A stretch of 64,000 bases of DNA. It comes from Verrucomicrobium spinosum DSM 4136 = JCM 18804 (GTDB lineage: Bacteria; Verrucomicrobiota; Verrucomicrobiia; Verrucomicrobiales; Verrucomicrobiaceae). The notes beneath the pieces were generated by a model. It was not told the DNA's origin and did not search any database. It saw nothing but the letters and a program-made list of their open reading frames with translations. Below, piece after piece: positions 1 to 64,000 of the stretch. Position 1 is the first letter of the stretch; each line of letters opens with the position of its first letter. The position numbers and the translations under genes were made by a program. Location of the stretch: NCBI RefSeq assembly GCF_000172155.1, contig NZ_ABIZ01000001.1, positions 1,178,001 to 1,242,000 on the forward strand, given 5' to 3'.

Positions 1-748
1 TCTTCAGTGTGACTGAGCTTTCAGGATAGAGGGGGCCGCCCTGATCGTTTGGAAGGCTGAAACGCAGGGAATACGCCTCGGTTTCATCTTTATCCAAGAT
101 GACTGGATCCAAGGGGCGAATGGCGTTGCCTGCTGCTCGTAGAGGAATTGTGATGTAGGCAGAATAGTGCATCGCAATTCTTCTCCCTACGTTGTGGATG
201 CGGATTAGGATGTGACTTTTGTCTTTCCACGGTTCATGGATGTTTAGGAACACTTCGAATGTAAGACTAGGGTGTTTGGCCCGATTCATTGCTTCCCTCA
301 CTTCGTAGTCCTGCATGAACCTGTTCTCGAAGTTGTAGCGCCGGTAGTATTTCCCGTCAGGGGCCTGGTGTACGGTCTCCGACTGGGGAACCTCGACCAC
401 GTAGCAGCAGTCGTTGGTCGATGAGTCCAATTGTACTGGATGGATCACAACTCCTTGAATTCTGGGCTGAATGCCAGAGATGATCTGCTCAAGCCATTCC
501 TTGGAAAACTGGTCTCTGGCTATGGGGTCGACTCGTTCTGGGAGGTGTTTTCTGTCTTGGGATGAGTGCTCTTTGATTCCGTAGATGATGGTACCACCGG
601 CCGAGTTGGCGAATGCAGATACATCTTTCTGGATCTCTTCTCTCTTTTGTGTCTGCTTGGCGAAGGCTCCTGCCGCTTTGTAGTCGAGGTTTAGGCTCTC
701 TTCCACACCGTCGGCGATCATCTGTTCAAGACGTTGTTGATTCCACAT
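1..748 (-). CDS. Schlafen/AlbA_2-domain protein, C-terminus cut by window edge
   Basis: Reading the minus strand from an ATG at 746-748 gives an open frame of about 249 codons that runs off the left edge. Residues ~15-60 have the pattern of the AlbA_2 (Schlafen-type, DNA/ATP-associated) domain: E-SLNLDYKAAG, then KREEIQKDVSAFANSAGG followed by TIIYGI. The rest is a beta-rich region of unknown role, with a PDGKYYRRYN turn near residue 132 that is typical of this family. Such proteins act as putative DNA-binding regulators or as sensor parts of conflict systems; which applies here is unknown. It lies downstream of, and co-oriented with, the small gene at 899-1174. The start is the first ATG of the conserved frame; no strong ribosome-binding site is seen. 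Confidence 0.75.
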   Translation of the reverse strand, partial: MWNQQRLEQMIADGVEESLNLDYKAAGAFAKQTQKREEIQKDVSAFANSAGGTIIYGIKEHSSQDRKHLPERVDPIARDQFSKEWLEQIISGIQPRIQGVVIHPVQLDSSTNDCCYVVEVPQSETVHQAPDGKYYRRYNFENRFMQDYEVREAMNRAKHPSLTFEVFLNIHEPWKDKSHILIRIHNVGRRIAMHYSAYITIPLRAAGNAIRPLDPVILDKDETEAYSLRFSLPNDQGGPLYPESSVTLK

Positions 749-790
749 TGGGAAAGGTAATCCTGCTTCTGAAATTGCAAGGGGTGGGTT

Positions 791-891
791 CGGACCTCTC
801 GGACACCTGTTCTCAAGTCGATCTGGGGTTGTAGTTCCTTTGTGTTAGGTTTTTTCCCTTTGAACTTGAAAAGAGACGTCCGAGAGGTCCG
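791..891. repeat. 14-bp perfect inverted repeat with 73-nt spacer
   Basis: CGGACCTCTCGGAC at 791-804 is the exact reverse complement of 878-891. The arms lie in the gap between two minus-strand genes, the right arm beginning a few bases after the stop of the 899-1174 gene. It could fold as a long-loop hairpin in the transcript or be a binding site pair. No U-tract follows, so it is not a standard terminator. Confidence 0.6.
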
Positions 892-898
892 AGATTCA

Positions 899-1174
899 TC
901 AATACTCCTCTGGTAATATCACCGTGGTCATCGACCGGTCTGCTTCGGTGATGATCCAGAACTTTTGATCCCGTCTGTCGTGGTAGACGGAGAACACTCT
1001 GGTTCCTTCTACCAATGCAAGATCGTTTGCTTTGGCGTCTTCCTCATCGCAGTCGCCCCAGTCTCCGCATCGGTGCCGATTCAGTGAATTCGGCACGTCT
1101 TCGGGATCAAGTAGGTTGAGAGCGCCTGGTGTCAGGAAGAGACCGCCCAGTTCGAATTTGGGTTCTGTATTCAT
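899..1174 (-). CDS. Small mobile-element-associated protein (GDWGD/ITEADRS type)
   Basis: A 91-residue soluble protein. It contains FELGGLFLTPGALNLL, a GDWGDCDEEDAKAND stretch near residues 37-51, and the C-terminal signature WIITEADRSMTTVILPEEY. I recall this pattern from a widespread family of ~100-residue proteins on plasmids and integrative elements, annotated as hypothetical or, misleadingly, as a restriction subunit. Its biochemical function is not known. It sits upstream of the AlbA_2 gene on the same strand and downstream of the DnaN-like gene, which fits an accessory-element cargo or maintenance operon. Confidence 0.75.
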   Translation of the reverse strand: MNTEPKFELGGLFLTPGALNLLDPEDVPNSLNRHRCGDWGDCDEEDAKANDLALVEGTRVFSVYHDRRDQKFWIITEADRSMTTVILPEEY

Positions 1175-1263
1175 GTGATGTTGTGGTGCCCCCTGAAAAC
1201 AGCAAGGGCCGGATATGCGAGATGCACATCCAGCCCTTTCCCGTTTCAGGTATGGCCGTTCCG

Positions 1264-2715
1264 CTAGATCCTCAGACGGGTGAGGGATTGAATGGTGGCA
1301 CGTACCGATTGCAGATCGCGTTCAGCATTGCGACGACCCTTCTGGAGCTGCCGGAGTTGTTTGGACGCATCCTGGAGCCGGTTAAGGCCATTCACGATGG
1401 TGTCACGGGCTTCTCCGATGACCTGAACGATCTGATCAATGCCTGGCGCTTGTTCTTGCTCTGTCGATGTGTTGTGGGTGGCTGGCATGGGTTTCCTTTC
1501 TGGTTTGGTTGGTTGAGGCTTGGTGGTGGGTGGGGGCTGTAAGGCTTTTGGTACAGGTGGTGAGAGCTGAGTAGCTTCTTCTCCCGCTTCGAGTCTGACC
1601 GGCATGATGACCAGTTGTCTGCCACTCCGAAAGAATCGAAGGGGTGACATCGGATCAACAATACCCATCGTATCGAGCCCGTACTCCAGAGCCTTCACGA
1701 AGTAGCGACGGTCACAGAAGTAGGTGACCTCTGAGCCCGTCCCTTTGGATTCTGGAATCACTATCCGACTCCAGGGTTCGTTTGACTCTTGCTTGGCCAG
1801 CAACGCCATCTGACCGTCTTTCCATTGAATACCCATGGTCTGATACTTAGGATCGTGGCAGGGCATTCTCTGGATGGTCTGGACCACGTTCTGGATATTG
1901 TCGGCATTGACCTGTAGGTGGGTCTTTGCCTCTACCGGGTCAGGCACGCAGACCTGCCAGTTGGGGTAGTTGTCTTTGATGAGTCGACTGATGAAGCGCC
2001 ATCTTCTACTGCTGAACTGTACAAGGACTTCAGAATTGGCGTCCGAGACGTCCGAGACCTTCATTTTCCACTCCCCATCGAGGTTGAACTCTCGCCATCC
2101 CAAGAACTTGTGACAGGGGATGACAAGAGACTTCTTCAGAGGGAGCTTCAAAGAATTGCAGGAGAACAGATGTCTGCCATCGGTCCCGACCACGTAGTGG
2201 GCCTGAGGATCGCTGACATCCACGCAAACGCCATTGAGGACGTAGCGGTTCTGGTCAGTGCTGGTGCAGGCCATGGCGTCAATGAGAGCCAGGCGCATGT
2301 TTTCTGGCACCGGAATAGGTTCTCCCTTGATCTTGGGGATCTCAGGGAACTCCTCTACCGGGGGAGCTTTGGATTTTGTCTCACCGAGTTGGCCGGCGAG
2401 ATCAAACTTGATGCTGTGGTTGTTGTTGGGGCCGGCTTCCAGGTAAACCCGTTGGCTCTTGTCGCAGGTCTTCACTACCTTTTGGAGGTTGTCGAAGTGG
2501 ACGAGGAGCGAGACGGGCTCACCTTTGGCCGGTTGTTCGAGTCTGAGCGTCACGAACCTGTCGAGATCCGTGGCGGTGAGACAAATCCAGCCATCCTGCG
2601 TACGCTCGATCTTGAGGCACTGCAGGACGGGCTGGGGGCTGTTCTTGCTGATGATCTTGCTGAAGCCGCTGAGAGCCGGTTTGAGCTCTGCGACGGGCAA
2701 GACGATGGGGGTCAT
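1264..2715 (-). CDS. DNA polymerase III beta-clamp-like protein with C-terminal extension
   Basis: A 483-residue protein. The first ~370 residues read as a DnaN-type sliding clamp: N-terminal ELKPALSGFSKIISKN, then PVLQCLKIERTQDGW and LTATDLDRFVTLRLEQP, the usual layout of clamp domain I. The remaining ~110 residues are an additional Pro/Thr-rich linker (PPPTTKPQPTKPERKP) and a probable coiled coil rich in Leu, Gln and Arg, absent from ordinary DnaN. I chose the ATG at 2713-2715 rather than the upstream ATG at 2772 because AAGGAAA precedes it at good spacing and clamp homology starts immediately after it. A second, extended clamp among mobile-type genes suggests an element-encoded replication factor, distinct from the chromosomal dnaN, which is not in this window. 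Confidence 0.8.
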   Translation of the reverse strand: MTPIVLPVAELKPALSGFSKIISKNSPQPVLQCLKIERTQDGWICLTATDLDRFVTLRLEQPAKGEPVSLLVHFDNLQKVVKTCDKSQRVYLEAGPNNNHSIKFDLAGQLGETKSKAPPVEEFPEIPKIKGEPIPVPENMRLALIDAMACTSTDQNRYVLNGVCVDVSDPQAHYVVGTDGRHLFSCNSLKLPLKKSLVIPCHKFLGWREFNLDGEWKMKVSDVSDANSEVLVQFSSRRWRFISRLIKDNYPNWQVCVPDPVEAKTHLQVNADNIQNVVQTIQRMPCHDPKYQTMGIQWKDGQMALLAKQESNEPWSRIVIPESKGTGSEVTYFCDRRYFVKALEYGLDTMGIVDPMSPLRFFRSGRQLVIMPVRLEAGEEATQLSPPVPKALQPPPTTKPQPTKPERKPMPATHNTSTEQEQAPGIDQIVQVIGEARDTIVNGLNRLQDASKQLRQLQKGRRNAERDLQSVRATIQSLTRLRI

Positions 2716-2865
2716 GGTGTGGTTTTCCTTTCTGAGTGTGGGGTTGAACATGAAAAACCCATGCTTCCGCAAGGGAGGTATGGGGTAGGGATTAAGCGGG
2801 GGCTATATCTGCCTCCAGTAGCTGATTATCCTTGCATCAATACAATGGCGAGGTTCAGTTGCGCG

Positions 2866-3657
2866 ATGGAGTGTAAAATTGCAATTGTCGAATCCCTGAG
2901 CGATTACGAACTGTCTACAGGCGGCTTGTTGAGGGATTCGTTGAAGGGGAAGAATATAGACGTCACCTATAGTCGTGTTCGCGACCTAGCAGAGTTTTTG
3001 CAAGCTCTTCACAATGTGAAACTAGAGAGTAGGGTGCACGGTATTCGGCGGATTCTGCATTTTGAGATTCACGGCACCGCTAGCGGTTTTTCACTTGCAG
3101 ACGGCTCTAGCGTAGATTGGAGTTACCTAAAGAGTGACTTCCAAGAGATTAATATTGCTCAGCAAGGGCATCTGAAGATTGTTATGGCGGTTTGCGAAGG
3201 TGCCTGGCTAGGGGAAATTATCAGCGCGACAGATCGCTCCCCGTTCATGAATTTGGTGGGGTGTCCTCACAAGGTGTACGAGCGTTCCATTGCGCGGAGC
3301 TTTCCGAGTTTTTACAGTCTTCTTGCAAATGGAGCATCTTTGGAAGATGCCGTTCGGGAGTTGAATATTCTTCAGCATGGAATGAATCCAGATTACGAAA
3401 TCCTGGATGCAGAGCGAATGTTCGCAATCGCCTATTCAAAGTACCTTGGGGTGAATTCCTCTCCAGAGGCATTGAAGGCTCGCGCCAACGCAATGGCGAC
3501 AATGCTAATTAATGAGGGACATCTGCGCCCGGAAGTCAGAGCTTATGCGGTCAATGCTGTAGTTTCGCATTTGCAACAAAATGAAGAATGCGATTTTGAT
3601 CGGTTCAGGGAAAAGTTCTTTATGCATGATATCTTCTCTGAAAACATGGCAATATGA
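2866..3657 (+). pseudogene. Caspase-like (CHAT/C14-type) protease, 3' end displaced by IS
   Basis: About 263 codons remain. The expected His/Cys dyad of caspase-fold proteases is visible: HFEIHGTASGF (His near residue 67) followed ~45 residues later by KIVMAVCEGAWLG (Cys near residue 109). A downstream stretch, ARSFPSFYSLLANGASLEDA, resembles the post-catalytic helix region of bacterial caspase-like proteins. The reading frame ends at a TGA supplied by the first bases of the IS3 element inserted at 3655. The frame is open much further upstream, antisense to the clamp gene, but MECKIAIVESL at 2866 is the most protein-like start; ATG 2845 is the alternative. Bacterial caspase-like proteases are commonly effectors of suicide-type immunity. 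Loss of only the last ~23 residues may or may not inactivate it. Confidence 0.65.
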
Positions 3658-3893
3658 GGTGGACCCCGTTCTTCGGCCAGAGTTGCTGGAAGTTAAGCTA
3701 TGGTGGGCTGGCTGTTCATTGGGTTAGTTTGGTTCTGTCTTGATGTCAACTTCCTCATTGCACTTCCGACCGATGGGGTTGTGTAACGAAAGGCTCGGAG
3801 CGAAGCGGAGAGCCTGAAGTGCAACAACCCCTTCGGTCGGACCGCCGCCCCTGGGGGGCATCCAAGCGGGCTCTGGAAGGCCGCTTGGTGTGT

Positions 3894-4733
3894 TCATGCG
3901 GCAAGAGCCATGGGCATCCTCGGCACTGTCGCAGGCAGCTTCGCAATGCCCTTGTAGGCTTGCTCAGGTGTCTGGTAGCCCAGGGCCTCGTGGGGACGCC
4001 ATGTGTTGTAGCGCTCAAACCACCGGGCCAGCCCCCGCTCAAGCTCAAGGATGGTGCCATGTTCGCGTATGTAGATTTCCTCGTACTTCACGCTCCGCCA
4101 CAGCCGTTCGATGAACACGTTGTCCATCCACCGCCCTTTGCCGTCCATGCTGATGCGCGCTCCCAGCTCTTCAATCCGCCCGGTCCATTGCTCACAGGTA
4201 AACTGGCTGCCCTGGTCGGTGTTGAAGATCTCCGGCCTGCTCCCTGTCTCCCTCACCGCCATCTCCAGCGCCTCAAGACACAGGTTCACATCCATCGTGT
4301 TGCTCACCTGCCACCCCAGCACTTTGCGCGTGTGCCAGTCCATCACTGCACACAGATAGGCGTGGCCTCGCGCCATGGGCACATAGGTGATGTCGGCGCA
4401 CCACACCTGGTCGGGACGCTCCACGGCCATCTCCCGCAGCAAGTACGGATAAATGCGGTGCCCGTCTCCAGGCTGGCTCGTGCGCGGACGACAGTAGATG
4501 GCCTCCAGCCCCATCTGACGTCGCAGCCGCTGCAAGCGCTTGCGGTTGGCCTTGAAGCCGTGGTCGCGCTCCAGCACCTTCACCAGGCGACGGGTCCCCA
4601 GGCACGGATCCTTGAGGTAGAGCTCATCAAGCAACCTCATGATTCGGCGGTCTTCACCGCTCTCAGGCACCGCCTCATAGGCTAGCATCGAGCGGCACAC
4701 CCCCAGCAGTTCACACTGGCTTCTCATGCTCAA
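3894..4733 (-). CDS. IS3-family transposase OrfB (DDE integrase core)
   Basis: A 279-residue protein containing the HTH_21-like N-terminus (GTRRLVKVLERDHGFKANRK) and the rve integrase core. The three catalytic acidic residues are recognisable in VWCADITYVPM (first Asp, near residue 118), IFNTDQGSQF (second Asp, near 178) and NVFIERLWRSVKYEE (Glu, near 215). It ends with the common RYNTWRPHEALGYQTPEQ tail. Its start overlaps the end of orfA by 4 bp (4730-4733), the arrangement in which IS3 elements make the active OrfAB fusion by ribosomal frameshifting. The frame appears intact, so the element may be active. Confidence 0.93.
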   Translation of the reverse strand: MSMRSQCELLGVCRSMLAYEAVPESGEDRRIMRLLDELYLKDPCLGTRRLVKVLERDHGFKANRKRLQRLRRQMGLEAIYCRPRTSQPGDGHRIYPYLLREMAVERPDQVWCADITYVPMARGHAYLCAVMDWHTRKVLGWQVSNTMDVNLCLEALEMAVRETGSRPEIFNTDQGSQFTCEQWTGRIEELGARISMDGKGRWMDNVFIERLWRSVKYEEIYIREHGTILELERGLARWFERYNTWRPHEALGYQTPEQAYKGIAKLPATVPRMPMALAA

Positions 4734-5068
4734 AACGGGGTGTTCTTTTTCGACCAGCCCGGCAGGTCGTTCCAGATGCCGAGCTGTTTGGACTTTTTTT
4801 GCAGAAAGTCCACTTTCACGGCCAGCTCCCCGATCTTGGAGTGCAACTGGGCCCGTTCGCGCTCGTGCTCCTCCTGGTCGGCACGGCCATGGTCCTGACC
4901 AAAGACCCCGGCCATCCCAGCCTGGAGCGTCTTCTTCCAGTCAGAGACCTGCACAGGATGGATGTCGTACTCCTTGGCAATCTCGGCAATGGTCTTGAGG
5001 CCTTTGAGCGCTTCGAGCGCCACTCGGGCCTTGAATTCGGGGTCGTGTCTTCTACGTTTGGCTTTCAT
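4730..5068 (-). CDS. IS3-family OrfA (HTH DNA-binding subunit)
   Basis: A 112-residue protein starting MKAKRRRHDPEFKARVALEA, the standard opening of the HTH_8 (transposase_8) domain, with GLKTIAEIAKEYDIHPVQVS as the helix-turn-helix. The C-terminal half is a Leu/Val heptad region (KIGELAVKVDFLQKKSKQL) that would form the leucine zipper used for OrfA and OrfAB dimerisation. It binds the terminal inverted repeats of the element. It lies directly upstream of orfB with a 4-bp overlap. Confidence 0.92.
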   Translation of the reverse strand: MKAKRRRHDPEFKARVALEALKGLKTIAEIAKEYDIHPVQVSDWKKTLQAGMAGVFGQDHGRADQEEHERERAQLHSKIGELAVKVDFLQKKSKQLGIWNDLPGWSKKNTPF

Positions 5069-5160
5069 TTTCGAGTTTCAGGTTCTGGTTTACTCCAGCC
5101 CTGCCCAACTCCAAAACTCCAACTTCAGCACTGGTCCGATTTCCGGGGTCCACCTCAATA

Positions 5161-5232
5161 TTCTGTCCAACTTATGAAGCCTGCAAGGAAGCGGGGTTGG
5201 CATTCAGAAAGAAACTGGCGACGGACTCGTAG
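5161..5232 (+). pseudogene. Detached 3' tail of the caspase-like gene
   Basis: If the IS and one ATA copy are removed, the frame ending at 3654 continues in register from 5161 and reads FCPTYEACKEAGLAF and a few more residues before a TAG at 5230-5232. This restores a C-terminus about 23 residues longer than the truncated product. The tail has no start of its own. Confidence 0.6.
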
Positions 5233-5282
5233 CTTCAATGGGGAGCGCCTTGTCGCATGAGCGTTAGGGGACGCTAGGACTG

Positions 5283-5318
5283 AAAAAAGACCCGCACACC
5301 GATGAAGGCATGCGGGTC
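5283..5318 (-). terminator. Rho-independent terminator of the 5340-5843 gene
   Basis: On the minus strand an 8-bp perfect stem (GACCCGCA with TGCGGGTC; 5289-5296 and 5311-5318) is followed by six T residues (5288-5283). It sits 22 bp after the stop of the minus-strand gene ending at 5340. Confidence 0.8.
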
Positions 5319-5339
5319 TCATTTTGAAGCTGTTTGTGC

Positions 5340-5843
5340 CTAGTCGTAGTAGCCAGGCGGTGGCCGACGCATGCGACGACTGATCACCACAGATTTGCCG
5401 AGGTAGACCAAGGCACTGATCAATCCCACTGCCAACAGAGCCGACAGAGGGAACAAGATCATGTTGGCCGTGGTGGCAGCCAAGAGAGCCACCCAGGTGC
5501 TGAACTGTCCCAAAGCGAAGGTGATGATGGGCACCACCAAGAGCGTCGGAACAATCAGAATGGAGGCAATCCTGAGATTGAACCGGATCCATTCCCGCAG
5601 GTAGCCCCTGGGAGAGATCCAGTATTCAGTGGAGAGGATTGAGTACCGGAACACTTCGGCAGAACGCTCCACCCCGGTCAGATCGGGCAGAGAAGGATCA
5701 ACCTTCGGTGCTTCGATCTTCTCGGGGCTCCAGTATCTGAGGATCGTCTTTTTCCAGCGAGACAGCCAGCTGTGTGGCGGGGCTGGAAGCCGTTCCATAT
5801 CCTCAGGTTCCTGCCAGTCATTCAGGTTTGGGGGATGATGCAT
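5340..5843 (-). CDS. Two-helix membrane protein, unknown function
   Basis: A 167-residue protein. The N-terminal ~95 residues are soluble and Pro/Glu-rich. Two strongly hydrophobic segments follow (ASILIVPTLLVVPIITFAL and NMILFPLSALLAVGLISAL), then a short basic tail ending RRMRRPPPGYYD. I chose the ATG at 5843 (MHHPPNLNDW) because GGAG lies upstream of it and the longer frame only extends into the preceding gene. It overlaps the upstream gene's end by 26 bp, so the two are probably co-transcribed and translationally coupled. I do not recognise the family. Confidence 0.6.
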   Translation of the reverse strand: MHHPPNLNDWQEPEDMERLPAPPHSWLSRWKKTILRYWSPEKIEAPKVDPSLPDLTGVERSAEVFRYSILSTEYWISPRGYLREWIRFNLRIASILIVPTLLVVPIITFALGQFSTWVALLAATTANMILFPLSALLAVGLISALVYLGKSVVISRRMRRPPPGYYD

Positions 5844-6081
5844 GGCGGGTCTTTGCTCCAATTGCGGTTCCAATGACGAAGAGGAGGATGCAGCCAACAC
5901 CCAGGACACCGGCAATGATCTCCCATTGGTCGGTAGCCTTGTGTTGCTGGAGGAGCTGTTCTTCGGTTTGAACCAGTTCCTTCTGCAGTTCCTTTTCGGT
6001 TTCGTTGCTGAACCATCCCGCCTGAGCCTTGGGACATGCCGAGGCCAGGAACAGGATGAAGATGGTGTGTTTGAGTTTCAT
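5818..6081 (-). CDS. Small exported or membrane-anchored protein, unknown function
   Basis: An 87-residue protein beginning MKLKHTIFILFLASACPKAQA, a signal sequence. A lipobox-like LASAC and a signal-peptidase-I-like AQA-G site are both present, so the mode of processing is uncertain. A Glu/Gln-rich segment (KELQKELVQTEEQLLQQ), probably coiled coil, precedes one C-terminal transmembrane helix (IIAGVLGVGCILLFVIG). It lies between the nuclease gene and the two-helix membrane protein on the same strand. The start at 6081 is preferred over longer in-frame starts because signal-peptide character begins there. Confidence 0.6.
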   Translation of the reverse strand: MKLKHTIFILFLASACPKAQAGWFSNETEKELQKELVQTEEQLLQQHKATDQWEIIAGVLGVGCILLFVIGTAIGAKTRHASSPKPE

Positions 6082-6160
6082 GAGGGGTGAAAAGAAGAGA
6101 GCCAGTCTCCACCACGAGGGTAGATGACTGGCTTCTCTTCCGGTTTTGGGGTGTTGAGAT

Positions 6161-6982
6161 TTACTTCCAGCGACGGCACTCGATATAGAACTCGCAGCTG
6201 GCACAGGCCATTCCCGGTGAAGGGATGAAGTCCTGTCTGGCAATGCCTTCCAGGTATGCCGCCAGTAGATGGAACAGCCGGGTTTGCTGGCTGTCGGTCA
6301 TCGGCGGCAATGCTGTGATGCAGAGCTTGGGGTTCTTGAGTTTGACCAGGTGATGCAGTTCCATGCCTTCTTCCCGGGTGTCTGTGGAATCCCGGTAGAG
6401 AATGGCATAGATGCTGGTCTGTACCTCGTGAGTGTGTGCCACCTTCTCTGGATTGGGTGTGGTGGAAGAGGTCTTGTAGTCGATGATCTTGCGTTGCTGC
6501 ACCAAATCGAGGATGCCAATCAACCTGGGTAAACCATGGTTGGCCAGATCGGCTTCGACTGGTACTTCGACAGCATCAGGCTTCTGGGCGTGTTCGAATC
6601 CAGACTGACGCAGGTAGAGTTCACAAAGACGCCAGGCGGTGAGCTTTTCGTCTTCTTCGTCTCCTTGCCAGTCGACGGGTTCTTCATTGTTCTGGAGATC
6701 CCACGCCTTGGAGAACTCATCATGGAGTCCTTTGAGGGTGAGGGGTGCTTCCATCCATCGAGCCTTGTGCCATGCTTTCAAGGTGGCGTGAACCACATTG
6801 CCAACATGGAGCGAGGCAGGTTTGGGTTTGGACAGCTTGAGGACGTAGCGATAGTAAAACTTCAACCGGCATTGCAGAAACAGCGTGAGCCGTGAGGCTG
6901 AAACTGTCTGCTGCAAGCCGGTGAGGATCTCTTTCTCGCTGCGCTCTACCTTGGAAGGTGGAGGAACAGCGAGTGTGGTCAT
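6161..6982 (-). CDS. RecB/Cas4-like PD-(D/E)XK nuclease with Fe-S cysteines
   Basis: A 273-residue protein. The nuclease core shows LIGILDLV followed by KIIDYKTSS (residues ~166-184), i.e. the D...D-x-K motifs of the RecB/AddB/Cas4 family. One Cys near the N-terminus (residue 38, in LQCRLKFYYRY) and three near the C-terminus (C260, C263, C269 in CASCEFYIEC) match the four-cysteine iron-sulfur staple of AddB and Cas4 nucleases. The enzyme would degrade or process DNA ends. No helicase domain and no CRISPR array are present, so a Cas4 role in adaptation is not supported. Its start overlaps the upstream gene's stop by 4 bp (ATGA), indicating an operon. Confidence 0.85.
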   Translation of the reverse strand: MTTLAVPPPSKVERSEKEILTGLQQTVSASRLTLFLQCRLKFYYRYVLKLSKPKPASLHVGNVVHATLKAWHKARWMEAPLTLKGLHDEFSKAWDLQNNEEPVDWQGDEEDEKLTAWRLCELYLRQSGFEHAQKPDAVEVPVEADLANHGLPRLIGILDLVQQRKIIDYKTSSTTPNPEKVAHTHEVQTSIYAILYRDSTDTREEGMELHHLVKLKNPKLCITALPPMTDSQQTRLFHLLAAYLEGIARQDFIPSPGMACASCEFYIECRRWK

Positions 6983-7494
6983 GCCGCTTGTTGTTGGGGT
7001 TTCTGCCAGCGCGACTGACGAGGTGTTCCCGCCATCGCCAGCATTTCCTCAATGAGCTGTGAAGCCTGCATCTTGTTGAGCTGCTTCACGCCGAGACCAT
7101 AGAGCCGTTGGGCAATGGCTTCGACTTGCTGCTTGTCGAGGTTGTTCTCGTTGGTGATGCGCAGGATGAACCCACGCTGACCATCAGTGCAGGCCCAACG
7201 GTCGTTGTGAACCTTGAGCTGCTGGCCGTTCTGGCTGTTCCCGTTGCGGTGGTAGCCATTACGGGGGCCAGATGAGGTTCCCTTCTGACCGTACTGCTTG
7301 GGATCAGGGACAAAGCCGACCTGTTGGATCTCCTGGTCGACCGACTGCTGGAGAAGCTGGTAGAGCTTCTGACATTCGGTTTCGACCTGGTTGAGGTCAG
7401 TGAGTTCGACTTCGACGGAAGCACTGAAGCTGTGGCTGCTGTATTGGGGTAGGCCAAGCTTTTTGCTGTAGTTGGCGGATAGTCTGACTGCCAT
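6979..7494 (-). CDS. Conserved hypothetical protein coupled to the RecB-like nuclease
   Basis: A 171-residue soluble protein beginning MAVRLSANYSKKLGLPQYSS. I recall similar openings (KKLGLPxYSSH) in uncharacterised proteins of Planctomycetes and Verrucomicrobia. The middle is low-complexity, rich in Gly, Asn and Gln (residues ~75-95); the C-terminal third is helical and ends in a Gln-rich tail. Translational coupling to the nuclease suggests they act together. A DNA- or ssDNA-handling role is only a guess from context. Confidence 0.65.
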   Translation of the reverse strand: MAVRLSANYSKKLGLPQYSSHSFSASVEVELTDLNQVETECQKLYQLLQQSVDQEIQQVGFVPDPKQYGQKGTSSGPRNGYHRNGNSQNGQQLKVHNDRWACTDGQRGFILRITNENNLDKQQVEAIAQRLYGLGVKQLNKMQASQLIEEMLAMAGTPRQSRWQKPQQQAA

Positions 7495-7532
7495 GGCGGT
7501 GGTTTGCGGGTATGGGGTGGGTCCAGGGCACT

Positions 7533-7559
7533 AAAAAACCGGCCTGTGGTGGGGCCGGT
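7533..7559 (-). terminator. Rho-independent terminator, minus strand
   Basis: On the minus strand ACCGGCC pairs with GGCCGGT (7553-7559 and 7538-7544, 8-nt loop) followed by a run of six T residues. It lies just after the end of the 7588-7800 gene and before the 6979-7494 gene, separating the two transcription units. Confidence 0.85.
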
Positions 7560-7587
7560 GCTTCATTCCTGGTGATGTTGGGGATTC

Positions 7588-7800
7588 CTACGCAGCTTTC
7601 GCCGGCGGGATGTGGTACTGAGCCTCCTGTTCGCGGAGGGTTTCTGCAGTCTGCCATCCTGAGGAACCGGTGAGAGCCTGGCGCAGAAGCTGATCCGTGA
7701 GTTTGGTCATCGGAATGCCTCTGGTTTTGGCCTCATGGTAGAGGACGGAGACGAGAAACCGCGAGATGGGAGGGCTGTAATGACGGTGTTTTGCCTTCAT
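7588..7800 (-). CDS. Small RHH-like protein
   Basis: A 70-residue basic protein from an ATG at 7798-7800 (MKAKHRHYSPPISRF). The segment PISRFLVSVLYHEAKTRGIP followed by MTKLTDQLLRQAL has the strand-helix-helix look of a ribbon-helix-helix DNA-binding domain. A longer frame from 7914 exists but its extra residues are not protein-like. A small regulator at the head of a minus-strand cluster, with its own terminator, would fit autoregulation. Family membership is not certain. Confidence 0.5.
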   Translation of the reverse strand: MKAKHRHYSPPISRFLVSVLYHEAKTRGIPMTKLTDQLLRQALTGSSGWQTAETLREQEAQYHIPPAKAA

Positions 7801-8089
7801 GACGCCTGCCGGAGAGGATTTTTTGACCTGTTCAGCGGTGCTGGAGGCTAATCCTTTCGCGTTCAATGTATTATACCATATGTAGCCCGCATTTTCTTTG
7901 GCTAAATGGTGCAATCGACGAAAATGTCAGGCATTTGGTTGCGCCCGATAGCATTGCTGCATATACCAAGAGCCATGTGGTTGTGCCAAATTGACGGGGT
8001 TAAGTATTGAAGCGTTCAAGAGCCGAGCGGATGAGAAACGAATCCGTTGCGCCGATTCATTGTCTTAGTTTTCTAAAAACACTCGACCC

Positions 8090-11000
8090 ATGCAAGAGAA
8101 CTCGCTACCGCCCTTTAGAGCAAGGTTCATTGAGGCCGTTACTCTCGACGCCGTCCTGGGCGGGCTACCACTTGAACTGTTTAGGCCTGCACGCGCGAGC
8201 GATGGAGATCGCCATCAACTTGGCACAAGAACAATACTTCCGCGAAGGAGAGTTGCATTATCCTTTAGAAATCTCGGATTTGTGACTGCGGAGGGCTTGA
8301 ATGTCGTCGCTGGATTGAAGGAGCTTATCAGGAGCTCCGCAGGTGACTCCTTGATATCGTTTGAATTTGACTCTGACTCTGAACGGATGGCTGAAGTTTT
8401 TGGAGTTAAGCAGCTAAACGATCAACCTCCGATCGATGGGGTTCAGCCCCTTCGACACCTATCAGACAGTGCCTGGACTGCTGGGCCATTCTGTTGCAGG
8501 CTAAACGCAGAAAAAGATGTTATTGAGGCTGCGAGAGGCATTGCCGAAAGTGCGTCGCTGGTTGCCGACAATTGGTCGTCAAGTGAAATTGGCGTTCTCC
8601 ATGATGCGATCGAAAGGATTGTAATTGAGGCGCTGTATAACATATATGAGCATGCATATGAGCGAAAAATCCAAGAAAAACTATCTCTTGTGTCATTCTG
8701 CGTTCAGCCAGCCGATCGCTACATAAGTAAGAGGTCGTATTCAAGCTCAGAGTTAAGTTGGTTGCAGTTTCATGGCAAACGGATGGTGTTAGAGATCGCG
8801 GTTAGTGACCTTGGACAAGGGGTTGCAAAGACGTTGTGGCTTAACTATCACGATAAGCATCCAACTAAATTTGCTAAGCTTGTAAATGCTAAATCTGGAA
8901 CCAGGGAGTTTGAGTTGGCTCGAAGGGGGGTTCATGAGCAACTTTGCCTTTATGCATTTAATCATGAGTCGACAAGAAAAAATGTGGATGATTTCTTCGA
9001 TCCATATCATCAATTGAATTGGAGGGGGTTGTTTCGAGGTCGCAGGCATATAGCTGATCTAGGGGGGTGTGTTACACTTACTTCTGGAAGAGGGCGTGCC
9101 GGCTTTGCGACGAAGAGTGATGGTGAAAGTGGATTTGCATTCGCAATGCCTGGTGATAATGATCTTATCGGTACAACTCTAACGTTGCGAATTCCACTGC
9201 CTTTAGGTAGAAGAGCTTCTCCTATGCACGCTTTGCGGGACGTTGTCACGGAACGAGATGAAATGCGGCAAATCGAGCTGAAGTTGCTTCCGTTGAGTGG
9301 ATTGGTTGCTGGTCGTAAATTTGATGGGGATGGTGGAACTAGGATGGTGCCTCACGATCTCCATGGGGAGATGGTTGGCTTGGTGTTGCCGTTCAGGCGG
9401 GTAACCTCTGCGCATCATTTGAGTTTAGGTGCATCGAGCTTCACATCAGTTGAATTTCTGCAGTGTGTGAGGAAGTTGAATCCTAGGTTGGTTCCAATTG
9501 TAATGTTTGGATTCGTTAAGGACGCAATACTTAGGGTTCCTCTGGAGTCTAGTGGGGCGGCAGTTGGTGGTCCACGGATGCTTGCTATATGGGATTCTCA
9601 AACTCGCCATCTAATATGGAAGTTTGTTGGTGCTTTTGACCAGGAAACAGAGTCAATGCTCGATGCGTTGGAATCACGTGGAGAGTATGATATTCCCTCT
9701 GTCGTGCCCGACGTAGTTGTGGACTTGGCATATGAGTTGCAAGCAAATTATGCTCACGATATCGTCTTCAACGAGAGTAGCCGTCGAATCGCTATCAGGA
9801 GATTTTCTATGCGGATCTCAAAGAAATCTGAAGAAGCTGCATTTAAGATCGCATTTGATCAGTACTGGCCTCTTATCGAGCAAAGAGTCGTTGAGGATGG
9901 GCCCGTGTTGGTGCATACGGGAAGGAGAGTATCGCGATATTTGTGTATATTGTACCTTGTTGAGAGTTCGTGGTACTTCGGAGAGATCATGGGGGTGCGG
10001 CTCCGTGCATTAATTGACGGTGACTATGTTGTAACGGATGATTTTGGAAGTCTCTGCGTGGCTCAAACCCTTATGAGGAGCGAATCCGGACATCGAACTA
10101 AGCTTGGACTTGCAGAGAGCATGGACTGCCCTCTGGGGCAGCCTGTCACGATTTTTGCAGATGCCATATTTAGAGGTAATACTGTCACAGTATTGGCCGA
10201 GATTCTCAGGGCGCGGGGGTGCATCGTAAACAAGATTGTTGCATGCGTTGATCTCCGAGAAGATCGGGGCACCCTGATCCTGGGAGACATTCCGATTCAT
10301 GCACTTGTCAATGTGGATGCGTTCAGGACTGAGGAACTTCAACAAAGTGCTAATGGTGGCGCTGATGTGCAAATTGATCGTGTCACTCATGTTCCGATAC
10401 GGGGCGCATCTTCGCAGTTTGTGGCTATGGCATCTACCCAGATGGCGGAAGATCTTCTAAAAAGATCTGAGTCAATCATTGAACACGGCTTCAAAGAGCG
10501 TGGTGGCAGGTTGCACACAATTGCACTGCCGGTGGGGCGGCTATTAAAAAGTTTTCGTAATGAATGTGTTGATCTTATCGTTGACAAGATTGTGCGATTC
10601 TTGGCAGATTGTGCAGATTGTCCTGCTGACATAGTTTTCTTTTTTCGTGCGGAAAGTGAGATTGCGAATTGCATTGGTTCTCTACATGACAGACTTGTAA
10701 GTAAAGGTCACATCGGTATTGGTCGCACCTACAAGGTGGCTTTGCAGAGCGAGCATCAAGGGGCGACAACGCTTTTTACGCATTCAAAAATACCACTATT
10801 TAGAACTTGCGTTCCGGTTGATTCTGGTCAGTTGCTGTTCTTCAGCAATGAAACAACAGGTGTAAGGCCAAACGGGAAATACCTTGGAATTTATTTGGAT
10901 GATGCTGCGGTTAGCGGAAAAGCGCTTAGAAGCTTTTTGTACCAAGCTATGTGTGACAAGGAGTGTGTCCCGATTGGATTGCTGGGGGTCGTTCTGGTAA

Positions 11001-12724
11001 ATAGGCTTAGTCCTGTTGAGTTGCGGGCCTTTGAACTAAACAGGCGCTTGTGGTCGCCAAATTTGCAGGATGAAGTTGGTGTTCCATTTAGATTGGCGGA
11101 TGTATTTAGAATGCAAGTGCGGTCTAAGGAGGGGGGGAGCCCCAAAGACCATCCGATGATTAGAAGAGTGCTGGAGAGTGGTCCGATTCCAACGGCTGAG
11201 CTCAGGCAATACTTTCAAGCGATTCTAGAAAAACTGGACACTGAAAGGCCGGTGCGACATATATTTTACGTTGATAGAACAAAAGGGAAGAAAGCGGTAC
11301 TCTCTCTTAATGGAGCCAAACTCAGGCATTTGTTTGCATTGCATCAGCAGAACGAGGCGGTATTGCCTGACCTGTTGAGTTGCTGGAGAACTTTGGTTTC
11401 CGAATGCGATCCGTCTCTTCTCTTTGTGTTGGCGTTGGAACCTGACATGTTGGAAGAGGCTCCATTCAATGGAGTTTGCCGAAGAGATACAATTCGCCTT
11501 TGTGTGCATATTCTGACTGATACTCGTACTAGTGAGGAGGCTAAAAGTGATGCCCTGACCGTCTTGGCGTTCTATGAAAATGGATTTTTCGAATCGATAG
11601 GCGAAGTTGCGTCGACTATCTTCCGTGATGTGCCGCTGCGGCAGCAGTTTTTACTTTTTGTTCTAACATGGTTTAGTAGAACAATGAGTCAATACGACAA
11701 AATTATAGAAGTGTTGAGCAACGTTCGCGAACCAGATGCCGACGTAAAGTGGGCGTCGATTGCCAAAAGTCTGATATCTCACTCGCACAGATTCAGACAA
11801 CAGACTGCGGCCTTAAGATCAGAAGCGGACGCCGAGCATGCGCTGCGACTGCTACTGGGGCGAATGTCTCGACATTCGCTAGATGTGGAGGAGCACTGGG
11901 AGTCTTTGGGTAATCAGCTCTTTGCGTTGCGCCTAGGTTGGGATGATGTTGTCGACGATGATGTTCTTGCGGATGTGGTTCGTAAGTTGAGACTTGCTTG
12001 CTCACTTGTGGTTGATGCATTTTTGCCAGCCTTTGCTAGCCTTGCCTATTTGTATGAACTCAAAGGTGAGAACAGTATGGCATCCCGAATGCAACAGGCG
12101 CATGAAGTGTGTTTTCGCTGCGTGGGAGCAATCCGGCAGATGTTGAGTGTGGATGAAGCTATACTTGGTAGGAATGTTGTTGAGAATGTCGCAGAGCTAT
12201 TTGAGTCCATCAGAGATGAGAGTTGGCCGCAAGGCTGGTCTGCGACGGATGTGCTTAGTCGCGCCGACATCGGTGAGGATACCACTCCGCTGCTAAAGGG
12301 ATTGAGGGCATTCTATTCAGCACCTTGGGCGATGATGGAGAGAATGGCGGACCAATTGCGCCGCAAAAGCGGTTTGCCGCGAATGAAGGCTGCTATTACG
12401 GAGGAGCTAATTGTCTGCAAGGTTCCGTATTTGGATATGCACGAGATATTGAGGCCATTGCTGGACAATGTTGCTATTCATGGAGATATAGGAACACTCA
12501 CTGTAGTCAAATATGACGTGCCATCATGCTTGGTGATTGAGGTGTGCAATCGAATTGTGAGTCGAGATGTTGGCAATGGCGCAGGGTTGGTTCTTGTTAG
12601 ATCGAGAGCGCAAACTCACGATATATCAATAGAATCTGGGAGAGCGCAGATGCCGGGAGATTGGCGAGCGGTGTTGACGATTCGACATTTCTTTCGAGTG
12701 GATGCCATAAATGCAATTCATTGA
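8090..12724 (+). CDS. Giant STAS-like/GHKL ATPase/dual phosphoribosyltransferase-like protein
   Basis: A 1544-residue soluble protein. Residues ~62-115 resemble a STAS domain (LSFRNLGFVTAEGLNVVAGL). Residues ~150-365 form a GHKL ATPase: N-box ERIVIEALYNIYEHAYE (~171), G1 DLGQGV (~238), G2 RGRRHIADLGG (~315) and G3 GTTLTLRIPLP (~360). Two phosphoribosyltransferase-like PRPP loops follow: PVTIFADAIFRGNTV (~685) and YLGIYLDDAAVSGKALRSF (~930). The C-terminus (~1445-1535) looks like a second, degenerate GHKL unit (HEILRPLLDNVAIHG, then GNGAGLVLVRSRA). No histidine-kinase dimerisation box is visible. It lies 18 bp upstream of the receiver/kinase gene on the same strand. The combination suggests an ATP-gated enzyme or sensor in a conflict or stress system; the substrate is unknown. 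The first ~55 codons use many rare codons and may be misframed. Confidence 0.75.
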   Translation: MQENSLPPFRARFIEAVTLDAVLGGLPLELFRPARASDGDRHQLGTRTILPRRRVALSFRNLGFVTAEGLNVVAGLKELIRSSAGDSLISFEFDSDSERMAEVFGVKQLNDQPPIDGVQPLRHLSDSAWTAGPFCCRLNAEKDVIEAARGIAESASLVADNWSSSEIGVLHDAIERIVIEALYNIYEHAYERKIQEKLSLVSFCVQPADRYISKRSYSSSELSWLQFHGKRMVLEIAVSDLGQGVAKTLWLNYHDKHPTKFAKLVNAKSGTREFELARRGVHEQLCLYAFNHESTRKNVDDFFDPYHQLNWRGLFRGRRHIADLGGCVTLTSGRGRAGFATKSDGESGFAFAMPGDNDLIGTTLTLRIPLPLGRRASPMHALRDVVTERDEMRQIELKLLPLSGLVAGRKFDGDGGTRMVPHDLHGEMVGLVLPFRRVTSAHHLSLGASSFTSVEFLQCVRKLNPRLVPIVMFGFVKDAILRVPLESSGAAVGGPRMLAIWDSQTRHLIWKFVGAFDQETESMLDALESRGEYDIPSVVPDVVVDLAYELQANYAHDIVFNESSRRIAIRRFSMRISKKSEEAAFKIAFDQYWPLIEQRVVEDGPVLVHTGRRVSRYLCILYLVESSWYFGEIMGVRLRALIDGDYVVTDDFGSLCVAQTLMRSESGHRTKLGLAESMDCPLGQPVTIFADAIFRGNTVTVLAEILRARGCIVNKIVACVDLREDRGTLILGDIPIHALVNVDAFRTEELQQSANGGADVQIDRVTHVPIRGASSQFVAMASTQMAEDLLKRSESIIEHGFKERGGRLHTIALPVGRLLKSFRNECVDLIVDKIVRFLADCADCPADIVFFFRAESEIANCIGSLHDRLVSKGHIGIGRTYKVALQSEHQGATTLFTHSKIPLFRTCVPVDSGQLLFFSNETTGVRPNGKYLGIYLDDAAVSGKALRSFLYQAMCDKECVPIGLLGVVLVNRLSPVELRAFELNRRLWSPNLQDEVGVPFRLADVFRMQVRSKEGGSPKDHPMIRRVLESGPIPTAELRQYFQAILEKLDTERPVRHIFYVDRTKGKKAVLSLNGAKLRHLFALHQQNEAVLPDLLSCWRTLVSECDPSLLFVLALEPDMLEEAPFNGVCRRDTIRLCVHILTDTRTSEEAKSDALTVLAFYENGFFESIGEVASTIFRDVPLRQQFLLFVLTWFSRTMSQYDKIIEVLSNVREPDADVKWASIAKSLISHSHRFRQQTAALRSEADAEHALRLLLGRMSRHSLDVEEHWESLGNQLFALRLGWDDVVDDDVLADVVRKLRLACSLVVDAFLPAFASLAYLYELKGENSMASRMQQAHEVCFRCVGAIRQMLSVDEAILGRNVVENVAELFESIRDESWPQGWSATDVLSRADIGEDTTPLLKGLRAFYSAPWAMMERMADQLRRKSGLPRMKAAITEELIVCKVPYLDMHEILRPLLDNVAIHGDIGTLTVVKYDVPSCLVIEVCNRIVSRDVGNGAGLVLVRSRAQTHDISIESGRAQMPGDWRAVLTIRHFFRVDAINAIH

Positions 12725-12742
12725 AAAAACTAATGACATCAT

Positions 12743-14344
12743 ATGAAATTCATAGTCATAGAGAACCAGCGTGGCGATTTAGATAGCCTTATCTTGGTGT
12801 TGAAGCATGCTTTTCCGTCGGCGGAGATCGTTACCAAGCCGGGGGAGGTGGTGAATCTTTGGAGTTCCGCTGTTAACTGCGTGAGCAAAGAGCTTGAAAG
12901 CAAGGAGTTGATAGTATTCACCGATATCGCCCTTGACGACAACAGTAGCGCGGATGCGCAAGCCGGGCTTGAGCAGATTAGACGCGTCTTTGCGATCAAG
13001 CCTGATGCTACTTGGATCGCCTTTACATCTTTCACGGAAGTTGTGGAGTCAGAAGAGGCAGGGGAGATTTTTCACGCGGTGTTAAGCAAGCAAAAGTTCA
13101 ACAAACCGCGAAAAATTCACGAACGGGCGCAATATGTCGCCAAGATTGTGCAATCTGGCATAGGCAAGAGTACCGGGTCTTCAAGTTGCGTTTTTAGCGC
13201 CAACGATTCTTTGGGTATGCGCACATTTTTGGCGGTTTTCTCGCGCTTTGCTCTCGAGGAGATCATATTGGCCGAATGCCAGGGATGGACTGGAGTCGTA
13301 GTGTCGGCTTTGTCGGCTGGATACTCTGGAGCAAGTCTACTTGCTCTCCGGGGGAGTCTCAGCGGCGTGATGAGGCGCATTGTTGTAAAGGTGGCAGCGA
13401 GGGCAGACACGATTGAGCGAGAAACCAAAATTCTGACGGAGTTTTTCGGTGAAGCTCAAGAATTTTCTCGCCGTTGTGCTTCCGCGCAGCCTTTGAAACC
13501 TCTTCCAAGGGGGCTTGGATACTATTCCATTCAAGAAGCTGTTGCAGGTGAAACGCTTTTTAGTGTGATTAACGATGATCAATCGGTCAAGAGTTCCGCC
13601 GTGCGTTCAATTTTGAAAGCAATTGTGGATGTTGAACTTGTGCAATCTGGTGCCGCAATAAATCTATTAGACGAGAAAGAGCATCGTAAACGTAGAATTG
13701 GATTGCTTCCCGTCGATATTGATAGGATTAAGAAGTCATGCTCAGAATTAAGGGGAATGGCTTCTTGCCTGAAGCACGATGGTGGATGGCCGTCGACGGA
13801 CGTCGATCCGGAATTGTTATTTAGGAATATTGAAGTTACAGCGTTGAATTGGAACGAGGCATTGGATAATTTGCCGCCGCTATTGTGGGTGCTTCAGCAT
13901 GGCGACCTGAATCCCCATAACGTTATCGTGGGAGAGTTGGGCCAGCCCACTTTCATTGATTTGGCTAGGTTGGACCGATGGCCTGTCGGCTATGACCTTT
14001 GCCGACTTTCAATGCAGCTTAAACTGAGACTTGTGGATCGAGCTGAAAGTTCTGAGTGGGTGCGGAATAATCTCGGAGTCTGGACGCGTGAGCGTCTTTT
14101 TCAAGTTGGTGCAGAAGGTGAATGGAAATCTATGCTTTGTCCGGCAGCTAGCTTTTTTGAGCATGCTATGACAAATTGGATTCGAAACGAGCCCAACGCA
14201 GAATCTATTATGCTGGGGCTGCGTATCAGTGCGCTTATGGATCTACTGAGAATCATATCGTATGCAGACTTGTCTCCATTTAAGCGGCTTTGGGCTGCGA
14301 TTGACTGCGGCTTTTTGATTGAAGAATTGGAACAAATGCAGTGA
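12743..14344 (+). CDS. Receiver-like domain fused to aminoglycoside-phosphotransferase-like kinase
   Basis: A 533-residue protein. The first ~130 residues have the alternating strand/helix layout of a response-regulator receiver domain: MKFIVIENQRGDLDSL, LIVFTDIALDD with a candidate phospho-acceptor Asp near residue 60, and ATWIAFTSF at the position of the conserved Thr/Ser. The C-terminal ~350 residues contain the APH/choline-kinase catalytic loop LQHGDLNPHNVIV (near residue 385) and FIDLARLDRWPVGYDL (near 405), where the metal-binding Asp is present. It could phosphorylate a small molecule or protein. It follows the giant GHKL/PRTase gene by 18 bp with no terminator between, so the two probably form one functional unit. 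No Shine-Dalgarno sequence is seen. Confidence 0.75.
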   Translation: MKFIVIENQRGDLDSLILVLKHAFPSAEIVTKPGEVVNLWSSAVNCVSKELESKELIVFTDIALDDNSSADAQAGLEQIRRVFAIKPDATWIAFTSFTEVVESEEAGEIFHAVLSKQKFNKPRKIHERAQYVAKIVQSGIGKSTGSSSCVFSANDSLGMRTFLAVFSRFALEEIILAECQGWTGVVVSALSAGYSGASLLALRGSLSGVMRRIVVKVAARADTIERETKILTEFFGEAQEFSRRCASAQPLKPLPRGLGYYSIQEAVAGETLFSVINDDQSVKSSAVRSILKAIVDVELVQSGAAINLLDEKEHRKRRIGLLPVDIDRIKKSCSELRGMASCLKHDGGWPSTDVDPELLFRNIEVTALNWNEALDNLPPLLWVLQHGDLNPHNVIVGELGQPTFIDLARLDRWPVGYDLCRLSMQLKLRLVDRAESSEWVRNNLGVWTRERLFQVGAEGEWKSMLCPAASFFEHAMTNWIRNEPNAESIMLGLRISALMDLLRIISYADLSPFKRLWAAIDCGFLIEELEQMQ

Positions 14345-14362
14345 TGCGCGAGTTCTAACATT

Positions 14363-14383
14363 CCAATGCATTCCCGGCATTGG
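14363..14383 (+). other. Short hairpin after the two-gene module
   Basis: CCAATGC (14363-14369) pairs with GCATTGG (14377-14383) around a 7-nt loop, 18 bp after the stop of the kinase gene. No T-run follows, so it is at best a weak transcript end. The rest of the gap up to 14640 shows no gene I can support. Confidence 0.35.
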
Positions 14384-14640
14384 GGCATCGCAAATGGGGG
14401 CTTTCCGAGCGAGCGCAGTATGTGCCTTTAGGGGAGCTCCATCGTGCAATCCTCAGCGCATTTGTTGATTCCTCCACAGTTTTTTGTATTCGAGGAAGAT
14501 TACTTGCGTCCACAGCCTTGACTGAGCATTGGAGGGGCTACTGATGAAGTTGTGGGCGTGCAAAAACTAGTATGCAGCTTTTGCAGACAGGTTGGCCAAA
14601 AAAGGGTTTGGCTGAAAGCCGCCCCCTTGTCACTAAATCC

Positions 14641-15405
14641 TCACCGGCTGGAGCATTGCAGAAGCAGTTCTCCAAGCGGGCGGGGGATGTACCAGCGCGA
14701 TGCCTCTAGTGCCCTCCATTCCACATCCCTGAAACCATTGCGTTTAATCGGGTCAATGACGCACGAATCCACACGCAGAAGCTCAGGAGTAGACTTTGGT
14801 GCTGTGTTTGCATGCTTCGCCTGGTACGTCTGCCAGTATTTTCCTACCAAGAAAGACGCTTTGTGATCCACCCACAGCCTCGACAGTGCCTTGGAGCGAC
14901 TGCTGATGAAGTTGTAGGTGTGCCAGCCAGTTTCATTGTAGGGCGCATCAACCCAGCTGCGTTCAGGCGTCTCGGCGACGAGTTGAACGCACACGACTTG
15001 ATCTGCTCGATCTGTGACCAGGTAGAGCTTGTTGTAGTGGCCTTCAAAGGTTCCGTCGAATGCGTAGTGGAAGAAGGAATCCCTCGGGAAACCTCCTGCG
15101 GCTACGGCATTTTTAGGAGCCGATTTGGTCAGGTTCAGGGCCTTTTTGGCATCTTCGAGTGGCATCAGGTAGGTGACGCTTTCGAAGATGACCTGAGCTT
15201 TGCTGCCTGTGAAGGTGGGCTTGGGTTGAAAGAACGGTGACAGCAACGTCGCCAGGTCTTTCGCTGAGGCGCTGCCACCTTGTAAGGGGGTAGACCAGTT
15301 GTTTGCGAGTACGATGGTGCCTTCTCCCGGTTTTGCTTGAGGCGCTTGGCCCGAAGCGATGCCGGTGAAGGTGAATGCGATGATGAGAGGGATGATTTTG
15401 GTCAT
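14641..15405 (-). CDS. Secreted protein, unknown function
   Basis: A 254-residue protein starting MTKIIPLIIAFTFTGIASGQ, a signal peptide with a likely cleavage after ASG or GQA. The mature part is mixed alpha/beta with no motif I recognise. It includes GGFPRDSFFHYAFDGTFEGH, a KLYLVTD strand and VCVQLVAETPERSW. An alternative start two codons upstream (15411) is possible. It stands alone between the two-gene module and a small membrane-protein gene, both separated by short gaps. Confidence 0.6.
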   Translation of the reverse strand: MTKIIPLIIAFTFTGIASGQAPQAKPGEGTIVLANNWSTPLQGGSASAKDLATLLSPFFQPKPTFTGSKAQVIFESVTYLMPLEDAKKALNLTKSAPKNAVAAGGFPRDSFFHYAFDGTFEGHYNKLYLVTDRADQVVCVQLVAETPERSWVDAPYNETGWHTYNFISSRSKALSRLWVDHKASFLVGKYWQTYQAKHANTAPKSTPELLRVDSCVIDPIKRNGFRDVEWRALEASRWYIPRPLGELLLQCSSR

Positions 15406-15488
15406 GATCATGGGTTAAGAGTTGGTTTTCTAGCACCCTGCTATACCAGCTCCTGTGCAGCCTTCGGGGAGGGGGGCTGCTATCAATC

Positions 15489-15683
15489 CTACGGCTTCCT
15501 TCTAGAGGCCCAGAGTTTATATCCCCCGAAGCATGCCAGTCCTGCGAGGCAAACCAACCCCAAAGTCTGGTCGGATTTTCGTCTTGAGTTCCGCTGGGAC
15601 GTCTCTTGTGGTCCGGCCAGTGCGCCGATGAACAGTATGAAGACGACAAACCCCAGTGCGGCTGTATTCCCGAGACAGTTCAT
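15489..15683 (-). CDS. Small two-helix membrane protein
   Basis: A 64-residue frame with two hydrophobic segments (NTAALGFVVFILFIGALAG and LGLVCLAGLACFGGYKLW) flanking a basic, polar loop, ending in SRRKP. This is credible for a small membrane protein, but there is no clear ribosome-binding site and no family recognised, so a chance frame cannot be excluded. Confidence 0.4.
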   Translation of the reverse strand: MNCLGNTAALGFVVFILFIGALAGPQETSQRNSRRKSDQTLGLVCLAGLACFGGYKLWASRRKP

Positions 15684-15790
15684 GGAAGGGTGTGATTAGC
15701 CCCCTCGTGTGGCGCAGTAGAACAGGGAGAAGGGGGGGGTGAGGATATATCCTCATACCCGGGGCGAAGTTTGTCAAGCAAGTTGGCGAA

Positions 15791-16054
15791 TTGCCCCCTG
15801 ATATAGCCAGTCAAATCAACGCAGAATTGAGCCGCCGACTGGCCCAAGAAAGGGTGGCTCGTGGGATCTCGAAGAAAAAACTCGCTGGACTAGCAGGTAT
15901 GGATCGCACGACGGTTTCCTTTATCGAAGACCCAGAGAAGAACCCGACCATCTACAACTTGATCCGATATGCACTCGCTCTCGAGATTGATTTGGGTGTT
16001 CTGCTTTCTGAATGCGTTGCCGAACAGGGGAATAGGGAACCGAAGCGCAGGTAG
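15791..16054 (+). CDS. XRE-family helix-turn-helix regulator
   Basis: An 87-residue protein from a TTG start. It contains the full Cro/C1-type HTH: AQERVARGISKKKLAGLAG (helices 1-2), MDRTTVSFIEDPEKNPTIYN (recognition helix and turn) and LIRYALALEIDLGVLL. No ATG exists upstream in frame before a stop, and the next ATG would remove the HTH. It probably regulates itself or the following small gene at 16133. Confidence 0.8.
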   Translation: MPPDIASQINAELSRRLAQERVARGISKKKLAGLAGMDRTTVSFIEDPEKNPTIYNLIRYALALEIDLGVLLSECVAEQGNREPKRR

Positions 16055-16132
16055 TTGATTCGAGAGTCAAATCGTCGGTTGGTGTCATATTCCAGTTTGG
16101 ACTGACAGGCTATCTGTGCTTAAACTTTGGCC

Positions 16133-16426
16133 ATGGCCAATACCACGTTCCGACCGTCCGTTGAAACCCTAAATCAAGCAATCGCTATTGCCGAGAAGAT
16201 CCAGCAGCTCGAAATCGATTTGGCTGCGATACTTGAGGGCTCCGCCAGTACTCCGGTGACTGGAAAGCGTCGTGGTCGGCCGGCGAAGGTGGTTGTTGAA
16301 GCTGAGGAAAAGGCTCCCAAAGCGAAAAAGTCAGCTAGGAAGACGCGCGTGATGTCTGAGGAAGGACGTCAGCGCATCATTGAGGCCCAGAAAAAGCGGT
16401 GGGCGGCGAAGAGGAAAAAGGCTTAA
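16133..16426 (+). CDS. Small nucleoid-type protein with AT-hook-like motif
   Basis: A 97-residue protein. The N-terminal third (TLNQAIAIAEKIQQLEIDL) looks like an oligomerisation helix. It is followed by GKRRGRPAK, an AT-hook-like core, and the basic C-terminal motif MSEEGRQRIIEAQKKRWAAK, a tail I recall from many small predicted DNA-binding proteins. It likely binds AT-rich DNA. The ATG at 16133 is used; a TTG two codons upstream is possible. It follows the XRE gene by 78 bp. Confidence 0.65.
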   Translation: MANTTFRPSVETLNQAIAIAEKIQQLEIDLAAILEGSASTPVTGKRRGRPAKVVVEAEEKAPKAKKSARKTRVMSEEGRQRIIEAQKKRWAAKRKKA

Positions 16427-16523
16427 AAGTGAAATCAGCCGAAATCCTCCTTTCAAAATTGCAGCTCCTCTAAACGGGTTAAGAAGGGTGCCCAACCAGC
16501 CTTCAAGTTGCGCACCATGGCAG

Positions 16524-17687
16524 CTACTCGCTAACATTGTAGGGTGGTGTAATCTTCCAGAGCTTGGTGGTAGGAACATTCTCGGCGGCCTTGCGAATGA
16601 CGAAGCCGGAGCCAGGGTAAAACACGACTTCGTTGTTCTTTATGGCAGTAAATCCTCCGGCGGTTTGCCTCCAGCCGGGGCCACCGTATAATGAGCCAGT
16701 GTAGTAGTAGAAGGTTTTTGAAGAAGATCTGTTCTTGATTGCAAAACTGTTATCGTAGTACAACAATCTATCACCGTCGATTCCGTTTATGGTAGTGGAG
16801 GGTTTCAGCGCACCACTCTGGAAAAGCTGTGAATCCCACAAGCTAAGTGGTATTGGGATGTCAAGAGCGATCGCAATATCTTGCGCGAGATTGGATTGAA
16901 GTGTCGCCAGCGTGAATGCTTTCTTTCCAAGTGGCACATTGCCTGAGGACACTAGAGAGACTGTCGGTGCGGCTTCCTGACGTATGATTACATAACAATC
17001 TGGAATCACGACTTGGTCATCAAACTTTACCCCAAAACCGCCTCCAATCTTTCTCCAACCTGGACCATTGAATGAGGTGCCGTCGTAGTAAAAAAACATC
17101 GCGCTAGAGGCGATGTTAACTCCAGGAGATGTCAGATCTGGAAAAAAGATACAGGTGCAACTCCCAACGCCACCAATAGAGGTCGAGGTGGTGATTCCCT
17201 GTTGCCCTGGAAACAGCGTTGAAAGCGTCCAATAAGGGATCACCTTGAAGGTGTTGCCCGGTTGAACCCCTTCCGGATCGTCGATTACATCTCCGTTGAG
17301 ATCAATGGTGATGGTGGCGGTGTTGTTGCCGGAGGCTTCTGTATTAGCGGTGATGGTGTAGTACATCCCGGCGCGTGAGCCAGAGGTGAAAGAGATGTAG
17401 TAGGTATTTGGCTGAGTTCCTTGAGAGTACACAAACTCTGAGGTGGCCCAAGATGGAATTCCCTCAACGACGATTGTGCAGCCGGAAACCGACTCCACTG
17501 TGCCTATCGCTTTTGTTTGGCGATGAAAAGGCGCACTGTAGTAGGTATCAGACTCCCCAAGGGCGGTGATTTTGTTGAACCCCACGGGATCTGAAAAAGA
17601 TTGGGCCTGCAGGTTCAATGGCAGTGCGACCATGGCCAAAAAAGAAAAGAGGCAAACTACGCCAGGGTATGAGGAGGAGGGATGCAT
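16524..17687 (-). CDS. TIGR02597-like secreted paralog 1
   Basis: A 387-residue exported protein: signal peptide (VCLFSFLAMVALPLNLQAQ), then the family opening SFSDPVGFNKITALGESD. A central signature FKVIPYWTLSTLFPGQQGI and two copies of a YYYTGSxxGGPGWRxxxGGF-like unit (around residues 205 and 345) suggest an internal duplication. It ends with GSGFVIRKAAENVPTTKLW. The start at 17687 (MHPSSSYPG) gives a proper signal peptide; a longer frame to 17747 overlaps nothing useful. It is the last gene of the array in transcription order and is closest to paralog 4. From memory this matches the Verrucomicrobium paralog family TIGR02597; no function is known. Confidence 0.8.
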   Translation of the reverse strand: MHPSSSYPGVVCLFSFLAMVALPLNLQAQSFSDPVGFNKITALGESDTYYSAPFHRQTKAIGTVESVSGCTIVVEGIPSWATSEFVYSQGTQPNTYYISFTSGSRAGMYYTITANTEASGNNTATITIDLNGDVIDDPEGVQPGNTFKVIPYWTLSTLFPGQQGITTSTSIGGVGSCTCIFFPDLTSPGVNIASSAMFFYYDGTSFNGPGWRKIGGGFGVKFDDQVVIPDCYVIIRQEAAPTVSLVSSGNVPLGKKAFTLATLQSNLAQDIAIALDIPIPLSLWDSQLFQSGALKPSTTINGIDGDRLLYYDNSFAIKNRSSSKTFYYYTGSLYGGPGWRQTAGGFTAIKNNEVVFYPGSGFVIRKAAENVPTTKLWKITPPYNVSE

Positions 17688-17722
17688 GGCTTTAGGGGAG
17701 TAACTTTGATGAATACCTCGGA

Positions 17723-18841
17723 TCAGTAGGGATGCGGCACTGGCCATACCTGAGCATGTATGGTGCCACCGGCTTTGCGAACGATGGCTCCGCGGCCAGG
17801 GAGAAGGTATTCAGTGTGGTCGACTGGACCATCCATGTTGCCAAGGTTGAACCACCCAGTCCCAAGCTCTGGATCTGTGGAGTAGAAATAGATGTGAGAA
17901 GGTTGGATGTTGTGGCCGACTTGGTCTGACTTAAAAAGCATCAGTAGATCCTTGGGGGAGTCGATATCTGATGTCGGTGTGAACGCTCCGGACTGTATGA
18001 GATTGCTATCCTGGAGGGAAACGGGAATGGGGAATGGGTTTCCAACAATATTATCCTGAGGTGTATTTGCTGCCAGCGTTGCCAGCGTGGTCGCACAAGT
18101 TCGAATCGGAACTCTCCCGGTGAGTACCAGGCTTTTCTGGGAACCCATGTTTCTAACGTTCACAAAAACATCTGGAGCAATCGGTAGATCTCCGGTGCTC
18201 GCGAACGTGCCATTGTTGTGCCATCCTACAGGCAAAAGAGAACTTGTGTTGTAGATATGAACGCCGGCACCGGCCTGATTTACGCCGATTTAATCTTGCG
18301 AGTAGAACACGATTCGAGCCTTCGGCGCATCGAGGTCGGAGGTCGCTGTGAGTCCGCCACCATTGGGGAATAATGTGTTCAGCGTCCAAAAAGGAATGAC
18401 TTCGATGTCATCCCCAACGGCCAGACCTCTGGCTTGAAGAGATTGAGGGCCGTCCGGTTCAACCGTGAGCTGCGATAGTGGCGGTGCGCCAGTAGAGTCT
18501 GTGTTTGCCACGATGGAATACCACGTTCCGTTCAGCGCCCCGGAGTCTGAAGACGCTTTGTGAACCCGAATGAAATAGTGATTGGGCTGGACACCCGTGG
18601 AGTACACCAACTCGTTTTCCTCAAGCGAGGCAGAAATGACCAACGAATTGCCAACCACCGAAACAACCTTCGCTTGCAATATTGGATTTCGCTGGAGCGG
18701 GAAGCTCAGCGCCAAGTCACTGCTGGCATTTGCATTGACTTTAATGAATCCAACCGGTTCAGAGATGTGCTGAGCAGACGCTGGATGATGGGCTGAAATC
18801 AGAATCAGGCCTATGAGTATCGTCAAGGATGGAGTTTTCAT
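17723..18841 (-). pseudogene. TIGR02597-like paralog 2 interrupted by an in-frame TAA
   Basis: The 5' part (18841-18290) encodes a signal peptide and the first ~183 residues up to KARIVFYSQD, where a TAA occurs. The same frame continues without shift through IGVNQAGAGVHIYNTSSLLP and another ~165 residues to HAQVWPVPHPY at 17723. Joined, the length (372 codons) equals that of intact paralogs and the order of family motifs is complete. A single nonsense substitution therefore explains the break. The product would be a truncated exported protein unless the codon is read through. Confidence 0.8.
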
Positions 18842-18895
18842 CGGTGGATGCAGAGGCAGCTTGTGATCAGATGTGACTCGCCTTTGGTAGTGAAT

Positions 18896-19939
18896 TCACT
18901 CACTGTCCTCCCCGGGCAGTTTGGAGATCAAGAGAACATTCGCAGCTCCGCCTTTGCGCTCCAGGATGAAGCCTGTAGTGAGTATTGCGCCACCTTTGTC
19001 CAGATTCCCTGTGTTGCTCGACTTCCAGCCTGCAGTCGTGAAAGGTGGCGCAGGAAGGGCGTAGTAATATTTGTCATAGTTACCGCTGCCATTGGGCATC
19101 CAGACGATATCGGCGGTGGATGCGTTGCCGTGGGTCAGATAATCTCCCAGACCCGAATCTTGGAGGGATACTCCAAAAGGGAAAACACGATTGAGGAAGT
19201 TCATGCCGGTGGTAATTCCAAGAATTGCGGGGCCGGTCTTGACGCTCCCAGCGGACTTTAGGTTCAATGATGTGCTCCCTCGCCTTTCGACAAAAATGGC
19301 CTCGGTGTGATAGATGGGAGTGTTCGAAGCATCAGCATTGCCTGCCGCAGTGTTCTTCCACCCGGCTGTAGTGAATGGAGGCGCGGTGACAGCGTAGTAG
19401 ACTTTAATGAATCCTCCGGACGTGGGGATCCAGATTATGTCTGCGGTCGACACATTCCCGGGAAGCAGGCCGACCTCATTGCTGCTAGGGTCAGTGTTCC
19501 GGGCGATGTTGTTGTCGATGCCGAAAACAGTGGAAACGGTATGTGCTTCTCTGATCTGATAGGTGGCCTGATTGGTGGCGAAACCGGCCAGATCTTCTTC
19601 TGTGGTAATCGTTGAATTGGTGAATGAAGCAATCCGGCTTGAAGCCCCTGAACCTGGGCCATTCGAAATCTCAACCCAAAGGTTTGAATGTCCCGCGAGC
19701 TTGGCAGTGAAATTTGCGTCGTTGTCAGTGAGAACTGTGGTGGCGATGTTGTCGATTGCTCCGGAGGCCAATAAAGGGCGGAGGAAGTTGACTCCCAGCA
19801 AGTTGAGTTGCCCAGGATGGATGGCGATTTCCTGAAAGCCAACGGCTTTTGAAGTGTCAGGTGCTGCCCCAAGCTGCAAGGGCCAACAAGCGCTTGCCAG
19901 AATGGTTGCTGCGATGACTCTGAACGGGAGAGTGCTCAT
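18896..19939 (-). CDS. TIGR02597-like secreted paralog 3 (divergent)
   Basis: A 347-residue protein with a signal peptide (RVIAATILASACWPLQLGAA) and SKAVGFQEIAIHPGQLNLLG in place of the usual PVGF opening. It has two clear internal repeats: APPFTTAGWKNTAAGNAD and APPFTTAGWKSSNTGNLD, each preceded by a STADI(V/I)W unit. The start at 19939 (MSTLPFRV) is chosen for the signal peptide; the open frame upstream overlaps paralog 4. It is the most divergent member of the array but shares its size, export signal and two-repeat plan. Confidence 0.75.
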   Translation of the reverse strand: MSTLPFRVIAATILASACWPLQLGAAPDTSKAVGFQEIAIHPGQLNLLGVNFLRPLLASGAIDNIATTVLTDNDANFTAKLAGHSNLWVEISNGPGSGASSRIASFTNSTITTEEDLAGFATNQATYQIREAHTVSTVFGIDNNIARNTDPSSNEVGLLPGNVSTADIIWIPTSGGFIKVYYAVTAPPFTTAGWKNTAAGNADASNTPIYHTEAIFVERRGSTSLNLKSAGSVKTGPAILGITTGMNFLNRVFPFGVSLQDSGLGDYLTHGNASTADIVWMPNGSGNYDKYYYALPAPPFTTAGWKSSNTGNLDKGGAILTTGFILERKGGAANVLLISKLPGEDSE

Positions 19940-19967
19940 GTGAGGCTTTGAAGAAGGGGGTCTGCTC

Positions 19968-21125
19968 TCAATGTTGCCCCGGTGAATAGGGGGGGATGAC
20001 TGTCCAAAATTTGGTCGTTGGGACTGCCTCTGCTTGCTTGCGAATGATGAATCCTGAACTGGGCTGGAACATCTCAACATCATTCTGGATAGCGTCCGGA
20101 TCTCCGCCCAACAGTCGCCAACCGGGCCCTCCATGGGCTGATCCTTCATAGTAAAAAAAGCGAAATGCTGCAGTCTTATTTATGGAAGCTACACCGTTGT
20201 CGTAAAAGGAGATTTTGTCACCTGTGGTTCCATCGATGTCTCCGGATCCCGTAAATGCTCCGCTTTGATAGAGCCGGGAATTCCAAAGCGTCATGGCAAC
20301 GGGAACGTCCAGTGCCATGTAGACGTCTTGGGGCGTGTTGGCCTGAAGGGTGCCTATGGGGTACCTTCGAACACCCAGCGGCACCGTTCCATATGTGAAA
20401 ACGGTAGTAGTCGGAATGGTGTTGTCCTGACGAAAGACCAGATGACTATCAACGAGGAACACAGTGTCATTGTTGATCGCAGGCCCTCCCCCAATCAAGC
20501 GCCAGTTGGGGCCGAATCCACCTGCGCCAGTGTAGTAAAAGTACATTGCAACCGGTGAAAAATTGATTCCTGGCAATGAGACGTTCTGAAAGAGCAGTTT
20601 GGTCGCAGCACCTGAACCTCCAGCACTCGTCGTGCCACTGATTCCCTGCTGTCCTGGGAACAGGCTCGAAAGCGTCCAGTAGGGGATCACCTTGAAGGTG
20701 TCGCCCGGTTGAACCCCCTCCGGATCGTCGATTACATCTCCGCTGAGATCAATGGTGATAGTAGCGGTGTTGTTGCCGACGGCAGCGGTGTTGGCGGTGA
20801 CGGTGTAGTACGTCCCGGCGCGTGACCCAGAGGTGAAGGAGACGTAGTAGGTGTTGGGCTGAGTTCCTTGAGCATAAAGGAACTGACTGGAGGCCCAGAG
20901 CGGCTCCCCTTGCACAGTCAGAACCGATCCAGAGACCGAATGTACTGCGCACTGAAACAAGACTGGACGGTGAAAAGGCACGCTGAACCGGGTGTCAGAG
21001 GATCCTAGCGCCGTCACACGGTTGAATCCCACAGGTTCGCTGAAAACCTGGGCTTCTACTTTGATCGAACACAACAGGGTGAGAACGCTAAGGGCAACGG
21101 CACCAGACAATGTCTTTGCAGTCAT
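19968..21125 (-). CDS. TIGR02597-like secreted paralog 4
   Basis: A 385-residue protein with signal peptide (AVALSVLTLLCSIKVEAQ), the opening VFSEPVGFNRVTALGSSD, the central FKVIPYWTLSSLFPGQQGI and two FYY-G-GPGWRLLGG repeats, ending SSGFIIRKQAEAVPTTKFW. DNA around 20640-20870 is very similar to paralog 1 (about 17210-17430), so these two are recent relatives separated by two more divergent genes. Gaps to its neighbours are 28 and 21 bp, consistent with an operon. Confidence 0.8.
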   Translation of the reverse strand: MTAKTLSGAVALSVLTLLCSIKVEAQVFSEPVGFNRVTALGSSDTRFSVPFHRPVLFQCAVHSVSGSVLTVQGEPLWASSQFLYAQGTQPNTYYVSFTSGSRAGTYYTVTANTAAVGNNTATITIDLSGDVIDDPEGVQPGDTFKVIPYWTLSSLFPGQQGISGTTSAGGSGAATKLLFQNVSLPGINFSPVAMYFYYTGAGGFGPNWRLIGGGPAINNDTVFLVDSHLVFRQDNTIPTTTVFTYGTVPLGVRRYPIGTLQANTPQDVYMALDVPVAMTLWNSRLYQSGAFTGSGDIDGTTGDKISFYDNGVASINKTAAFRFFYYEGSAHGGPGWRLLGGDPDAIQNDVEMFQPSSGFIIRKQAEAVPTTKFWTVIPPYSPGQH

Positions 21126-21146
21126 AGAAGGGGGAAGCCATTGAGG

Positions 21147-22226
21147 TTAATTCTGGCCAGGAAGATCGTTTCTCCATAAAATGGAGGAGGGCGATGCAAT
21201 AGGGTATTTGCGGATGATAAACCCTGAGCCGGGCGGTATGAGCACGTGGTTTGAAACAGGGGAGCCCGAACTGGCGCTTCTCCAGTCGCTGCCCACTTTG
21301 TAATAGATGAAAGAGGGAGGCTTATTTAGCTGGGGTATGAGATTGTCATACACATACAGTTCATCTCTTCTGTGGGGAAGCAAAATGCTGCTGCTGCTTT
21401 GAAATGTGGATTCGTCAAGACCGAGTTTGGAGAGGGGCATTGGTACCGGTCGTCCGTGGGTGACGAAGTTGTCTTGGCGATCAGTGGTCAATACTGCAAG
21501 AGGGGAGGTCAGCGACCCCAGCTCCACATGACCGGTAGTGATGAGCTGAGTGTCAGTCGTGATGCTTGCGTGCCCGTGTTTGATGATAAAGTAGGTGTCC
21601 GGCCAGAGGATGGTGGAACCGGCTTGGGGGAAGCCTGACGCCGAGCGGCGCCATTCTGTGGTGCCGTAGAGATAGTAAATTGCGGCAGGCGGCAGGTTGT
21701 ATCCCGGTGAGGTGTTGTCAGGTAGCAATAGTTCCGTTCTTCGCTGGGCGAGGAGGTTTCCAGTGGAAGGGATGATGGTGGACTGCGTGGAAGGCGGGAA
21801 CAGTGAATCAAGCGTCCAGAACTTGCAGATCTTGAATCGAGTGCCCTCGGAGAGGCTGCTACCGTCCATTCCAGCAAGGTCGATGGTTAGTTGACCGTTG
21901 GAATTGCCCGTGATTTGGAAGTAGGTCCCGTTCATGGGACCACTCCTAATTCTGATGAAAGAGTTGTCTCTGAACTGGTCAGTTGCCCAAGAGACACCTT
22001 CTACTGGGGTCAGTGTCGCAGTTGAGCCAGTGGAGGTCAACGCACTCAGTGTGCCTTCAAACTGTGGTTGCCGATCGAACGGAACTGAGCAGATTGTATC
22101 GGAACCGGCCAAACACGTGGCTCTATTGAATCCTACCGGAGCGCTCAGCTCCTGGGCAGGGCAATTGATCGAAACAGTGGTCAACGCAGCCACTGCCAAC
22201 ATGGAAATGAGGGTGGGGTTCGTCAT
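21147..22226 (-). CDS. TIGR02597-like secreted paralog 5 (subtype B)
   Basis: A 359-residue protein with signal peptide (AVAALTTVSINCPAQ) and ELSAPVGFNRATCLAGSDTI. It carries the subtype signature FKICKFWTLDSLFPPSTQS and two repeats ending in a WRRSASGFP or WRSASSGSP turn. It is most similar to paralog 7, and the 5-6 and 7-8 pairs look like duplicated two-gene units. The C-terminus GSGFIIRKYPIASPSSILW matches the family. Confidence 0.8.
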   Translation of the reverse strand: MTNPTLISMLAVAALTTVSINCPAQELSAPVGFNRATCLAGSDTICSVPFDRQPQFEGTLSALTSTGSTATLTPVEGVSWATDQFRDNSFIRIRSGPMNGTYFQITGNSNGQLTIDLAGMDGSSLSEGTRFKICKFWTLDSLFPPSTQSTIIPSTGNLLAQRRTELLLPDNTSPGYNLPPAAIYYLYGTTEWRRSASGFPQAGSTILWPDTYFIIKHGHASITTDTQLITTGHVELGSLTSPLAVLTTDRQDNFVTHGRPVPMPLSKLGLDESTFQSSSSILLPHRRDELYVYDNLIPQLNKPPSFIYYKVGSDWRSASSGSPVSNHVLIPPGSGFIIRKYPIASPSSILWRNDLPGQN

Positions 22227-22383
22227 GTCTAAGCGGTGTTGGAATGCATTTCCCTAGCTGGCGGAAACTAACTAAGCTAGCCGCTTATCCATCCCAAAGT
22301 GGATACGGTGAGATTGGGGGGCTTCGTGAGGCGAGCAAGAAACTAAGAGGTCCGGCAATTCTAAGATCTTTCCCAAGAAAAAA

Positions 22384-23517
22384 CTAGGGCACAGGGTAAG
22401 GCAAATCAAGCGTCCACGGATCCAGTTGTGCGATCCCGTCAGGTCTGCGGATCACAAATGCCTCGCCGGGTTCTAGGGTGAGGGTGCTGCCGACGGCCCC
22501 GCCAAACAGATTTCCTATATCATACCATCCCTCGGGCAGGATGCCCATCGAGCCATCGTAGTACATATAGCTCCTCGTTGGAGCAAGGTCGATGCCTGTG
22601 GGAGGGCTGGGAAATTTCAGAAGTAAATCGCCCAAAGGGGCGAAGAGGTTGGGGCTGGGTTTGAAAATGGCGTTTTCAACGAGGCTTAGTTGTTCGACGG
22701 TGAGAGGGATAGGAAAGGGCTGAATGACATGGTTGTCATTCGTAGTGGTGGCCAGACGAAGTAAGTTGGTCGTAATCTTGGTGGTAGGGACATCACCTGA
22801 GATGTAGTGCGTTTGCATAAAGGAGGACTGGTTACGCATGATCAGGTGGTCATCGGGAGAAAGGGGTGAATTGTCGAATGTTCCCAGGGACGTGTCTGCA
22901 ACATCGTACCACCCAGCGTCCAAAAGCCCACTTGAGCCGTCGTGGTAGATGTATACCTCTGTTGGGATCAAGTCGTTCCCTGTCAAACCAGGGGCGATCA
23001 TCATGGCAAAGGTCCCTGACGGAGCAAAGGGATCCGGGCTGGTGACGATTCCAGCTTGATCTGGGAATATTGTGTTTAGCGTCCAATGGGGGATGATGAG
23101 GATTTCGTCAATGCCGGTAGTGGCAGCCAAGCCCCGTTCCGAAAGATTTAGTGTCGTGGCGGGAGACACTGTAAGAGTGTCCGATGTATGGCCAGTGATC
23201 GAGTACCAAGCGCCAGCCGCAGTTCCCGAAGCGACTCTGACATAAAAGTGGTCAAGTTGGCTGGTTCCGTTGTAGATCAGTTGACCGGCTGTGAAGTTGG
23301 CAGTGGCAAGGGTGAGGACGTTGCCGCTCACATTAGTGACGTTGCCTCGATAAACGGACGGACGGTGAACGGGTGCGGAGATTCGCATGTCCGTGTTTGC
23401 GGGCGATTCAAATTTTACAAATCCGACCGGATTGCTGAAGTCCTGGCCAAATAGAGCGGGACCTTCTACCCAGGCCGAAAGACAGATCGTTGCGGTGAGG
23501 AATAGGATTGGCTTCAT
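22384..23517 (-). CDS. TIGR02597-like secreted paralog 6 (subtype A)
   Basis: A 377-residue protein: signal peptide (LFLTATICLSAWVEGPALFG), then DFSNPVGFVKFESPANTDMR, PHWTLNTIFPDQAGIVTS, and two repeats with YIYHDGSSGLLDAGWYDV and YMYYDGSMGILPEGWYDI. Bases 23011-23415 appear identical to 25304-25708 in paralog 8, whereas both flanks differ. A 157-bp gap separates it from paralog 5, the largest gap in the array. Confidence 0.8.
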   Translation of the reverse strand: MKPILFLTATICLSAWVEGPALFGQDFSNPVGFVKFESPANTDMRISAPVHRPSVYRGNVTNVSGNVLTLATANFTAGQLIYNGTSQLDHFYVRVASGTAAGAWYSITGHTSDTLTVSPATTLNLSERGLAATTGIDEILIIPHWTLNTIFPDQAGIVTSPDPFAPSGTFAMMIAPGLTGNDLIPTEVYIYHDGSSGLLDAGWYDVADTSLGTFDNSPLSPDDHLIMRNQSSFMQTHYISGDVPTTKITTNLLRLATTTNDNHVIQPFPIPLTVEQLSLVENAIFKPSPNLFAPLGDLLLKFPSPPTGIDLAPTRSYMYYDGSMGILPEGWYDIGNLFGGAVGSTLTLEPGEAFVIRRPDGIAQLDPWTLDLPYPVP

Positions 23518-23588
23518 TATCGCTGTCTTTTTTTGTGATTTCTATGTGTGAAGCCAAACGGCCAGGCTTCTCATCGGGCTGGTATTGG

Positions 23589-24683
23589 TCAATCGTTGTA
23601 GGGGTTGCTTATCCAAATCTGCCTCTGGTCAACATTCGTCTTGTACTTCCGGACCATGAAACCAGCGGAGTGTGGAAGGACTGCATCGTTGTAAGTGGTT
23701 GCTCCTCCACCCACCATGTACCATGATCCATTCATCCGATAGTACATTGCTGACGGTCCCCGGTTCACCTGTGCAACGGTGTTGTCATAAACGCAGAGTA
23801 AATCTCTGCGCTGAGTCACCAAGCTGCCAAGGCTGTCGAGAAATGAAACAGGATCGAGGTCCAGCTCTGCAAGTTTGACATCAACAGGGCGCCCCAGGGA
23901 GAGATGATTGTCTTGCGATCCCGATGCCAGGGTTTGCATGCAGAGCGCCATGTCATCGAAATCAACAGTCCCCGCGGTAGTGAATGTCGTTGAAGCTGAA
24001 ATGGCAGGATGATTGTGGCGGATGATGATGTAGCTGTCGGGTGGAATGATCACGTCGTTCATGACGCTGGCTGTTGCGTCATCTGATTTGAGCCAGGAGC
24101 TGCCGACGAGGTAGTACTTGTCGACCGGTGGAATGTTGATGCCGGAGGACTGGGTGTTGGCAAAGAGGACTTCGGAGCGGCGATCTGGGGTGTCCGTGCT
24201 TAAAGAAGGAATAATCGTGGATTGTGTGGACGGAGGGAATTGGGTTCCAAGTGTCCAGAATCTGCAGATCTTGAATGAGTCGCCTTCGTTCAATCCGGTG
24301 ATGTTGTCGCCGGCCAGATCGATGGTAAGCGTACTTGTCGAATTGGCGGAGATTTGGTAGTACATGCCGCTCTTCGCCCCTGAAGTGATGCGGACGTAAA
24401 AGAAGTCTTTGTACTGATCCGACGTCCAGACGGGTGGGACGGAGGGGGAAATTGTCGCAGCTCCGCCGCTGGCCGTGGTGATTCCTAAGACACCCATAAA
24501 TGCTTCGCGATCGTTAAAGGACGGCGAGCAGAACGCGTCCGACTGGGGGAGACAGATTGTCTTGGTAAATCCGACCGGCCCGGTGAACTCTTGGGCCTGT
24601 ATGGGCAGGCAGGCAAGGGCAGCCAGAATGGACAAGCTAGTTGTGAACAACGCAGATGGCATGGGGACGAAGCGCAGAGTCAT
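23589..24683 (-). CDS. TIGR02597-like secreted paralog 7 (subtype B)
   Basis: A 364-residue protein with signal peptide (ALFTTSLSILAALACLPIQA), EFTGPVGFTKTICLPQSDAF, FKICRFWTLGTQFPPSTQS and the C-terminal SAGFMVRKYKTNVDQRQIW. Its ATG overlaps the TGA of paralog 8 (ATGA at 24680-24683), so it is translationally coupled to that gene. It is the closest relative of paralog 5. Confidence 0.8.
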   Translation of the reverse strand: MTLRFVPMPSALFTTSLSILAALACLPIQAQEFTGPVGFTKTICLPQSDAFCSPSFNDREAFMGVLGITTASGGAATISPSVPPVWTSDQYKDFFYVRITSGAKSGMYYQISANSTSTLTIDLAGDNITGLNEGDSFKICRFWTLGTQFPPSTQSTIIPSLSTDTPDRRSEVLFANTQSSGINIPPVDKYYLVGSSWLKSDDATASVMNDVIIPPDSYIIIRHNHPAISASTTFTTAGTVDFDDMALCMQTLASGSQDNHLSLGRPVDVKLAELDLDPVSFLDSLGSLVTQRRDLLCVYDNTVAQVNRGPSAMYYRMNGSWYMVGGGATTYNDAVLPHSAGFMVRKYKTNVDQRQIWISNPYND

Positions 24684-25825
24684 GGGTAGGGCAAATCAAG
24701 CGTCCACGGATCCAGTTGTGCGATTCCAGCAGGCCTTCGGATCACAATGACTTCGCCTGGCCCCAGCACGAGTGAAGTGTCGACGGACCCGCCAAATGGG
24801 GCTCCAATGTCGTACCAGCCTTGTGGCAGGAAGCCCATCGAGCCATCGTAGTACATGTAGGTTTTTGTTGGCGTAAGGTTGGTGCCAGTGGGGGGAGGGC
24901 TGGGGAATCTTAGAAGCAGGTCGCCCAAGGGTGCGAAAGGATTCGAGCTAGGTGTGAAAATGCCATTCTGGACGAGGTCGAGTTCATCTACCGTGAGGGG
25001 CACGGGATAGGGTTGAATGACGTGATTGTCGTTTGTCGTGGTTGCGAGTCGAAGCAGATCGGTTGAAATCTTGGTGCTTGGCGCATCACCCGAGATGTAG
25101 TGCGTTTGCAGCTGGCTGGAACGATTGCGCATGATTAAGTGGTCATCTGGTGCCAAGGGGGCATGGTCGTATGTGCCAACGAACAAGTTAGCGACATTGT
25201 ACCATCCGGCAGCTATGAACCCACTTGATCCATCGTGATAGATGAATACTTCTGTGGGACCCAAATTGGGTCCTGTTAGAGAAGGGGGGATCATCATAAC
25301 GCGGGTCCCTGACGGAGCAAAGGGATCCGGGCTGGTGACGATTCCAGCTTGATCTGGGAATATTGTGTTTAGCGTCCAATGGGGGATGATGAGGATTTCG
25401 TCAATGCCGGTAGTGGCAGCCAAGCCCCGTTCCGAAAGATTTAGTGTCGTGGCGGGAGACACTGTAAGAGTGTCCGATGTATGGCCAGTGATCGAGTACC
25501 AAGCGCCAGCCGCAGTTCCCGAAGCGACTCTGACATAAAAGTGGTCAAGTTGGCTGGTTCCGTTGTAGATCAGTTGACCGGCTGTGAAGTTGGCAGTGGC
25601 AAGGGTGAGGACGTTGCCGCTCACATTAGTGACGTTGCCTCGATAAACGGACGGACGGTGAACGGGTGCGGAGATTCGCATGTCCGTGTTTGCGGGCGAT
25701 TCAAATTTGACAAAACCGACCGGATTACTGAAGTCCTGGCCAAATAGAACTGCACCTCCCTGCCATGACAGAAGACAAACGGTTGCAGCAAAGACCATGC
25801 ACGATTTCATAAATAATGCTCTCAT
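24680..25825 (-). CDS. TIGR02597-like secreted paralog 8 (subtype A)
   Basis: A 381-residue protein with signal peptide (VFAATVCLLSWQGGAVLFG). It then follows paralog 6 closely: DFSNPVGFVKFESPANTDMR, WTLNTIFPDQAGIVTS, and a C-terminus RRPAGIAQLDPWTLDLPYP matching paralog 6 almost throughout. It contains the second copy of the 405-bp identical block. It overlaps paralog 7 by 4 bp and lies 9 bp downstream of paralog 9. Confidence 0.8.
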   Translation of the reverse strand: MRALFMKSCMVFAATVCLLSWQGGAVLFGQDFSNPVGFVKFESPANTDMRISAPVHRPSVYRGNVTNVSGNVLTLATANFTAGQLIYNGTSQLDHFYVRVASGTAAGAWYSITGHTSDTLTVSPATTLNLSERGLAATTGIDEILIIPHWTLNTIFPDQAGIVTSPDPFAPSGTRVMMIPPSLTGPNLGPTEVFIYHDGSSGFIAAGWYNVANLFVGTYDHAPLAPDDHLIMRNRSSQLQTHYISGDAPSTKISTDLLRLATTTNDNHVIQPYPVPLTVDELDLVQNGIFTPSSNPFAPLGDLLLRFPSPPPTGTNLTPTKTYMYYDGSMGFLPQGWYDIGAPFGGSVDTSLVLGPGEVIVIRRPAGIAQLDPWTLDLPYP

Positions 25826-25834
25826 TCTGAGGGG

Positions 25835-27103
25835 CTACTGCGAAAGATAGGAAGGACGAACACTCCAAACTATCTGAGATGGCGTGGTGCCCCCCTTTTT
25901 CCGGATGATGAAACATCTTGTCGAGCTTAAGACGATCTCGTTGTTGGCCAGTACGTTGGCAACGCCAGACCGCCGCCAACCTGGCCCGGGTGGGTTTAGC
26001 CCGCCGTAGTAGTAGTAGCTGGTGTCGGCAGCCTTGTTGTATCCAGAAACCGTATTGTCCCACACAAGGAGTTGATCTTGACGGGTGGTGATGGAGTGGG
26101 ATTCGCTTGGAATGAAGGCGCCGCATTCCACGATGCCGAGTTGCTGTAGTGTGGCATCGGTCACAAACGGCAATACTGTCGCATTGTCCTGATCGGAAGT
26201 CGCGGAGATCCTTAACACGGTGCTGAGTCGGGTAGGCTGGACGAATCCCCTGAGGACAACCTTTGTGCCTGCGGAACTCGCCCGATGCCTTACGATGATG
26301 AAGCACTCCTGTTTGATGGGGGTGTCGTTGGCAATGATCTGGGCGAATCCTGACTTGCGCCAACCTGGGCCCGCTCCCGCGGTGCCCGAATAGTAGTAAT
26401 AGGAGTCAAGAGCTGCCAGGTCCGTGCCCACGGAGGTGGTGTCCGGTATAAGGACTTGCGTTTCTCTGGTGGCTATAGAGTGACTGGTGGAGGCGTGAAC
26501 GCCTTCCTGACTGGGGAAGATCGTTGATAACGTGTGGTAGGGGGTAATCCAGAAAGATGTCCCTGGTCCAACGTTTCCCTGAATCGAACTGCCGTTGAGA
26601 TTAATGGTCACCGTTTGACCGTCGTTCGCGGTGACTGGGAAAGTTGAGCCTTCTTTTTCACCGTCCGCAATGAGTGCGTAGTAGTGATTGGGCTGTGTAC
26701 CGGCCAGATAAACAAATCTATTTGTGGCGGGTGCGGCAGTGTCGAATTGCAGCACATTGTGGGTGTCGACGAAGGGCTCGCCCGTATCCCAGGTGCCGTT
26801 GCTATTCAGATCAGTGAAAGATTCGCCTGGGTCATGTAACCCATTGTTCTGCAGACCTTGGCAGGTGCCGTGAAATTCTGGGTTCCGGAGAAATGGCAAC
26901 TGAACGAAGACGTCCGTACTAGTTGGCAGTTGTACCGTTCTTGATCCGATCGGATAGATCACGCTTTGCGCGACGATGCTGGACCAGCCCATCGCCGTCG
27001 CCAAGGCGATGGGGAGTGCGCTGCGCCAAGCTCTGCCGTATTGGATCACAGGCAGGCGAAACGGGATGAACGCACCCGCTAGACTCGTATAAAGAGCGAT
27101 CAT
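25835..27103 (-). CDS. TIGR02597-like secreted paralog 9 with EF-hand-like insertion
   Basis: A 422-residue protein, longer than its relatives. After an N-terminal hydrophobic segment (RSALPIALATAMGWSSIVAQ) come the family features IYPIGSRTVQLPTSTDVFV, YHTLSTIFPSQEG and two SYYYYxGxxGxGPGWRxSG repeats. Near residues 85-110 it has an insertion absent from other members: ESFTDLNSNGTWDTGEPFVD, with Asp/Asn spacing like a calcium-binding dockerin or EF-hand loop. It sits 9 bp from both array neighbours. Confidence 0.78.
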   Translation of the reverse strand: MIALYTSLAGAFIPFRLPVIQYGRAWRSALPIALATAMGWSSIVAQSVIYPIGSRTVQLPTSTDVFVQLPFLRNPEFHGTCQGLQNNGLHDPGESFTDLNSNGTWDTGEPFVDTHNVLQFDTAAPATNRFVYLAGTQPNHYYALIADGEKEGSTFPVTANDGQTVTINLNGSSIQGNVGPGTSFWITPYHTLSTIFPSQEGVHASTSHSIATRETQVLIPDTTSVGTDLAALDSYYYYSGTAGAGPGWRKSGFAQIIANDTPIKQECFIIVRHRASSAGTKVVLRGFVQPTRLSTVLRISATSDQDNATVLPFVTDATLQQLGIVECGAFIPSESHSITTRQDQLLVWDNTVSGYNKAADTSYYYYGGLNPPGPGWRRSGVANVLANNEIVLSSTRCFIIRKKGGTTPSQIVWSVRPSYLSQ

Positions 27104-27112
27104 TGTGACGAG

Positions 27113-28195
27113 CTAGGGAAGCTGAATCCAATAGCCAGGAAGCGGAGCTTGAATAACATAGAGGCAGGCGGTATCGTCATTGAAGAACGAGGGGTCATGC
27201 ATATAGTCAATGGGATCCGGGCCCCCATATTGTCTCCACTGTTGTACCGATCCCGAAACATTTGCACGATAGTAGAACATCCTCCATATTGTGTCGGCAT
27301 TCAGGAAATGGACTTGATCTGCAGTGTCTCCAGATCCAGCACCCTTGAAACCGTGCGCGCGAGTCATCTTGCGCTGAAAGGGTGAAGAGTCGAGAGGGGC
27401 AGGATTGCCGGAGAAATTATAGCCCGCTCGAAGGGGGATGCGAAATGGCGTGGTGCGCACGTCACCGGTATGAACAAGCCCGAGGTTCCCGTTCGCGGGT
27501 TGGCGGTAGACTATGATCCCTGTTCCTGGTGGTATGGCGAGGCCGCTATGGTCTGAAAGATCAGTCGGGTCGTTGCCGGAGCGCCATTGGTAAACCGATG
27601 AATTGACGTATAGCCAATACGCATCAAGTGTCCCAGCATCATTGTAGAATTGCACCTCGTCTGCGTCTTCCATGAAGGTAGCACCCGTAAGACGCGGTGG
27701 ATTGGCGCCTCCTCCAAACACATCGGCCAAAGTTGTGTGTGGGCGGATCAAGAACGTCAGTCCGGTTAGGTCAGGCACGGCTCCTGTATTCAATGACGAA
27801 CCGGAATCCAAGTAGATTGTGGCATTGTTGGCAGCTACCGTGGTGACCACATCAACTTCAAATCGATGGCCGACGTCCTCTGCTTCCGAAGGCATCCCTG
27901 GGCCAGTAACTTCAAGGAAGTACTTTTTGGAGACGACAAGCGCAGAAACAGTTGACGATGACGTGAGAGACGTCTCGATACGAGCGGTTGGTGTCGAGTT
28001 GCTTGACAAGATGGTCCCCTCAAGTACAGAGGGCTTTGGTAACGAAATGCTCAATACTTGCCAAGCGGGTTGAATCGACAGAGTCGTATATCCTATTGGA
28101 GTGGAAAACGACTGACCGTGGCAATCATGACCATTCGAACCTACTAGGAGGAGTGCAGCGATCAAGCATATTGCGGTTTGTGTAGTAAGAGGCAT
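27113..28195 (-). CDS. TIGR02597-like secreted paralog 10 (first gene of the array)
   Basis: A 360-residue protein from ATG 28195: signal peptide (TAICLIAALLLVGSNGHDC), SFSTPIGYTTLSIQPAWQVL, FLIRPHTTLADVFGGG, then two segments with W-R-xGN/YGGPDPxD turns. It is divergent but keeps the family plan. The longer open frame (to 28465) has no signal-peptide logic. As the first gene in the transcription direction, its upstream gap should hold the promoter of the whole array. Confidence 0.72.
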   Translation of the reverse strand: MPLTTQTAICLIAALLLVGSNGHDCHGQSFSTPIGYTTLSIQPAWQVLSISLPKPSVLEGTILSSNSTPTARIETSLTSSSTVSALVVSKKYFLEVTGPGMPSEAEDVGHRFEVDVVTTVAANNATIYLDSGSSLNTGAVPDLTGLTFLIRPHTTLADVFGGGANPPRLTGATFMEDADEVQFYNDAGTLDAYWLYVNSSVYQWRSGNDPTDLSDHSGLAIPPGTGIIVYRQPANGNLGLVHTGDVRTTPFRIPLRAGYNFSGNPAPLDSSPFQRKMTRAHGFKGAGSGDTADQVHFLNADTIWRMFYYRANVSGSVQQWRQYGGPDPIDYMHDPSFFNDDTACLYVIQAPLPGYWIQLP

Positions 28196-28610
28196 GGTTG
28201 CTCTATGAAAGGAAAGCCCGCAGGTTGGCCGGTTGGATAGGGTGATGGTGTGGCTGGAGACGCAGCATAGTCTCAAAAAACCTTGTATGCAATAGTCACT
28301 TGCGAACTCGATAAAAAGAGTGACTGCAGTAGTGTTGACTTCGCACCTATTAGAATTGAGAGTGCCGCAAAAGGAAGGCTGGCTGGGTCCAGCAGTATTG
28401 CTGGCTTCTTCAATTTGCAATATTCCTGTTGCATATACTGATCCCTTCACCATAATCCAACCCATTCATTGATCGGATTGGTTCGAATTGCCGCAGTTTT
28501 TGCCTGCGTGGGAGATTCAGAGTGGCTAGGTGTTATTGAGCTGCGTTAGAGAAGTTTGATTTCGATAGCCCAAAGGTGCGCTTGGAGACTCTAGTCTAGA
28601 TAAGAAAAGT
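28196..28610. other. Divergent intergenic region
   Basis: This 415-bp gap lies between the start of the paralog array (minus strand) and the start of the 28611 gene (plus strand), so promoters for both should be here. I see no convincing -35/-10 pair, hairpin or small gene. Confidence 0.5.
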
Positions 28611-30635
28611 ATGTTTAGTTTACCTATGAGAGACGCGATAAATTTCATTCGGATCGGGCGTTGCAAAATTATCCTGGTGTCGACTGTGTTCGCCGCGTTG
28701 CTTTGCTGTCGGCAATTGGCGGCTCAGACCTCTTCAGATTTGAACTCAGGCCTGAATATTACTTATGATGCGGTGAACTCGGAGTTTGTAATATCGTGGT
28801 GGGGAGAGGAGGGGGTGAAATATTATCTGCAAAAATCGGCGGACATGGTAAATTGGTCGTACTTGCCGGTGTTGGAGAAAGGCTATGGAATGCCGATTTC
28901 AAAAACTGTAACTTCAAGTGAAGAGAGGCTCTTTTTTCGCCTTGCATCTGCGCCATCTGTAAATAGTAGCCCCGAGAATGATGATGCCGATGGTGATTCG
29001 GTTGCGGATGGGACTGAAGTAGAGAATGGAACTGATCCGTTTAATCAGGATACTGATGGCGATGGTTGGTTCGATGATGAAGAAATTAACAATAACACGG
29101 ATGGGAAAGATCCGGGCAGCCAGCCGACTTTGCTCTCTTCTGAAGAGTATGTTGAAATCAAGGCACGTTGGATTAATGCATCTTATACTGATACTGGTGG
29201 TCAGATCGAACATTACTATTGGATGTATTCTAGCGAATATCAATTCCCTTCTGAGAATGGTTCGTGGAATATATTCTCAGGCTGGACCGAGTACCTGGAG
29301 CCGATCAAATCAGGGGGGGCGTTCTATAGTGATTACCGTGAGCCACCTTTTATCACCGATCTTGCCGTCGCTCAGGCTACATTGGCAGATCTAGATAGCA
29401 TGACCGAGGGGTGGCGGCAGACGAATGGCGAAGTGGATGTTCGCTCGGCATATACAGTCCAAACAGCGGGTAGCGGCGGCGGTACTCCTCCCTTTGGAGC
29501 ATATTGGAATGGTGATACCTGGGAAACTTCTTACCAAACACAAGATAATCTAGACTGGTCTGGTGGGGTTGCTGAAGTAAAGTTGTTCTGGAAGGCGAGT
29601 GCGCCACGTCAAGAGCGACTTTCATCGGTAAGTATTCCGTTTCTACGTTACACGAAGGTAAACGGAGTGCTGACGAGCGTGGCAACGGAACTATTGACGA
29701 TTGAGCCTGGTCAATTGAGCTCAAATAGTGGCGGAACTACTGGAGTAGGATCTGTCAAGTTGTCTGCGGATGAGCCGGTCAACAATCGCGTCACACATCA
29801 TTTCCTGAAACCACTGAAGATTGAAGTGAAGCGGGGAGGGGTCAATAATCAGAATTGGATGACTCAGGGTGGGATAATTCGAGATGTCATTAGTATTTGG
29901 AGTGTCGACGATTACGCAACACGCACTGGGGATGCTAAGACTGACTGGATGCAGTTGCGAGTTGATGTGCCGCAGTCCTTGTTGGATGATTTTCCATCAC
30001 CGATCGTAAAGTGGACTATTCCTGATTCCACTCAGACAGTTGCTGATGATGTGTTGGAAACCCCTCGTCTTCAGTGGTCGTCAAGCACCGGTTTAAAGGA
30101 AATCAAAATTACTATTGGCGGGCGCGACTTCAAAGTCTGGTTGGATGTGCCAGATGTTGGAACAATGTCAGAACTGACTTGGGCTAGTATACTTGTCAAC
30201 TCGGGTCCAGCGGGGGCTGCGGGAGTGGTCAACGCGTGGGCGCATAACGAAGTGGCGAGAAGTTGGTCGCTCGACGCCAGCAACTCGCATTTGCTAAAGT
30301 CCGAACAAAATGCCTTGAAGCATAGCTGCTGGATGGCTTTGTGCGCTTCGGATGTGACGGTGGGTCCTGCATGGGCTGCACTTTTAGGTACTGCGCATGA
30401 ATATGAGAATAAGCTAAAGGGTTCCTATCCGTTCGAGAGCACGATGGACTACCACAATAATCTCGTAGGCACTACTGTTATCCATCCTCTAGACTTTACC
30501 GGGGCTCAAATTCGTGCCGACCTCTTGACACGGCTTGGAAATGGTACACTCTGGGTGTGGGATTCGAAGGGGAACGAATTCACTGGCTTCCGGGCAACCA
30601 GAAAAGCTAATGGTGAGCCTATTCATCCTCAATGA
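28611..30635 (+). CDS. Secreted protein with Ca-binding Asp repeats and DUF6973-like C-terminus
   Basis: A 674-residue protein with signal peptide (IILVSTVFAALLCCRQLAAQ). A short beta domain follows (YYLQKSADMVNWSYLPVL), of the type seen in verrucomicrobial surface proteins. Residues ~122-170 are thrombospondin-3-like Asp-rich repeats (DADGDSVADG, DTDGDGWFDDEE) that would bind calcium. A large middle region is unrecognised. The last ~140 residues contain QNALKHSCWMALCA, LGTAHEYENK and MDYHNNLVG, which match my recollection of DUF6973 (H-x2-W, AHE, MDxHNN). It is followed closely by a lipoprotein and a membrane protein on the same strand. Confidence 0.65.
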   Translation: MFSLPMRDAINFIRIGRCKIILVSTVFAALLCCRQLAAQTSSDLNSGLNITYDAVNSEFVISWWGEEGVKYYLQKSADMVNWSYLPVLEKGYGMPISKTVTSSEERLFFRLASAPSVNSSPENDDADGDSVADGTEVENGTDPFNQDTDGDGWFDDEEINNNTDGKDPGSQPTLLSSEEYVEIKARWINASYTDTGGQIEHYYWMYSSEYQFPSENGSWNIFSGWTEYLEPIKSGGAFYSDYREPPFITDLAVAQATLADLDSMTEGWRQTNGEVDVRSAYTVQTAGSGGGTPPFGAYWNGDTWETSYQTQDNLDWSGGVAEVKLFWKASAPRQERLSSVSIPFLRYTKVNGVLTSVATELLTIEPGQLSSNSGGTTGVGSVKLSADEPVNNRVTHHFLKPLKIEVKRGGVNNQNWMTQGGIIRDVISIWSVDDYATRTGDAKTDWMQLRVDVPQSLLDDFPSPIVKWTIPDSTQTVADDVLETPRLQWSSSTGLKEIKITIGGRDFKVWLDVPDVGTMSELTWASILVNSGPAGAAGVVNAWAHNEVARSWSLDASNSHLLKSEQNALKHSCWMALCASDVTVGPAWAALLGTAHEYENKLKGSYPFESTMDYHNNLVGTTVIHPLDFTGAQIRADLLTRLGNGTLWVWDSKGNEFTGFRATRKANGEPIHPQ

Positions 30636-30650
30636 CAAAGGGGTATGGTT

Positions 30651-31331
30651 ATGACGAACAAGTGTATGTTGTTGAGTGTTGTGGCGATAGCTGCCCTTTG
30701 TTCTTGTGATGCCAAACATCCTTCACCTTTGGGTGGCGTTGGTTCCAATGGTGCTGAAAACAAGCCGTCTCTTACGCTCCAGTTTGCGGATCTCGCTTCC
30801 GTGACGCGGGAGGTTGATGAGGGGTATGATGAGGATCGATTCGCTAAGGTATTTGGAGTCGGTATCAATTTGCCAGATTCCAAAAACAATGCAGAAAGCG
30901 GATTGAATACCGTTCTTTTCCGACCTCAAGGTCAACTGGGCCTTAAGGCTCTATTGTTTAAACTAAAAGAGGGCAAAATCGTTGCGATCGACTACTCATT
31001 GAGCAGCCTTGACGGACAATCGGAATCAAGGCGCCAAGAGATTTTGTCCGGCTTTGAAAAAAGGGGGGCTAAGCGGGTTCCTACACTAGATGGAGAATTT
31101 AACGTAGTTGACGTCGAGGTTGATGAGTATAGGTCTTCCGAGAAGGGATTGGTGGCATTTAGCATGGAGGCCAATAGTGTTGTTCGTATAATTGTATATA
31201 ACCCTCTTCATTTAAGATCTGAGCAAGTTCTGCCGTCGGTCAATAACTTGCATCCAGAGGTTGTTCAGAAGGCAAGAGAACTTCTTGAGAGACGGAAAGG
31301 AATAGTCAAGCAAACGGAGGGGGTGAGGTGA
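30651..31331 (+). CDS. Predicted lipoprotein, unknown function
   Basis: A 226-residue protein starting MTNKCMLLSVVAIAALCSCD, a lipoprotein signal peptide with the lipobox LCSC. The mature part is soluble; no family is recognised. ATG 30651 is preferred over ATG 30645 because AAAGGGG lies at better distance. It begins 15 bp after the DUF6973-like gene and its stop overlaps the next gene's GTG start, so all three appear to be one operon. A partner or immunity-type role for the upstream protein is possible but unproven. Confidence 0.6.
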   Translation: MTNKCMLLSVVAIAALCSCDAKHPSPLGGVGSNGAENKPSLTLQFADLASVTREVDEGYDEDRFAKVFGVGINLPDSKNNAESGLNTVLFRPQGQLGLKALLFKLKEGKIVAIDYSLSSLDGQSESRRQEILSGFEKRGAKRVPTLDGEFNVVDVEVDEYRSSEKGLVAFSMEANSVVRIIVYNPLHLRSEQVLPSVNNLHPEVVQKARELLERRKGIVKQTEGVR

Positions 31332-31726
31332 AGAGGCGCTATCTGGTTGGCATTTTATTTTGCCTCTTGAGTCTTTTGTTCGGACTCTATATGTCTTGGC
31401 GATGTGGAGACGTGGTCGCTAAAAGTGATTTTGATGGTATCACCCTAGAGGTGGTGCGCAAGCCGGCTATCTGTGATAATTGGTCGGTAAGGGCGCTTCC
31501 TGGAGTCGCGTCACACTGTTATGAGGTGACAGTTTTCGGTGGGGGCAATTGCAAAATTGCAACGTACCTAGTGTCATGGCCAAGTGCAGATTTGCGATCT
31601 GTGAGTATATCGAGAAATCTTCAGTTGAATCAATATGAAGTGTGGTTTGACGACAGCTATAAAATTGCGTGCACTTTTTCAGGTGGAGACATGCCGTGGA
31701 TGAAGTGGGAGTTGAGTAGTCATTGA
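31328..31726 (+). CDS. Single-pass membrane protein, unknown function
   Basis: A 132-residue protein from a GTG start overlapping the preceding TGA (GTGA). It begins with a basic tip and one hydrophobic helix (YLVGILFCLLSLLFGLYMSW), followed by an external soluble region with two pairs of Cys residues. No family is recognised. Coupling to the lipoprotein gene supports co-expression. Confidence 0.6.
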   Translation: MKRRYLVGILFCLLSLLFGLYMSWRCGDVVAKSDFDGITLEVVRKPAICDNWSVRALPGVASHCYEVTVFGGGNCKIATYLVSWPSADLRSVSISRNLQLNQYEVWFDDSYKIACTFSGGDMPWMKWELSSH

Positions 31727-32295
31727 GAAAGTTGAAGTTGGTCAACCGCCTGCTGGTGCGTGTGCGTTATGGTCTGATTTGCGTTAGTAAGCAAAGGTCC
31801 TCAGTTTCTTAGGAGCCTTCGTCTAGAGAAAGAAGGCGGCGGGTCTGGTTGTGTGCCCAATGAGCTCATTGTGGTTTCGCAACATTTGTGAGTTGGATGG
31901 TAAGCGTGACGCCCAGTGCCTTGTGATGTGGCAGCCATCATAGAGGTCGAGGTTTGAAAAGGTATGACGTCTCTGAGTGCGACGTCACTGCTTTTGAGGC
32001 AGAACGGGCTGGGGCGAGTGCACACTCCAGTGACGAGGTGTGAGGAACTGTTGGAGGAGTTTGCCCGTCGTTGTCTGGGTGCGGTGCGCTTTGCGGCCCT
32101 GACTTAGTTTCCCGATCCTTTTTCGCTGGATTCGCAATCGATAGGGCGGTCATGGTTTCACCGAGATGTCCTCATAAGCTTCATTGCTATTTCAAGTGCT
32201 GCTTAAACCAATGGAATAATGGGCATTTGGAAAAAATAGGGGCTTGATTCTAGGGCTGTACATGCCAAAATCCGGAGTTCAATCTGGATCTTGTC
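31727..32295. other. Gap without supported genes
   Basis: 569 bp. Short open frames exist on both strands but none has protein-like composition, a signal peptide or a ribosome-binding site. No repeats or terminators were recognised. Confidence 0.5.
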
Positions 32296-32850
32296 ATGAA
32301 AACCCTCCTCTTACCTCTCCTGGCCCTAGTTCTCCTGGCGTTTCCGGGGTTCGCTGGCCAAGAGACGATGGATCTGCTCCTGAACGACGGGAGTAAGATC
32401 AAGGGAAGGGTGATGTCTGTGACGGCCTCTGAAGTCACTGTGATGAGCGATTTCGGGGTCCTACGTCTCGATTTGCAAAAGCTGACTGCAGAGACCAGGG
32501 CGAAACTCTCAGGGGCCAACAAACCGGACTCTACGGCGCTCTTGCAACGAATTGCCGAGCTGGAGGCCAAGGTCAGTCAGTTGCAGCAGGAGAACGAAAA
32601 GCTCCGTAGGAATGCTCTGGCAGCCTCTACTCCTGCGAGAGCACCTTCGTACACCCCTTCACCGGCAACGGGAATACGGAGCCTTTCGCCCGGATCCGGT
32701 TCAGGGGTTTCTTCATCAGAGGCACCTGCTGCATCGAGATGGACCATCAGCTCTACAGGGAAACGTCACAATTCGGGATGCCGTTACTATGGTTCGGGGC
32801 GCTCGTGTGGTCCAGGGGACGGCGTTGCATGTAAAATCTGCGGTGGCTGA
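32296..32850 (+). CDS. Secreted protein with coiled coil and Cys-rich C-terminal tail
   Basis: A 184-residue protein: signal peptide (LLPLLALVLLAFPGFAGQ), then an SH3-like beta segment (LLLNDGSKIKGRVMSVTASE), a coiled coil (LLQRIAELEAKVSQLQQENE), a Ser/Pro linker, and the tail WTISSTGKRHNSGCRYYGSG continuing to four cysteines and a final CGG. The tail is a motif I recall at the C-terminus of many verrucomicrobial secreted proteins; its cysteines could bind a metal. The gene at 33603 ends in nearly the same tail. Confidence 0.65.
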   Translation: MKTLLLPLLALVLLAFPGFAGQETMDLLLNDGSKIKGRVMSVTASEVTVMSDFGVLRLDLQKLTAETRAKLSGANKPDSTALLQRIAELEAKVSQLQQENEKLRRNALAASTPARAPSYTPSPATGIRSLSPGSGSGVSSSEAPAASRWTISSTGKRHNSGCRYYGSGRSCGPGDGVACKICGG

Positions 32851-32886
32851 GGTCGATAAGGGAGTTGGAATCTCATTGAATGTCAC

Positions 32887-33579
32887 GTGGCTAGACGATC
32901 ACAGAACCCATTCCGAATATTTGGATTCACGCGTAGATCTCGCTCGCGCAAGAGTTCGACAGGTGGCTCTTCTGTCCTCCTGCTACTTTTCATCGGGATT
33001 ATGGTCGGGAAGTGCGCCCCAGAGAACACCCAGTCCAATCCGTCAGTAGCATCATCGACGAGCGCGCTTTTGCCGCGACATGAACCAAAGGTGCAAAGAG
33101 TTGAGCCTGCAGGGCTAGATCCCCTCCGTCCTCCAACTTTCCCGGTATCAGAACAGGCAGAAGTGGGGCCTGACGTCAGTAAGGTCTACAGCTTGCTGGA
33201 ACTGGAGAAGCGGGGTTTTGTGCGGTCGATGGCGGTTGCGGAAGGAGGGATTAGCTATTGGATGGCTCGAAGCACCCAGGCCGACCGGGAGTACAGTGTC
33301 ACCTTCAGATCATCATCCCAACAGAAGCTCCAGCACATAGACGCAGAAATAGTCTTGTCGGCCCCAGGAAAGATCGACGAGTTTGCCAGGAACTTTTACC
33401 AGCATGTCGTGGGCATCAATCCTGACATGCCAGAAGTCCAGGAGGCAAGAGCATGGCTTCAAACGGGAACTGTGGGGGAAAAGCAGTTTGGCATACTGCG
33501 TTGTAAGACTGAGTCTCCAACCCAGTTCTACCGTCGACTGAGCATCGCCCTGGTGCCTCCTTCAACTTCTTTGGAGTGA
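32887..33579 (+). CDS. Membrane-anchored protein, unknown function
   Basis: A 230-residue protein with a very basic N-terminus (RIFGFTRRSRSRKSS), one hydrophobic helix (SVLLLLFIGIMVGKCA) and a soluble C-terminal domain with SLLELEKRGFVRSMAVAEGG and an alpha/beta tail. The orientation would place the C-terminus outside. It lies between the two Cys-tail genes with gaps of 36 and 23 bp. No family is recognised. Confidence 0.55.
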   Translation: MARRSQNPFRIFGFTRRSRSRKSSTGGSSVLLLLFIGIMVGKCAPENTQSNPSVASSTSALLPRHEPKVQRVEPAGLDPLRPPTFPVSEQAEVGPDVSKVYSLLELEKRGFVRSMAVAEGGISYWMARSTQADREYSVTFRSSSQQKLQHIDAEIVLSAPGKIDEFARNFYQHVVGINPDMPEVQEARAWLQTGTVGEKQFGILRCKTESPTQFYRRLSIALVPPSTSLE

Positions 33580-33602
33580 AATCACTCTCAGTATCGCAAC
33601 CC

Positions 33603-34076
33603 ATGAAGACAATCCTCTGCTCACTCGTATTGCTAGTGTTTTGCTCCTTTCTGGGTGCCAAGGATCTGCATCTGGTTGATGGAAGAGTGTTTCCTGCTGT
33701 CGCGATCAACTGGGATGCCAACGGCCAACTGAAGGTGATCCACGGAAGCGGAGTGATTTCGATTTCACCGACTTTGTTGTCAGAGGCCGACAGGATTGAG
33801 TTCAACCTCAAGTATCCCAAGCCAGCACCAGTCCTTGCCAGTACGCCGACACCACCAGTCTCGGGGGCCCCAATTCAGTCTCTTTTGCCCACATCGGGAG
33901 CGCAGCGTTTGTCTCCAGCGGTTGCTTCGGAGAGACCGACTGTAGAGACTGTGACGACTTCACGGTGGACGATCAGTTCCACAGGGAAGCGCCACAACTC
34001 AGGTTGTAGGTACTACGGATCCGGTAGTTCATGTGGACCAACTGCTGGTGTTGCGTGCAAAAAATGTGGTGGTTGA
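33603..34076 (+). CDS. Secreted paralog of the 32296 gene, Cys-rich tail
   Basis: A 157-residue protein: signal peptide (TILCSLVLLVFCSFLGAKD), beta segment LHLVDGRVFPAVAINWD, a Pro/Thr/Ser linker and the tail RWTISSTGKRHNSGCRYYGS ending in CKKCGG. Its tail differs from that of the 32296 protein at only a few positions, so the two are paralogs, but it lacks the coiled coil. ATG 33603 is chosen because the signal peptide begins there; an upstream ATG at 33576 would overlap the preceding gene. Confidence 0.65.
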   Translation: MKTILCSLVLLVFCSFLGAKDLHLVDGRVFPAVAINWDANGQLKVIHGSGVISISPTLLSEADRIEFNLKYPKPAPVLASTPTPPVSGAPIQSLLPTSGAQRLSPAVASERPTVETVTTSRWTISSTGKRHNSGCRYYGSGSSCGPTAGVACKKCGG

Positions 34077-34135
34077 TTCTCCGAGAATTCTTGGACAGGG
34101 GTTGATGGCGCAGCATCAGCAAACAAACTTTGAGC

Positions 34136-35998
34136 ATGAGCAACTCTTGGAAGAGCAAATCCAGATTTTCGAAAGTCCGAAGCGAACTTGCGCAACTTGA
34201 GAAGCAAGAGTTCGCACGGGCGATCCTGCCGATGTTGAAGTTGCTTGATGAGGGCATTCATCTTACGCAAGAGCAGGGAACATTTGATACATCAGGTATT
34301 GATTTCTGTACGGAAGGGGTTGCTGAGCGACCTAGGTGGGCTGTTCAATGCAAGGGTTTCCACGTAGCTGAGGAGGAATTGGGCGAAGTTCAGGTCCGAC
34401 AGTGTGCAAGGTCTATATCCACCTTGAAGAAGAGCAATTGTAAGCCTCTGAGGTATACCATGGTATACAATCGGAGAGACAGGGATAGGCGCTTTCGAGA
34501 CCGTGTATGCTCCATGCTAGAGCCACTCCAGGAACTCGATATCCAACCAGAACTCTGGTCATTGGATGACCTGCTTGTCAATGTCTTCAATGAGCTCGAG
34601 CGCCGTTTGGAAATAGAGGCGTCCGTGGCAGGAAATAGGATAAAAGAGCAGCTTATTAGTCACCACGGTGAAATCAAGAGCGAGATCGTAGACTATATTC
34701 CCTTCAAACTACAGAAGCTTACTACCGATCATACGCAATTCATTGTGGAGGATACTCAAGATCCCAAAAATAGAGGGGCCTTGGACGTCTTGCAAGAATC
34801 TAATGGTGATCATTTTCATCTAATTCTGGGTGACTTTGGAGTCGGTAAGACAACTCTTGCTGAGAGGGTGGCTTTGGAAGTCAGCCTGTCGGATGATAGG
34901 CAGCATGTGCTATTCATTCCCGCTGCAAATTTGCCGGCGTCAGCACGCGGGGCGAAAGAGGTGCAGTTTGCTCTGATGCCTGTTGCGGCAGTACTGGAGA
35001 AGATTGAGGATGCCGGACGTTGGATAGAGTCGATCTTGGCTACCGTTGCTGCAAACCTCCTGGAACGTAACGACTCGTCGATAGTGCTAATTGTGGATGG
35101 GCTTGACGAATCACAGCTGCTTGCTTTGCCGAACGGATTTGCATATCTGTTTGACTGCTTGGCACCTGTAAGAGCTGCAATCATTCTCACGATGAGACTG
35201 GAGTTCTGGGAGAGGCGGAGGCTTGAATTTGAAGCCGCGTTCACAGGTCGCATAGGGCCCGGTAAACCGCAGGGGCATCGCAGAAGAAGGGGGAACGTTG
35301 TTACGCTTGAACTATGGAACAATCGACAGATTGCGGAGTACATTGATCTAGTATCGGCAAATAGAGGTGGCGGCGTTCATCTTGATGTATTAAGCGAATT
35401 GAAAGCTCTTGTCTTGGATGGTGGATATCATTCTCTATATGGTGATATTCCGCGTCGGCCTCTTTTTCTGAAGATGCTTGTGGACTTGGTTATAGATGGA
35501 GGGGTGAAGGAAACTGGCCGTGTTGCTCTATTTTTGGGCTGGATTAGGATGAAAACGCGGCGTGATATCATGGCTCCAAGGACGGGGGTTGGGGCGCGGA
35601 TTGGAATCGTGGACGCGAGGGAGGTTGCTGATCTCACGGAAGAGATAGCAATGAATGCAATGCTGCTCGCTGCGAAGGACATGTGGGGGGAGAGTGAAGG
35701 GAAAGTTTTTCTAAAACCAACAATCGGATTTGGACGTTTGAGAAGCTTGGACGAAAGCCTCAAGAGCATAAAGGACGTCACGGGTCTTGCCCTAAATACG
35801 CTATTGCGTCCTCTGAAAACCACCTCTCCTCTCCAACTTACTGAATTGAAGTTTGCCCATCTTGCGTTTCAGGAATTCCTGTTTTCCTTGCAACTAGCCA
35901 GAGGGGAGATCGTTCTCAACCCAAATTGGACGTTTCCTGATGAGATATTTGCGTGGAAAGCCTCTATTGAGAAAGAAAGTGCTGAGCTATGGAAATGA
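34136..35998 (+). CDS. NACHT-type STAND NTPase with N-terminal PD-(D/E)XK nuclease
   Basis: A 620-residue protein. Residues ~50-80 carry the restriction-endonuclease-like motif: SGIDFCTEG then RWAVQCKGF (D...Q-x-K). The NTPase follows: Walker A GDFGVGKTTLAERV near residue 232 and Walker B IVLIVDGLDESQ near 317, the LDGLDE-like form typical of NACHT ATPases. A helical C-terminus shows LKFAHLAFQEFLFSLQLARG, a common NACHT-end pattern (F-x-H-x-x-F-Q-E-F). This is the architecture of bNACHT/Avs-like anti-phage proteins, where ATPase-driven assembly would activate the nuclease. ATG 34136 is used; a TTG two codons earlier is possible. Its stop overlaps the next gene. Confidence 0.82.
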   Translation: MSNSWKSKSRFSKVRSELAQLEKQEFARAILPMLKLLDEGIHLTQEQGTFDTSGIDFCTEGVAERPRWAVQCKGFHVAEEELGEVQVRQCARSISTLKKSNCKPLRYTMVYNRRDRDRRFRDRVCSMLEPLQELDIQPELWSLDDLLVNVFNELERRLEIEASVAGNRIKEQLISHHGEIKSEIVDYIPFKLQKLTTDHTQFIVEDTQDPKNRGALDVLQESNGDHFHLILGDFGVGKTTLAERVALEVSLSDDRQHVLFIPAANLPASARGAKEVQFALMPVAAVLEKIEDAGRWIESILATVAANLLERNDSSIVLIVDGLDESQLLALPNGFAYLFDCLAPVRAAIILTMRLEFWERRRLEFEAAFTGRIGPGKPQGHRRRRGNVVTLELWNNRQIAEYIDLVSANRGGGVHLDVLSELKALVLDGGYHSLYGDIPRRPLFLKMLVDLVIDGGVKETGRVALFLGWIRMKTRRDIMAPRTGVGARIGIVDAREVADLTEEIAMNAMLLAAKDMWGESEGKVFLKPTIGFGRLRSLDESLKSIKDVTGLALNTLLRPLKTTSPLQLTELKFAHLAFQEFLFSLQLARGEIVLNPNWTFPDEIFAWKASIEKESAELWK

Positions 35999-36924
35999 AG
36001 AGCGTTACTTTGATGCTCTCGCTAAACGACACTCCGGCGTACCTTCGGGCTTGGTGCCGGCTAGGAGCTTGTGGTCTTCTTTTGATCCTTATTTCAGCTC
36101 CACTGAATGGTCACGCCTCAGAGGTGGTCAGGCTGGTGACTTGGAACCTTGAATGGTTCCCGGGACGAAAACCCACGGCTACGCAGGGAAAGAAGGATCG
36201 GCACTTCCTTGAGGTTGCAGCCGTCATTCCCCAGTTTCGAGCCGATGTCATGGTTCTACAGGAGGTTCGGGATCAAGACTCGGCTGAGAAGTTGGCAAAG
36301 CTAATGCCAGGTTTCCAAGTTCATGTCGTGAGCCGGTTCAAAGACGAGGTGGGTGGTGCAGTCGGTCTTCAACAAATTGCGATCATGTCCCGATTTCCTG
36401 CTGATGGTGCGTGGGCTGAGTCTTGGAAGAGAGGATGGGCCAATGCACCGAGAGGATATGTGTATGCGAAGCTGATTGTGGAAGGTCGTCCTCTTCACGT
36501 CTATGGGCTCCATCTGAAGAGCAACCTGGGGGATCCGATCAAGAACACATCCAAGAGGGAAGACGCCGTAGAGCAGCTTCTAGGGCACATTAAGGACCAA
36601 TGCAAAGCGGGTGAGCCTGTCGTGGTGACCGGAGACTTCAACACATCAAAGGAGCAGCTTAATTTGGCAGGAGATCGCACTTTGTTGAAGCTGGAAGAAC
36701 AGGGCTTCTTTTGGGCTTTCGAAGGGGTGCCGCTGAAGGACAGGATCACCATTCCTGGAGGTGGTCGCTACCCTGATGCCTGTTTCGATCACGTCTACAC
36801 ACGGGATCTGGGGCGACCTGTGGCTGCAGTTTTGAAAGACACACCAGGGAGTGATCACTTTCCGGTGGCGGTGGATCTACTGCAAGGAGCCGCCAAAAAT
36901 ATTTATCAACCGGGCGAACAATGA
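35995..36924 (+). CDS. Exported endonuclease/exonuclease/phosphatase (EEP) family protein
   Basis: A 309-residue protein. All EEP active-site motifs are present: LVTWNLEWFPG (Asn), VLQEV (Glu), YGLHLKSN (His), VVTGDFN (Asp, Asn) and GSDHFPVAVDL (final Asp-His). The N-terminus contains a hydrophobic stretch (ACGLLLILISAPLNGHASE) with a probable signal-peptidase site, so the enzyme seems to be exported. The ATG at 35995 overlaps the TGA of the NACHT gene and its own stop overlaps the start of the ATPase gene at 36921, so it is translationally linked on both sides. DNase activity is the likeliest function; phosphodiesterase or phosphatase substrates are possible. Confidence 0.82.
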   Translation: MKSVTLMLSLNDTPAYLRAWCRLGACGLLLILISAPLNGHASEVVRLVTWNLEWFPGRKPTATQGKKDRHFLEVAAVIPQFRADVMVLQEVRDQDSAEKLAKLMPGFQVHVVSRFKDEVGGAVGLQQIAIMSRFPADGAWAESWKRGWANAPRGYVYAKLIVEGRPLHVYGLHLKSNLGDPIKNTSKREDAVEQLLGHIKDQCKAGEPVVVTGDFNTSKEQLNLAGDRTLLKLEEQGFFWAFEGVPLKDRITIPGGGRYPDACFDHVYTRDLGRPVAAVLKDTPGSDHFPVAVDLLQGAAKNIYQPGEQ

Positions 36925-38504
36925 AGGCAAAATTAGAGGGGGAACTCTTCTTTCAGGTGCTGGAACCAGGAGAGAAAATTCCAAAAGGAGCCAAAGGATT
37001 GGGGTTCTTACAGGAGGACCGATGGGACGACTGGGGGCAATACAGCACCCAGTTTTACCTTACAATAGTGGATGATGAAGGTAAGAAGCATGATGTAGGG
37101 CAGACTAAAATAGGGCAAATTGGACTTAAGGCGCATCATGCATCGGTTGCGCTGCCTGCTAAAAGCCGGAGCGTAAGATTGCCTCGTCGATTCTCAAGCC
37201 TCGATGAGGACTGCTTTTCACTCGGACAGGATGATCATTTCTATGACAATCTAAACCGCCTAGGCAGCGCGCTTCGAAGAAAAGTACTTCGATCGTTGAG
37301 AGACGTTGCGGCAGATGTCGATCTATGGAAAATTGCGCGAGATGAGGCGGTAATGGAACGCTCTTTAATGCGATCTATTACTGCCACAACGGTTGAAAGG
37401 CATTTTAGGAGAATTGCAAAAGGGGGCGCAAGATTAACAGACTTCAGTTTCAAGTTTAGCATCAAGTCGGAGAATGAGGATGCGGCATGGAAAAATTTGG
37501 AATTTGAGGTCATAGCTGACCAAAAGCCGCCAACCAATGTTCATGCATTGATAGGAAGAAATGGTGTGGGAAAGACCACCCTAATTGATTCGATGGTTGC
37601 AACGTTTGTGAACGATGAATCTGATTCTGGCAGTTTTGAGTGGGGCGGAAGTAAAGACGATGACGTGGGGTTCAGCAATCTGGTCAAAGTGTCATTTAGC
37701 GCCTTCGACAGTGGGGAGATCATTCCTCGAGTGGAACCTCAAGCGCCGGAATCAAAGTATACCTATATTGGCCTGCGCGAGGATCTCAAAGGGAGTTCTA
37801 GTTTCGGTCTGCCTAAAGATACAAAACAGCTCGCGGTAGAGTTTGTTGATAGTCTGGAAAAGTGTGGATCTGAATTGAAACGGGATCTATGGCTTGAGGT
37901 TATTCAAATGATGGGGGAAAGCGAGCCTCTTATGCGAAGGGCGCAGGTTGCGAAATGGATCGATCTCAAGCTTGAATCAAAGCTTGGCAGAGACAGACTC
38001 GTAGACTATTTTGATAAGAAATTAAGCTCCGGGCACAAGATAGTTCTTCTCACGATGACTCGTCTCGTTGAGAAGGTGGAGGAGCGGACACTTGTGCTGA
38101 TCGATGAACCCGAGGCACACCTCCATCCGCCTTTGGTTTCAGCATTCATACGAGCAATATCGCACCTGCTGTTAGAGAAAAATGGGGTGGCGATAGTTGC
38201 AACGCATTCTCCAGTGGTTCTTCAAGAAGTTCCAAAGAGTTGTGTGTGGATACTCAACCGTGTTGGAGAGTCCGCGAAGTCCAAGAGGCCATCCATAGAG
38301 ACGTTTGGGGAAAATGTCGGCACGCTGACGCATGAAGTGTTCAAGCTGGATATAACAAGTACTGGTTTCTATTCGTTAGTCAGTGATGTGGCGAAAGAGA
38401 AAGCAAGCTATCGACAAGCGGTTCGAGCGTTTGGAGAGCGACTTGGTGGGGAAGCGAGGGCAATGTTGAAATGCATGTACTTAGAAGAATTGGAAGATGA
38501 TTGA
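36921..38504 (+). CDS. AAA/ABC-type ATPase, Septu PtuA-like
   Basis: A 527-residue protein. After a ~190-residue N-terminal region come Walker A (GRNGVGKTTLIDS, ~211), an ABC-signature-like LSSGHKIVL (~367), Walker B (LVLIDEPEAHLHPP, ~391) and an H-loop (VAIVATHSPVVLQE, ~423), i.e. an SMC/OLD-like ATPase head without long coiled coils. It lies 3 bp upstream of an HNH nuclease gene, the PtuA/PtuB order of Septu defence systems. Its ATG overlaps the preceding EEP stop by 4 bp. It probably senses or clamps DNA and controls the HNH partner. Confidence 0.8.
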   Translation: MKAKLEGELFFQVLEPGEKIPKGAKGLGFLQEDRWDDWGQYSTQFYLTIVDDEGKKHDVGQTKIGQIGLKAHHASVALPAKSRSVRLPRRFSSLDEDCFSLGQDDHFYDNLNRLGSALRRKVLRSLRDVAADVDLWKIARDEAVMERSLMRSITATTVERHFRRIAKGGARLTDFSFKFSIKSENEDAAWKNLEFEVIADQKPPTNVHALIGRNGVGKTTLIDSMVATFVNDESDSGSFEWGGSKDDDVGFSNLVKVSFSAFDSGEIIPRVEPQAPESKYTYIGLREDLKGSSSFGLPKDTKQLAVEFVDSLEKCGSELKRDLWLEVIQMMGESEPLMRRAQVAKWIDLKLESKLGRDRLVDYFDKKLSSGHKIVLLTMTRLVEKVEERTLVLIDEPEAHLHPPLVSAFIRAISHLLLEKNGVAIVATHSPVVLQEVPKSCVWILNRVGESAKSKRPSIETFGENVGTLTHEVFKLDITSTGFYSLVSDVAKEKASYRQAVRAFGERLGGEARAMLKCMYLEELEDD

Positions 38505-38507
38505 ATT

Positions 38508-39377
38508 ATGAGATATATTGGGAAACCGAAGGCGAAAGGTGGGGGTGTTTTTTGCGCCCTTGCTGTTTATAACCTTTGCATCAGTAAAGTGAAAAACAAG
38601 GATCTCAAAGTCCGACTTGTTGGTATCGCATCTAGGATTAAGGAGTGCGCAGACGAGTATGATCGTTTGGCGGGTGTGGCGCAGCTTCATCGAATCTTAG
38701 CGCACACAGGCATCGCATCAGTTACGAAAAAGGAGTTGATGGCCATTTACGATGTGCGGATGGTCGGTCAAGACGGCCCTGGAAGAGGTGTGTACAACAC
38801 GCTGATTGATCGAGTTCTCAATCGTGATTGCCCGCTTTGCGATGCTGGTGTGGCAACCACCCTCGATCATCATCTTCCCAAGTCTAAGTTCCCCAGTTTA
38901 AGCGTGGCACCTTACAATCTTGTACCCGCGTGCCCATGGTGTCAGAGGGAAAAGCTAGCCAAATTACCGCAAAACTCTAGTGAGGAGTGTTTTCACCCCT
39001 ATTATGATGATGTTGAAGCAGTTGAGTGGCTGGATTGCATCGTGCTCCAAGGTAGCCCAGGTGTAATCAAGTTTATAGTTAGCGAACGGTGTTGCGATCA
39101 ATCCGTTATGGAACGAGCGAAGAGCCATATGAAAACGTTCAATCTTGGCCGATTGTATTCACTGCGAGCAGCTAGTCAGATCACTGGGAGTCGAGCGCAC
39201 TTTGCCAAGGTGTATGATAAGGGAGGCGCTGCCGCATTGTCTGCACACCTTCTTGAAGTGTCTAAAAGTTGGTATTCAATACACAAAAACTCCTGGCAGG
39301 CTGCAATGCATCGTGCTGCGTCGGAGTCTGATTGGTTCTGCAATGGTGGATTCAATGAGTGGAAGTCCTATCGCTAG
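38508..39377 (+). CDS. HNH endonuclease, Septu PtuB-like
   Basis: A 289-residue protein with an HNH nuclease core near residues 105-145: CPLCDAG, TTLDHHLPKSKFPSLSV, YNLVPACPWCQREK. The two CxxC pairs would bind structural zinc, and the DHH and Asn residues form the active site. The flanking helical regions are not recognised. It directly follows the PtuA-like ATPase (3-bp gap). Septu pairs restrict phage through nuclease activity. The N-terminal extension (~100 residues) is unexplained. Confidence 0.8.
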   Translation: MRYIGKPKAKGGGVFCALAVYNLCISKVKNKDLKVRLVGIASRIKECADEYDRLAGVAQLHRILAHTGIASVTKKELMAIYDVRMVGQDGPGRGVYNTLIDRVLNRDCPLCDAGVATTLDHHLPKSKFPSLSVAPYNLVPACPWCQREKLAKLPQNSSEECFHPYYDDVEAVEWLDCIVLQGSPGVIKFIVSERCCDQSVMERAKSHMKTFNLGRLYSLRAASQITGSRAHFAKVYDKGGAAALSAHLLEVSKSWYSIHKNSWQAAMHRAASESDWFCNGGFNEWKSYR

Positions 39378-40157
39378 CTGATGTCCCTTGCGTATGGTGT
39401 AGTCTTGGAACCGCAACGCTGCTGAGCGAGCGATTCGATATCTAGCTGTACAACGGAAGATTTCTGGCTCATTCACTGCAAAAGGTGCCGAGGAATACCT
39501 GCGAATGCTTGGTATCGCTCAGACCTGTCGATTCCAAAACAAATCATTCTTGGGGTCTCTAGATTCAGGGGAGACCAATCTGGCGGTGTTTAAGAGCCGG
39601 CGTTGACTTTGGTGGCTGGTGTTTAATGAGAAAGTGCACAGATGCCTTCTGACGTGTTGGGTTAGTCCTTAGTAAGGACTAGTGGTGGCGTGACCTTTTT
39701 ACAATTTAGGCCCCTGTGAACAATTGTTTGCCGTGCATCTGTGTTCGAGTGAGGCTTTGACCGGATGAAGAGTTTGCTGGTCACTGCTGCCCTTCGAAAA
39801 GAGTCATTGATTGCTCGATACTTTGGAACTGCCTGATTGAACTAGCAACGTGACGGTGAAGGGGGCAGACTACAAGTTGCCAGTTGGTGGGCGCAGCCGA
39901 TGTGTGAGTTGGGAGACAGGGGATGATTGATGTTGAGGTGAAGTCGACCGTTCTACTACACCTTGAATCAAGAATGTCTTGAGTTGAGGTGCAGAAACTG
40001 TTAAACTTGTATTAACAATCAATCGAGCAATCCGCCTTCATCATCAGACCAATCAGGGGTGAAGTGAAGGAGCAGCGATGAAGCTCAACATGCCGAGCCC
40101 GGGCCTTGGTTGGTTGTCCTAAAGAAATGATATACTTAAAAAAGATAAAAGACGTAA
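39378..40157. other. 780-bp gap after the defence operon
   Basis: No open frame here is convincing. The only clear structure is a perfect 19-bp palindrome at 39663-39681, listed separately. Confidence 0.5.
39663..39681. repeat. Perfect 19-bp palindrome
   Basis: TAGTCCTTA, one central G, then TAAGGACTA. The 9-bp arms are exact. It lies in non-coding DNA between the Septu-like pair and the 40158 gene. The tight spacing suggests a protein-binding operator rather than a transcript hairpin. Confidence 0.5.
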
Positions 40158-40568
40158 ATGAAAGGCTATAAGGAAAACTCCTTTGATGTCCCCGAGGGGA
40201 ACTATAGAATGAAAATCGTAAGCGGTGCTGTCGGTGCTGACAGGTACGGGAGTGAAAGGTTCCGCATTGTCGGTGATTTGACATCTCTCCCCTGCAGAGT
40301 CTACAACTACCAAGCTGGTATGAACTACAAGGATGGTTCATCAGAAATGCTGCCTGATCTGCACAAGATCTTGGGAGCCGAGGTGGTGAAAGTGGTAGGC
40401 GAGGATGGGCAGGTCTTACAAGAGGGCCTGCATCATCTACAAGGCAAGGAGTGTGACGTGCAAATCGTCCACATCAGCAACCCGAAACATGAGAAACCTT
40501 TCTGCAAGGTGGCTCGTGTGACAAAGTCAGGGGTTCTTGTGAAGGATCCTGATGCTAGATCTGCCTGA
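40158..40568 (+). CDS. Hypothetical protein with mobile-element character
   Basis: A 136-residue soluble protein. It begins MKGYKENSFDVPEGNYRMKI, a beta-rich opening reminiscent of phage and plasmid DUF669-type or ssDNA-binding-like proteins, with PDLHKILGAEVVKVVGEDGQ in the middle and a strand-rich C-terminus. The resemblance is loose and I would not assign a function. It is followed by a strong terminator, which supports it being a real single-gene transcript. Confidence 0.55.
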   Translation: MKGYKENSFDVPEGNYRMKIVSGAVGADRYGSERFRIVGDLTSLPCRVYNYQAGMNYKDGSSEMLPDLHKILGAEVVKVVGEDGQVLQEGLHHLQGKECDVQIVHISNPKHEKPFCKVARVTKSGVLVKDPDARSA

Positions 40569-40585
40569 CAGGTGAGCAGTGACAG

Positions 40586-40640
40586 TTCGGCCTCACGTGA
40601 TTCCTTTGAAAAGGGGTTACGTGAGGCCGAATTGTTTTCA
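40586..40640 (+). terminator. Strong hairpin terminator after the 40158 gene
   Basis: A 13-bp perfect stem (TTCGGCCTCACGT at 40586-40598 with its complement at 40619-40631) with a loop that can itself pair internally. TTGTTTTC follows. It lies 18 bp after the stop of the 40158-40568 gene. Confidence 0.8.
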
Positions 40641-40709
40641 GACGGTTGGTCTCTGGGTGCCAGTGTGTATTCCAGATGGAACTGTCGAACTCGCCTACGG
40701 ATGCGAGCT

Positions 40710-41924
40710 TCAGGCCGTGGGAGCTTCAGGGTTGAGTTCGTAGATTCGCTCGGAGTCGCCTTCTACGGGATCTAGTAACCAGCCAAGATTGATCAGTTCT
40801 TCAATTGCGGGATTGAGCAGTCTCGTCTTGACGGGGTAGGCTGAGCCACTGCTGACTGCTCGTAGAATGATGCAGGTATCCATTGGCCCAGTGGGGCTTT
40901 CGTCAAGAATCACAGTCAAGCCACGCTCTTCAACAACATTGTGAGCAAGAATGTGATCAAGTAACTCGATGGCAAATGGTGATGTCGGAGGGTGAAATCT
41001 GGCTTCCGAGTTTGTCTCGGGTGGAGTGCACGATGCGTCGGTGGAAAACTCTCCCGTAACGCCGGTCTGGAGCCGTTCCTGGGTGATCGTGCAGTAAAGT
41101 GTTCGCGGAGGTGTGTCTTCAGCTGTCAATCTGAGAGTGACTGTAAAGGGTAGAAGGCTCCGACTGACCAAGGGGATCCTCATGATGTTGGACGCTTCCC
41201 CGGGGTTGAGGGGTATTCTGAGACGAAGGTTTCTGGGGTTGAGGGTTCCATCGTTTGGGCTTCTGTGCCAGTGATCCAGTTCCTGACGGGCTACACAGCC
41301 AGTTTCGCTGTGTTCCACAACAACTGTGAGCCCTCTGGCCGACTTGTCTCCGTCGTTTCGGATGCGTAGGAGGATGAGGTAACTGAGGCCAGGATCGGTA
41401 TGGAGCGGCTTCTGGATCAATGCCTCGGCTAGTAAAACTGGACCTCCTTCAAGCAGTCCTCGTACGCCCCACTGTTTGAGGGTTGCTCTGGCTATGGTGC
41501 ATCTGTCGTCATGGAGCATTCCCGTCAAATCGTCGCCATCCAGGAGGTAGATGTCGTGAGGTTGTTCACTCTTCCACTCATCAAACCACCGGAGGTCTTC
41601 CTTCTTGAGGCGCGTGGGGAGGCACAAGTACCAATCCTTCAGCTTGTAGTCAGGACAGTTGGCTGCGGTCTTGTAGGAGTCTCTGATCTGGTGCTTCTGG
41701 GGATCGTCAAGACCTTCTGGAAAGTACTTGACCTGATATACGTCCAGAATGCCACCGTTTCCGAGGGTGCCGTTGCAGACATCAATACCCCCGTCACCAC
41801 GATGAATTCGAACTCGCCGGCTGGAAGGGGTGTGCGCCTTGATGATCAGTGAGGCGACATCTTCAAATGCCTGCCTGGGTTCCGATACAACGTCCTGGAG
41901 CTGCTCGAAGGGATTTCTGGCCAT
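40710..41924 (-). CDS. PD-(D/E)XK-type protein with beta-rich C-terminus
   Basis: A 404-residue protein. The N-terminal domain contains GDGGIDVCNG followed by LDVYQVKYFPEG (residues ~43-72), the D...Q-x-K pattern of Mrr-like restriction nuclease folds, and DWYLCLPTRLKKEDLRWFDE as in related conflict-system nucleases. The middle (residues ~180-300) is beta-sandwich-like, and the C-terminus is helical, perhaps winged-helix. It could be a defence nuclease, but no partner gene is adjacent. It converges with the 40158 gene across a terminator. Confidence 0.62.
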   Translation of the reverse strand: MARNPFEQLQDVVSEPRQAFEDVASLIIKAHTPSSRRVRIHRGDGGIDVCNGTLGNGGILDVYQVKYFPEGLDDPQKHQIRDSYKTAANCPDYKLKDWYLCLPTRLKKEDLRWFDEWKSEQPHDIYLLDGDDLTGMLHDDRCTIARATLKQWGVRGLLEGGPVLLAEALIQKPLHTDPGLSYLILLRIRNDGDKSARGLTVVVEHSETGCVARQELDHWHRSPNDGTLNPRNLRLRIPLNPGEASNIMRIPLVSRSLLPFTVTLRLTAEDTPPRTLYCTITQERLQTGVTGEFSTDASCTPPETNSEARFHPPTSPFAIELLDHILAHNVVEERGLTVILDESPTGPMDTCIILRAVSSGSAYPVKTRLLNPAIEELINLGWLLDPVEGDSERIYELNPEAPTA

Positions 41925-42379
41925 GGGGTGAATATCGGGCGTTTAGGGTGTGGATTCAAGTTGGCTGCAGTATTCTCCCGTGTGCTTGCTGGTCCGCAAC
42001 AGTTTGCATCAGATTTGGAATCGCTGGTGCCCTGTCAGATGTGGTACCTTGATGCGTTTTGAGTTTTTTCGTCTAGGGTATCCGAGGTGAGCAGGTGAAG
42101 ATTCTGTAGGGAGGAGCTTGAAATTGCAAGTGGCCGTGACTCTTGTGAGCGATGCATTTTAAAAATCTCAAAGTAGCCAATTGAAAGTACACTGCTTCGG
42201 GGCTTGGAGCAGGGTCGCATTGCTCATTCTACAAAGGCGAGCGCGTCACAAAGTGATGTTGCGTGCTGCCTTGTTCCAGATGAACTCAAGAGGTGCGCAG
42301 GCGGGTTCCGAGCCAATGCGCATGTGATTGAATCTTCCTCAGCACAGAAAAAGTCACTGGTGCAGAGGAAGGTCGGCGG
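41925..42379. other. 455-bp gap, nothing recognised
   Basis: The region upstream of the 40710-41924 gene and downstream of the 42380 gene, both on the minus strand. It has AT-richer patches but no supported small gene, repeat or terminator. Confidence 0.45.
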
Positions 42380-42868
42380 CTACTCGTCAGAGTAGTCAGT
42401 GTACAATTCGCCGGCGGGATAAATTGATTCGATTACCGCGTAGGGAACAATGAAATCTTCATCCTCGTACAAGCGAACCTCGACATCAACTCCCAAGAGC
42501 TGAGTGTCATTGAGGGTCGCGATGATCGTGTCGATGTCGTTCTCGTATTCCTCGGGAACTTGGACCAATCGGCCGAGTTCTTGAAGAAGGGCGGGTTCAT
42601 CTGTTGAATAGATCTTTCGGAGAATGCGTGGTCTGGCAATGCTGCCCACAGAGATTGCGACATCAACGTAAACCAAATCCTGTTCGTCTGCGTTTATGTA
42701 GCGGCCTGCGCGGATGAATGCAGCTGCATAGGAATTTTCTGGGAGAAACGAGTGATGGCGCTTGAGCCACTTTGCGAAATTGAAATTTGGACCGTATAAC
42801 ATATGATTCTGACTGAATATTTGAAGGGTTTGGCGGAGCCAGGGACCCTGGATTGGTGATTTATTCAT
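42380..42868 (-). CDS. Hypothetical acidic protein
   Basis: A 162-residue protein from ATG 42868 (MNKSPIQGPWLRQ). The sequence is soluble, aromatic-rich at first (NFNFAKWLKRHHSFLPEN) and very acidic towards the end (DVEVRLYEDEDFIVPYAV, finishing YTDYSDE). No family is recognised. It lies 86 bp downstream of the HUH-like gene on the same strand and may be co-transcribed with it. Confidence 0.5.
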   Translation of the reverse strand: MNKSPIQGPWLRQTLQIFSQNHMLYGPNFNFAKWLKRHHSFLPENSYAAAFIRAGRYINADEQDLVYVDVAISVGSIARPRILRKIYSTDEPALLQELGRLVQVPEEYENDIDTIIATLNDTQLLGVDVEVRLYEDEDFIVPYAVIESIYPAGELYTDYSDE

Positions 42869-42954
42869 AAATGGCTTCTGGTGCGTTGGAAGCATGTGGC
42901 GAGTATGGATACAGCTGACTGGTGATTCCAACGCATCAGAGGCCCTGTTCTGAA

Positions 42955-44169
42955 TTATTGAGGGCGTGTTCTGTTTCTTCTGCGTTCTGCTCTGACCGCT
43001 TTTGCAGATTTGCCGGAGTAGTTCTTCGACTTTGAGTCCAGGTCACCCATGCGAATCCTCATTTGAAAGTGTGCTTTGGCGGCATAGTAGGAGTCTAGGA
43101 AAGTCTTCATTTCAAGATTGAGCAGGATTGCTTTGGATCGATCGCCATTTACAACAGTGTCCCATGTGAATTCATAGCGGTCCTTGAGGTCAATGGCTTT
43201 GGTTTGGTAGACAAGAGTTCGCTTTAGAGCCCAGCGATCCATGAGAAGGTCGACTTTGATGGAAGGTTCTAGATCAACGCCACGCTGAGATGTGATGAGT
43301 TCTTTGAGTTCGGCTTGTAGATCGGTGTTGAAGTGTGTGGCAGTGATGATGATGTGGGAGTGAGGAAGAACACGAAGAGGCATGAATGACTGAATGCTCA
43401 TTTCATGAACGATGTATGCACCGTCGATGGAATTGTTTTTAATGAGTGAAGCAATCGATTTTCTGATGGCAGACCAGTAGTTCTGAGCAAGCACGCTGTT
43501 TGTAACGCCAAATGGAATGTCGCCATCAAATGAACAGGTGAGGAAGAAGTAGTGAGCACTTGAGAAGCCAGGGCTGTACATGGAGTATGAATCCATGCCT
43601 TTGAAGAAGCTGCATTTGCTGCACAGACCCCATTTGTTGCACGGACCATTTCTGGGTGAACAACAATAGGACATCTTGCCTGAGTACATGCAGTTGGATG
43701 CAATGACTGGGAGAATGTTTTGAAAATAATTGCCCTTCTCAAAGCCATTGGAGTAGTCCCTCTCTTTGATGGCAGTGGATTTGATGAACATCTTTTGATC
43801 AATGGAGAGGAGATGTAGGTTGTCAGTGAGCTCTGTTCTTGAGAGCCAGTTCAATTGTTCGAGGCGAGTGATTTTCTGCGTTGCACCTGAATTTATTAGA
43901 GAAGAACCCTGCGGGTGTACTCTGGAGAGAACAACAGGATTATTTGAAGTGAGGTGAGCAGAAGGAGACCCAGAAGCAGGATCATTGAGTGAGATTGCTG
44001 TATGGGGATCAATTAATGATGAATGAGAAGAAGGAGTGGGTATAACTTGATCTTCTAGGAGCGATTTGGTGAGAACTGGTGTTCGCTGTTCACCAACGAA
44101 TTGTTTCACCTCATTGACTGAAGTGATCATTTGGGATTGAGTCTCTTGATTTTCTGAAATGCTTGTCAT
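42955..44169 (-). CDS. Possible HUH-type replication initiator
   Basis: A 404-residue protein. A Cys cluster (CMYSGKMSYCCSPRNGPC, then LCSKCSFFKG) precedes YFFLTCSFDGDIP, which resembles Rep motif I, and PHSHIIITATHF, which resembles the HUH metal-binding motif (H-x-H followed by hydrophobics). A candidate Tyr motif follows (TLVYQTKAIDLKDRY). The C-terminus is basic (AERRRNRTRPQ). This order (zinc-type cluster, motif I, HUH, Tyr) is like rolling-circle Rep or relaxase proteins of mobile elements, but each motif is only an approximate match. The first ~90 residues are low-complexity Ser/Pro. ATG 44169 is chosen; a longer frame to 44316 exists. Confidence 0.5.
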   Translation of the reverse strand: MTSISENQETQSQMITSVNEVKQFVGEQRTPVLTKSLLEDQVIPTPSSHSSLIDPHTAISLNDPASGSPSAHLTSNNPVVLSRVHPQGSSLINSGATQKITRLEQLNWLSRTELTDNLHLLSIDQKMFIKSTAIKERDYSNGFEKGNYFQNILPVIASNCMYSGKMSYCCSPRNGPCNKWGLCSKCSFFKGMDSYSMYSPGFSSAHYFFLTCSFDGDIPFGVTNSVLAQNYWSAIRKSIASLIKNNSIDGAYIVHEMSIQSFMPLRVLPHSHIIITATHFNTDLQAELKELITSQRGVDLEPSIKVDLLMDRWALKRTLVYQTKAIDLKDRYEFTWDTVVNGDRSKAILLNLEMKTFLDSYYAAKAHFQMRIRMGDLDSKSKNYSGKSAKAVRAERRRNRTRPQ

Positions 44170-44336
44170 AAGAAGGCGATCTAACGGACCAGTCGTCCCG
44201 TGATCGACTGGTGAGAGGTGCCATGGAGAGCAGGCGGGTTGTCGCATCTGCTCACAGGAGGCCGTATGGTTATCTGTGGGGATAATCTGAAGGGGTGTCC
44301 GGCACCGTCCGAACATGACGGTGCCAGGCAGGACCG

Positions 44337-44579
44337 TTATCGCCTGCGGCGGTGCGGTCGGAAGCCAACACCTGGGTGATACAGGTGCAAATGCCTAGAC
44401 GGGTTTATCGGAGCCGAGTCTGGATCGGCATCGATTTCGCCCTCAAAGGCGTCGAGGTCTCGGTGATCTTCTTCGAAACTCATCTCAATCGCTCTGTCAG
44501 AGAGACTGGGGTGAATTTCGTCGGAGTCACTGAAGCGGTTCTGCTGGGGATATTGATAGCGTCGTCTGAAGGGGGGCAT
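44337..44579 (-). CDS. Small acidic protein with basic ends
   Basis: An 80-residue protein with basic termini (MPPFRRRYQYPQQNRF and RPHRRRR) and an acidic centre (FEEDHRDLDAFEGEIDADPD). A good ribosome-binding site, AGAAAGG, precedes the ATG by 7 bases, which is unusual in this window and supports it being real. It lies upstream of the HUH-like gene on the same strand. Function is unknown. Confidence 0.5.
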   Translation of the reverse strand: MPPFRRRYQYPQQNRFSDSDEIHPSLSDRAIEMSFEEDHRDLDAFEGEIDADPDSAPINPSRHLHLYHPGVGFRPHRRRR

Positions 44580-44783
44580 GTGCAGCCTTTCTTTTTTGGT
44601 GGGTTAAACGTGCCGAGCCGTGGAGCTGGGCGGGAATATTTGTGAAACTAGGAGCGGTGATCATGGGAAAACTAGAACTGGGAACTGTCTGTAACTTAGA
44701 TGGGATTGATACACCTAGGCTGATAATTGTCAATCGAAAAGATTGAGCTTTTTCAAGGAAACAACACTCGTGAATATTTTGCC

Positions 44784-45779
44784 TCATCTGGCAGAATATT
44801 TTGGGCGTGGGGCAGGGGAAATTTCGAAGCGGGTGACTCTGGTGCCGTCGTAGTCGATTTCAAATGTGCCGGTGGTGTCAGGGAATTCATTGCTGGTGAC
44901 GACATAAGTGACTTGAAGTTGGTGGGGACCCGTGAGCTGCACAATGTGGTTCACCGCGTCGGTACACGGTTTGAAAACGAGGCTGTGATCAGGTGCTGTC
45001 TGTGCCACAAAGGCATCAAGTCCTCTCATGCCCCCAGGGCCAATTCTGATGCCTTGGAGAGGTGTGCCCTCCCATTTTAGCTCGCAGGTATAAATGGGCA
45101 GATCTTCGCCGTTGAGCTTATCCGTGATTCGTTGAATGTAAGCAAAACAGCTTGTGGCAGGTCTTTGACGGTGGGGATTCTGGATCCTGATGTGGTAGTG
45201 TAGCACTTTTATTCCCCCGGCCCAGTCTGCCAGATCTCCATTTTGAGGGGTGACAGACATCTGAAGTTGGTTCCCAGACTCCAGGCACCATTCTCCTGTC
45301 TCAAGTTTCTCAAAGACCGTGGATCTGATTATTCGTGCCAGGTGCTCGCGATCTCCGAAGGGCGTGGAGTTGGCCAGGACTGCGCCCACGATGCCCTGAA
45401 GGGGCTCCACTCCCTTCTCTTGGAAGGAGATCATGGGCAGGCCCAAGAAACACGCTATGGCAAACTCCTGATGGGTAAACAACGAACCGCGGTGACCATC
45501 AGGTTTGGATTTTCCAGGCTTGGTGAGTTTCTCACGCTTGAAGTCGATGAAGACGTAATAGTCGGCGTCCCTCAGCTCACGGAAAATGGTCTCGACCACC
45601 GATTTTGTGGTCTGAACATCAGGAGCGTAGAACACCTCGAAGCCCAAGCCGCGCACCCCAAGGGTCTCGGCGATGGCTTTGGCGGTCTCACGCTCGTGGT
45701 AGTCGGTGTTCTGGCCGCAGCTGAGGAAAAGCTTCGCTCTCTTGGTGGGTTGCGACGCACTGGAAGGCTCTGTGGACAT
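44784..45779 (-). CDS. TIR-like effector domain protein
   Basis: A 331-residue protein. The first ~150 residues look like a TIR or related Rossmann-type domain: RAKLFLSCGQNTDYHERETA, GLGFEVFYAPDVQTT, ADYYVFIDFKRE, then THQEFAIACFLGLPMISFQE, where the Glu of HQEF sits at the position of the TIR catalytic Glu. The remaining ~170 residues are beta-rich and unrecognised (a possible ligand-sensing domain). If the assignment holds it may be an NAD-consuming defence effector. It uses ATG 45779; an upstream in-frame ATG at 45812 is possible. Confidence 0.58.
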   Translation of the reverse strand: MSTEPSSASQPTKRAKLFLSCGQNTDYHERETAKAIAETLGVRGLGFEVFYAPDVQTTKSVVETIFRELRDADYYVFIDFKREKLTKPGKSKPDGHRGSLFTHQEFAIACFLGLPMISFQEKGVEPLQGIVGAVLANSTPFGDREHLARIIRSTVFEKLETGEWCLESGNQLQMSVTPQNGDLADWAGGIKVLHYHIRIQNPHRQRPATSCFAYIQRITDKLNGEDLPIYTCELKWEGTPLQGIRIGPGGMRGLDAFVAQTAPDHSLVFKPCTDAVNHIVQLTGPHQLQVTYVVTSNEFPDTTGTFEIDYDGTRVTRFEISPAPRPKYSAR

Positions 45780-46077
45780 GCGCGAAGGTATTACATGGTG
45801 GCATGTGTGCAATAGGGTTGGCGGGGCGTTTGCTCGGTCGGGTGGGGGGCTAGGTTGCAGCGTCAGCGTCGTTTTCTGTGGGCTCGATGGGCCTAAAGTG
45901 AGCTTCTTGGCTGCTGGAGCGTTGGTGCGAGTGCAGGCTCATCCGATGTCGGAAAGACAATCTCGGCGGAGTCCCCTGCGATTGCGGGTGGTCTGAAGGT
46001 GTTTTCCAACTTCCAAGTTCCAAGCGCGTGTTGAGACGGTCGGGCAAATGCTGGCACTAAAACAGTGCGGGGACACG

Positions 46078-46107
46078 AAAAAGCCGCTTGGAGATTCTCC
46101 AAACGGC
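46078..46107 (-). terminator. Rho-independent terminator, minus strand
   Basis: On the minus strand GCCGTTTGGAG pairs with CTCCAAGCGGC (46107-46083, one internal mismatch) followed by TTTTT (46082-46078). It lies ~100 bp after the end of the 46209-46706 gene. Confidence 0.75.
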
Positions 46108-46160
46108 CTCTTTCATGGGAAGTACCCGGCGGCTGAACTGGCGGGTCAATGCCAAACAAG

Positions 46161-46200
46161 CGTGCCACAGTGGTCCTTAGGGGGATTACACTGTGGCACG
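46161..46200. repeat. 12-bp perfect inverted repeat
   Basis: CGTGCCACAGTG (46161-46172) is complementary to CACTGTGGCACG (46189-46200). It lies 9 bp after the stop of the minus-strand 46209 gene, so it may form a second, weaker transcript-end hairpin, or be a binding site. Confidence 0.6.
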
Positions 46201-46208
46201 AGTTGATG

Positions 46209-46706
46209 TTAGGAGACCGCCTTCAACAACCAAGAGTTCGCCTTTTTCTCGGCGGTTATACAGTTGGCTGCGGCCAGCTTTTTGCGAGCTTCAGTCAGCT
46301 TCTTGGGATCCGGGAAGGATTCATGAAGTTCAGACGCGTGAACCCCTTTGATCCCGTAGGACTGGATAACCTGAAGAAGCGCCGGGGAGTAGTCTTCCTT
46401 GCCAGGGACGTCCTCCATCTCCTTCAGAAGCCGGTGATTGTCGACCCGGTTGCTCGTAAGGTGGCCTTGAACCTCTAACTCGGCCTCCCTGCGGAGACGT
46501 TCGAGGGCTTGTTTTCTCGTGCCGTGGGAAGTTTCGCCCTCGGGGGGCTTGACTCCATCTTCAGGGGCGGGATGTTCTCTGGTACTGTGGGTTTCGATTT
46601 CGACGTTCGAAGGCTGCGGTACAGAGGTCCCGGCGGCTGGAATCGCCGGGGCCTCATTGTTCGTCGTGCCTGTTGACACCGATGCTCGTTGGTTATCTTG
46701 TTCCAT
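46209..46706 (-). CDS. Hypothetical protein with possible winged-helix C-terminus
   Basis: A 165-residue protein. The first ~60 residues are disordered and Pro/Glu/Thr-rich. Then comes a helical basic/acidic segment (KQALERLRREAELEVQGHL) and a C-terminal part (YSPALLQVIQSYGIKGVHAS, then DPKKLTEARKKLAAANCI) that has the helix-turn-helix-wing look of a small DNA-binding domain. It lies near the excisionase-like gene on the same strand and is closed by the 46078-46107 terminator. Confidence 0.5.
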   Translation of the reverse strand: MEQDNQRASVSTGTTNNEAPAIPAAGTSVPQPSNVEIETHSTREHPAPEDGVKPPEGETSHGTRKQALERLRREAELEVQGHLTSNRVDNHRLLKEMEDVPGKEDYSPALLQVIQSYGIKGVHASELHESFPDPKKLTEARKKLAAANCITAEKKANSWLLKAVS

Positions 46707-46835
46707 AACAATGGTTCTATCGTATTTGTTTCCACTAACCTTGGTGGGGGCGTTGAATGCAAATTGCCACTCGGCAATGATTCAAATTGGTGTCAAGCGT
46801 GAGACAATGCTCTGCGGCAACATGATGATGCCTTC

Positions 46836-47057
46836 CTAGCGCCCAGCCTCTTTTACTTCGAGTTTCTGAATTGCGCTGAGAACTTTGGGTAAGTCAAACC
46901 GCACCGTTTTATGTCCAAGTCGAAGATAGGGAATTTTGCGCTTTCTCATAAGCTCATCCACCATTCGAGTGGACGGAAAACCGAGTGCCTCCATGAGCTC
47001 TTCTTTGGTGAGAAGGATGCTTTTGACGGCGGGTTGCTGGCGTTCGTCTCTTTCCAT
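46836..47057 (-). CDS. AlpA/excisionase-like HTH protein
   Basis: A 73-residue protein with the MerR-like HTH_17 pattern of excisionases and AlpA regulators: LLTKEELMEALGFPSTRMVD, then KRKIPYLRLGHKTVRFDL. Such proteins bind att sites and direct excision of integrated elements. It lies about 0.9 kb from the 3' end of the tRNA-Leu gene, where an island end is expected. No integrase gene is in the window. Confidence 0.75.
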   Translation of the reverse strand: MERDERQQPAVKSILLTKEELMEALGFPSTRMVDELMRKRKIPYLRLGHKTVRFDLPKVLSAIQKLEVKEAGR

Positions 47058-47177
47058 GTGGCAGTCGGCATGCAGGGGGTGATACTATGTAGTCGTACAG
47101 TGTAGTGATGTGGTTGTGCAAATAAAAACTTCGGAAAAAGCACGACAATGTGGTATTACGCTGTAGTAGTCGCCTGT

Positions 47178-47837
47178 ATGCCAATTGCCCGCCGAACAAA
47201 AAAGCCTTGCAAAACAGTCCGGCAGATCCGCGAAGCTGCTGGCAAATCGCAGAGTGAATTCGCCGAGGACGTTGATGTGTCGGTCGCCTATGTTCAGGCG
47301 ATCGAACAGGGCGCGAGACCTGCAAGTCGCGAATTCGCAATCAAGGTGATGGGACGATATGGTGCCTGGTGGGAGTGCGTGGCGGACAATTGGGAGCAGG
47401 CAATTGACCTCTCAGGGAGGCCCTATACTTCCCGGTCTTATGCAGACTTTTGTGAAGATGTTCCCGAAAACCTTTCAGATCACGATGTCGAGGTCCTGGT
47501 GGCCCCGGTTCGCAAGCTGGTTAAGGGAGCCGCAATGGTAGGTAAAACTCGTCTGGTTGCGTTGTGGCTACACCTCGTGCTTGTAGATGGCTTCAAGTCC
47601 CTGCGTAACGTTGAATTTTATGGCTGTAGATCGACAACCACTAAGCTGACCTATGGAAGGTTGCGCGAGGATAAAGGGCTTGCTGCTGCTCTAAATTTTA
47701 CTGACGCCCCATCGGTGCAGGATGACGTAATCGCTATGGAGATTCACACTCCTGGGGATTCCGTCTTTGGAAGGGAGTATCCGGATTTGCGAGACCTTTC
47801 GTCACTAGTTGAGAAGTACGGGTCCCCTAATCTCTAA
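47178..47837 (+). CDS. XRE-type HTH regulator with unrecognised C-terminal domain
   Basis: A 219-residue protein. The N-terminus contains a Cro/C1 HTH (TVRQIREAAGKSQSEFAEDV, VSVAYVQAIEQGARPASREF). The C-terminal ~150 residues do not match a family I know. ATG 47178 (MPIARRTKK) is preferred over 47148 because the upstream ten residues are not protein-like. It is divergent from the excisionase-like gene, the typical regulator/excisionase arrangement at the end of an integrated element. Confidence 0.65.
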   Translation: MPIARRTKKPCKTVRQIREAAGKSQSEFAEDVDVSVAYVQAIEQGARPASREFAIKVMGRYGAWWECVADNWEQAIDLSGRPYTSRSYADFCEDVPENLSDHDVEVLVAPVRKLVKGAAMVGKTRLVALWLHLVLVDGFKSLRNVEFYGCRSTTTKLTYGRLREDKGLAAALNFTDAPSVQDDVIAMEIHTPGDSVFGREYPDLRDLSSLVEKYGSPNL

Positions 47838-47983
47838 TTTTGGAACGCTGCGGTTGCTACGGCGGTGAGTGTCAAGCGAGTGTCAAATAAGTGCGCTCCT
47901 ACCGGTATTTATTAGGCATAATGCGAGCGTATGCGTCTTATGGGCTTTCTTTGCAACGCCCTGAATATGAGGTGTTTTCCCAG

Positions 47984-48069
47984 TGCCGACAGCGGGACTC
48001 GAACCCGCACGGTGGTCACCCACCAACAGATTTTAAGTCTGGTGCGTCTACCGATTTCGCCATGTCGGC
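47984..48069 (-). tRNA. tRNA-Leu (anticodon TAA)
   Basis: The minus strand folds as a class II tRNA of 86 nt. The 7-bp acceptor pairs GCCGACA with TGTCGGC. The D-arm contains AATCGGTAGACGC. The anticodon loop CTTAAAA gives TAA. There is a long variable arm (GGTGGGTGACCACC), and the T-arm is GCGGGTTCGAGTCCCGC. The discriminator is A and CCA is not encoded. Its 3' end points into the accessory region on its left. Confidence 0.95.
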
Positions 48070-48370
48070 CGGTTGATCGGGAAGTCGGAAGTGTCACTGA
48101 GAATCGACGGCAGGCAAGTCGGAATCTGGTGATTCTTGTCGTTGAGTGTGGGGGAGCGGAGGTGGTCGTCCCTTGAAACGTGTCGCAAGAGGACGGCCAG
48201 GTTCGAGGTGGACGAGAGGGGGACTCGGACATTTATCGCGATCCTTCAGACCGCGATGTACAGGGGAGGGGACCCGGGGTCTGCGTCCCTTCGTGGCCTC
48301 CGCCCCTTATATGGGTTGGGCTCCATGGGCCGTTAAGGCCGTGATGATCGTAGATCATATCAAACGAAGC
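48070..48370. other. Gap between tRNA-Leu and the GST-like gene
   Basis: 301 bp, GC-rich, upstream of the tRNA gene in its transcription direction. No convincing gene; the tRNA promoter must lie here but no clear -35/-10 pair was recognised. Confidence 0.45.
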
Positions 48371-49033
48371 TCAGAACTTGAACCCGCTCATGCGGGCGCG
48401 CCATGCTCCCAGGGCGGTGAGGTCCGTGGGAAGGGAATTCCAGCCCTTCCAGGTGTAGTTGCCGATGATCCCGTAGAGCAGGAAGTCGGCGTAAACCGGT
48501 TGGTTGCCGAGGAGGAAGGGCTTCTGCTGCACCATGGCGTCGAACCGCGCAAAGTGCGTGGCGGCGCCGGCCCGTAACTGGTCGATCTGTTGGTGCCACT
48601 GGTCCACGCAACCCCGGCCGAACTTCCGCTCCTTGTGGCGGATCAACATCGTGCGGGCGACGAAGTCTGTGATGGAGGGGACATAGAAGACGTCGGTGGC
48701 GCGGAAGGTGGCTCCTTCCACTTCGTTGTCGAGGTAGTCGATGAGGATGTCGTGAAGCCCTGCGTACGCGGCGGGGAAAAGCGTGCCGCCAGCAAAGGTG
48801 ACATCGAGATACCGGGCGACATCCTGGGTGTCTGCCCCGGTTTCATAGACGACGCGATCCCCATGCTTCAAGGCTGGCACCTGATAGTAGGCCCCCTGGG
48901 TGAGCTCAATCACCTTGGTGCGATCCCAGTTGGGAACGTCGATGACCTCATACGCCACGCCAGCGGCATCCAGGATGCGTTTGACCGGCAGGCAGTACGG
49001 ACTGTGGGGAAGGTCGTAGAGGAAGAGAGACAT
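48371..49033 (-). CDS. Glutathione S-transferase-like protein
   Basis: A 220-residue protein. The N-terminus has the thioredoxin fold of GSTs (SLFLYDLPHSPYCLPVKRIL with a Cys at the catalytic position), followed by YQVPALKHGDRVVYETGAD, which matches the cis-Pro and E-S/T glutathione-binding motif of the family (here YETGAD). The C-terminal ~120 residues are all helical, with KPFLLGNQPVYADFLLYG as the conserved GST_C N-cap region. It probably conjugates or reduces with glutathione or a related thiol. It is a single gene downstream of an octamer repeat array. Confidence 0.82.
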   Translation of the reverse strand: MSLFLYDLPHSPYCLPVKRILDAAGVAYEVIDVPNWDRTKVIELTQGAYYQVPALKHGDRVVYETGADTQDVARYLDVTFAGGTLFPAAYAGLHDILIDYLDNEVEGATFRATDVFYVPSITDFVARTMLIRHKERKFGRGCVDQWHQQIDQLRAGAATHFARFDAMVQQKPFLLGNQPVYADFLLYGIIGNYTWKGWNSLPTDLTALGAWRARMSGFKF

Positions 49034-49070
49034 GGGGGAGGGAAATTAGGAATTAGGAATTAGGAATGCG

Positions 49071-49552
49071 GAGTGATGGAGTGGTGGAGTGATGGAGTGA
49101 TGGAGTGATGGAGTGATGGGGTGATGGGGTGATGGAGTGATGGAGTGATGGAGTGATGGAGTGATGGAGTGATGGAGTGATGGGGTGATGGAGTGATGGA
49201 GTGATGGAGTGATGGAGTGATGGAGTGATGGAGTGATGGAGTGATGGAGTGATGGAGTGATGGAGTGATGGAGTGATGGAGTGATGGAGTGATGGAGTGA
49301 TGGAGTGATGGAGTGATGGAGTGATGGAGTGATGGAGTGATGGAGTGATGGAGTGATGGAGTGATGGAGTGATGGAGTGATGGAGTGATGGAGTGATGGA
49401 GTGATGGAGTGATGGAGTGATGGAGTGATGGAGTGATGGAGTGATGGAGTGATGGAGTGATGGAGTGATGGGGTGATGGGGTGATGGGGTGATGGGGTGA
49501 TGGGGTGATGGGGTGATGGAGTGATGGGGTGATGGAGTGATGGAGTGATGGA
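49071..49552. repeat. Octanucleotide tandem repeat, unit GAGTGATG (about 60 copies)
   Basis: About 482 bp of an 8-bp unit with occasional A-to-G change (GGGTGATG). It lies between the starts and ends of the GST-like and lexA genes and is preceded by three AATTAGG heptamers at ~49044-49064. An open frame through it is an artefact of the stop-free repeat. A second array of a related unit lies at 56696-57099. Confidence 0.95.
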
Positions 49553-49656
49553 GAATCGTGCGGCCCAGTGTCATACGCTCTACGCAGGCACGCAAAAAAG
49601 GGACGCGTCCGGAGAGCGTCCCTTGGAAGGAAGAAATGGGTGGGGAGGAGAGAGAC

Positions 49657-50265
49657 CTACCGTCCGTTGTAGGGGCGGAAGAGGCCGACCATGACGCCTT
49701 GGATCATGAGTTCCCGGGCGGGAATCAAGTCGGGGTAGGAGGGGTTCTCGGCGCGGAGGAAAGGCTGGCCGTTGTCCACAAGGTACCGCTTGAGGGTTGT
49801 TTCCCCGTCCATGAGGGCGGCGACGATGTCTTTGGGCCGGGGATCGCGCTGCTCAAGGATGACGTAGTCTCCCTGAATGATGTGAGCGCCGGTCATGGAG
49901 TCGCCCCGGACCTTGAGAGCGAAGGGCTTGGACCGCGGGGAGAGTCCCATGGTGCGGAGGTCCAGGGTGAGATTGCCGTCAGAATGCTCCGGGTTGTCCG
50001 CCGTGAAGCCGGCGGGAATGAGGCCGAAGATGGGGATGTCCACCGTCTCACGCTCCATCACCTCTGGGAAAACCACAGCGCGGGCTTTGCCAGCGAGTCT
50101 GCGAATCACTCCTTTACGTTCCAGGGCCTTGAGGTGGCTCATGGCGGCTGTCTGGCTGGCGAAACCAAAGTGCAGCTGAATGTCACGCGTAGAGGGCATG
50201 ACGCCCTGCTGGCGTTGATAAACTCTGAGGAAATCCAGTAGCTCTTGTTGCCGCTCCGTAAGCAT
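49657..50265 (-). CDS. lexA: LexA repressor (SOS regulator, self-cleaving)
   Basis: A 202-residue protein from ATG 50265 (MLTERQQELLDFL). The N-terminal winged-helix domain reads GVMPSTRDIQLHFGFASQTA. The linker has the Ala-Gly cleavage site in GLIPAGFTAD. The C-terminal peptidase domain has the catalytic Ser in KVRGDSMTGAHI and the catalytic Lys in ETTLKRYLV. It represses DNA-repair genes until RecA filaments stimulate autocleavage. The longer frame to 50364 crosses the likely operator and is not used. A candidate operator lies at 50276-50295, suggesting autoregulation. Confidence 0.95.
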   Translation of the reverse strand: MLTERQQELLDFLRVYQRQQGVMPSTRDIQLHFGFASQTAAMSHLKALERKGVIRRLAGKARAVVFPEVMERETVDIPIFGLIPAGFTADNPEHSDGNLTLDLRTMGLSPRSKPFALKVRGDSMTGAHIIQGDYVILEQRDPRPKDIVAALMDGETTLKRYLVDNGQPFLRAENPSYPDLIPARELMIQGVMVGLFRPYNGR

Positions 50266-50275
50266 GGTTAGATGT

Positions 50276-50295
50276 GAACACTGTTCGGTTGTGCA
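50276..50295. promoter_or_regulatory. Candidate LexA operator upstream of lexA
   Basis: GAACACTGTTC (50276-50286) is an 11-bp perfect palindrome 11 bp from the lexA start. Overlapping it, TGTTC-N4-GTGCA (50282-50295) partly fits the TGTTC-N4-GAACA motif I recall for verrucomicrobial LexA. Which register is used cannot be told from sequence. Confidence 0.45.
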
Positions 50296-50367
50296 GTCAA
50301 GAGTTTTTTGGCCATTCGTGTTTTCTGCTTGGAGCCGGGCGCAAGCAGGCGTTATTCCCCGCATCCT

Positions 50368-51162
50368 ATGAAGCGTCTCATTGTGCCCCTCCTCCTTGCC
50401 TCACTGGCTCTGCCGCTCGCCGCAGCCCAGGAAAAGAAGAGCGAAGCCAAGAAGCCCGCCGCATCTTCCTCCAAGAAGAGCGCGGCGAAGCCGGCTGAGG
50501 AGTCTGCCGCCAAACCCGAGGCGGGCTCTGAGACGAAGAAGACCGACAGCGGCAGTGCGACGGAGCTGGGACTGCCTGACCAGAAGAAGGCGGGGGCTCT
50601 GCCGCCACTCACGACGGGCCTGTCTGAACTGGCTTCACAGGCCTTTGCCCGCAAGGACTGGAAATCTGCCCGCAAGTACTACCAGCAGATGCTGGAGGTG
50701 GATCCTCTCAACGCCCTGACCCACGCCAATCTCGGGGCGGTGGAGCAGCAGGCAGGGCGCCTGAAGGATGCTCAATCGCTCTTCAGCCGGGCGGTGGCGA
50801 TCAACCCCTCTCTCCAGCAGACGTGGGTGGCGCTGGGCCTGGTGAGCTATGAAAACGGGGATCTGTACTATGCGCTTTCCGCTCTGGGGCGCGCCATCCA
50901 TGAGGATCCGGCCGATGCCCGCGCGCACAACTACATGGCCATCGTGCTGAAGAAGCTGGGGTGGCTGGATGCGGCGGAGCTGGAGCTGCTGCGCGCCATC
51001 GAGCTGAACCCGGACTACGCCAATGCCAACTTCAACCTGGCGCTGATGTACCTGGAAAGGAAGCCCCCGTCGATCGAGCTGGCCCGACGACACTATGAAC
51101 GGGCGGTGGCCCTGGGGGCGGCCAAGGATGAGCTGGTGGAGGAAAAACTCAGCCAGCAATAA
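50368..51162 (+). CDS. Secreted tetratricopeptide-repeat protein
   Basis: A 264-residue protein: signal peptide (RLIVPLLLASLALPLAAAQ), a Lys/Ala/Ser-rich disordered linker of ~50 residues, then at least four TPR units (NALTHANLGAVEQQAGRLKD, PSLQQTWVALGLVSYENGDL, DARAHNYMAIVLKKLGWLD and ANANFNLALMYLER). It is probably a periplasmic scaffold for protein assembly. It is divergent from lexA with a shared upstream region and lies 54 bp before bioF. ATG 50368 is chosen because the signal peptide begins there. Confidence 0.8.
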   Translation: MKRLIVPLLLASLALPLAAAQEKKSEAKKPAASSSKKSAAKPAEESAAKPEAGSETKKTDSGSATELGLPDQKKAGALPPLTTGLSELASQAFARKDWKSARKYYQQMLEVDPLNALTHANLGAVEQQAGRLKDAQSLFSRAVAINPSLQQTWVALGLVSYENGDLYYALSALGRAIHEDPADARAHNYMAIVLKKLGWLDAAELELLRAIELNPDYANANFNLALMYLERKPPSIELARRHYERAVALGAAKDELVEEKLSQQ

Positions 51163-51216
51163 CCGCTGCACAGGGGAAGTTGGCTCCTGAACCCCGTTTC
51201 ACGATCACTGTCGAAA

Positions 51217-52443
51217 ATGCCGGATCCCGTCCCGCCAGGTGATGCTGCAGCCGCGTGCGGTGTGGCGGATGAGCTGGCCAGTCTGGAAGCACAGGGGCTG
51301 CGCCGGCGCCTGCGCACCTTTGTGCCGCTGCCTGCCATGTCTGTCCTTGCGGAGAGCGGGGCGGAGGTGGTGAATTTCTCCTCGAACGACTACCTCGGGC
51401 TTGCCGCCAGTGAGGAGCTGAAAGCGGCCATGTGTGAAGGGGTGGGGCGCTATGGGAGTGGCTCGGGCGCCTCGCGGCTGGTCTGCGGCACCTTGCGACC
51501 GCATCAGCAGCTTGAGGAGTGTCTGGCGGCGTTCAAGAAGACGGATGCGGCGCTCACCTTCTCCAGCGGCTACGCGACCTCTGTGGGCGTGATCCCCGCG
51601 CTCTGCGGCAAGGATGACGTGGTGATTCTGGACAAGCTCAGCCACGCGTCGCTCATTGATGGCGCAAAGCTGAGCGGGGCCACCCTCCGTGTGTTTCCTC
51701 ATAACCATCTGGAAAAACTGGAACGGCTGCTCGCCGGAGCCCGGGGTGATCACGCCTCACGGCGTGTCTTGATCGTGACGGAGTCGATTTTTAGCATGGA
51801 CGGTGATGCGGCAGCGCTGCGCGAGATCGTGGCTCTGAAGGAGCGCTACGGTGCCTGGTTGATGCTGGACGAAGCTCATGCCGTGGGCGTGCTGGGCCCG
51901 CAGGGGCGGGGGCTGGCGGCGCAGTGCGGTGTGGAGGGCCGGGTGGAGATTCAGATGGGCACGCTGAGCAAGGCGCTGGGGGTGAGTGGCGGCTACATCG
52001 CGGCCAGCCGGGCCCTGGTGGATCTGTGTCTGAACAAGGCGCGCAGCCTCATCTACAGCACGGCCCCGCCACCCGCTGTCGCGCACGCTGCGCTGGCGGC
52101 GGTGAATCTCACGGCCAGCGCACAGGGAGACGCACTTCGTGCTCGGTTGTTCGCCAACCGGCAGACGTTGGAAAAAGGTCTGCAGACCTCCTTTGCGGAT
52201 CTCCCGGCGGCGATTCTGCCCTTGCAGGTGGGAGAGGAGCGGGCAGCGCTGGAGGCCAGCACCCAGTTGCTGGAGCGTGGATACCTGATCCCCGCCATCC
52301 GTTACCCCACGGTGGCGCGGGGTTCAGCGCGGCTGCGGCTGACGATGAGTGCTGCCCATGAAAAGCTCCAGATCGAAGGTCTTGTCGCGAGCCTTCTCCA
52401 CATGATGCCGCAACTGCGGCAGGGCGGAGAGCAGTCGCTTTGA
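51217..52443 (+). CDS. bioF: 8-amino-7-oxononanoate synthase family (BioF-type) enzyme
   Basis: A 408-residue PLP-dependent alpha-oxoamine synthase. Family features: VNFSSNDYLGLAASEELK, YGSGSGASRLVCGT, DKLSHASLIDGAKLSG, LIVTESIFSMDGD, LMLDEAHAVGVLG and the PLP lysine in MGTLSKALGVSGGYI. It condenses an acyl thioester with an amino acid, for BioF pimeloyl-CoA/ACP with alanine in biotin synthesis. 2-amino-3-ketobutyrate ligase or a sphingolipid-type synthase cannot be excluded, because no other biotin gene is nearby. Its last 40 codons overlap the convergent glycosyltransferase gene by 120 bp. Confidence 0.85.
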   Translation: MPDPVPPGDAAAACGVADELASLEAQGLRRRLRTFVPLPAMSVLAESGAEVVNFSSNDYLGLAASEELKAAMCEGVGRYGSGSGASRLVCGTLRPHQQLEECLAAFKKTDAALTFSSGYATSVGVIPALCGKDDVVILDKLSHASLIDGAKLSGATLRVFPHNHLEKLERLLAGARGDHASRRVLIVTESIFSMDGDAAALREIVALKERYGAWLMLDEAHAVGVLGPQGRGLAAQCGVEGRVEIQMGTLSKALGVSGGYIAASRALVDLCLNKARSLIYSTAPPPAVAHAALAAVNLTASAQGDALRARLFANRQTLEKGLQTSFADLPAAILPLQVGEERAALEASTQLLERGYLIPAIRYPTVARGSARLRLTMSAAHEKLQIEGLVASLLHMMPQLRQGGEQSL

Positions 52444-53718
52444 GTAGCTCCAGAGCAGCCCATGGCGGGCGGCGAGGGCGGTCTCGAAGCGCATGCCGCT
52501 CTTTTCGGCAAAGGCCTTCAGCAACTGCCGGCTGGTTGTTTCCTTGGCAAAGTGCTTCCTGGCATGCTCCAGACCGGCCTGGCCCATCGTCTCGCAGCGC
52601 GCGGGATCGATGAGCAGGTTTTCCAGATGGTCGGCAAATGCCTGAGGCTGGCCTTCCTCTGAAATCAGGCCGTTCACGCCGTGCAGCACCATCTCCGGCA
52701 CACCGGCCAGACGGGTGGAGACGCAGGGGAGCTGGGCGGCCATGGCCTCCATCAGGACGGTGGGCAGGTTGTCCTTGCCGCCGTCATGTTCGGTTTTGCA
52801 GGCCAGGGCGAAGACTTGGGTCTCCTCTGTGAGCAGTTTGATGATGGCTGGCATGGGCAGCGGGCCGGTCAGGGTGACGCGATCCTCCAGGCCGAGCCGG
52901 GCGATTTGGCTCTTGAGCGGGGCTTCGAGGGGGCCTTCTCCCACGATCCGGCAGTGGAAGGGCTCGCCGCGATCTCGCAGCACGCCACAGGCGGTGATGA
53001 GGTCGTCGTAGCCTTTCTTTTCGATGAGGCGGCCGACGCTGAGGATGCCTCCCGGGGCCTTGGACCGGTCAGCGGAGGCCCGGGCGGCCATGAAGGGCTC
53101 CAGATCCAGCCCATTGTACACCCGGCGCACCCGGTGGGCGGCGTCAGGGTGCTTTTCCCGGAGCTGGCGGGCGGTGAAATCGCTCACCGTTACCACGAGA
53201 CTGGCATCCCTGACCAGTTGGGCGCAGCTGGGAATGGACTCCGACTGATTGCAGAAGATGTCGTTGGCGTGGGCGGTGAAGCTGAAGCTGGTGCCGTGGA
53301 ACTTTCTCAGCCACCAGCAGGTGCGCGCGCCGATGCCCGCGAAGTGGGAGTGGGTGTGCCAGGGGGCATCGCTGCCCATCTTCTTCAACACGTGGCTAAT
53401 GTAGGCTGCCTCATACACCCGCATCTTGTCCGGGCGGTCTCCCCACTGGCGGAGCGTGAGCACCACGCTCTGGGGCAGCAGATTGGATTCCTTCCACTGC
53501 TTGATGAGCTCGATGAGACACTCCTCCTGAGGGAGGAAGTGCACCCGGTCCATCAGCTCGGCGGGGAAATGGCGGATGCTCTCTTCCCGGGTGTCATGGA
53601 TGGAGAAGATCTGCACCTGCACGCCCAGTCGCTCGAGTTCCAGGATTTCCCGCACGCAGAAGGTCTGCGTGAACGTGGGAAATCGTTCGAACACATAGGC
53701 GATATGAGGGGAGGGCAT
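52324..53718 (-). CDS. GT4-family glycosyltransferase
   Basis: A 464-residue protein with a GT-B fold. The N-terminal domain starts IAYVFERFPTFTQTFCVREI, the usual opening of exopolysaccharide-type GT4 enzymes. The C-terminal domain has GGILSVGRLIEKKGYDDLI, CRIVGEGPLEAPLK and the nucleotide-sugar-binding E-x7-E region in DNLPTVLMEAMAAQLPCVST. It transfers sugars in polysaccharide or glycolipid synthesis. The last ~40 residues run antisense to the end of bioF. No other polysaccharide genes are adjacent. Confidence 0.87.
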   Translation of the reverse strand: MPSPHIAYVFERFPTFTQTFCVREILELERLGVQVQIFSIHDTREESIRHFPAELMDRVHFLPQEECLIELIKQWKESNLLPQSVVLTLRQWGDRPDKMRVYEAAYISHVLKKMGSDAPWHTHSHFAGIGARTCWWLRKFHGTSFSFTAHANDIFCNQSESIPSCAQLVRDASLVVTVSDFTARQLREKHPDAAHRVRRVYNGLDLEPFMAARASADRSKAPGGILSVGRLIEKKGYDDLITACGVLRDRGEPFHCRIVGEGPLEAPLKSQIARLGLEDRVTLTGPLPMPAIIKLLTEETQVFALACKTEHDGGKDNLPTVLMEAMAAQLPCVSTRLAGVPEMVLHGVNGLISEEGQPQAFADHLENLLIDPARCETMGQAGLEHARKHFAKETTSRQLLKAFAEKSGMRFETALAARHGLLWSYSKRLLSALPQLRHHVEKARDKTFDLELFMGSTHRQPQPR

Positions 53719-53911
53719 TGTTCTGAGTTAGGCTTTTCCGGCAGGGAGCGCAAGCCCGGAGCAGTGGCCGGGGCGCGTTTCCTGAGAAGTTACTTTATCG
53801 TCACTGTTTAGACGGTTGTTCTGCTTTTTTCTTCGCGCGCTTGCAGTTTTTCCCAAGGGTCCTAAAATTGCCTGTCACGGTGGTAGCCACCCTGACAAAC
53901 AGATTCAAACC

Positions 53912-54997
53912 ATGAAAATACTGCCTCTTCTGCCGTTGTTTGTGCTCACGCTTGCCACCGCGCAGGCTCAGGAGCTGGAAAAAATCACGCAACCGGGAGC
54001 GATCTCCGGGACGGTGAACATCAATTTTGCCACCCGCACCCGTCTGACCGACGAAGGCAAGCCGGAGGTGGGGGCCAAGGACACCTATGAACTCGCGCTG
54101 GCCGTGGCCAAGACCACTGAGTTCAAGGGCAAGGTGGAACGCCAGCCGCTGATCACCAGCAAGCTGCTGGGTCGCGTGGAGCAGCCCGGGCAGCTCTTCT
54201 ACTCCCTGGATCTGGCCGTGATCAACCCGGCCAACATGACGCAGAAGAAGACCGTGGGCAAATGGGTGGGCACGGTGCCGATCACTTCCGAGGGGGTGTA
54301 TGAACTGGAAGGTGCTGGCGACAGCAAGCAGCGCATCAGTGTGGACGCGATCGGCAAGGCACCTGCCTTTACTGACAACTTCGGCGGCCGCCTCTATGGC
54401 AAGGGCAAGAAGACCCAGGGCGTGATGTCCTATGTCCGCCAGCTTCAGGGCAAGGAAGTGAAGATCGAGGTCAAGAACACGGACCCGATGCGTTTCGAAG
54501 GCGTGCAGATCGCCATGGGGCCGTCCCAGAACTATCCCAAGACGACCGTCAGCGGGAACCTGGACTTCGACTATGAAACGGGCAACTGGCTGACCAACGG
54601 CATCCGCTTCAGCTACAGCGTGAACGGCAAGGCCTATGAAGATGTGGTGACCGGCTCCATCAAGTGGGTGGAAGATCCGAACCGCGCCACCAACGGCAAG
54701 GGCCAGTACGAGTTCAACCTCCGCTGGAATGAGGCTGCCAACAAGCCCGCCAGCACTGAGGCCGACGCCTTCAAGGGTGCGAGCGATGAAGAAGCCTTCT
54801 TCGCCGTGGACAACAGCATCCCCTCCCTCACCGGTGTGGTGAAATACGAAGACACCATGGCGAAGGTCAAGGGTGAAGACTCCTGCACCGCCAGCAAGAT
54901 CACCTACCAGCTGGACGCCAACCAGCTCACCAAGCAGCAGGTGATGAACTTCCTCAAGCTCTGGCTCATCGGCATCGGACCCACGAACGACGAGTAA
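53912..54997 (+). CDS. Secreted protein, unknown function
   Basis: A 361-residue protein with a clear signal peptide (MKILPLLPLFVLTLATAQAQ). The mature part is beta-rich (TVNINFATRTRLTDEGKPEV, GNLDFDYETGNWLTNGIRFS) and ends in a helix. No family is recognised; the pattern suggests a periplasmic or outer-membrane beta-sandwich. It is closed by a strong terminator before the amine oxidase gene. ATG 53912 is chosen over an upstream frame start at 53816, which has no signal-peptide logic. Confidence 0.7.
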   Translation: MKILPLLPLFVLTLATAQAQELEKITQPGAISGTVNINFATRTRLTDEGKPEVGAKDTYELALAVAKTTEFKGKVERQPLITSKLLGRVEQPGQLFYSLDLAVINPANMTQKKTVGKWVGTVPITSEGVYELEGAGDSKQRISVDAIGKAPAFTDNFGGRLYGKGKKTQGVMSYVRQLQGKEVKIEVKNTDPMRFEGVQIAMGPSQNYPKTTVSGNLDFDYETGNWLTNGIRFSYSVNGKAYEDVVTGSIKWVEDPNRATNGKGQYEFNLRWNEAANKPASTEADAFKGASDEEAFFAVDNSIPSLTGVVKYEDTMAKVKGEDSCTASKITYQLDANQLTKQQVMNFLKLWLIGIGPTNDE

Positions 54998-55014
54998 GAT
55001 CTCGAACTCCCCCT

Positions 55015-55047
55015 GGGGTGTGGAGGGTATCTCCACGCCCCTTTTTT
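55015..55047 (+). terminator. Rho-independent terminator
   Basis: GGGGTGTGGAG (55015-55025) pairs with CTCCACGCCCC (55031-55041, one G-T pair), followed by six T residues (55042-55047). It closes the 53912 gene and shows that the amine oxidase starts at 55079, not at an upstream ATG inside the terminator. Confidence 0.9.
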
Positions 55048-55078
55048 GAACCCATTTCCAACGAACTCACCGACGACT

Positions 55079-56620
55079 ATGAACAAAGGACGCACCCCGC
55101 TTTTCCGCTCCCTCATGCGTGCCATGCAACAGGCTGGTCCTGCCGTTTCCGGCAAGACGCGCCGTGACTTCATGCGCCTGGCCGGCGCAGCCATCCCCGC
55201 CACCATGGTGGGCCTGCGCGCCCAGGAGAAGGAAGCGAAGAAGGTCTCCGGTGCCGTCGCCGTGGTCGGTGGGGGCATTGCCGGCCTCACGGCCGCCTAC
55301 CGTCTGCAGAAGGCAGGGGTGGAGGTGCACCTGTATGAGATGCAGGACCGCTTTGGCGGCCGCATGTTCACCAAGCGGGACTTCAACAAGGACGGCATGT
55401 TTGTGGAGCTGGGCGGCGAGCTGGTGGACTCCAATCACAAGGACCTCATCGAGCTGGCTGCGGAGCTGGGAGTGGAGATGCAGGGCCTGAAAGAGGGCGA
55501 GCAGGGGGTGGACTTCTACCACTTCGGCGGGAAGGTTTATACCGACAAGGACGTCATTGCCGCCTTCGGGCCTCTCGGCCAGAAGATCGCCGCCGACGCG
55601 GAAGGCCTCTATGATGACAAGGAGGAGTTCACCGCCAAGGCCAAGCAGTTCGACAACATCAGCCTGAAGGACTACCTCAAGAATGTGGGAGCAGGCACCG
55701 ACCGCTGGCTCATCAACATGCTGGAGACGGCCTATGTGCCCGAGTACGGCCTGGACTCTGACCAGCAGTCTGCGCTGAATCTCATCGATTTCATCAATCC
55801 GGACACGAGTGAGGGCTTCGAGATCTTTGGCGACAGTGATGAAGCCATGCGCGTGAAGGGCGGCAACGACACGCTGCCCACCGCCGTGCATCGTGCCCTG
55901 GATGGCAAGATCAAGCTGAACAGCGGGCATCGCCTGGTGCGCATTCAGGAAGACGGCAGCAAGATCAAGCTGACCTTCAGCACGGATGCCAAGACGGTGG
56001 TGGCGTCTTATGAGAATGTGCTGATCACCGTTCCTTTCACCATGCTGCGCGGCGTGGACGGCATCTACGATCTGAAGCTGAGCGAGGAGAAGAAGCGCTC
56101 CATCAAGGAGATGGGCTTCGGCACCAACCTCAAGGTCATGTACGGGTTCACGGAAAAACTCTGGCGCACACCCGGCGCAGGCCGTGACTTCTTCTGCAAC
56201 GGCAGCGTGTACGCAGACCAGCCCTACCAGACCATCTGGGAGACCAGCCGCGGCCAGTCGGGCCAGAGCGGCATCATCACCAACTTCATGGGCGGCTCCC
56301 CCGGTGCCCAGTACACGCCGGACCGCGTGGACAAGTTCCTCTCCGAGGTGGACGTGGTGTTCCCGGGTCTGAAGGGCAAGTTCGACGGCAACAAGATCAT
56401 GATGAACTGGCCGCAGATCAAGTTCATGAAGGGCAGCTACAGCTGTCCCAAGGTGGGCCAGTACACCTGGGTGTATGGGGCCGCCGCCTCTGCAGAGCTG
56501 GAGGGGCACCTGCACTTCGCCGGGGAGCACACCAGCTTTGAGTCGCCCGGTTACATGAACGGAGGCGTCGAGTCCGGCAACCGCGCGGCAAGAGAGATGC
56601 TCGGGGTTGAGGAGGCGTAG
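55079..56620 (+). CDS. Exported flavin monoamine oxidase family protein
   Basis: A 513-residue protein. The N-terminus has a twin-arginine signal (TRRDFMRLAGAAIPATMVG), so the folded flavoprotein is likely exported by Tat. The FAD-binding dinucleotide motif is VAVVGGGIAGLTAAYRLQKA, with FGGRMFTKRDF after the first strand. A C-terminal FAD-contact motif HLHFAGEHTSFESPGYMNGG matches monoamine and polyamine oxidases. It oxidises amines to aldehydes with H2O2 production; the substrate is unknown. It is followed by a terminator and a tandem-repeat array. Confidence 0.88.
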   Translation: MNKGRTPLFRSLMRAMQQAGPAVSGKTRRDFMRLAGAAIPATMVGLRAQEKEAKKVSGAVAVVGGGIAGLTAAYRLQKAGVEVHLYEMQDRFGGRMFTKRDFNKDGMFVELGGELVDSNHKDLIELAAELGVEMQGLKEGEQGVDFYHFGGKVYTDKDVIAAFGPLGQKIAADAEGLYDDKEEFTAKAKQFDNISLKDYLKNVGAGTDRWLINMLETAYVPEYGLDSDQQSALNLIDFINPDTSEGFEIFGDSDEAMRVKGGNDTLPTAVHRALDGKIKLNSGHRLVRIQEDGSKIKLTFSTDAKTVVASYENVLITVPFTMLRGVDGIYDLKLSEEKKRSIKEMGFGTNLKVMYGFTEKLWRTPGAGRDFFCNGSVYADQPYQTIWETSRGQSGQSGIITNFMGGSPGAQYTPDRVDKFLSEVDVVFPGLKGKFDGNKIMMNWPQIKFMKGSYSCPKVGQYTWVYGAAASAELEGHLHFAGEHTSFESPGYMNGGVESGNRAAREMLGVEEA

Positions 56621-56648
56621 AGGAGGGGGAGATTGAGTTGATTTTGAG

Positions 56649-56693
56649 AACGCTCCGTTGGGTTGCTGGACCTGGCGGGGCGTTTTTGTTTTT
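56649..56693 (+). terminator. Rho-independent terminator after amine oxidase
   Basis: AACGC-T-CC (56649-56656) pairs with GG-G-GCGTT (56677-56684), followed by TTTTTGTTTTTGG. It lies 28 bp after the amine oxidase stop and directly before the repeat array. Confidence 0.7.
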
Positions 56694-56695
56694 GG

Positions 56696-57099
56696 GGTGG
56701 AGTGGTGGAGTGGTGGAGTGGTGGAGTGGTGGAGTGGTGGAGTGGTGGAGTGGTGGAGTGGTGGAGTGGTGGAGTGGTGGAGTGGTGGAGTGGTGGAGTG
56801 GTGGAGTGGTGGAGTGGTGGAGTGGTGGAGTGGTGGAGTGGTGGAGTGGTGGAGTGGTGGAGTGGTGGAGTGGTGGAGTGGTGGAGTGGTGGAGTGGTGG
56901 AGTGGTGGAGTGGTGGAGTGGTGGAGTGGTGGAGTGGTGGAGTGGTGGAGTGGTGGAGTGGTGGAGTGGTGGAGTGGTGGAGTGGTGGAGTGATGGAGTG
57001 ATGGAGTGATGGAGTGGTGGAGTGGTGGAGTGGTGGAGTGGTGGAGTGGTGGAGTGGTGGAGTGGTGGAGTGGTGGAGTGGTGGAGTGATGGAGTGATG
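56696..57099. repeat. Octanucleotide tandem repeat, unit GAGTGGTG (about 50 copies)
   Basis: About 404 bp of an 8-bp unit differing by one base from the 49071-49552 array. Near its right end it contains several units of that other array (GAGTGATG at ~56989-57013 and ~57084-57098), which ties the two arrays together. A 688-residue minus-strand frame crossing it is spurious. Confidence 0.95.
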
Positions 57100-57424
57100 A
57101 GGGGCGGGATTGAGGAAAGGACGGTTCTGGCACCCTTTCAGGGTGCGATGCGTTTTTTTGTGCGCACAGGAGGTGTCAGTCGCTGCGCTCCCTCAACCTC
57201 CGGCTACCTTCTGGGATGCCTTCGGCGTGGCTTTTCCGGTGAGGGTCCGACGGAAGGTTCGGGCTTCAACGAGGGAGACGGCGCCGGAGATCGCTGGGCA
57301 ATGTGTTATTGCATGAAGCCATGAGCTCCCGCCATTCCTCGTGCGACTGAGGCAAACTAAAGTTTGAACTACGAACAGCTTCCAACACCTTGACCACTGA
57401 CGCACTGCCCACTGACGCACTGTT
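57100..57424. other. Gap with hairpin and dispersed repeat
   Basis: 325 bp. GCACCCTTTCAGGGTGC (57130-57146) is a hairpin followed shortly by seven T residues. Near the right end, CCAACACCTTGAC with tandem CACTGACGCACTG (57382-57421) recurs at 62406-62441. In both places it sits immediately after the 3' end of a minus-strand gene. No gene is supported here. Confidence 0.55.
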
Positions 57425-58978
57425 TTACCGGCCCCGCAGATCGTAACAAATCATCCGCTGGCCGGTGCGGCCGCGCACCTGCTCGTCATAGTTCTGGGTC
57501 ACATAGAGCAGACCGCGGCTCACGGCGGGGAGGCACCAGGTGTGGGGGGCGTAGAAGAGCTGGGTCCTGGCGGTGACCTTGCAGCCTTGGGCATTCAGGT
57601 CCAGCCAGAGCAGGCTGCCCAGTTCCCCAAGGCAGAGGAACTGGCCATCCACCAGCAGCAGGCTGGCGCGCTGGGCGCCCATGCGGGCGGTGCGGCCGGG
57701 ATTGAGCTCGGTGTCATCCCAGTAGAGGTCTTCGCGCCAGTTCTCCCTGCCCGTCGCCACATCGTAGCACACCAACACGGCCTGGCGCTCGGTCTCGCCG
57801 TGAATGCCGTAGAGGCAGCCGTCCCTGTACACCGGGTTCATCCAGTGCACGGCGAACTTGCTGGAGCTCCAGAGCTCTTTGGACTTTAGTTTTTCATCGA
57901 ACTCCAGCATCACGCCGCCGAGGGGGCGGTTCTTGGGATAGGCGGTGGAGATGAAGACGCGGTTTTGACCCGGAATGGCCACTGGGGAGGCGCCTGTAGC
58001 CTGGATGTACTCCTCCGCGCGCCAGGGGTGGCGGTCGTAAACGGAGCCGTCTTCGGGATTGATCGTCAGCAGCCCGCCCGTGGCAGGATTGCCCTCGCCC
58101 CCGGCGTAGATCAGCACCACGGGCTTGCCGTGGATCGTGGCTGGCACTGGGGAGGCATAGCTGGCGCCCCAGTCGTCTTTTACGCCCCAGAGGAGCTGGC
58201 CGGTCTCCAGGTCAAAGGCCCCCACGCTCAGGCCGGGGTCTGCCAGGGCGGTGTAGCGGGCCTCGCTGTCATCGTCGGGCACGGGGCGTCCTTTGCCGCC
58301 CACGTTGACGATCACCTTGTTTCCCAGTACCAGGGGGCTGCTGCCCTGGCCGAAGAAGTCCTGCGGAACGTTGAACTCGGTGCGCAGGTTCCGCTGCCAG
58401 AGGATCTGCCCTGTCTCAAGGTCAGTGCAGGTGAGGACGCTGGTCACGCCATGGGTGAGGACACGGCTTCCGGCAATGACCGGTGAACTGCGCGGCCCGT
58501 TGGCGAAGCCGTAGCGGTCCCGGTACTCCATGGTATAGCCCTGGGTCCAGTAGCGCTGCCCGGTCTCGGGATGCAGGCATTCCAGCACTTCCTTGCCCGC
58601 TTCTGCATGAAACAACACGAGGCGGTCACCCTGGATGGCGGGGGAGGTGTAGCCGTCGCCTTTGCCCACCTCCCAGACCTTCGCTGGCCCGCCCGCAGGC
58701 CACTGGTGGAGCAGGTGGGTCTCAGGCGATGTGGCATCGTCGGTCGGCCCTAGGAAACGGTGCCAGTCGCTGGTCTGGGCGGCCGGATTCAGTGCGGAAG
58801 GCGCGGCGAAAAATTTGAGCCGGTCAAATGCAGTGGGTTTGATGGGAGCGGCGGCCTCACGGGCCTGCACCGTGGGCGGGGCGGGGTCTTTCCACGGTTC
58901 CGCCCTGAGCGTGATGGTGGTGGTGGTGGCCCCGCTCAGGACCGCGGCGCAAAGGAATCTCGAAAAAGGCGTCGTCAC
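57425..58978 (-). CDS. Exported PQQ-type beta-propeller protein
   Basis: A 517-residue protein. From a GTG at 58978 it has a signal-peptide-like N-terminus (FSRFLCAAVLSGATTTTITL). The rest shows repeated propeller blades with the AxDxxTGxxxW-type pattern of PQQ-binding and outer-membrane assembly propellers: LHPETGQRYWTQGYTMEY, CTDLETGQILWQRNLRTE, AFDLETGQLLWGVKDDW and CYDVATGRENWREDLYW. No haem motif or dehydrogenase residues were recognised, so it is a PQQ-like domain protein, common in Planctomycetes and Verrucomicrobia, rather than an assigned dehydrogenase. The frame is open further upstream but not protein-like. Confidence 0.8.
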   Translation of the reverse strand: MTTPFSRFLCAAVLSGATTTTITLRAEPWKDPAPPTVQAREAAAPIKPTAFDRLKFFAAPSALNPAAQTSDWHRFLGPTDDATSPETHLLHQWPAGGPAKVWEVGKGDGYTSPAIQGDRLVLFHAEAGKEVLECLHPETGQRYWTQGYTMEYRDRYGFANGPRSSPVIAGSRVLTHGVTSVLTCTDLETGQILWQRNLRTEFNVPQDFFGQGSSPLVLGNKVIVNVGGKGRPVPDDDSEARYTALADPGLSVGAFDLETGQLLWGVKDDWGASYASPVPATIHGKPVVLIYAGGEGNPATGGLLTINPEDGSVYDRHPWRAEEYIQATGASPVAIPGQNRVFISTAYPKNRPLGGVMLEFDEKLKSKELWSSSKFAVHWMNPVYRDGCLYGIHGETERQAVLVCYDVATGRENWREDLYWDDTELNPGRTARMGAQRASLLLVDGQFLCLGELGSLLWLDLNAQGCKVTARTQLFYAPHTWCLPAVSRGLLYVTQNYDEQVRGRTGQRMICYDLRGR

Positions 58979-59130
58979 AGTGGCATGGTACGGAAGTCGC
59001 GACCAAATCCAATCGCTTGTTGCATCGGGGCTTGTGCTTCTGCATGGGGGGGCACCGCTTCTCTGGCAGGAGAGAGTGCTTTGCCTTGACTTGTGTGACG
59101 GCGCAGACACCATGCCGTTCTTCAGCAACC

Positions 59131-59856
59131 ATGGCCAACCATCCCAAGCCCCAGCCCAACGAGTGGTACGTTGTGCGCAACTCTCAGATCCACGGCCGCG
59201 GCCTCTACGCCCGGAAGGCGATCCCCAAGGACACGTGGATCGTGGAATATGTGGGCGAGCGCGTGGACAAAGATGAGAGCGATCGCCGTGCCAATGCCTT
59301 GCTGGACGAGGCCAAGGAGAGCGGGGGTGCCCGCGTGTACATGTTCATCCTCAATGACGAGTGGGACATCGACGGCAACGTGTCCTGGAACACGGCCCGT
59401 CTCATGAACCACTCCTGTGAGCCCAACGTGGAGGCTCAGACTTGGGACGAGCAGGAGATCTGGTTCGTGGCGCTGCGCGACATCAAGAAGGGTGAGGAAC
59501 TCACCTTCAACTACGGCTTTGACCTGGAGTGCTGGGAAGACCACCCCTGCCGCTGCGGCACGGCGTCCTGCGTGGGCTACATCGCAGGGGATGACTACTG
59601 GCCGGCGCTGAAGAAAAAAGTGGCTGCCAAAAAAGCGCGGGAAGAGAAGAAGGCGCTGGCCGCTCAAGCCGTGAAAAAGGTTGCCAAGGGCAAGAAGAGC
59701 GTGACGAAGAAGAGCGTCGCCAAGAAAGAGGTCGCTGCCAAGAAGGCGGTCGCAGCGAAGAAAGAGATCGCTGTCAAAAAGACGGTCGCCAAGAGCGTCA
59801 AAGCTCCCGCCAAGAAGAAGCAGGCTGCCAAAAAGTCCAAACCTGCTGCGAAGTAG
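59131..59856 (+). CDS. SET-domain lysine methyltransferase with histone-H1-like tail
   Basis: A 241-residue protein. Residues ~8-150 form a SET domain: IHGRGLYARKAIPKDTWIVE, TARLMNHSCEPNVEAQTWDE (the RxxNHSC SAM and substrate motif), GEELTFNYGFD (the catalytic ELTFNY) and a post-SET-like cluster CRCGTASCVGY. The C-terminal ~80 residues are Lys/Ala-rich (KKSVAKKEVAAKKAVAAKKE), as in histone H1 and bacterial H1-like proteins, and could bind DNA. It may methylate lysines on a DNA-bound protein, possibly its own tail. It is closed by a hairpin terminator. ATG 59131 is chosen at the start of SET homology. Confidence 0.9.
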   Translation: MANHPKPQPNEWYVVRNSQIHGRGLYARKAIPKDTWIVEYVGERVDKDESDRRANALLDEAKESGGARVYMFILNDEWDIDGNVSWNTARLMNHSCEPNVEAQTWDEQEIWFVALRDIKKGEELTFNYGFDLECWEDHPCRCGTASCVGYIAGDDYWPALKKKVAAKKAREEKKALAAQAVKKVAKGKKSVTKKSVAKKEVAAKKAVAAKKEIAVKKTVAKSVKAPAKKKQAAKKSKPAAK

Positions 59857-59882
59857 CAAGACCTGTCAAAGCAGAGGCGTTC

Positions 59883-59910
59883 AAGGGCGATGCATTGCAT
59901 CGCCCTTTTT
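59883..59910 (+). terminator. Terminator hairpin after the SET gene
   Basis: AAGGGCGATGC and its complement GCATCGCCCTT form a long perfect hairpin running into a T-run (~59883-59910). It includes the first ATG of the next gene, so that start is either inside a terminator or not used. Confidence 0.75.
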
Positions 59911-60729
59911 CGTGTGTTGATTCTGTTGATGGGCTGGAGTTGTCTGGCGAGCGGGAGCCAGGCGGGTTTGATTCAGGACATTGAGTTCGCCAAACCCGAT
60001 GGGGTGAGCCTTACGCTGGACGCGTTTGTGCCTGAGGGGCCGGGGCCTTTCCCCACCGTCATCCTGGTGCATGGGGGCGGCTTCGACAAAGGGGACAAGA
60101 CCACCTACATCAAGCCCTTGTTCGAGCCGCTGAGCCAGGCGGGTTTCGCGTGGTTCACCATCAACTACCGACTGGCGGGGCAGCGGCCCTGGCCGGCGTG
60201 TCTTGAGGACGTGGAAACCGCCATCCGTTGGGTGAAGGCTCACGCCGCGGAGTACAAGGTGGATGTGAAGCGCATCGCCCTGGTAGGGGAGTCTGCCGGC
60301 GGGCACCTTGTTTCCTATGCCGGAGCCCGGTCCCAAGGTGACACGAGCGTCGCGGCCGTGGTGCCGTTCTATGCCCCGCATGATCTGGAAATCCGGGCCC
60401 GGGCGCGCCAGGAGGTGAAGGAGGGGGCCGCGAAGATGTTCGGAGTGAAGACCAAGCCGGTGGGAGCCGATTTTGTGAAGTTGGGCAAGGCCTCACCCGT
60501 CAATGCGGTGAAGGCAGGGATGCCGCCGTACCTGCTCATTCATGGCGACCAGGATCCGACGGTGCCGCATGATCAGTCCATCGCGTTTCAGAAGAAGATG
60601 CAAGCTCTGGGGAACGTGTGTGATTTGATCACCGTGCATGGTGGCGGGCATGGGATGGGGCCGTGGAGCAAGTTGAAGCCGGACTATGCCAAGGAGATGG
60701 TGGCGTGGTTGCGGAAGGTGATGGAGTAG
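59890..60729 (+). CDS. Exported alpha/beta-hydrolase (esterase/lipase-like)
   Basis: A 279-residue protein of the BD-FAE/acetyl-esterase type: oxyanion loop VILVHGGGFDKGD, nucleophile elbow IALVGESAGGHLVSY (GxSxG), then LLIHGDQDPTVPHDQS (acid) and VHGGGHGMGPW (catalytic His). The N-terminus is a signal-like hydrophobic stretch (VLILLMGWSCLASGSQAG). It hydrolyses carboxyl esters; the substrate is not known. The ATG at 59890 lies within the preceding terminator hairpin. GTG 59914 or ATG 59929 are alternatives that would shorten the signal peptide. Confidence 0.83.
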   Translation: MHCIALFRVLILLMGWSCLASGSQAGLIQDIEFAKPDGVSLTLDAFVPEGPGPFPTVILVHGGGFDKGDKTTYIKPLFEPLSQAGFAWFTINYRLAGQRPWPACLEDVETAIRWVKAHAAEYKVDVKRIALVGESAGGHLVSYAGARSQGDTSVAAVVPFYAPHDLEIRARARQEVKEGAAKMFGVKTKPVGADFVKLGKASPVNAVKAGMPPYLLIHGDQDPTVPHDQSIAFQKKMQALGNVCDLITVHGGGHGMGPWSKLKPDYAKEMVAWLRKVME

Positions 60730-60816
60730 GGGCAGTGGGGCGGTGCGGTGGCTACGAGAAATCGCGGAATCTAGATGCGTGATTTGCGTTTGGAGATTCG
60801 CGGGACAACTTGCCGC

Positions 60817-61356
60817 ATGGAAAATGAGTTGGATGTCCTTGTCGACGTGGCGGAGCGCCTCGAGAGGGCTGGCTTTGACTACATGCTGACAGGATCCTTG
60901 GCCTTGAACTACTATGCGCAACCGCGGATGACGCGGGATATAGATGTGGTTTTGGCCCTCGTGCTCAGAGATGTGACCCGACTGGAAGATGTCTTCGGTG
61001 CTGAGTACTATCTTTCGCCGGATGCAGCAAAGGAGGCGGTTCTTCATCAGTCTTCGTTCAATGCCATCCATCAGCGATCCATGATCAAGGTTGACCTGAT
61101 CATTCGGAAACGTGAGGAGTATCGCCTTGAGGAATTTGGCCGCCGCCACCGTGTTTCCATGGCTGGCAAGGAGCTTTGGATCGTTAGCAAGGAGGACCTG
61201 ATCCTCTCTAAACTGGAATGGGCCAGAGAATCGCTATCCCAGCGCCAACTTACCGATGTGAGGAATCTTCTCGCCACTGACTGCGACTTGGACTATCTTT
61301 GGCTATGGGCGTCGCGCTTGAATCTGACCGATATCCTGACACAGGTTTCTCCATAG
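60817..61356 (+). CDS. Nucleotidyltransferase-fold protein (DUF6036/AbiEii-like)
   Basis: A 179-residue protein with the minimal nucleotidyltransferase signature: MLTGSLALNYYAQPRMTRDI followed by DVVL (G-S...D-x-D). The C-terminal half contains VSKEDLILSKLEWARES and QRQLTDVRNLLA, as in AbiEii/DUF6036 NTases. Such proteins can be toxin-antitoxin NTases or housekeeping enzymes. Its end overlaps the next gene by 52 bp in another frame. ATG 60817 is used because the longer frame to 60775 adds an unlikely N-terminus. Confidence 0.75.
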   Translation: MENELDVLVDVAERLERAGFDYMLTGSLALNYYAQPRMTRDIDVVLALVLRDVTRLEDVFGAEYYLSPDAAKEAVLHQSSFNAIHQRSMIKVDLIIRKREEYRLEEFGRRHRVSMAGKELWIVSKEDLILSKLEWARESLSQRQLTDVRNLLATDCDLDYLWLWASRLNLTDILTQVSP

Positions 61357-61577
61357 GGGATACCTCGCCGGAAATCAATCGGATGATCTTTGAGCGCACG
61401 ATGCGTCTGACAGGTGAGGAGCGCTTCATGATGGGAGTTCGCATGTTTGACGCCGCCCGACAGATCGTTTGGTCAAGCTTGCCGGCTGGTCTGTCCGAGT
61501 CTGAGCGCAAGCTGGTCTTTTTTGAGCGGATGTATGGTCAATCGCTGGATGATGCGTTGATGCAGGGCATCAAGTGA
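61305..61577 (+). CDS. Small protein paired with the nucleotidyltransferase
   Basis: A 90-residue protein beginning MGVALESDRYPDTGFSIGDT. Its core TSPEINRMIFERTMRLTGEE and RFMMGVRMFDAARQIV matches a small helical family I recall next to NTase genes in Planctomycetes, Verrucomicrobia and Cyanobacteria. It overlaps the NTase gene by 52 bp, so the two are co-expressed and perhaps form a toxin-antitoxin-like or regulatory pair. No function has been established as far as I know. Confidence 0.65.
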   Translation: MGVALESDRYPDTGFSIGDTSPEINRMIFERTMRLTGEERFMMGVRMFDAARQIVWSSLPAGLSESERKLVFFERMYGQSLDDALMQGIK

Positions 61578-62449
61578 GGTCCCTCTTTGTCGCCCGCTGT
61601 TTGGGGGCGCAAAAAAGAAAGCCTGCGTCGAGCAGCAAAAGGGTGCCGAGGAGTGAAGAGGCGGAAGAGCTTGCTGCGCAACGATCCGGCGTCCCTCCGG
61701 GACGCAAGATGGATAGATCGTGAGTTCCGGTGGTTGTTCACCACCGGCTCCAGTCCGATGTCATCAGGGAAATAAGTCGCTTCATCGTGGCACCTCCCAG
61801 GGGGTGCAAGTTGAGGGCTGAAAGCCCGGAATAATTCCAGCCTTGGGCAACGCCCAAGGTCATTGGGGAACAGAGATGCTCAGGGCTGTAGGCCCGGTTC
61901 ATTCAGGGATGTTTGTCGTGGGCAGGTTTGATGAGGTCGGGCCTTCAGCCCTCAATGAGTCTTTGATCTGCAAACCTTGGGCGATGCCCAAGGCTGCAAT
62001 GAGGCCGGACCTTCGGTCCTTTTGAACCTGTGATCTCACCAACTGGAACCTCAATGCGCCACCCTGACGCCGATCCCATTCTGAAACCCATTGGCAGTCA
62101 AAACAGCGGTGCCATCACTTTTCCCTGATGGCATTGGGCTACAGTCCGATGTCCCTCCGGGACTTGAGGCGGGACTTGCGCGCAGGGTGGGCCCGGAGTT
62201 CTCAAGGAGCGGCGAGGTGTTGGCGATGTTGGGAAGAAGTTGACTCCTCGGCCTGCCGTTTGCGGTGCAAGTGTGCGAGGGATGAAGCGGAGGAAGAGCT
62301 TCATCGTCCCGCATGCGGGAAGGATCTACGAACAACTTCCATCATCCCCAACCAAGCACGAAAATCCAACGCAGGCTGACGCATGTACTCCGTACAGCTA
62401 CACTCCCAACACCTTGACGCACTGGCCACTGACGCACTGCCTTACTGGC
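61578..62449. repeat. Non-coding field of REP-like hairpins
   Basis: 872 bp without a supported gene. It contains many short palindromes: CCGGTGG-TTGTT-CACCACCGG near 61725; GGGCTGAAAGCCC at 61815-61827; CCTTGGGCAACGCCCAAGG at 61841-61859; GGGCTGTAGGCCC near 61883; and CCTTGGGCGATGCCCAAGG at 61976-61993, plus GGACCTTCGGTCC. The pattern CAGTCCGATGTC occurs near 61752 and again near 62141. It ends with a copy of the CACTGACGCACTG repeat (to ~62441). The hairpins look like REP-type elements. Confidence 0.7.
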
Positions 62450-64000
62450 TCAAGGAAGCGGGAAGCTGCGATTGATGTCGGCTACGGTGCGCTTGATGTT
62501 GTCCAGAATCACCGGTTTGTCGCGATACTCCAGCGCCTCGTGGATGAGGGCGGCGATCTGCTTCATCTCGGGCTCCTTCATGCCGCGGGTGGTGACGGCG
62601 GGCGTGCCCATGCGGATGCCCCCGCCCAGGGTGATCTTTTCCGTGTCGAACGGAATGCCGTTCTTGTTTACGGTGATGCCGGCGAGGTCGAGCGTCTCCT
62701 GGGCGAGTTTGCCATTGAGGCCGCGGGGGCGGAGGTCCACGAGCATGACATGGTTGTCCGTGCCGCCGCTGACGATGCGGTAGCCGTGGGAGGTCATGGC
62801 ATTGGCCAGGGCCTGGGCGTTGCGCACCACCTGCTGTTGATACGCCCTGAAGGAGGGCTGGAGGGCTTCATGGAAACAAACCGCCTTGGCCGCGATCACG
62901 TGCATGAGTGGTCCGCCTTGCACACCGGGGAAGACCTGGGAGTTGATCTTCCTGGCCAGATCCTCGTTGTTCGTCAGCACAATGCCGCCGCGGGGGCCGC
63001 GCAGGCTCTTGTGCGTGGTGGAGGTGACGAAGTCTGCATGGGGCATGGGGCTGGGATGCACGCCGCCTGCCACGAGGCCGGCGATGTGGGCCATGTCCAC
63101 AAAGAGGTAGGCCCCCACGCTCTTGGCGATCTCCGCCATGCGGGCGAAGTCGATGATGCGGGGATAGGCGCTGGCCCCGGCAGTGATCATCTTGGGCTTG
63201 CACTCCTCGGCTTTCTTGGCCAGCGCGTCGTAGTCGATCCGCTCGTCCTTTGGGCTCACGCCGTAGTGCACCACTTCGTAGAAGCGGCCGGAGAAGTTGG
63301 CCTTGTTGCCGTGGGTAAGGTGCCCGCCGTGGCTCAAGTCCATGGTCAGGATCCGGTCACCGGGATCCAGCACGGAGAAATAGACGGCCGCGTTTGCCTG
63401 GGATCCGCTGTGGGGCTGCACGTTGGCGTACTTGGCGCCAAAGAGCTGGCAGAGACGGTCAATCGCGAGCTGCTCCACCTTGTCCACCTCTTCGCAGCCG
63501 CCGTACCAGCGCCTGCCTGGGTAGCCTTCGGCGTACTTGTTGGTGAGGCAGGTCCCCTGGGCGGCCTGCACGGCGCGGCTGGCGAAGTTCTCGCTCGCAA
63601 TGAGCTCGATGTTGTTCTGCTGGCGGTGTTCCTCTGCGACGATGAGCTCGGCGATGGCCGGGTCCACCTGCTTGATCACATCTGCCGCGCGCTTGCGCAG
63701 GGAGTTCATCTTGTCCACCCGGCGGGCATGGCGGCCGCCTTCGAAGGGGGTGGAGACGAAGGTTTCCACGATCTCGACCGCGTCATCCAGAGAGGTGGTG
63801 GCACCAGCCAGGCAGACCACGTTGGAGTTGTTGTGCTCCCGGGTCACCTTGGCGGTGGCCACATTGTGGACCAGAGCGGCCTGGATGCCGGGGTGGCGGT
63901 TGGCCGTGATGCTCATGCCGATGCCGGTGGTGCAGACCAGTACGCCCGCGCTCACCTCGCCGCTGAGGACGCGGTGGCAGACGGCTTCGGCAAAGTCAGG
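62450..64000 (-). CDS. RpiB-GlyA fusion: ribose-5-phosphate isomerase B / serine hydroxymethyltransferase (5' end outside window)
   Basis: The frame is open to the right edge. Its first visible part ([20 protein letters not shown], then [16 protein letters not shown] and [14 protein letters not shown]) is the C-terminal half of an RpiB-type sugar-phosphate isomerase. A short linker leads straight into a complete serine hydroxymethyltransferase: [33 protein letters not shown], the PLP lysine in [20 protein letters not shown], and [20 protein letters not shown]. It would join sugar-phosphate isomerisation with glycine/serine and one-carbon metabolism. The separate start suggested by a GTG at 63955 lies inside the RpiB fold and is not used. 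Confidence 0.9.

Follow-up and report, generated by a model that had tools for sequence, protein, structure and literature searches.

What kind of system is encoded by a pair of adjacent genes in Verrucomicrobium spinosum, of which the first appears to set PRTase-like domains between ATPase-like ones and the second joins a receiver-like domain to a kinase? The pair lies in a stretch of 64,000 nucleotides that was analysed as a whole (the window). Both open reading frames of the two-gene module that the initial annotation placed at 8090-14344 were recovered, with 18 bp between gene 1 and gene 2. The predicted domain order of gene 1 is (STAS-like)-GHKL-middle-PRTase-PRTase-linking region-GHKL, and the features of the pair are as follows.

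8090..12724, + strand: gene 1, intact ATG-start open frame, 1544 aa
8090..8524, + strand: N-terminal domain, residues 1-145 (FRNL..TAEGL), presumably STAS-like (motif resemblance)
8525..9205, + strand: putative GHKL ATPase domain of the HATPase_c_2 (RsbW/SpoIIAB) type, residues 146-372 (Pfam match below cut-off, hhalign, motifs)
9206..9724, + strand: middle domain, residues 373-545 (25.5% identical in the homologue)
9887..10369, + strand: candidate PRTase-fold domain 1, residues ~600-760 (hhalign with controls; fold search with a low-confidence model)
10157..10183, + strand: putative PRPP loop 1, residues 690-698 (ADAIFRGNT; VDAIYKGET in the homologue)
10478..11269, + strand: candidate PRTase-fold domain 2, residues 797-1060 (hhalign with controls; low-confidence model)
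10898..10924, + strand: putative PRPP loop 2, residues 937-945 (DDAAVSGKA; DDAAVTGKS in the homologue; canonical)
11270..12409, + strand: linking region, residues 1061-1440 (H1262-S1263 invariant in all three members)
12410..12694, + strand: second GHKL-like domain, residues 1441-1535 (HATPase profile, motif check)
12743..14344, + strand: gene 2, intact ATG-start open frame, 533 aa, predicted receiver-APH kinase
12743..13117, + strand: predicted receiver domain, residues 1-125 (D61, T95 and K116 invariant in all three members)
13298..14341, + strand: APH-family kinase domain, residues 186-533 (Pfam APH)
13898..13921, + strand: kinase catalytic loop HGDLNPHN, residues 386-393 (conserved catalytic residues)

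A rare, conserved gene pair

The pairing of the two genes is conserved. Comparison of genome neighbourhoods bears out their co-occurrence: gene 2 is found directly 3′ of gene 1 in three out of three members (gaps of 18, 8 and 2 bp), and two genomes in a sample of 387 from the phylum carry gene 1, the same two in which the gene 2 profile gives matches at E ≤ 1e-8. The other two members of the pair are 27% and 40-42% identical to the one studied here; for gene 1 these are a full-length homologue (1535 aa, 27% identity) and a C-terminal homologue (40% identity), the latter from a third member that is truncated by its contig at both ends and has no flanks.

The family is very rare within the genomes searched, with three members known. 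Members, complete or cut, turned up in 1 of 384 genomes sampled from the class, 1 of 4 from the genus and 2 of 387 from the phylum, in 2 of 386 genomes of the own order and 2 of 68 of the own family, and in 1 of 17 and 1 of 345 genomes of the order and class of G495 (these samples overlap, and every count includes the genome at its centre). Searches by tblastn gave no match for gene 1 in plasmids (at two thresholds) or phages, none for gene 2 in plasmids, and none in plasmids for either gene of the homologue; three scans of viral contigs found no member, and a scan of genome contigs with two peptide patterns returned the already known homologue only (one out of 130 candidate stretches). A match in G322 (E 3.1e-4) was rejected as a member, its sequence having no convincing gene.

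As the initial annotation had it, the pair sits in accessory DNA, in which candidate defence genes occur as well: the module has a GC content of 0.479 and positions 1-47982 of the window one of 0.515, against 0.613 for positions 48070-64000, and the window includes candidate PtuA/PDC-M01A and PDC-M01B genes (36921-39377) and a candidate NACHT gene (34130-35998), all ∼20-25 kb from the module. Next to the full-length homologue are genes for RhuM (E 1.1e-106) and for a restriction enzyme of type ISP (E 2.8e-46). A search for a tRNA-Leu attachment repeat found none, and scans for promoters and terminators gave results no better than shuffles.

Domains of the two proteins

Of the two genes only gene 2 has an above-cut-off Pfam match: APH (PF01636; E 5.2e-9) covers residues 212-423. 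The ATP lysine, HGDxxxxN and metal aspartate by which APH kinases are recognized are all present, and K216, E227, D388, N393 and D406 are invariant in the three members, so the APH-type kinase proposed earlier stands. TCAD9 matches residues 385-436 only, below its gathering score (31.1 bits, cut-off 40); this match reflects APH-like kinases generally, because there are three such sub-cut-off matches in the same genome.

The receiver-like domain proposed ahead of the kinase has no Pfam receiver match, and an earlier profile of four receiver sequences did no better than 12 controls. A profile of 14 sequences, however, was aligned by hhalign to residues 1-117 with a score of 30.0 (probability 19%; 24 controls ≤ 19.9), and D61, T95 and K116, which are expected of response-regulator receivers, fall in register with it; at the position of the acidic pair the members have EN or DN, with a single acidic residue instead of two. 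A predicted receiver domain at residues 1-117 is thereby supported.

The N-terminal 145 residues of gene 1, which we take to be STAS-like by motif resemblance, have no Pfam match and are 30.1% identical between the two available sequences; the residue at what is presumably the SpoIIAA phosphoserine position appears to be Ala. For the region that follows, the top Pfam match of gene 1 is HATPase_c_2, below cut-off (E 0.21, residues 157-244), and the same family is the top match of the distant homologue, also below cut-off (E 0.039, residues 160-248). The region carries an N box (EALxN, 180-184), a G1 box (D240) and a lid (STRK...RGL, 294-314), and the elements characteristic of the GHKL superfamily (N box, G1 with DxGxG, lid, G2) follow one another there over ∼200 residues. 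N184, D240, G242 and the STRK...RGL lid are kept in both gene 1 sequences; the homologue lacks the second Gly of the G1 box. Of the four N-terminal GHKL motifs claimed initially, the N box, G1 and lid/G2 hold, these being the forms in which the motifs were checked.

A profile of 25 HATPase domains from the same genome (25 out of 79 hits) was compared with gene 1 by hhalign, along with 12 column-shuffled controls. Its three best matches (1448-1524, score 36.8; 230-248, 33.1; 313-333, 22.0) exceed the best control (17.0); their probabilities are modest (38.7, 20.1 and 1.1%), and the two N-terminal matches are short (19 and 21 columns). A GHKL domain at ∼146-372 is supported on these grounds. The match at 1448-1524 likewise agrees with the proposed second GHKL-like end, but the DxGxG box is lost there: the G1 Asp is missing in all three members, an invariant Asn (N1487) takes the place of the G1 Asp box, and the N-box Asn and G2 are lost in one of the three. 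The profile match lends support to a putative, degenerate second GHKL domain at ∼1441-1535. The middle domain (373-545) has no family match in Pfam or NCBIfam, and the linking region (1061-1440) is probably helical. A gene 1 profile also matched (E 1.4e-4) a protein in G743 with receiver, phosphatase and HATPase parts (domains named by eye); the match lies near its C-terminus, and the protein was rejected as a member.

Two PRTase-like domains had been proposed for the part between. PF00156 (Pribosyltran) gave no Pfam match to gene 1 at E ≤ 10, and gene 1 is absent from the seven PF00156 matches of its own genome; its sole NCBIfam match is GfcR (688-742, E 0.19, far below cut-off), which the homologue does not have. 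A profile of six PRTases of the same genome was judged by its controls: the two best hhalign matches to gene 1 cover the PRPP loops (683-744, score 25.9; 933-978, 22.2), above all 24 shuffled controls (≤ 19.6). The probabilities of these matches are low (1.9 and 0.7%), and therefore the weight rests on the controls and on the position at the loops. As single sequences, five of the six PRTases map to PRPP loop 1, only L018 and L019 clearly above eight shuffles each (L017 ties with the best of its shuffles, L014 and L020 score lower than theirs, and L015 maps elsewhere).

Structure prediction, proposed as a check for PRTase folds, speaks for them: fold searches on both models, although these are of low confidence (mean pLDDT 40.1 for model 1, of PRTase 1, and 48.0 for model 2, of PRTase 2), return mostly PRTases. 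For PRTase 1, 46 of the 50 VIA matches listed have a PRTase or PRTase-fold name, PurR being among its fold matches; of the remaining four, two are Isw1 (in a different part of the model) and two have no telling name. For PRTase 2, PRTases make up 44 of the 50 listed, including two ShosT structures and one Thermus entry, none of the three titled as a PRTase. The best VIA matches are 4rv4 for PRTase 1 (Z 8.4, rmsd 3.4, 107 aligned) and 8zvc, ShosT with PRPP, for PRTase 2 (Z 7.3, rmsd 3.9, 160 aligned, the longest alignment among its matches, tied at the top with HPRTs); Z < 8 may, by the tool's own note, mark a common arrangement, and the best Z exceeds 8 for one model only. The first three Foldseek matches of PRTase 2 are PyrR (E 4.0e-4, 8.6e-4 and 3.9e-3), with unrelated proteins mixed in below; PRTase 1 has no Foldseek match at E ≤ 0.001, and a viral-structure search with its model was uninformative.

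These comparisons support two predicted PRTase folds in gene 1, around the loops at 690-698 and 937-945, but the two are unequal, only the second having a canonical PRPP loop. This loop reads LDDAAV[ST]GK[AS] in both sequences, kept at 27% overall identity, and its two acidic residues and its T/S and G, following a beta strand, are those expected of a type I PRTase. In loop 1 the first acidic residue is replaced by A or V and the phosphate-binding Thr by R or K in both available sequences. Domain 2 is likely the catalytic half, and domain 1 probably has a structural or substrate-binding role.

Candidate mechanism and alternatives

The pair is real and forms an uncharacterized, probably signalling, module that may serve defence. 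The reading that we prefer, tentatively and a little short of an even chance, is a signalling-gated PRTase module with a receiver-controlled kinase, most likely for stress or conflict (defence). It starts from what was observed, namely intact genes, domain matches above controls and conserved pairing. Gene 1 would be a large scaffold-enzyme in which the STAS-like and RsbW-type GHKL domains on one side and the degenerate C-terminal GHKL on the other flank the tandem PRTase. We infer gating and catalysis as follows: when the GHKL head binds or hydrolyses ATP, the PRTase site would be opened or closed, and that site would in turn consume PRPP in a reaction with a base, a nucleotide or a macromolecule. 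Phosphorylation of D61, or binding of a ligand, would switch the APH kinase of gene 2, and phosphotransfer between the proteins could follow, the switched kinase phosphorylating gene 1 or else the PRTase product. A relay from GHKL to receiver is just possible, because no DHp (HisKA) or phosphotransfer domain was matched by Pfam in gene 1. The initial annotation had interpreted the pair much in this way: its domain reading and the pairing are supported, and an ATP-driven change that gates a phosphoribosyl reaction is plausible, but the PRTases are unequal and the second GHKL lacks DxGxG. A bolder version, possible but on the doubtful side, is a new class of nucleotide-based immunity or stress response, in which a tandem PRTase gated by GHKL, with an active half and a pseudo-half, would make or consume a PRPP-derived signal and be coupled to a receiver-controlled kinase; one conserved operon would then link two-component-type signalling with PRPP chemistry.

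The pair might instead be a non-enzymatic nucleotide-sensing regulator, whose PRTase folds serve as allosteric binding sites for PRPP or nucleotides, as in PyrR, PurR and GfcR, and control the path from GHKL to receiver-kinase, the output being regulation of metabolism or stress rather than attack. The PyrR, PurR and (far below cut-off, and in one sequence only) GfcR matches and the altered loop 1 point this way, and GHKL and receiver domains are generally regarded as typical regulators. This is a strong alternative, though less likely than the preferred reading: against it, loop 2 has kept a completely canonical form in both sequences, the longest VIA alignment is to ShosT, the genes are rare, patchy (one of four genomes in the genus, two of 68 in the family) and of low GC, unlike a housekeeping regulator, and the homologue adjoins a restriction enzyme. 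Less probable still is a short biosynthetic pathway, with gene 1 making a nucleotide-like compound that the APH kinase phosphorylates into a second messenger or antimetabolite, and GHKL and receiver only tuning the flux. PRTases and APH proteins typically act on small molecules, and the two genes are adjacent in all three members. Ter systems, in the part of the source available, join PRTases with phosphoesterases, and a nucleotide signal is proposed for them (PMC7824862). Against such a pathway, no further pathway gene was recognized among the neighbours scanned in both flanked loci, and the kinase could equally target a protein. That the motifs are coincidental within an unrelated large protein fits the lack of a family model at cut-off for gene 1 (Pfam, NCBIfam), the low-confidence models and the low hhalign probabilities, but is very improbable given profile matches above all 12 and 24 controls, on the predicted motifs, and motifs kept at 27% identity.

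Comparison with known systems

The combination is described by no paper or family model searched, in agreement with the earlier statement that the set matches no described system (the search covered open-access literature and family libraries). Neither gene alone matches a solved structure by sequence at E ≤ 1; by profile, gene 1 has one irrelevant match and gene 2 six weak ones, five of them to kinases. In PADLOC gene 1 has no match at E ≤ 1, and gene 2 has one (PD-T4-6, E 0.053, 44 residues). If a tandem PRTase is indeed built into a GHKL protein and paired with a receiver-kinase, the conserved operon would show how a PRTase effector can be brought under phospho-signal control, and this two-gene pair has two diagnostic active sites, one in PRPP loop 2 and one at the Asp of the kinase.

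RsbW/SpoIIAB are anti-sigma kinases with STAS partners; the putative HATPase_c_2-type GHKL of gene 1 likewise stands beside a presumably STAS-like domain, but is embedded in a protein of 1544 aa. In Detocs, two response regulators accompany a histidine kinase. It and other two-component-type defence systems share with our pair a histidine-kinase-type ATPase and a receiver domain, both predicted here, whereas here no DHp was matched (Pfam, gene 1) and candidate PRTases and an APH kinase are present.

The effectors of ternary conflict systems, MoxR-vWA among them, include APH-type kinase and receiver domains, according to the available parts of two papers (PMC7159879, PMC8195603), and gene 2 would combine the two (its TCAD9 match is below cut-off). 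Of this pair of papers, the 2020 ternary-system paper gives histidine kinase domains as absent among vWA-associated effectors, and a word search of the available parts of both gave no mention of PRTase or GHKL. A MoxR or vWA gene, which would mark a ternary system, was found among the neighbours scanned at neither of two of the three loci.

For the PRTases of the Ter biosynthetic modules, the available part of the source proposes synthesis of a nucleotide signal used in conflict (PMC7824862), a role that the candidate PRTases of gene 1 could share; unlike in those modules, the scanned neighbours of the pair include no Ter partner. The DprA-PRTase pair protects against phage, with the PRTase proposed as effector, and PRTases are proposed effectors of retron systems too, their mode of action being called unknown (PMC9122126, available part). 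At two of the three loci the scanned neighbours include no DprA match, which would mark ShosTA. ShosTA/DprA-PRTase and our pair have in common a PRPP-binding PRTase-type fold, predicted here, ShosT with PRPP being at the top of the VIA matches of PRTase 2; the partner there is DprA-like, whereas here a doubled candidate PRTase is built into a GHKL protein whose partner is a predicted receiver-kinase.

The gene pair and its relatives

The initial annotation had proposed a two-gene module, and both genes are intact at the coordinates it gave, 18 bp apart. The module is real and conserved.

8090-12724, plus strand: gene 1, intact ORF, 1544 a.a.
12743-14344, plus strand: gene 2, intact ORF, 533 a.a., 18 bp after gene 1
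6979-7494 and 14641-15411, both minus strand: nearest outside ORFs of at least 150 a.a.
7588-7914, minus strand, and 14552-14866, plus strand: shorter ORFs near the pair

Judged from its reading frames the pair seems to be free-standing, because the closest outside ORFs of at least 150 a.a. are all on the minus strand. Module GC is 0.479, with third-position GC of 0.45 and 0.494.

A full-length homologue of gene 1 (1535 a.a., 27% identity) is found elsewhere in the same phylum, on contig CAIYGI010000179.1 (L007), where a full-length gene 2 relative (552 a.a., 27%) starts 8 bp past it; this contig was recovered again in a scan of genome contigs that was limited to two short peptide patterns and gave one locus. 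A third member comes from the same family as the window: a 3276-bp contig carries the final 570 a.a. of gene 1 (40% identical) and, 2 bp further, gene 2 (42% identical, truncated by the contig end). Gene 2 thus follows gene 1 in all three members, bearing out the co-occurrence that was to be checked.

The family is very rare within the sequences searched. A gene 2 profile (E <= 1e-8, at most three candidates scored per genome) matched two out of 387 phylum genomes, the same two that are gene 1-positive (equal-sized phylum sample, identical listed handles). Plasmids searched with both genes, phages searched with gene 1 and viral contigs scanned for relatives gave no matches.

Domains of the two proteins

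Gene 2 was described as a receiver-like domain fused to an APH-type kinase, and this holds: the APH kinase has a Pfam match above the cut-off, with K216, E227, HGDLNPxN and D406 invariant in all three members, and a 14-member receiver profile matches residues 1-117 with a score of 30.0 (maximum of 24 controls, 19.9). A smaller receiver profile (four members) gave no significant match to gene 2. Receiver residues D61, T95 and K116 are invariant, and the acidic pair is E/D-N.

For gene 1, GHKL domains had been claimed at both ends. Pfam gives nothing above the cut-off, but HATPase_c_2 is the best (sub-cut-off) match at the same position in both full-length sequences, and a HATPase profile (25 of the 79 domains found in the host's own genome) matches 1448-1524, 230-248 and 313-333 with scores of 36.8, 33.1 and 22.0 (maximum of 12 shuffled controls, 17.0). 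A two-sequence gene 1 profile also matches a receiver-phosphatase-HATPase protein (its domains named by eye) near the C-terminus (E 1.4e-4).

Two PRPP loops had also been claimed. A profile of six PRTases from the same genome matches gene 1 at 683-744 (25.9) and 933-978 (22.2), both above the maximum of 24 controls (19.6). In the two sequences covering the loops, however, only loop 2 (DDAAV[ST]GK[AS]) is canonical; in loop 1 ([AV]DAI[FY][RK]G[NE]T) one acidic residue is missing, as is the Thr. The case rests on controls, on-motif positions and conservation, since the hhalign probabilities are low: 38.7, 20.1 and 1.1% (GHKL) and 1.9 and 0.7% (PRTase).

AlphaFold models, built with only two sequences, have mean pLDDT of just 40.1 (541-1085) and 48.0 (797-1062); both match PRTase-like folds. 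In the first, residues 70-218 (about 610-758 of gene 1) resemble PRTases in VIA: 46 of 50 rows are named as PRTases or as having the PRTase fold, led by orotate PRTase 4rv4 (Z 8.4, rmsd 3.4, 107 residues). Foldseek gave no match at E <= 0.001 for this model, though 14 of its first 20 rows are so named. For the second model the first three Foldseek rows are PyrR (E 4.0e-4, 8.6e-4 and 3.9e-3), followed by a mixed list; PRTases make up 44 of 50 VIA rows (counting three rows, two of ShosT and one Thermus entry, whose titles are silent on PRTase), with ShosT with PRPP at the top (Z 7.3, rmsd 3.9, 160 residues; HPRTs tied), a Z below 8 being weak on its own according to the tool's note. It is the accord of these model-based matches with the independent profile result that carries weight for putative PRTase folds.

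The domain assignments of both genes beat controls, active-site residues are conserved and the genes are paired. As to function, the main rival is that the PRTase folds of gene 1 sense nucleotides, which the structure matches to PyrR and PurR favour. In the mechanism we propose instead, PRTase 2 (around loop 2) would consume PRPP with PRTase 1 (around loop 1) as its partner half, the N-terminal GHKL domain would provide ATP-driven gating, the C-terminal one would be degenerate, and the receiver of gene 2 would switch the kinase.

Genomic context

The surroundings are low in GC, at 0.515 over 1-47982 against 0.613 beyond a tRNA-Leu (47983-48069); the initial annotation had placed the pair in accessory DNA with several defence genes.

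6161-6982, minus strand: PD-(D/E)XK nuclease (PF12705, E 2.4e-30), 1.1 kb upstream of the pair
16524-28465, minus strand: run of predicted secreted proteins, about ten in all, that look alike
28611-30635, plus strand: 674-a.a. protein with C-terminal DUF6973 (E 1.4e-11), first of a short plus-strand run
34130-39377, plus strand: tight four-gene run of NACHT ATPase, exo/endonuclease-phosphatase family protein, PtuA/PDC-M01A ATPase (E 1.8e-184) and PDC-M01B (E 2.1e-87)

The neighbouring genes suggest a defence role for the pair. About 20-25 kb downstream of it come the NACHT, exo/endonuclease-phosphatase and PtuA/PDC-M01 genes. In L007 a type ISP restriction enzyme (match to PF18135 at E 2.8e-46) and RhuM (E 1.1e-106) are encoded downstream of the pair (16589-21478), and a deaminase-like protein whose C-terminus resembles a helix-turn-helix is encoded upstream (8263-8856). 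Adjacent genes of the four-gene run overlap or are 3 bp apart, so the run may be a single extended Septu-like defence operon.

The nuclease has weak PADLOC matches to Cas4 and DruK. Eight of the secreted proteins were scanned, with no Pfam match at E <= 0.01; the proteins resemble a Verrucomicrobia-specific TIGR02597-type family. The tRNA-Leu sits where low-GC meets high-GC DNA, like an island boundary, with no exact repeat of at least 14 of its bases elsewhere in the window; the host genome is a single 8.22 Mb contig.

Comparison with known systems

No PADLOC model matches gene 1 at E <= 1, and no paper describing the domain set was found in the full-text open-access literature (preprints excluded). 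As far as searched, the gene set is undescribed, in line with the initial annotation. In the DefensePredictor legends (PMC13092281) the abbreviations for validated systems include PRTase, and the ones for predicted systems include HATPase and REC, so the module may overlap with one of these systems. It consists of ordinary folds in a new arrangement.
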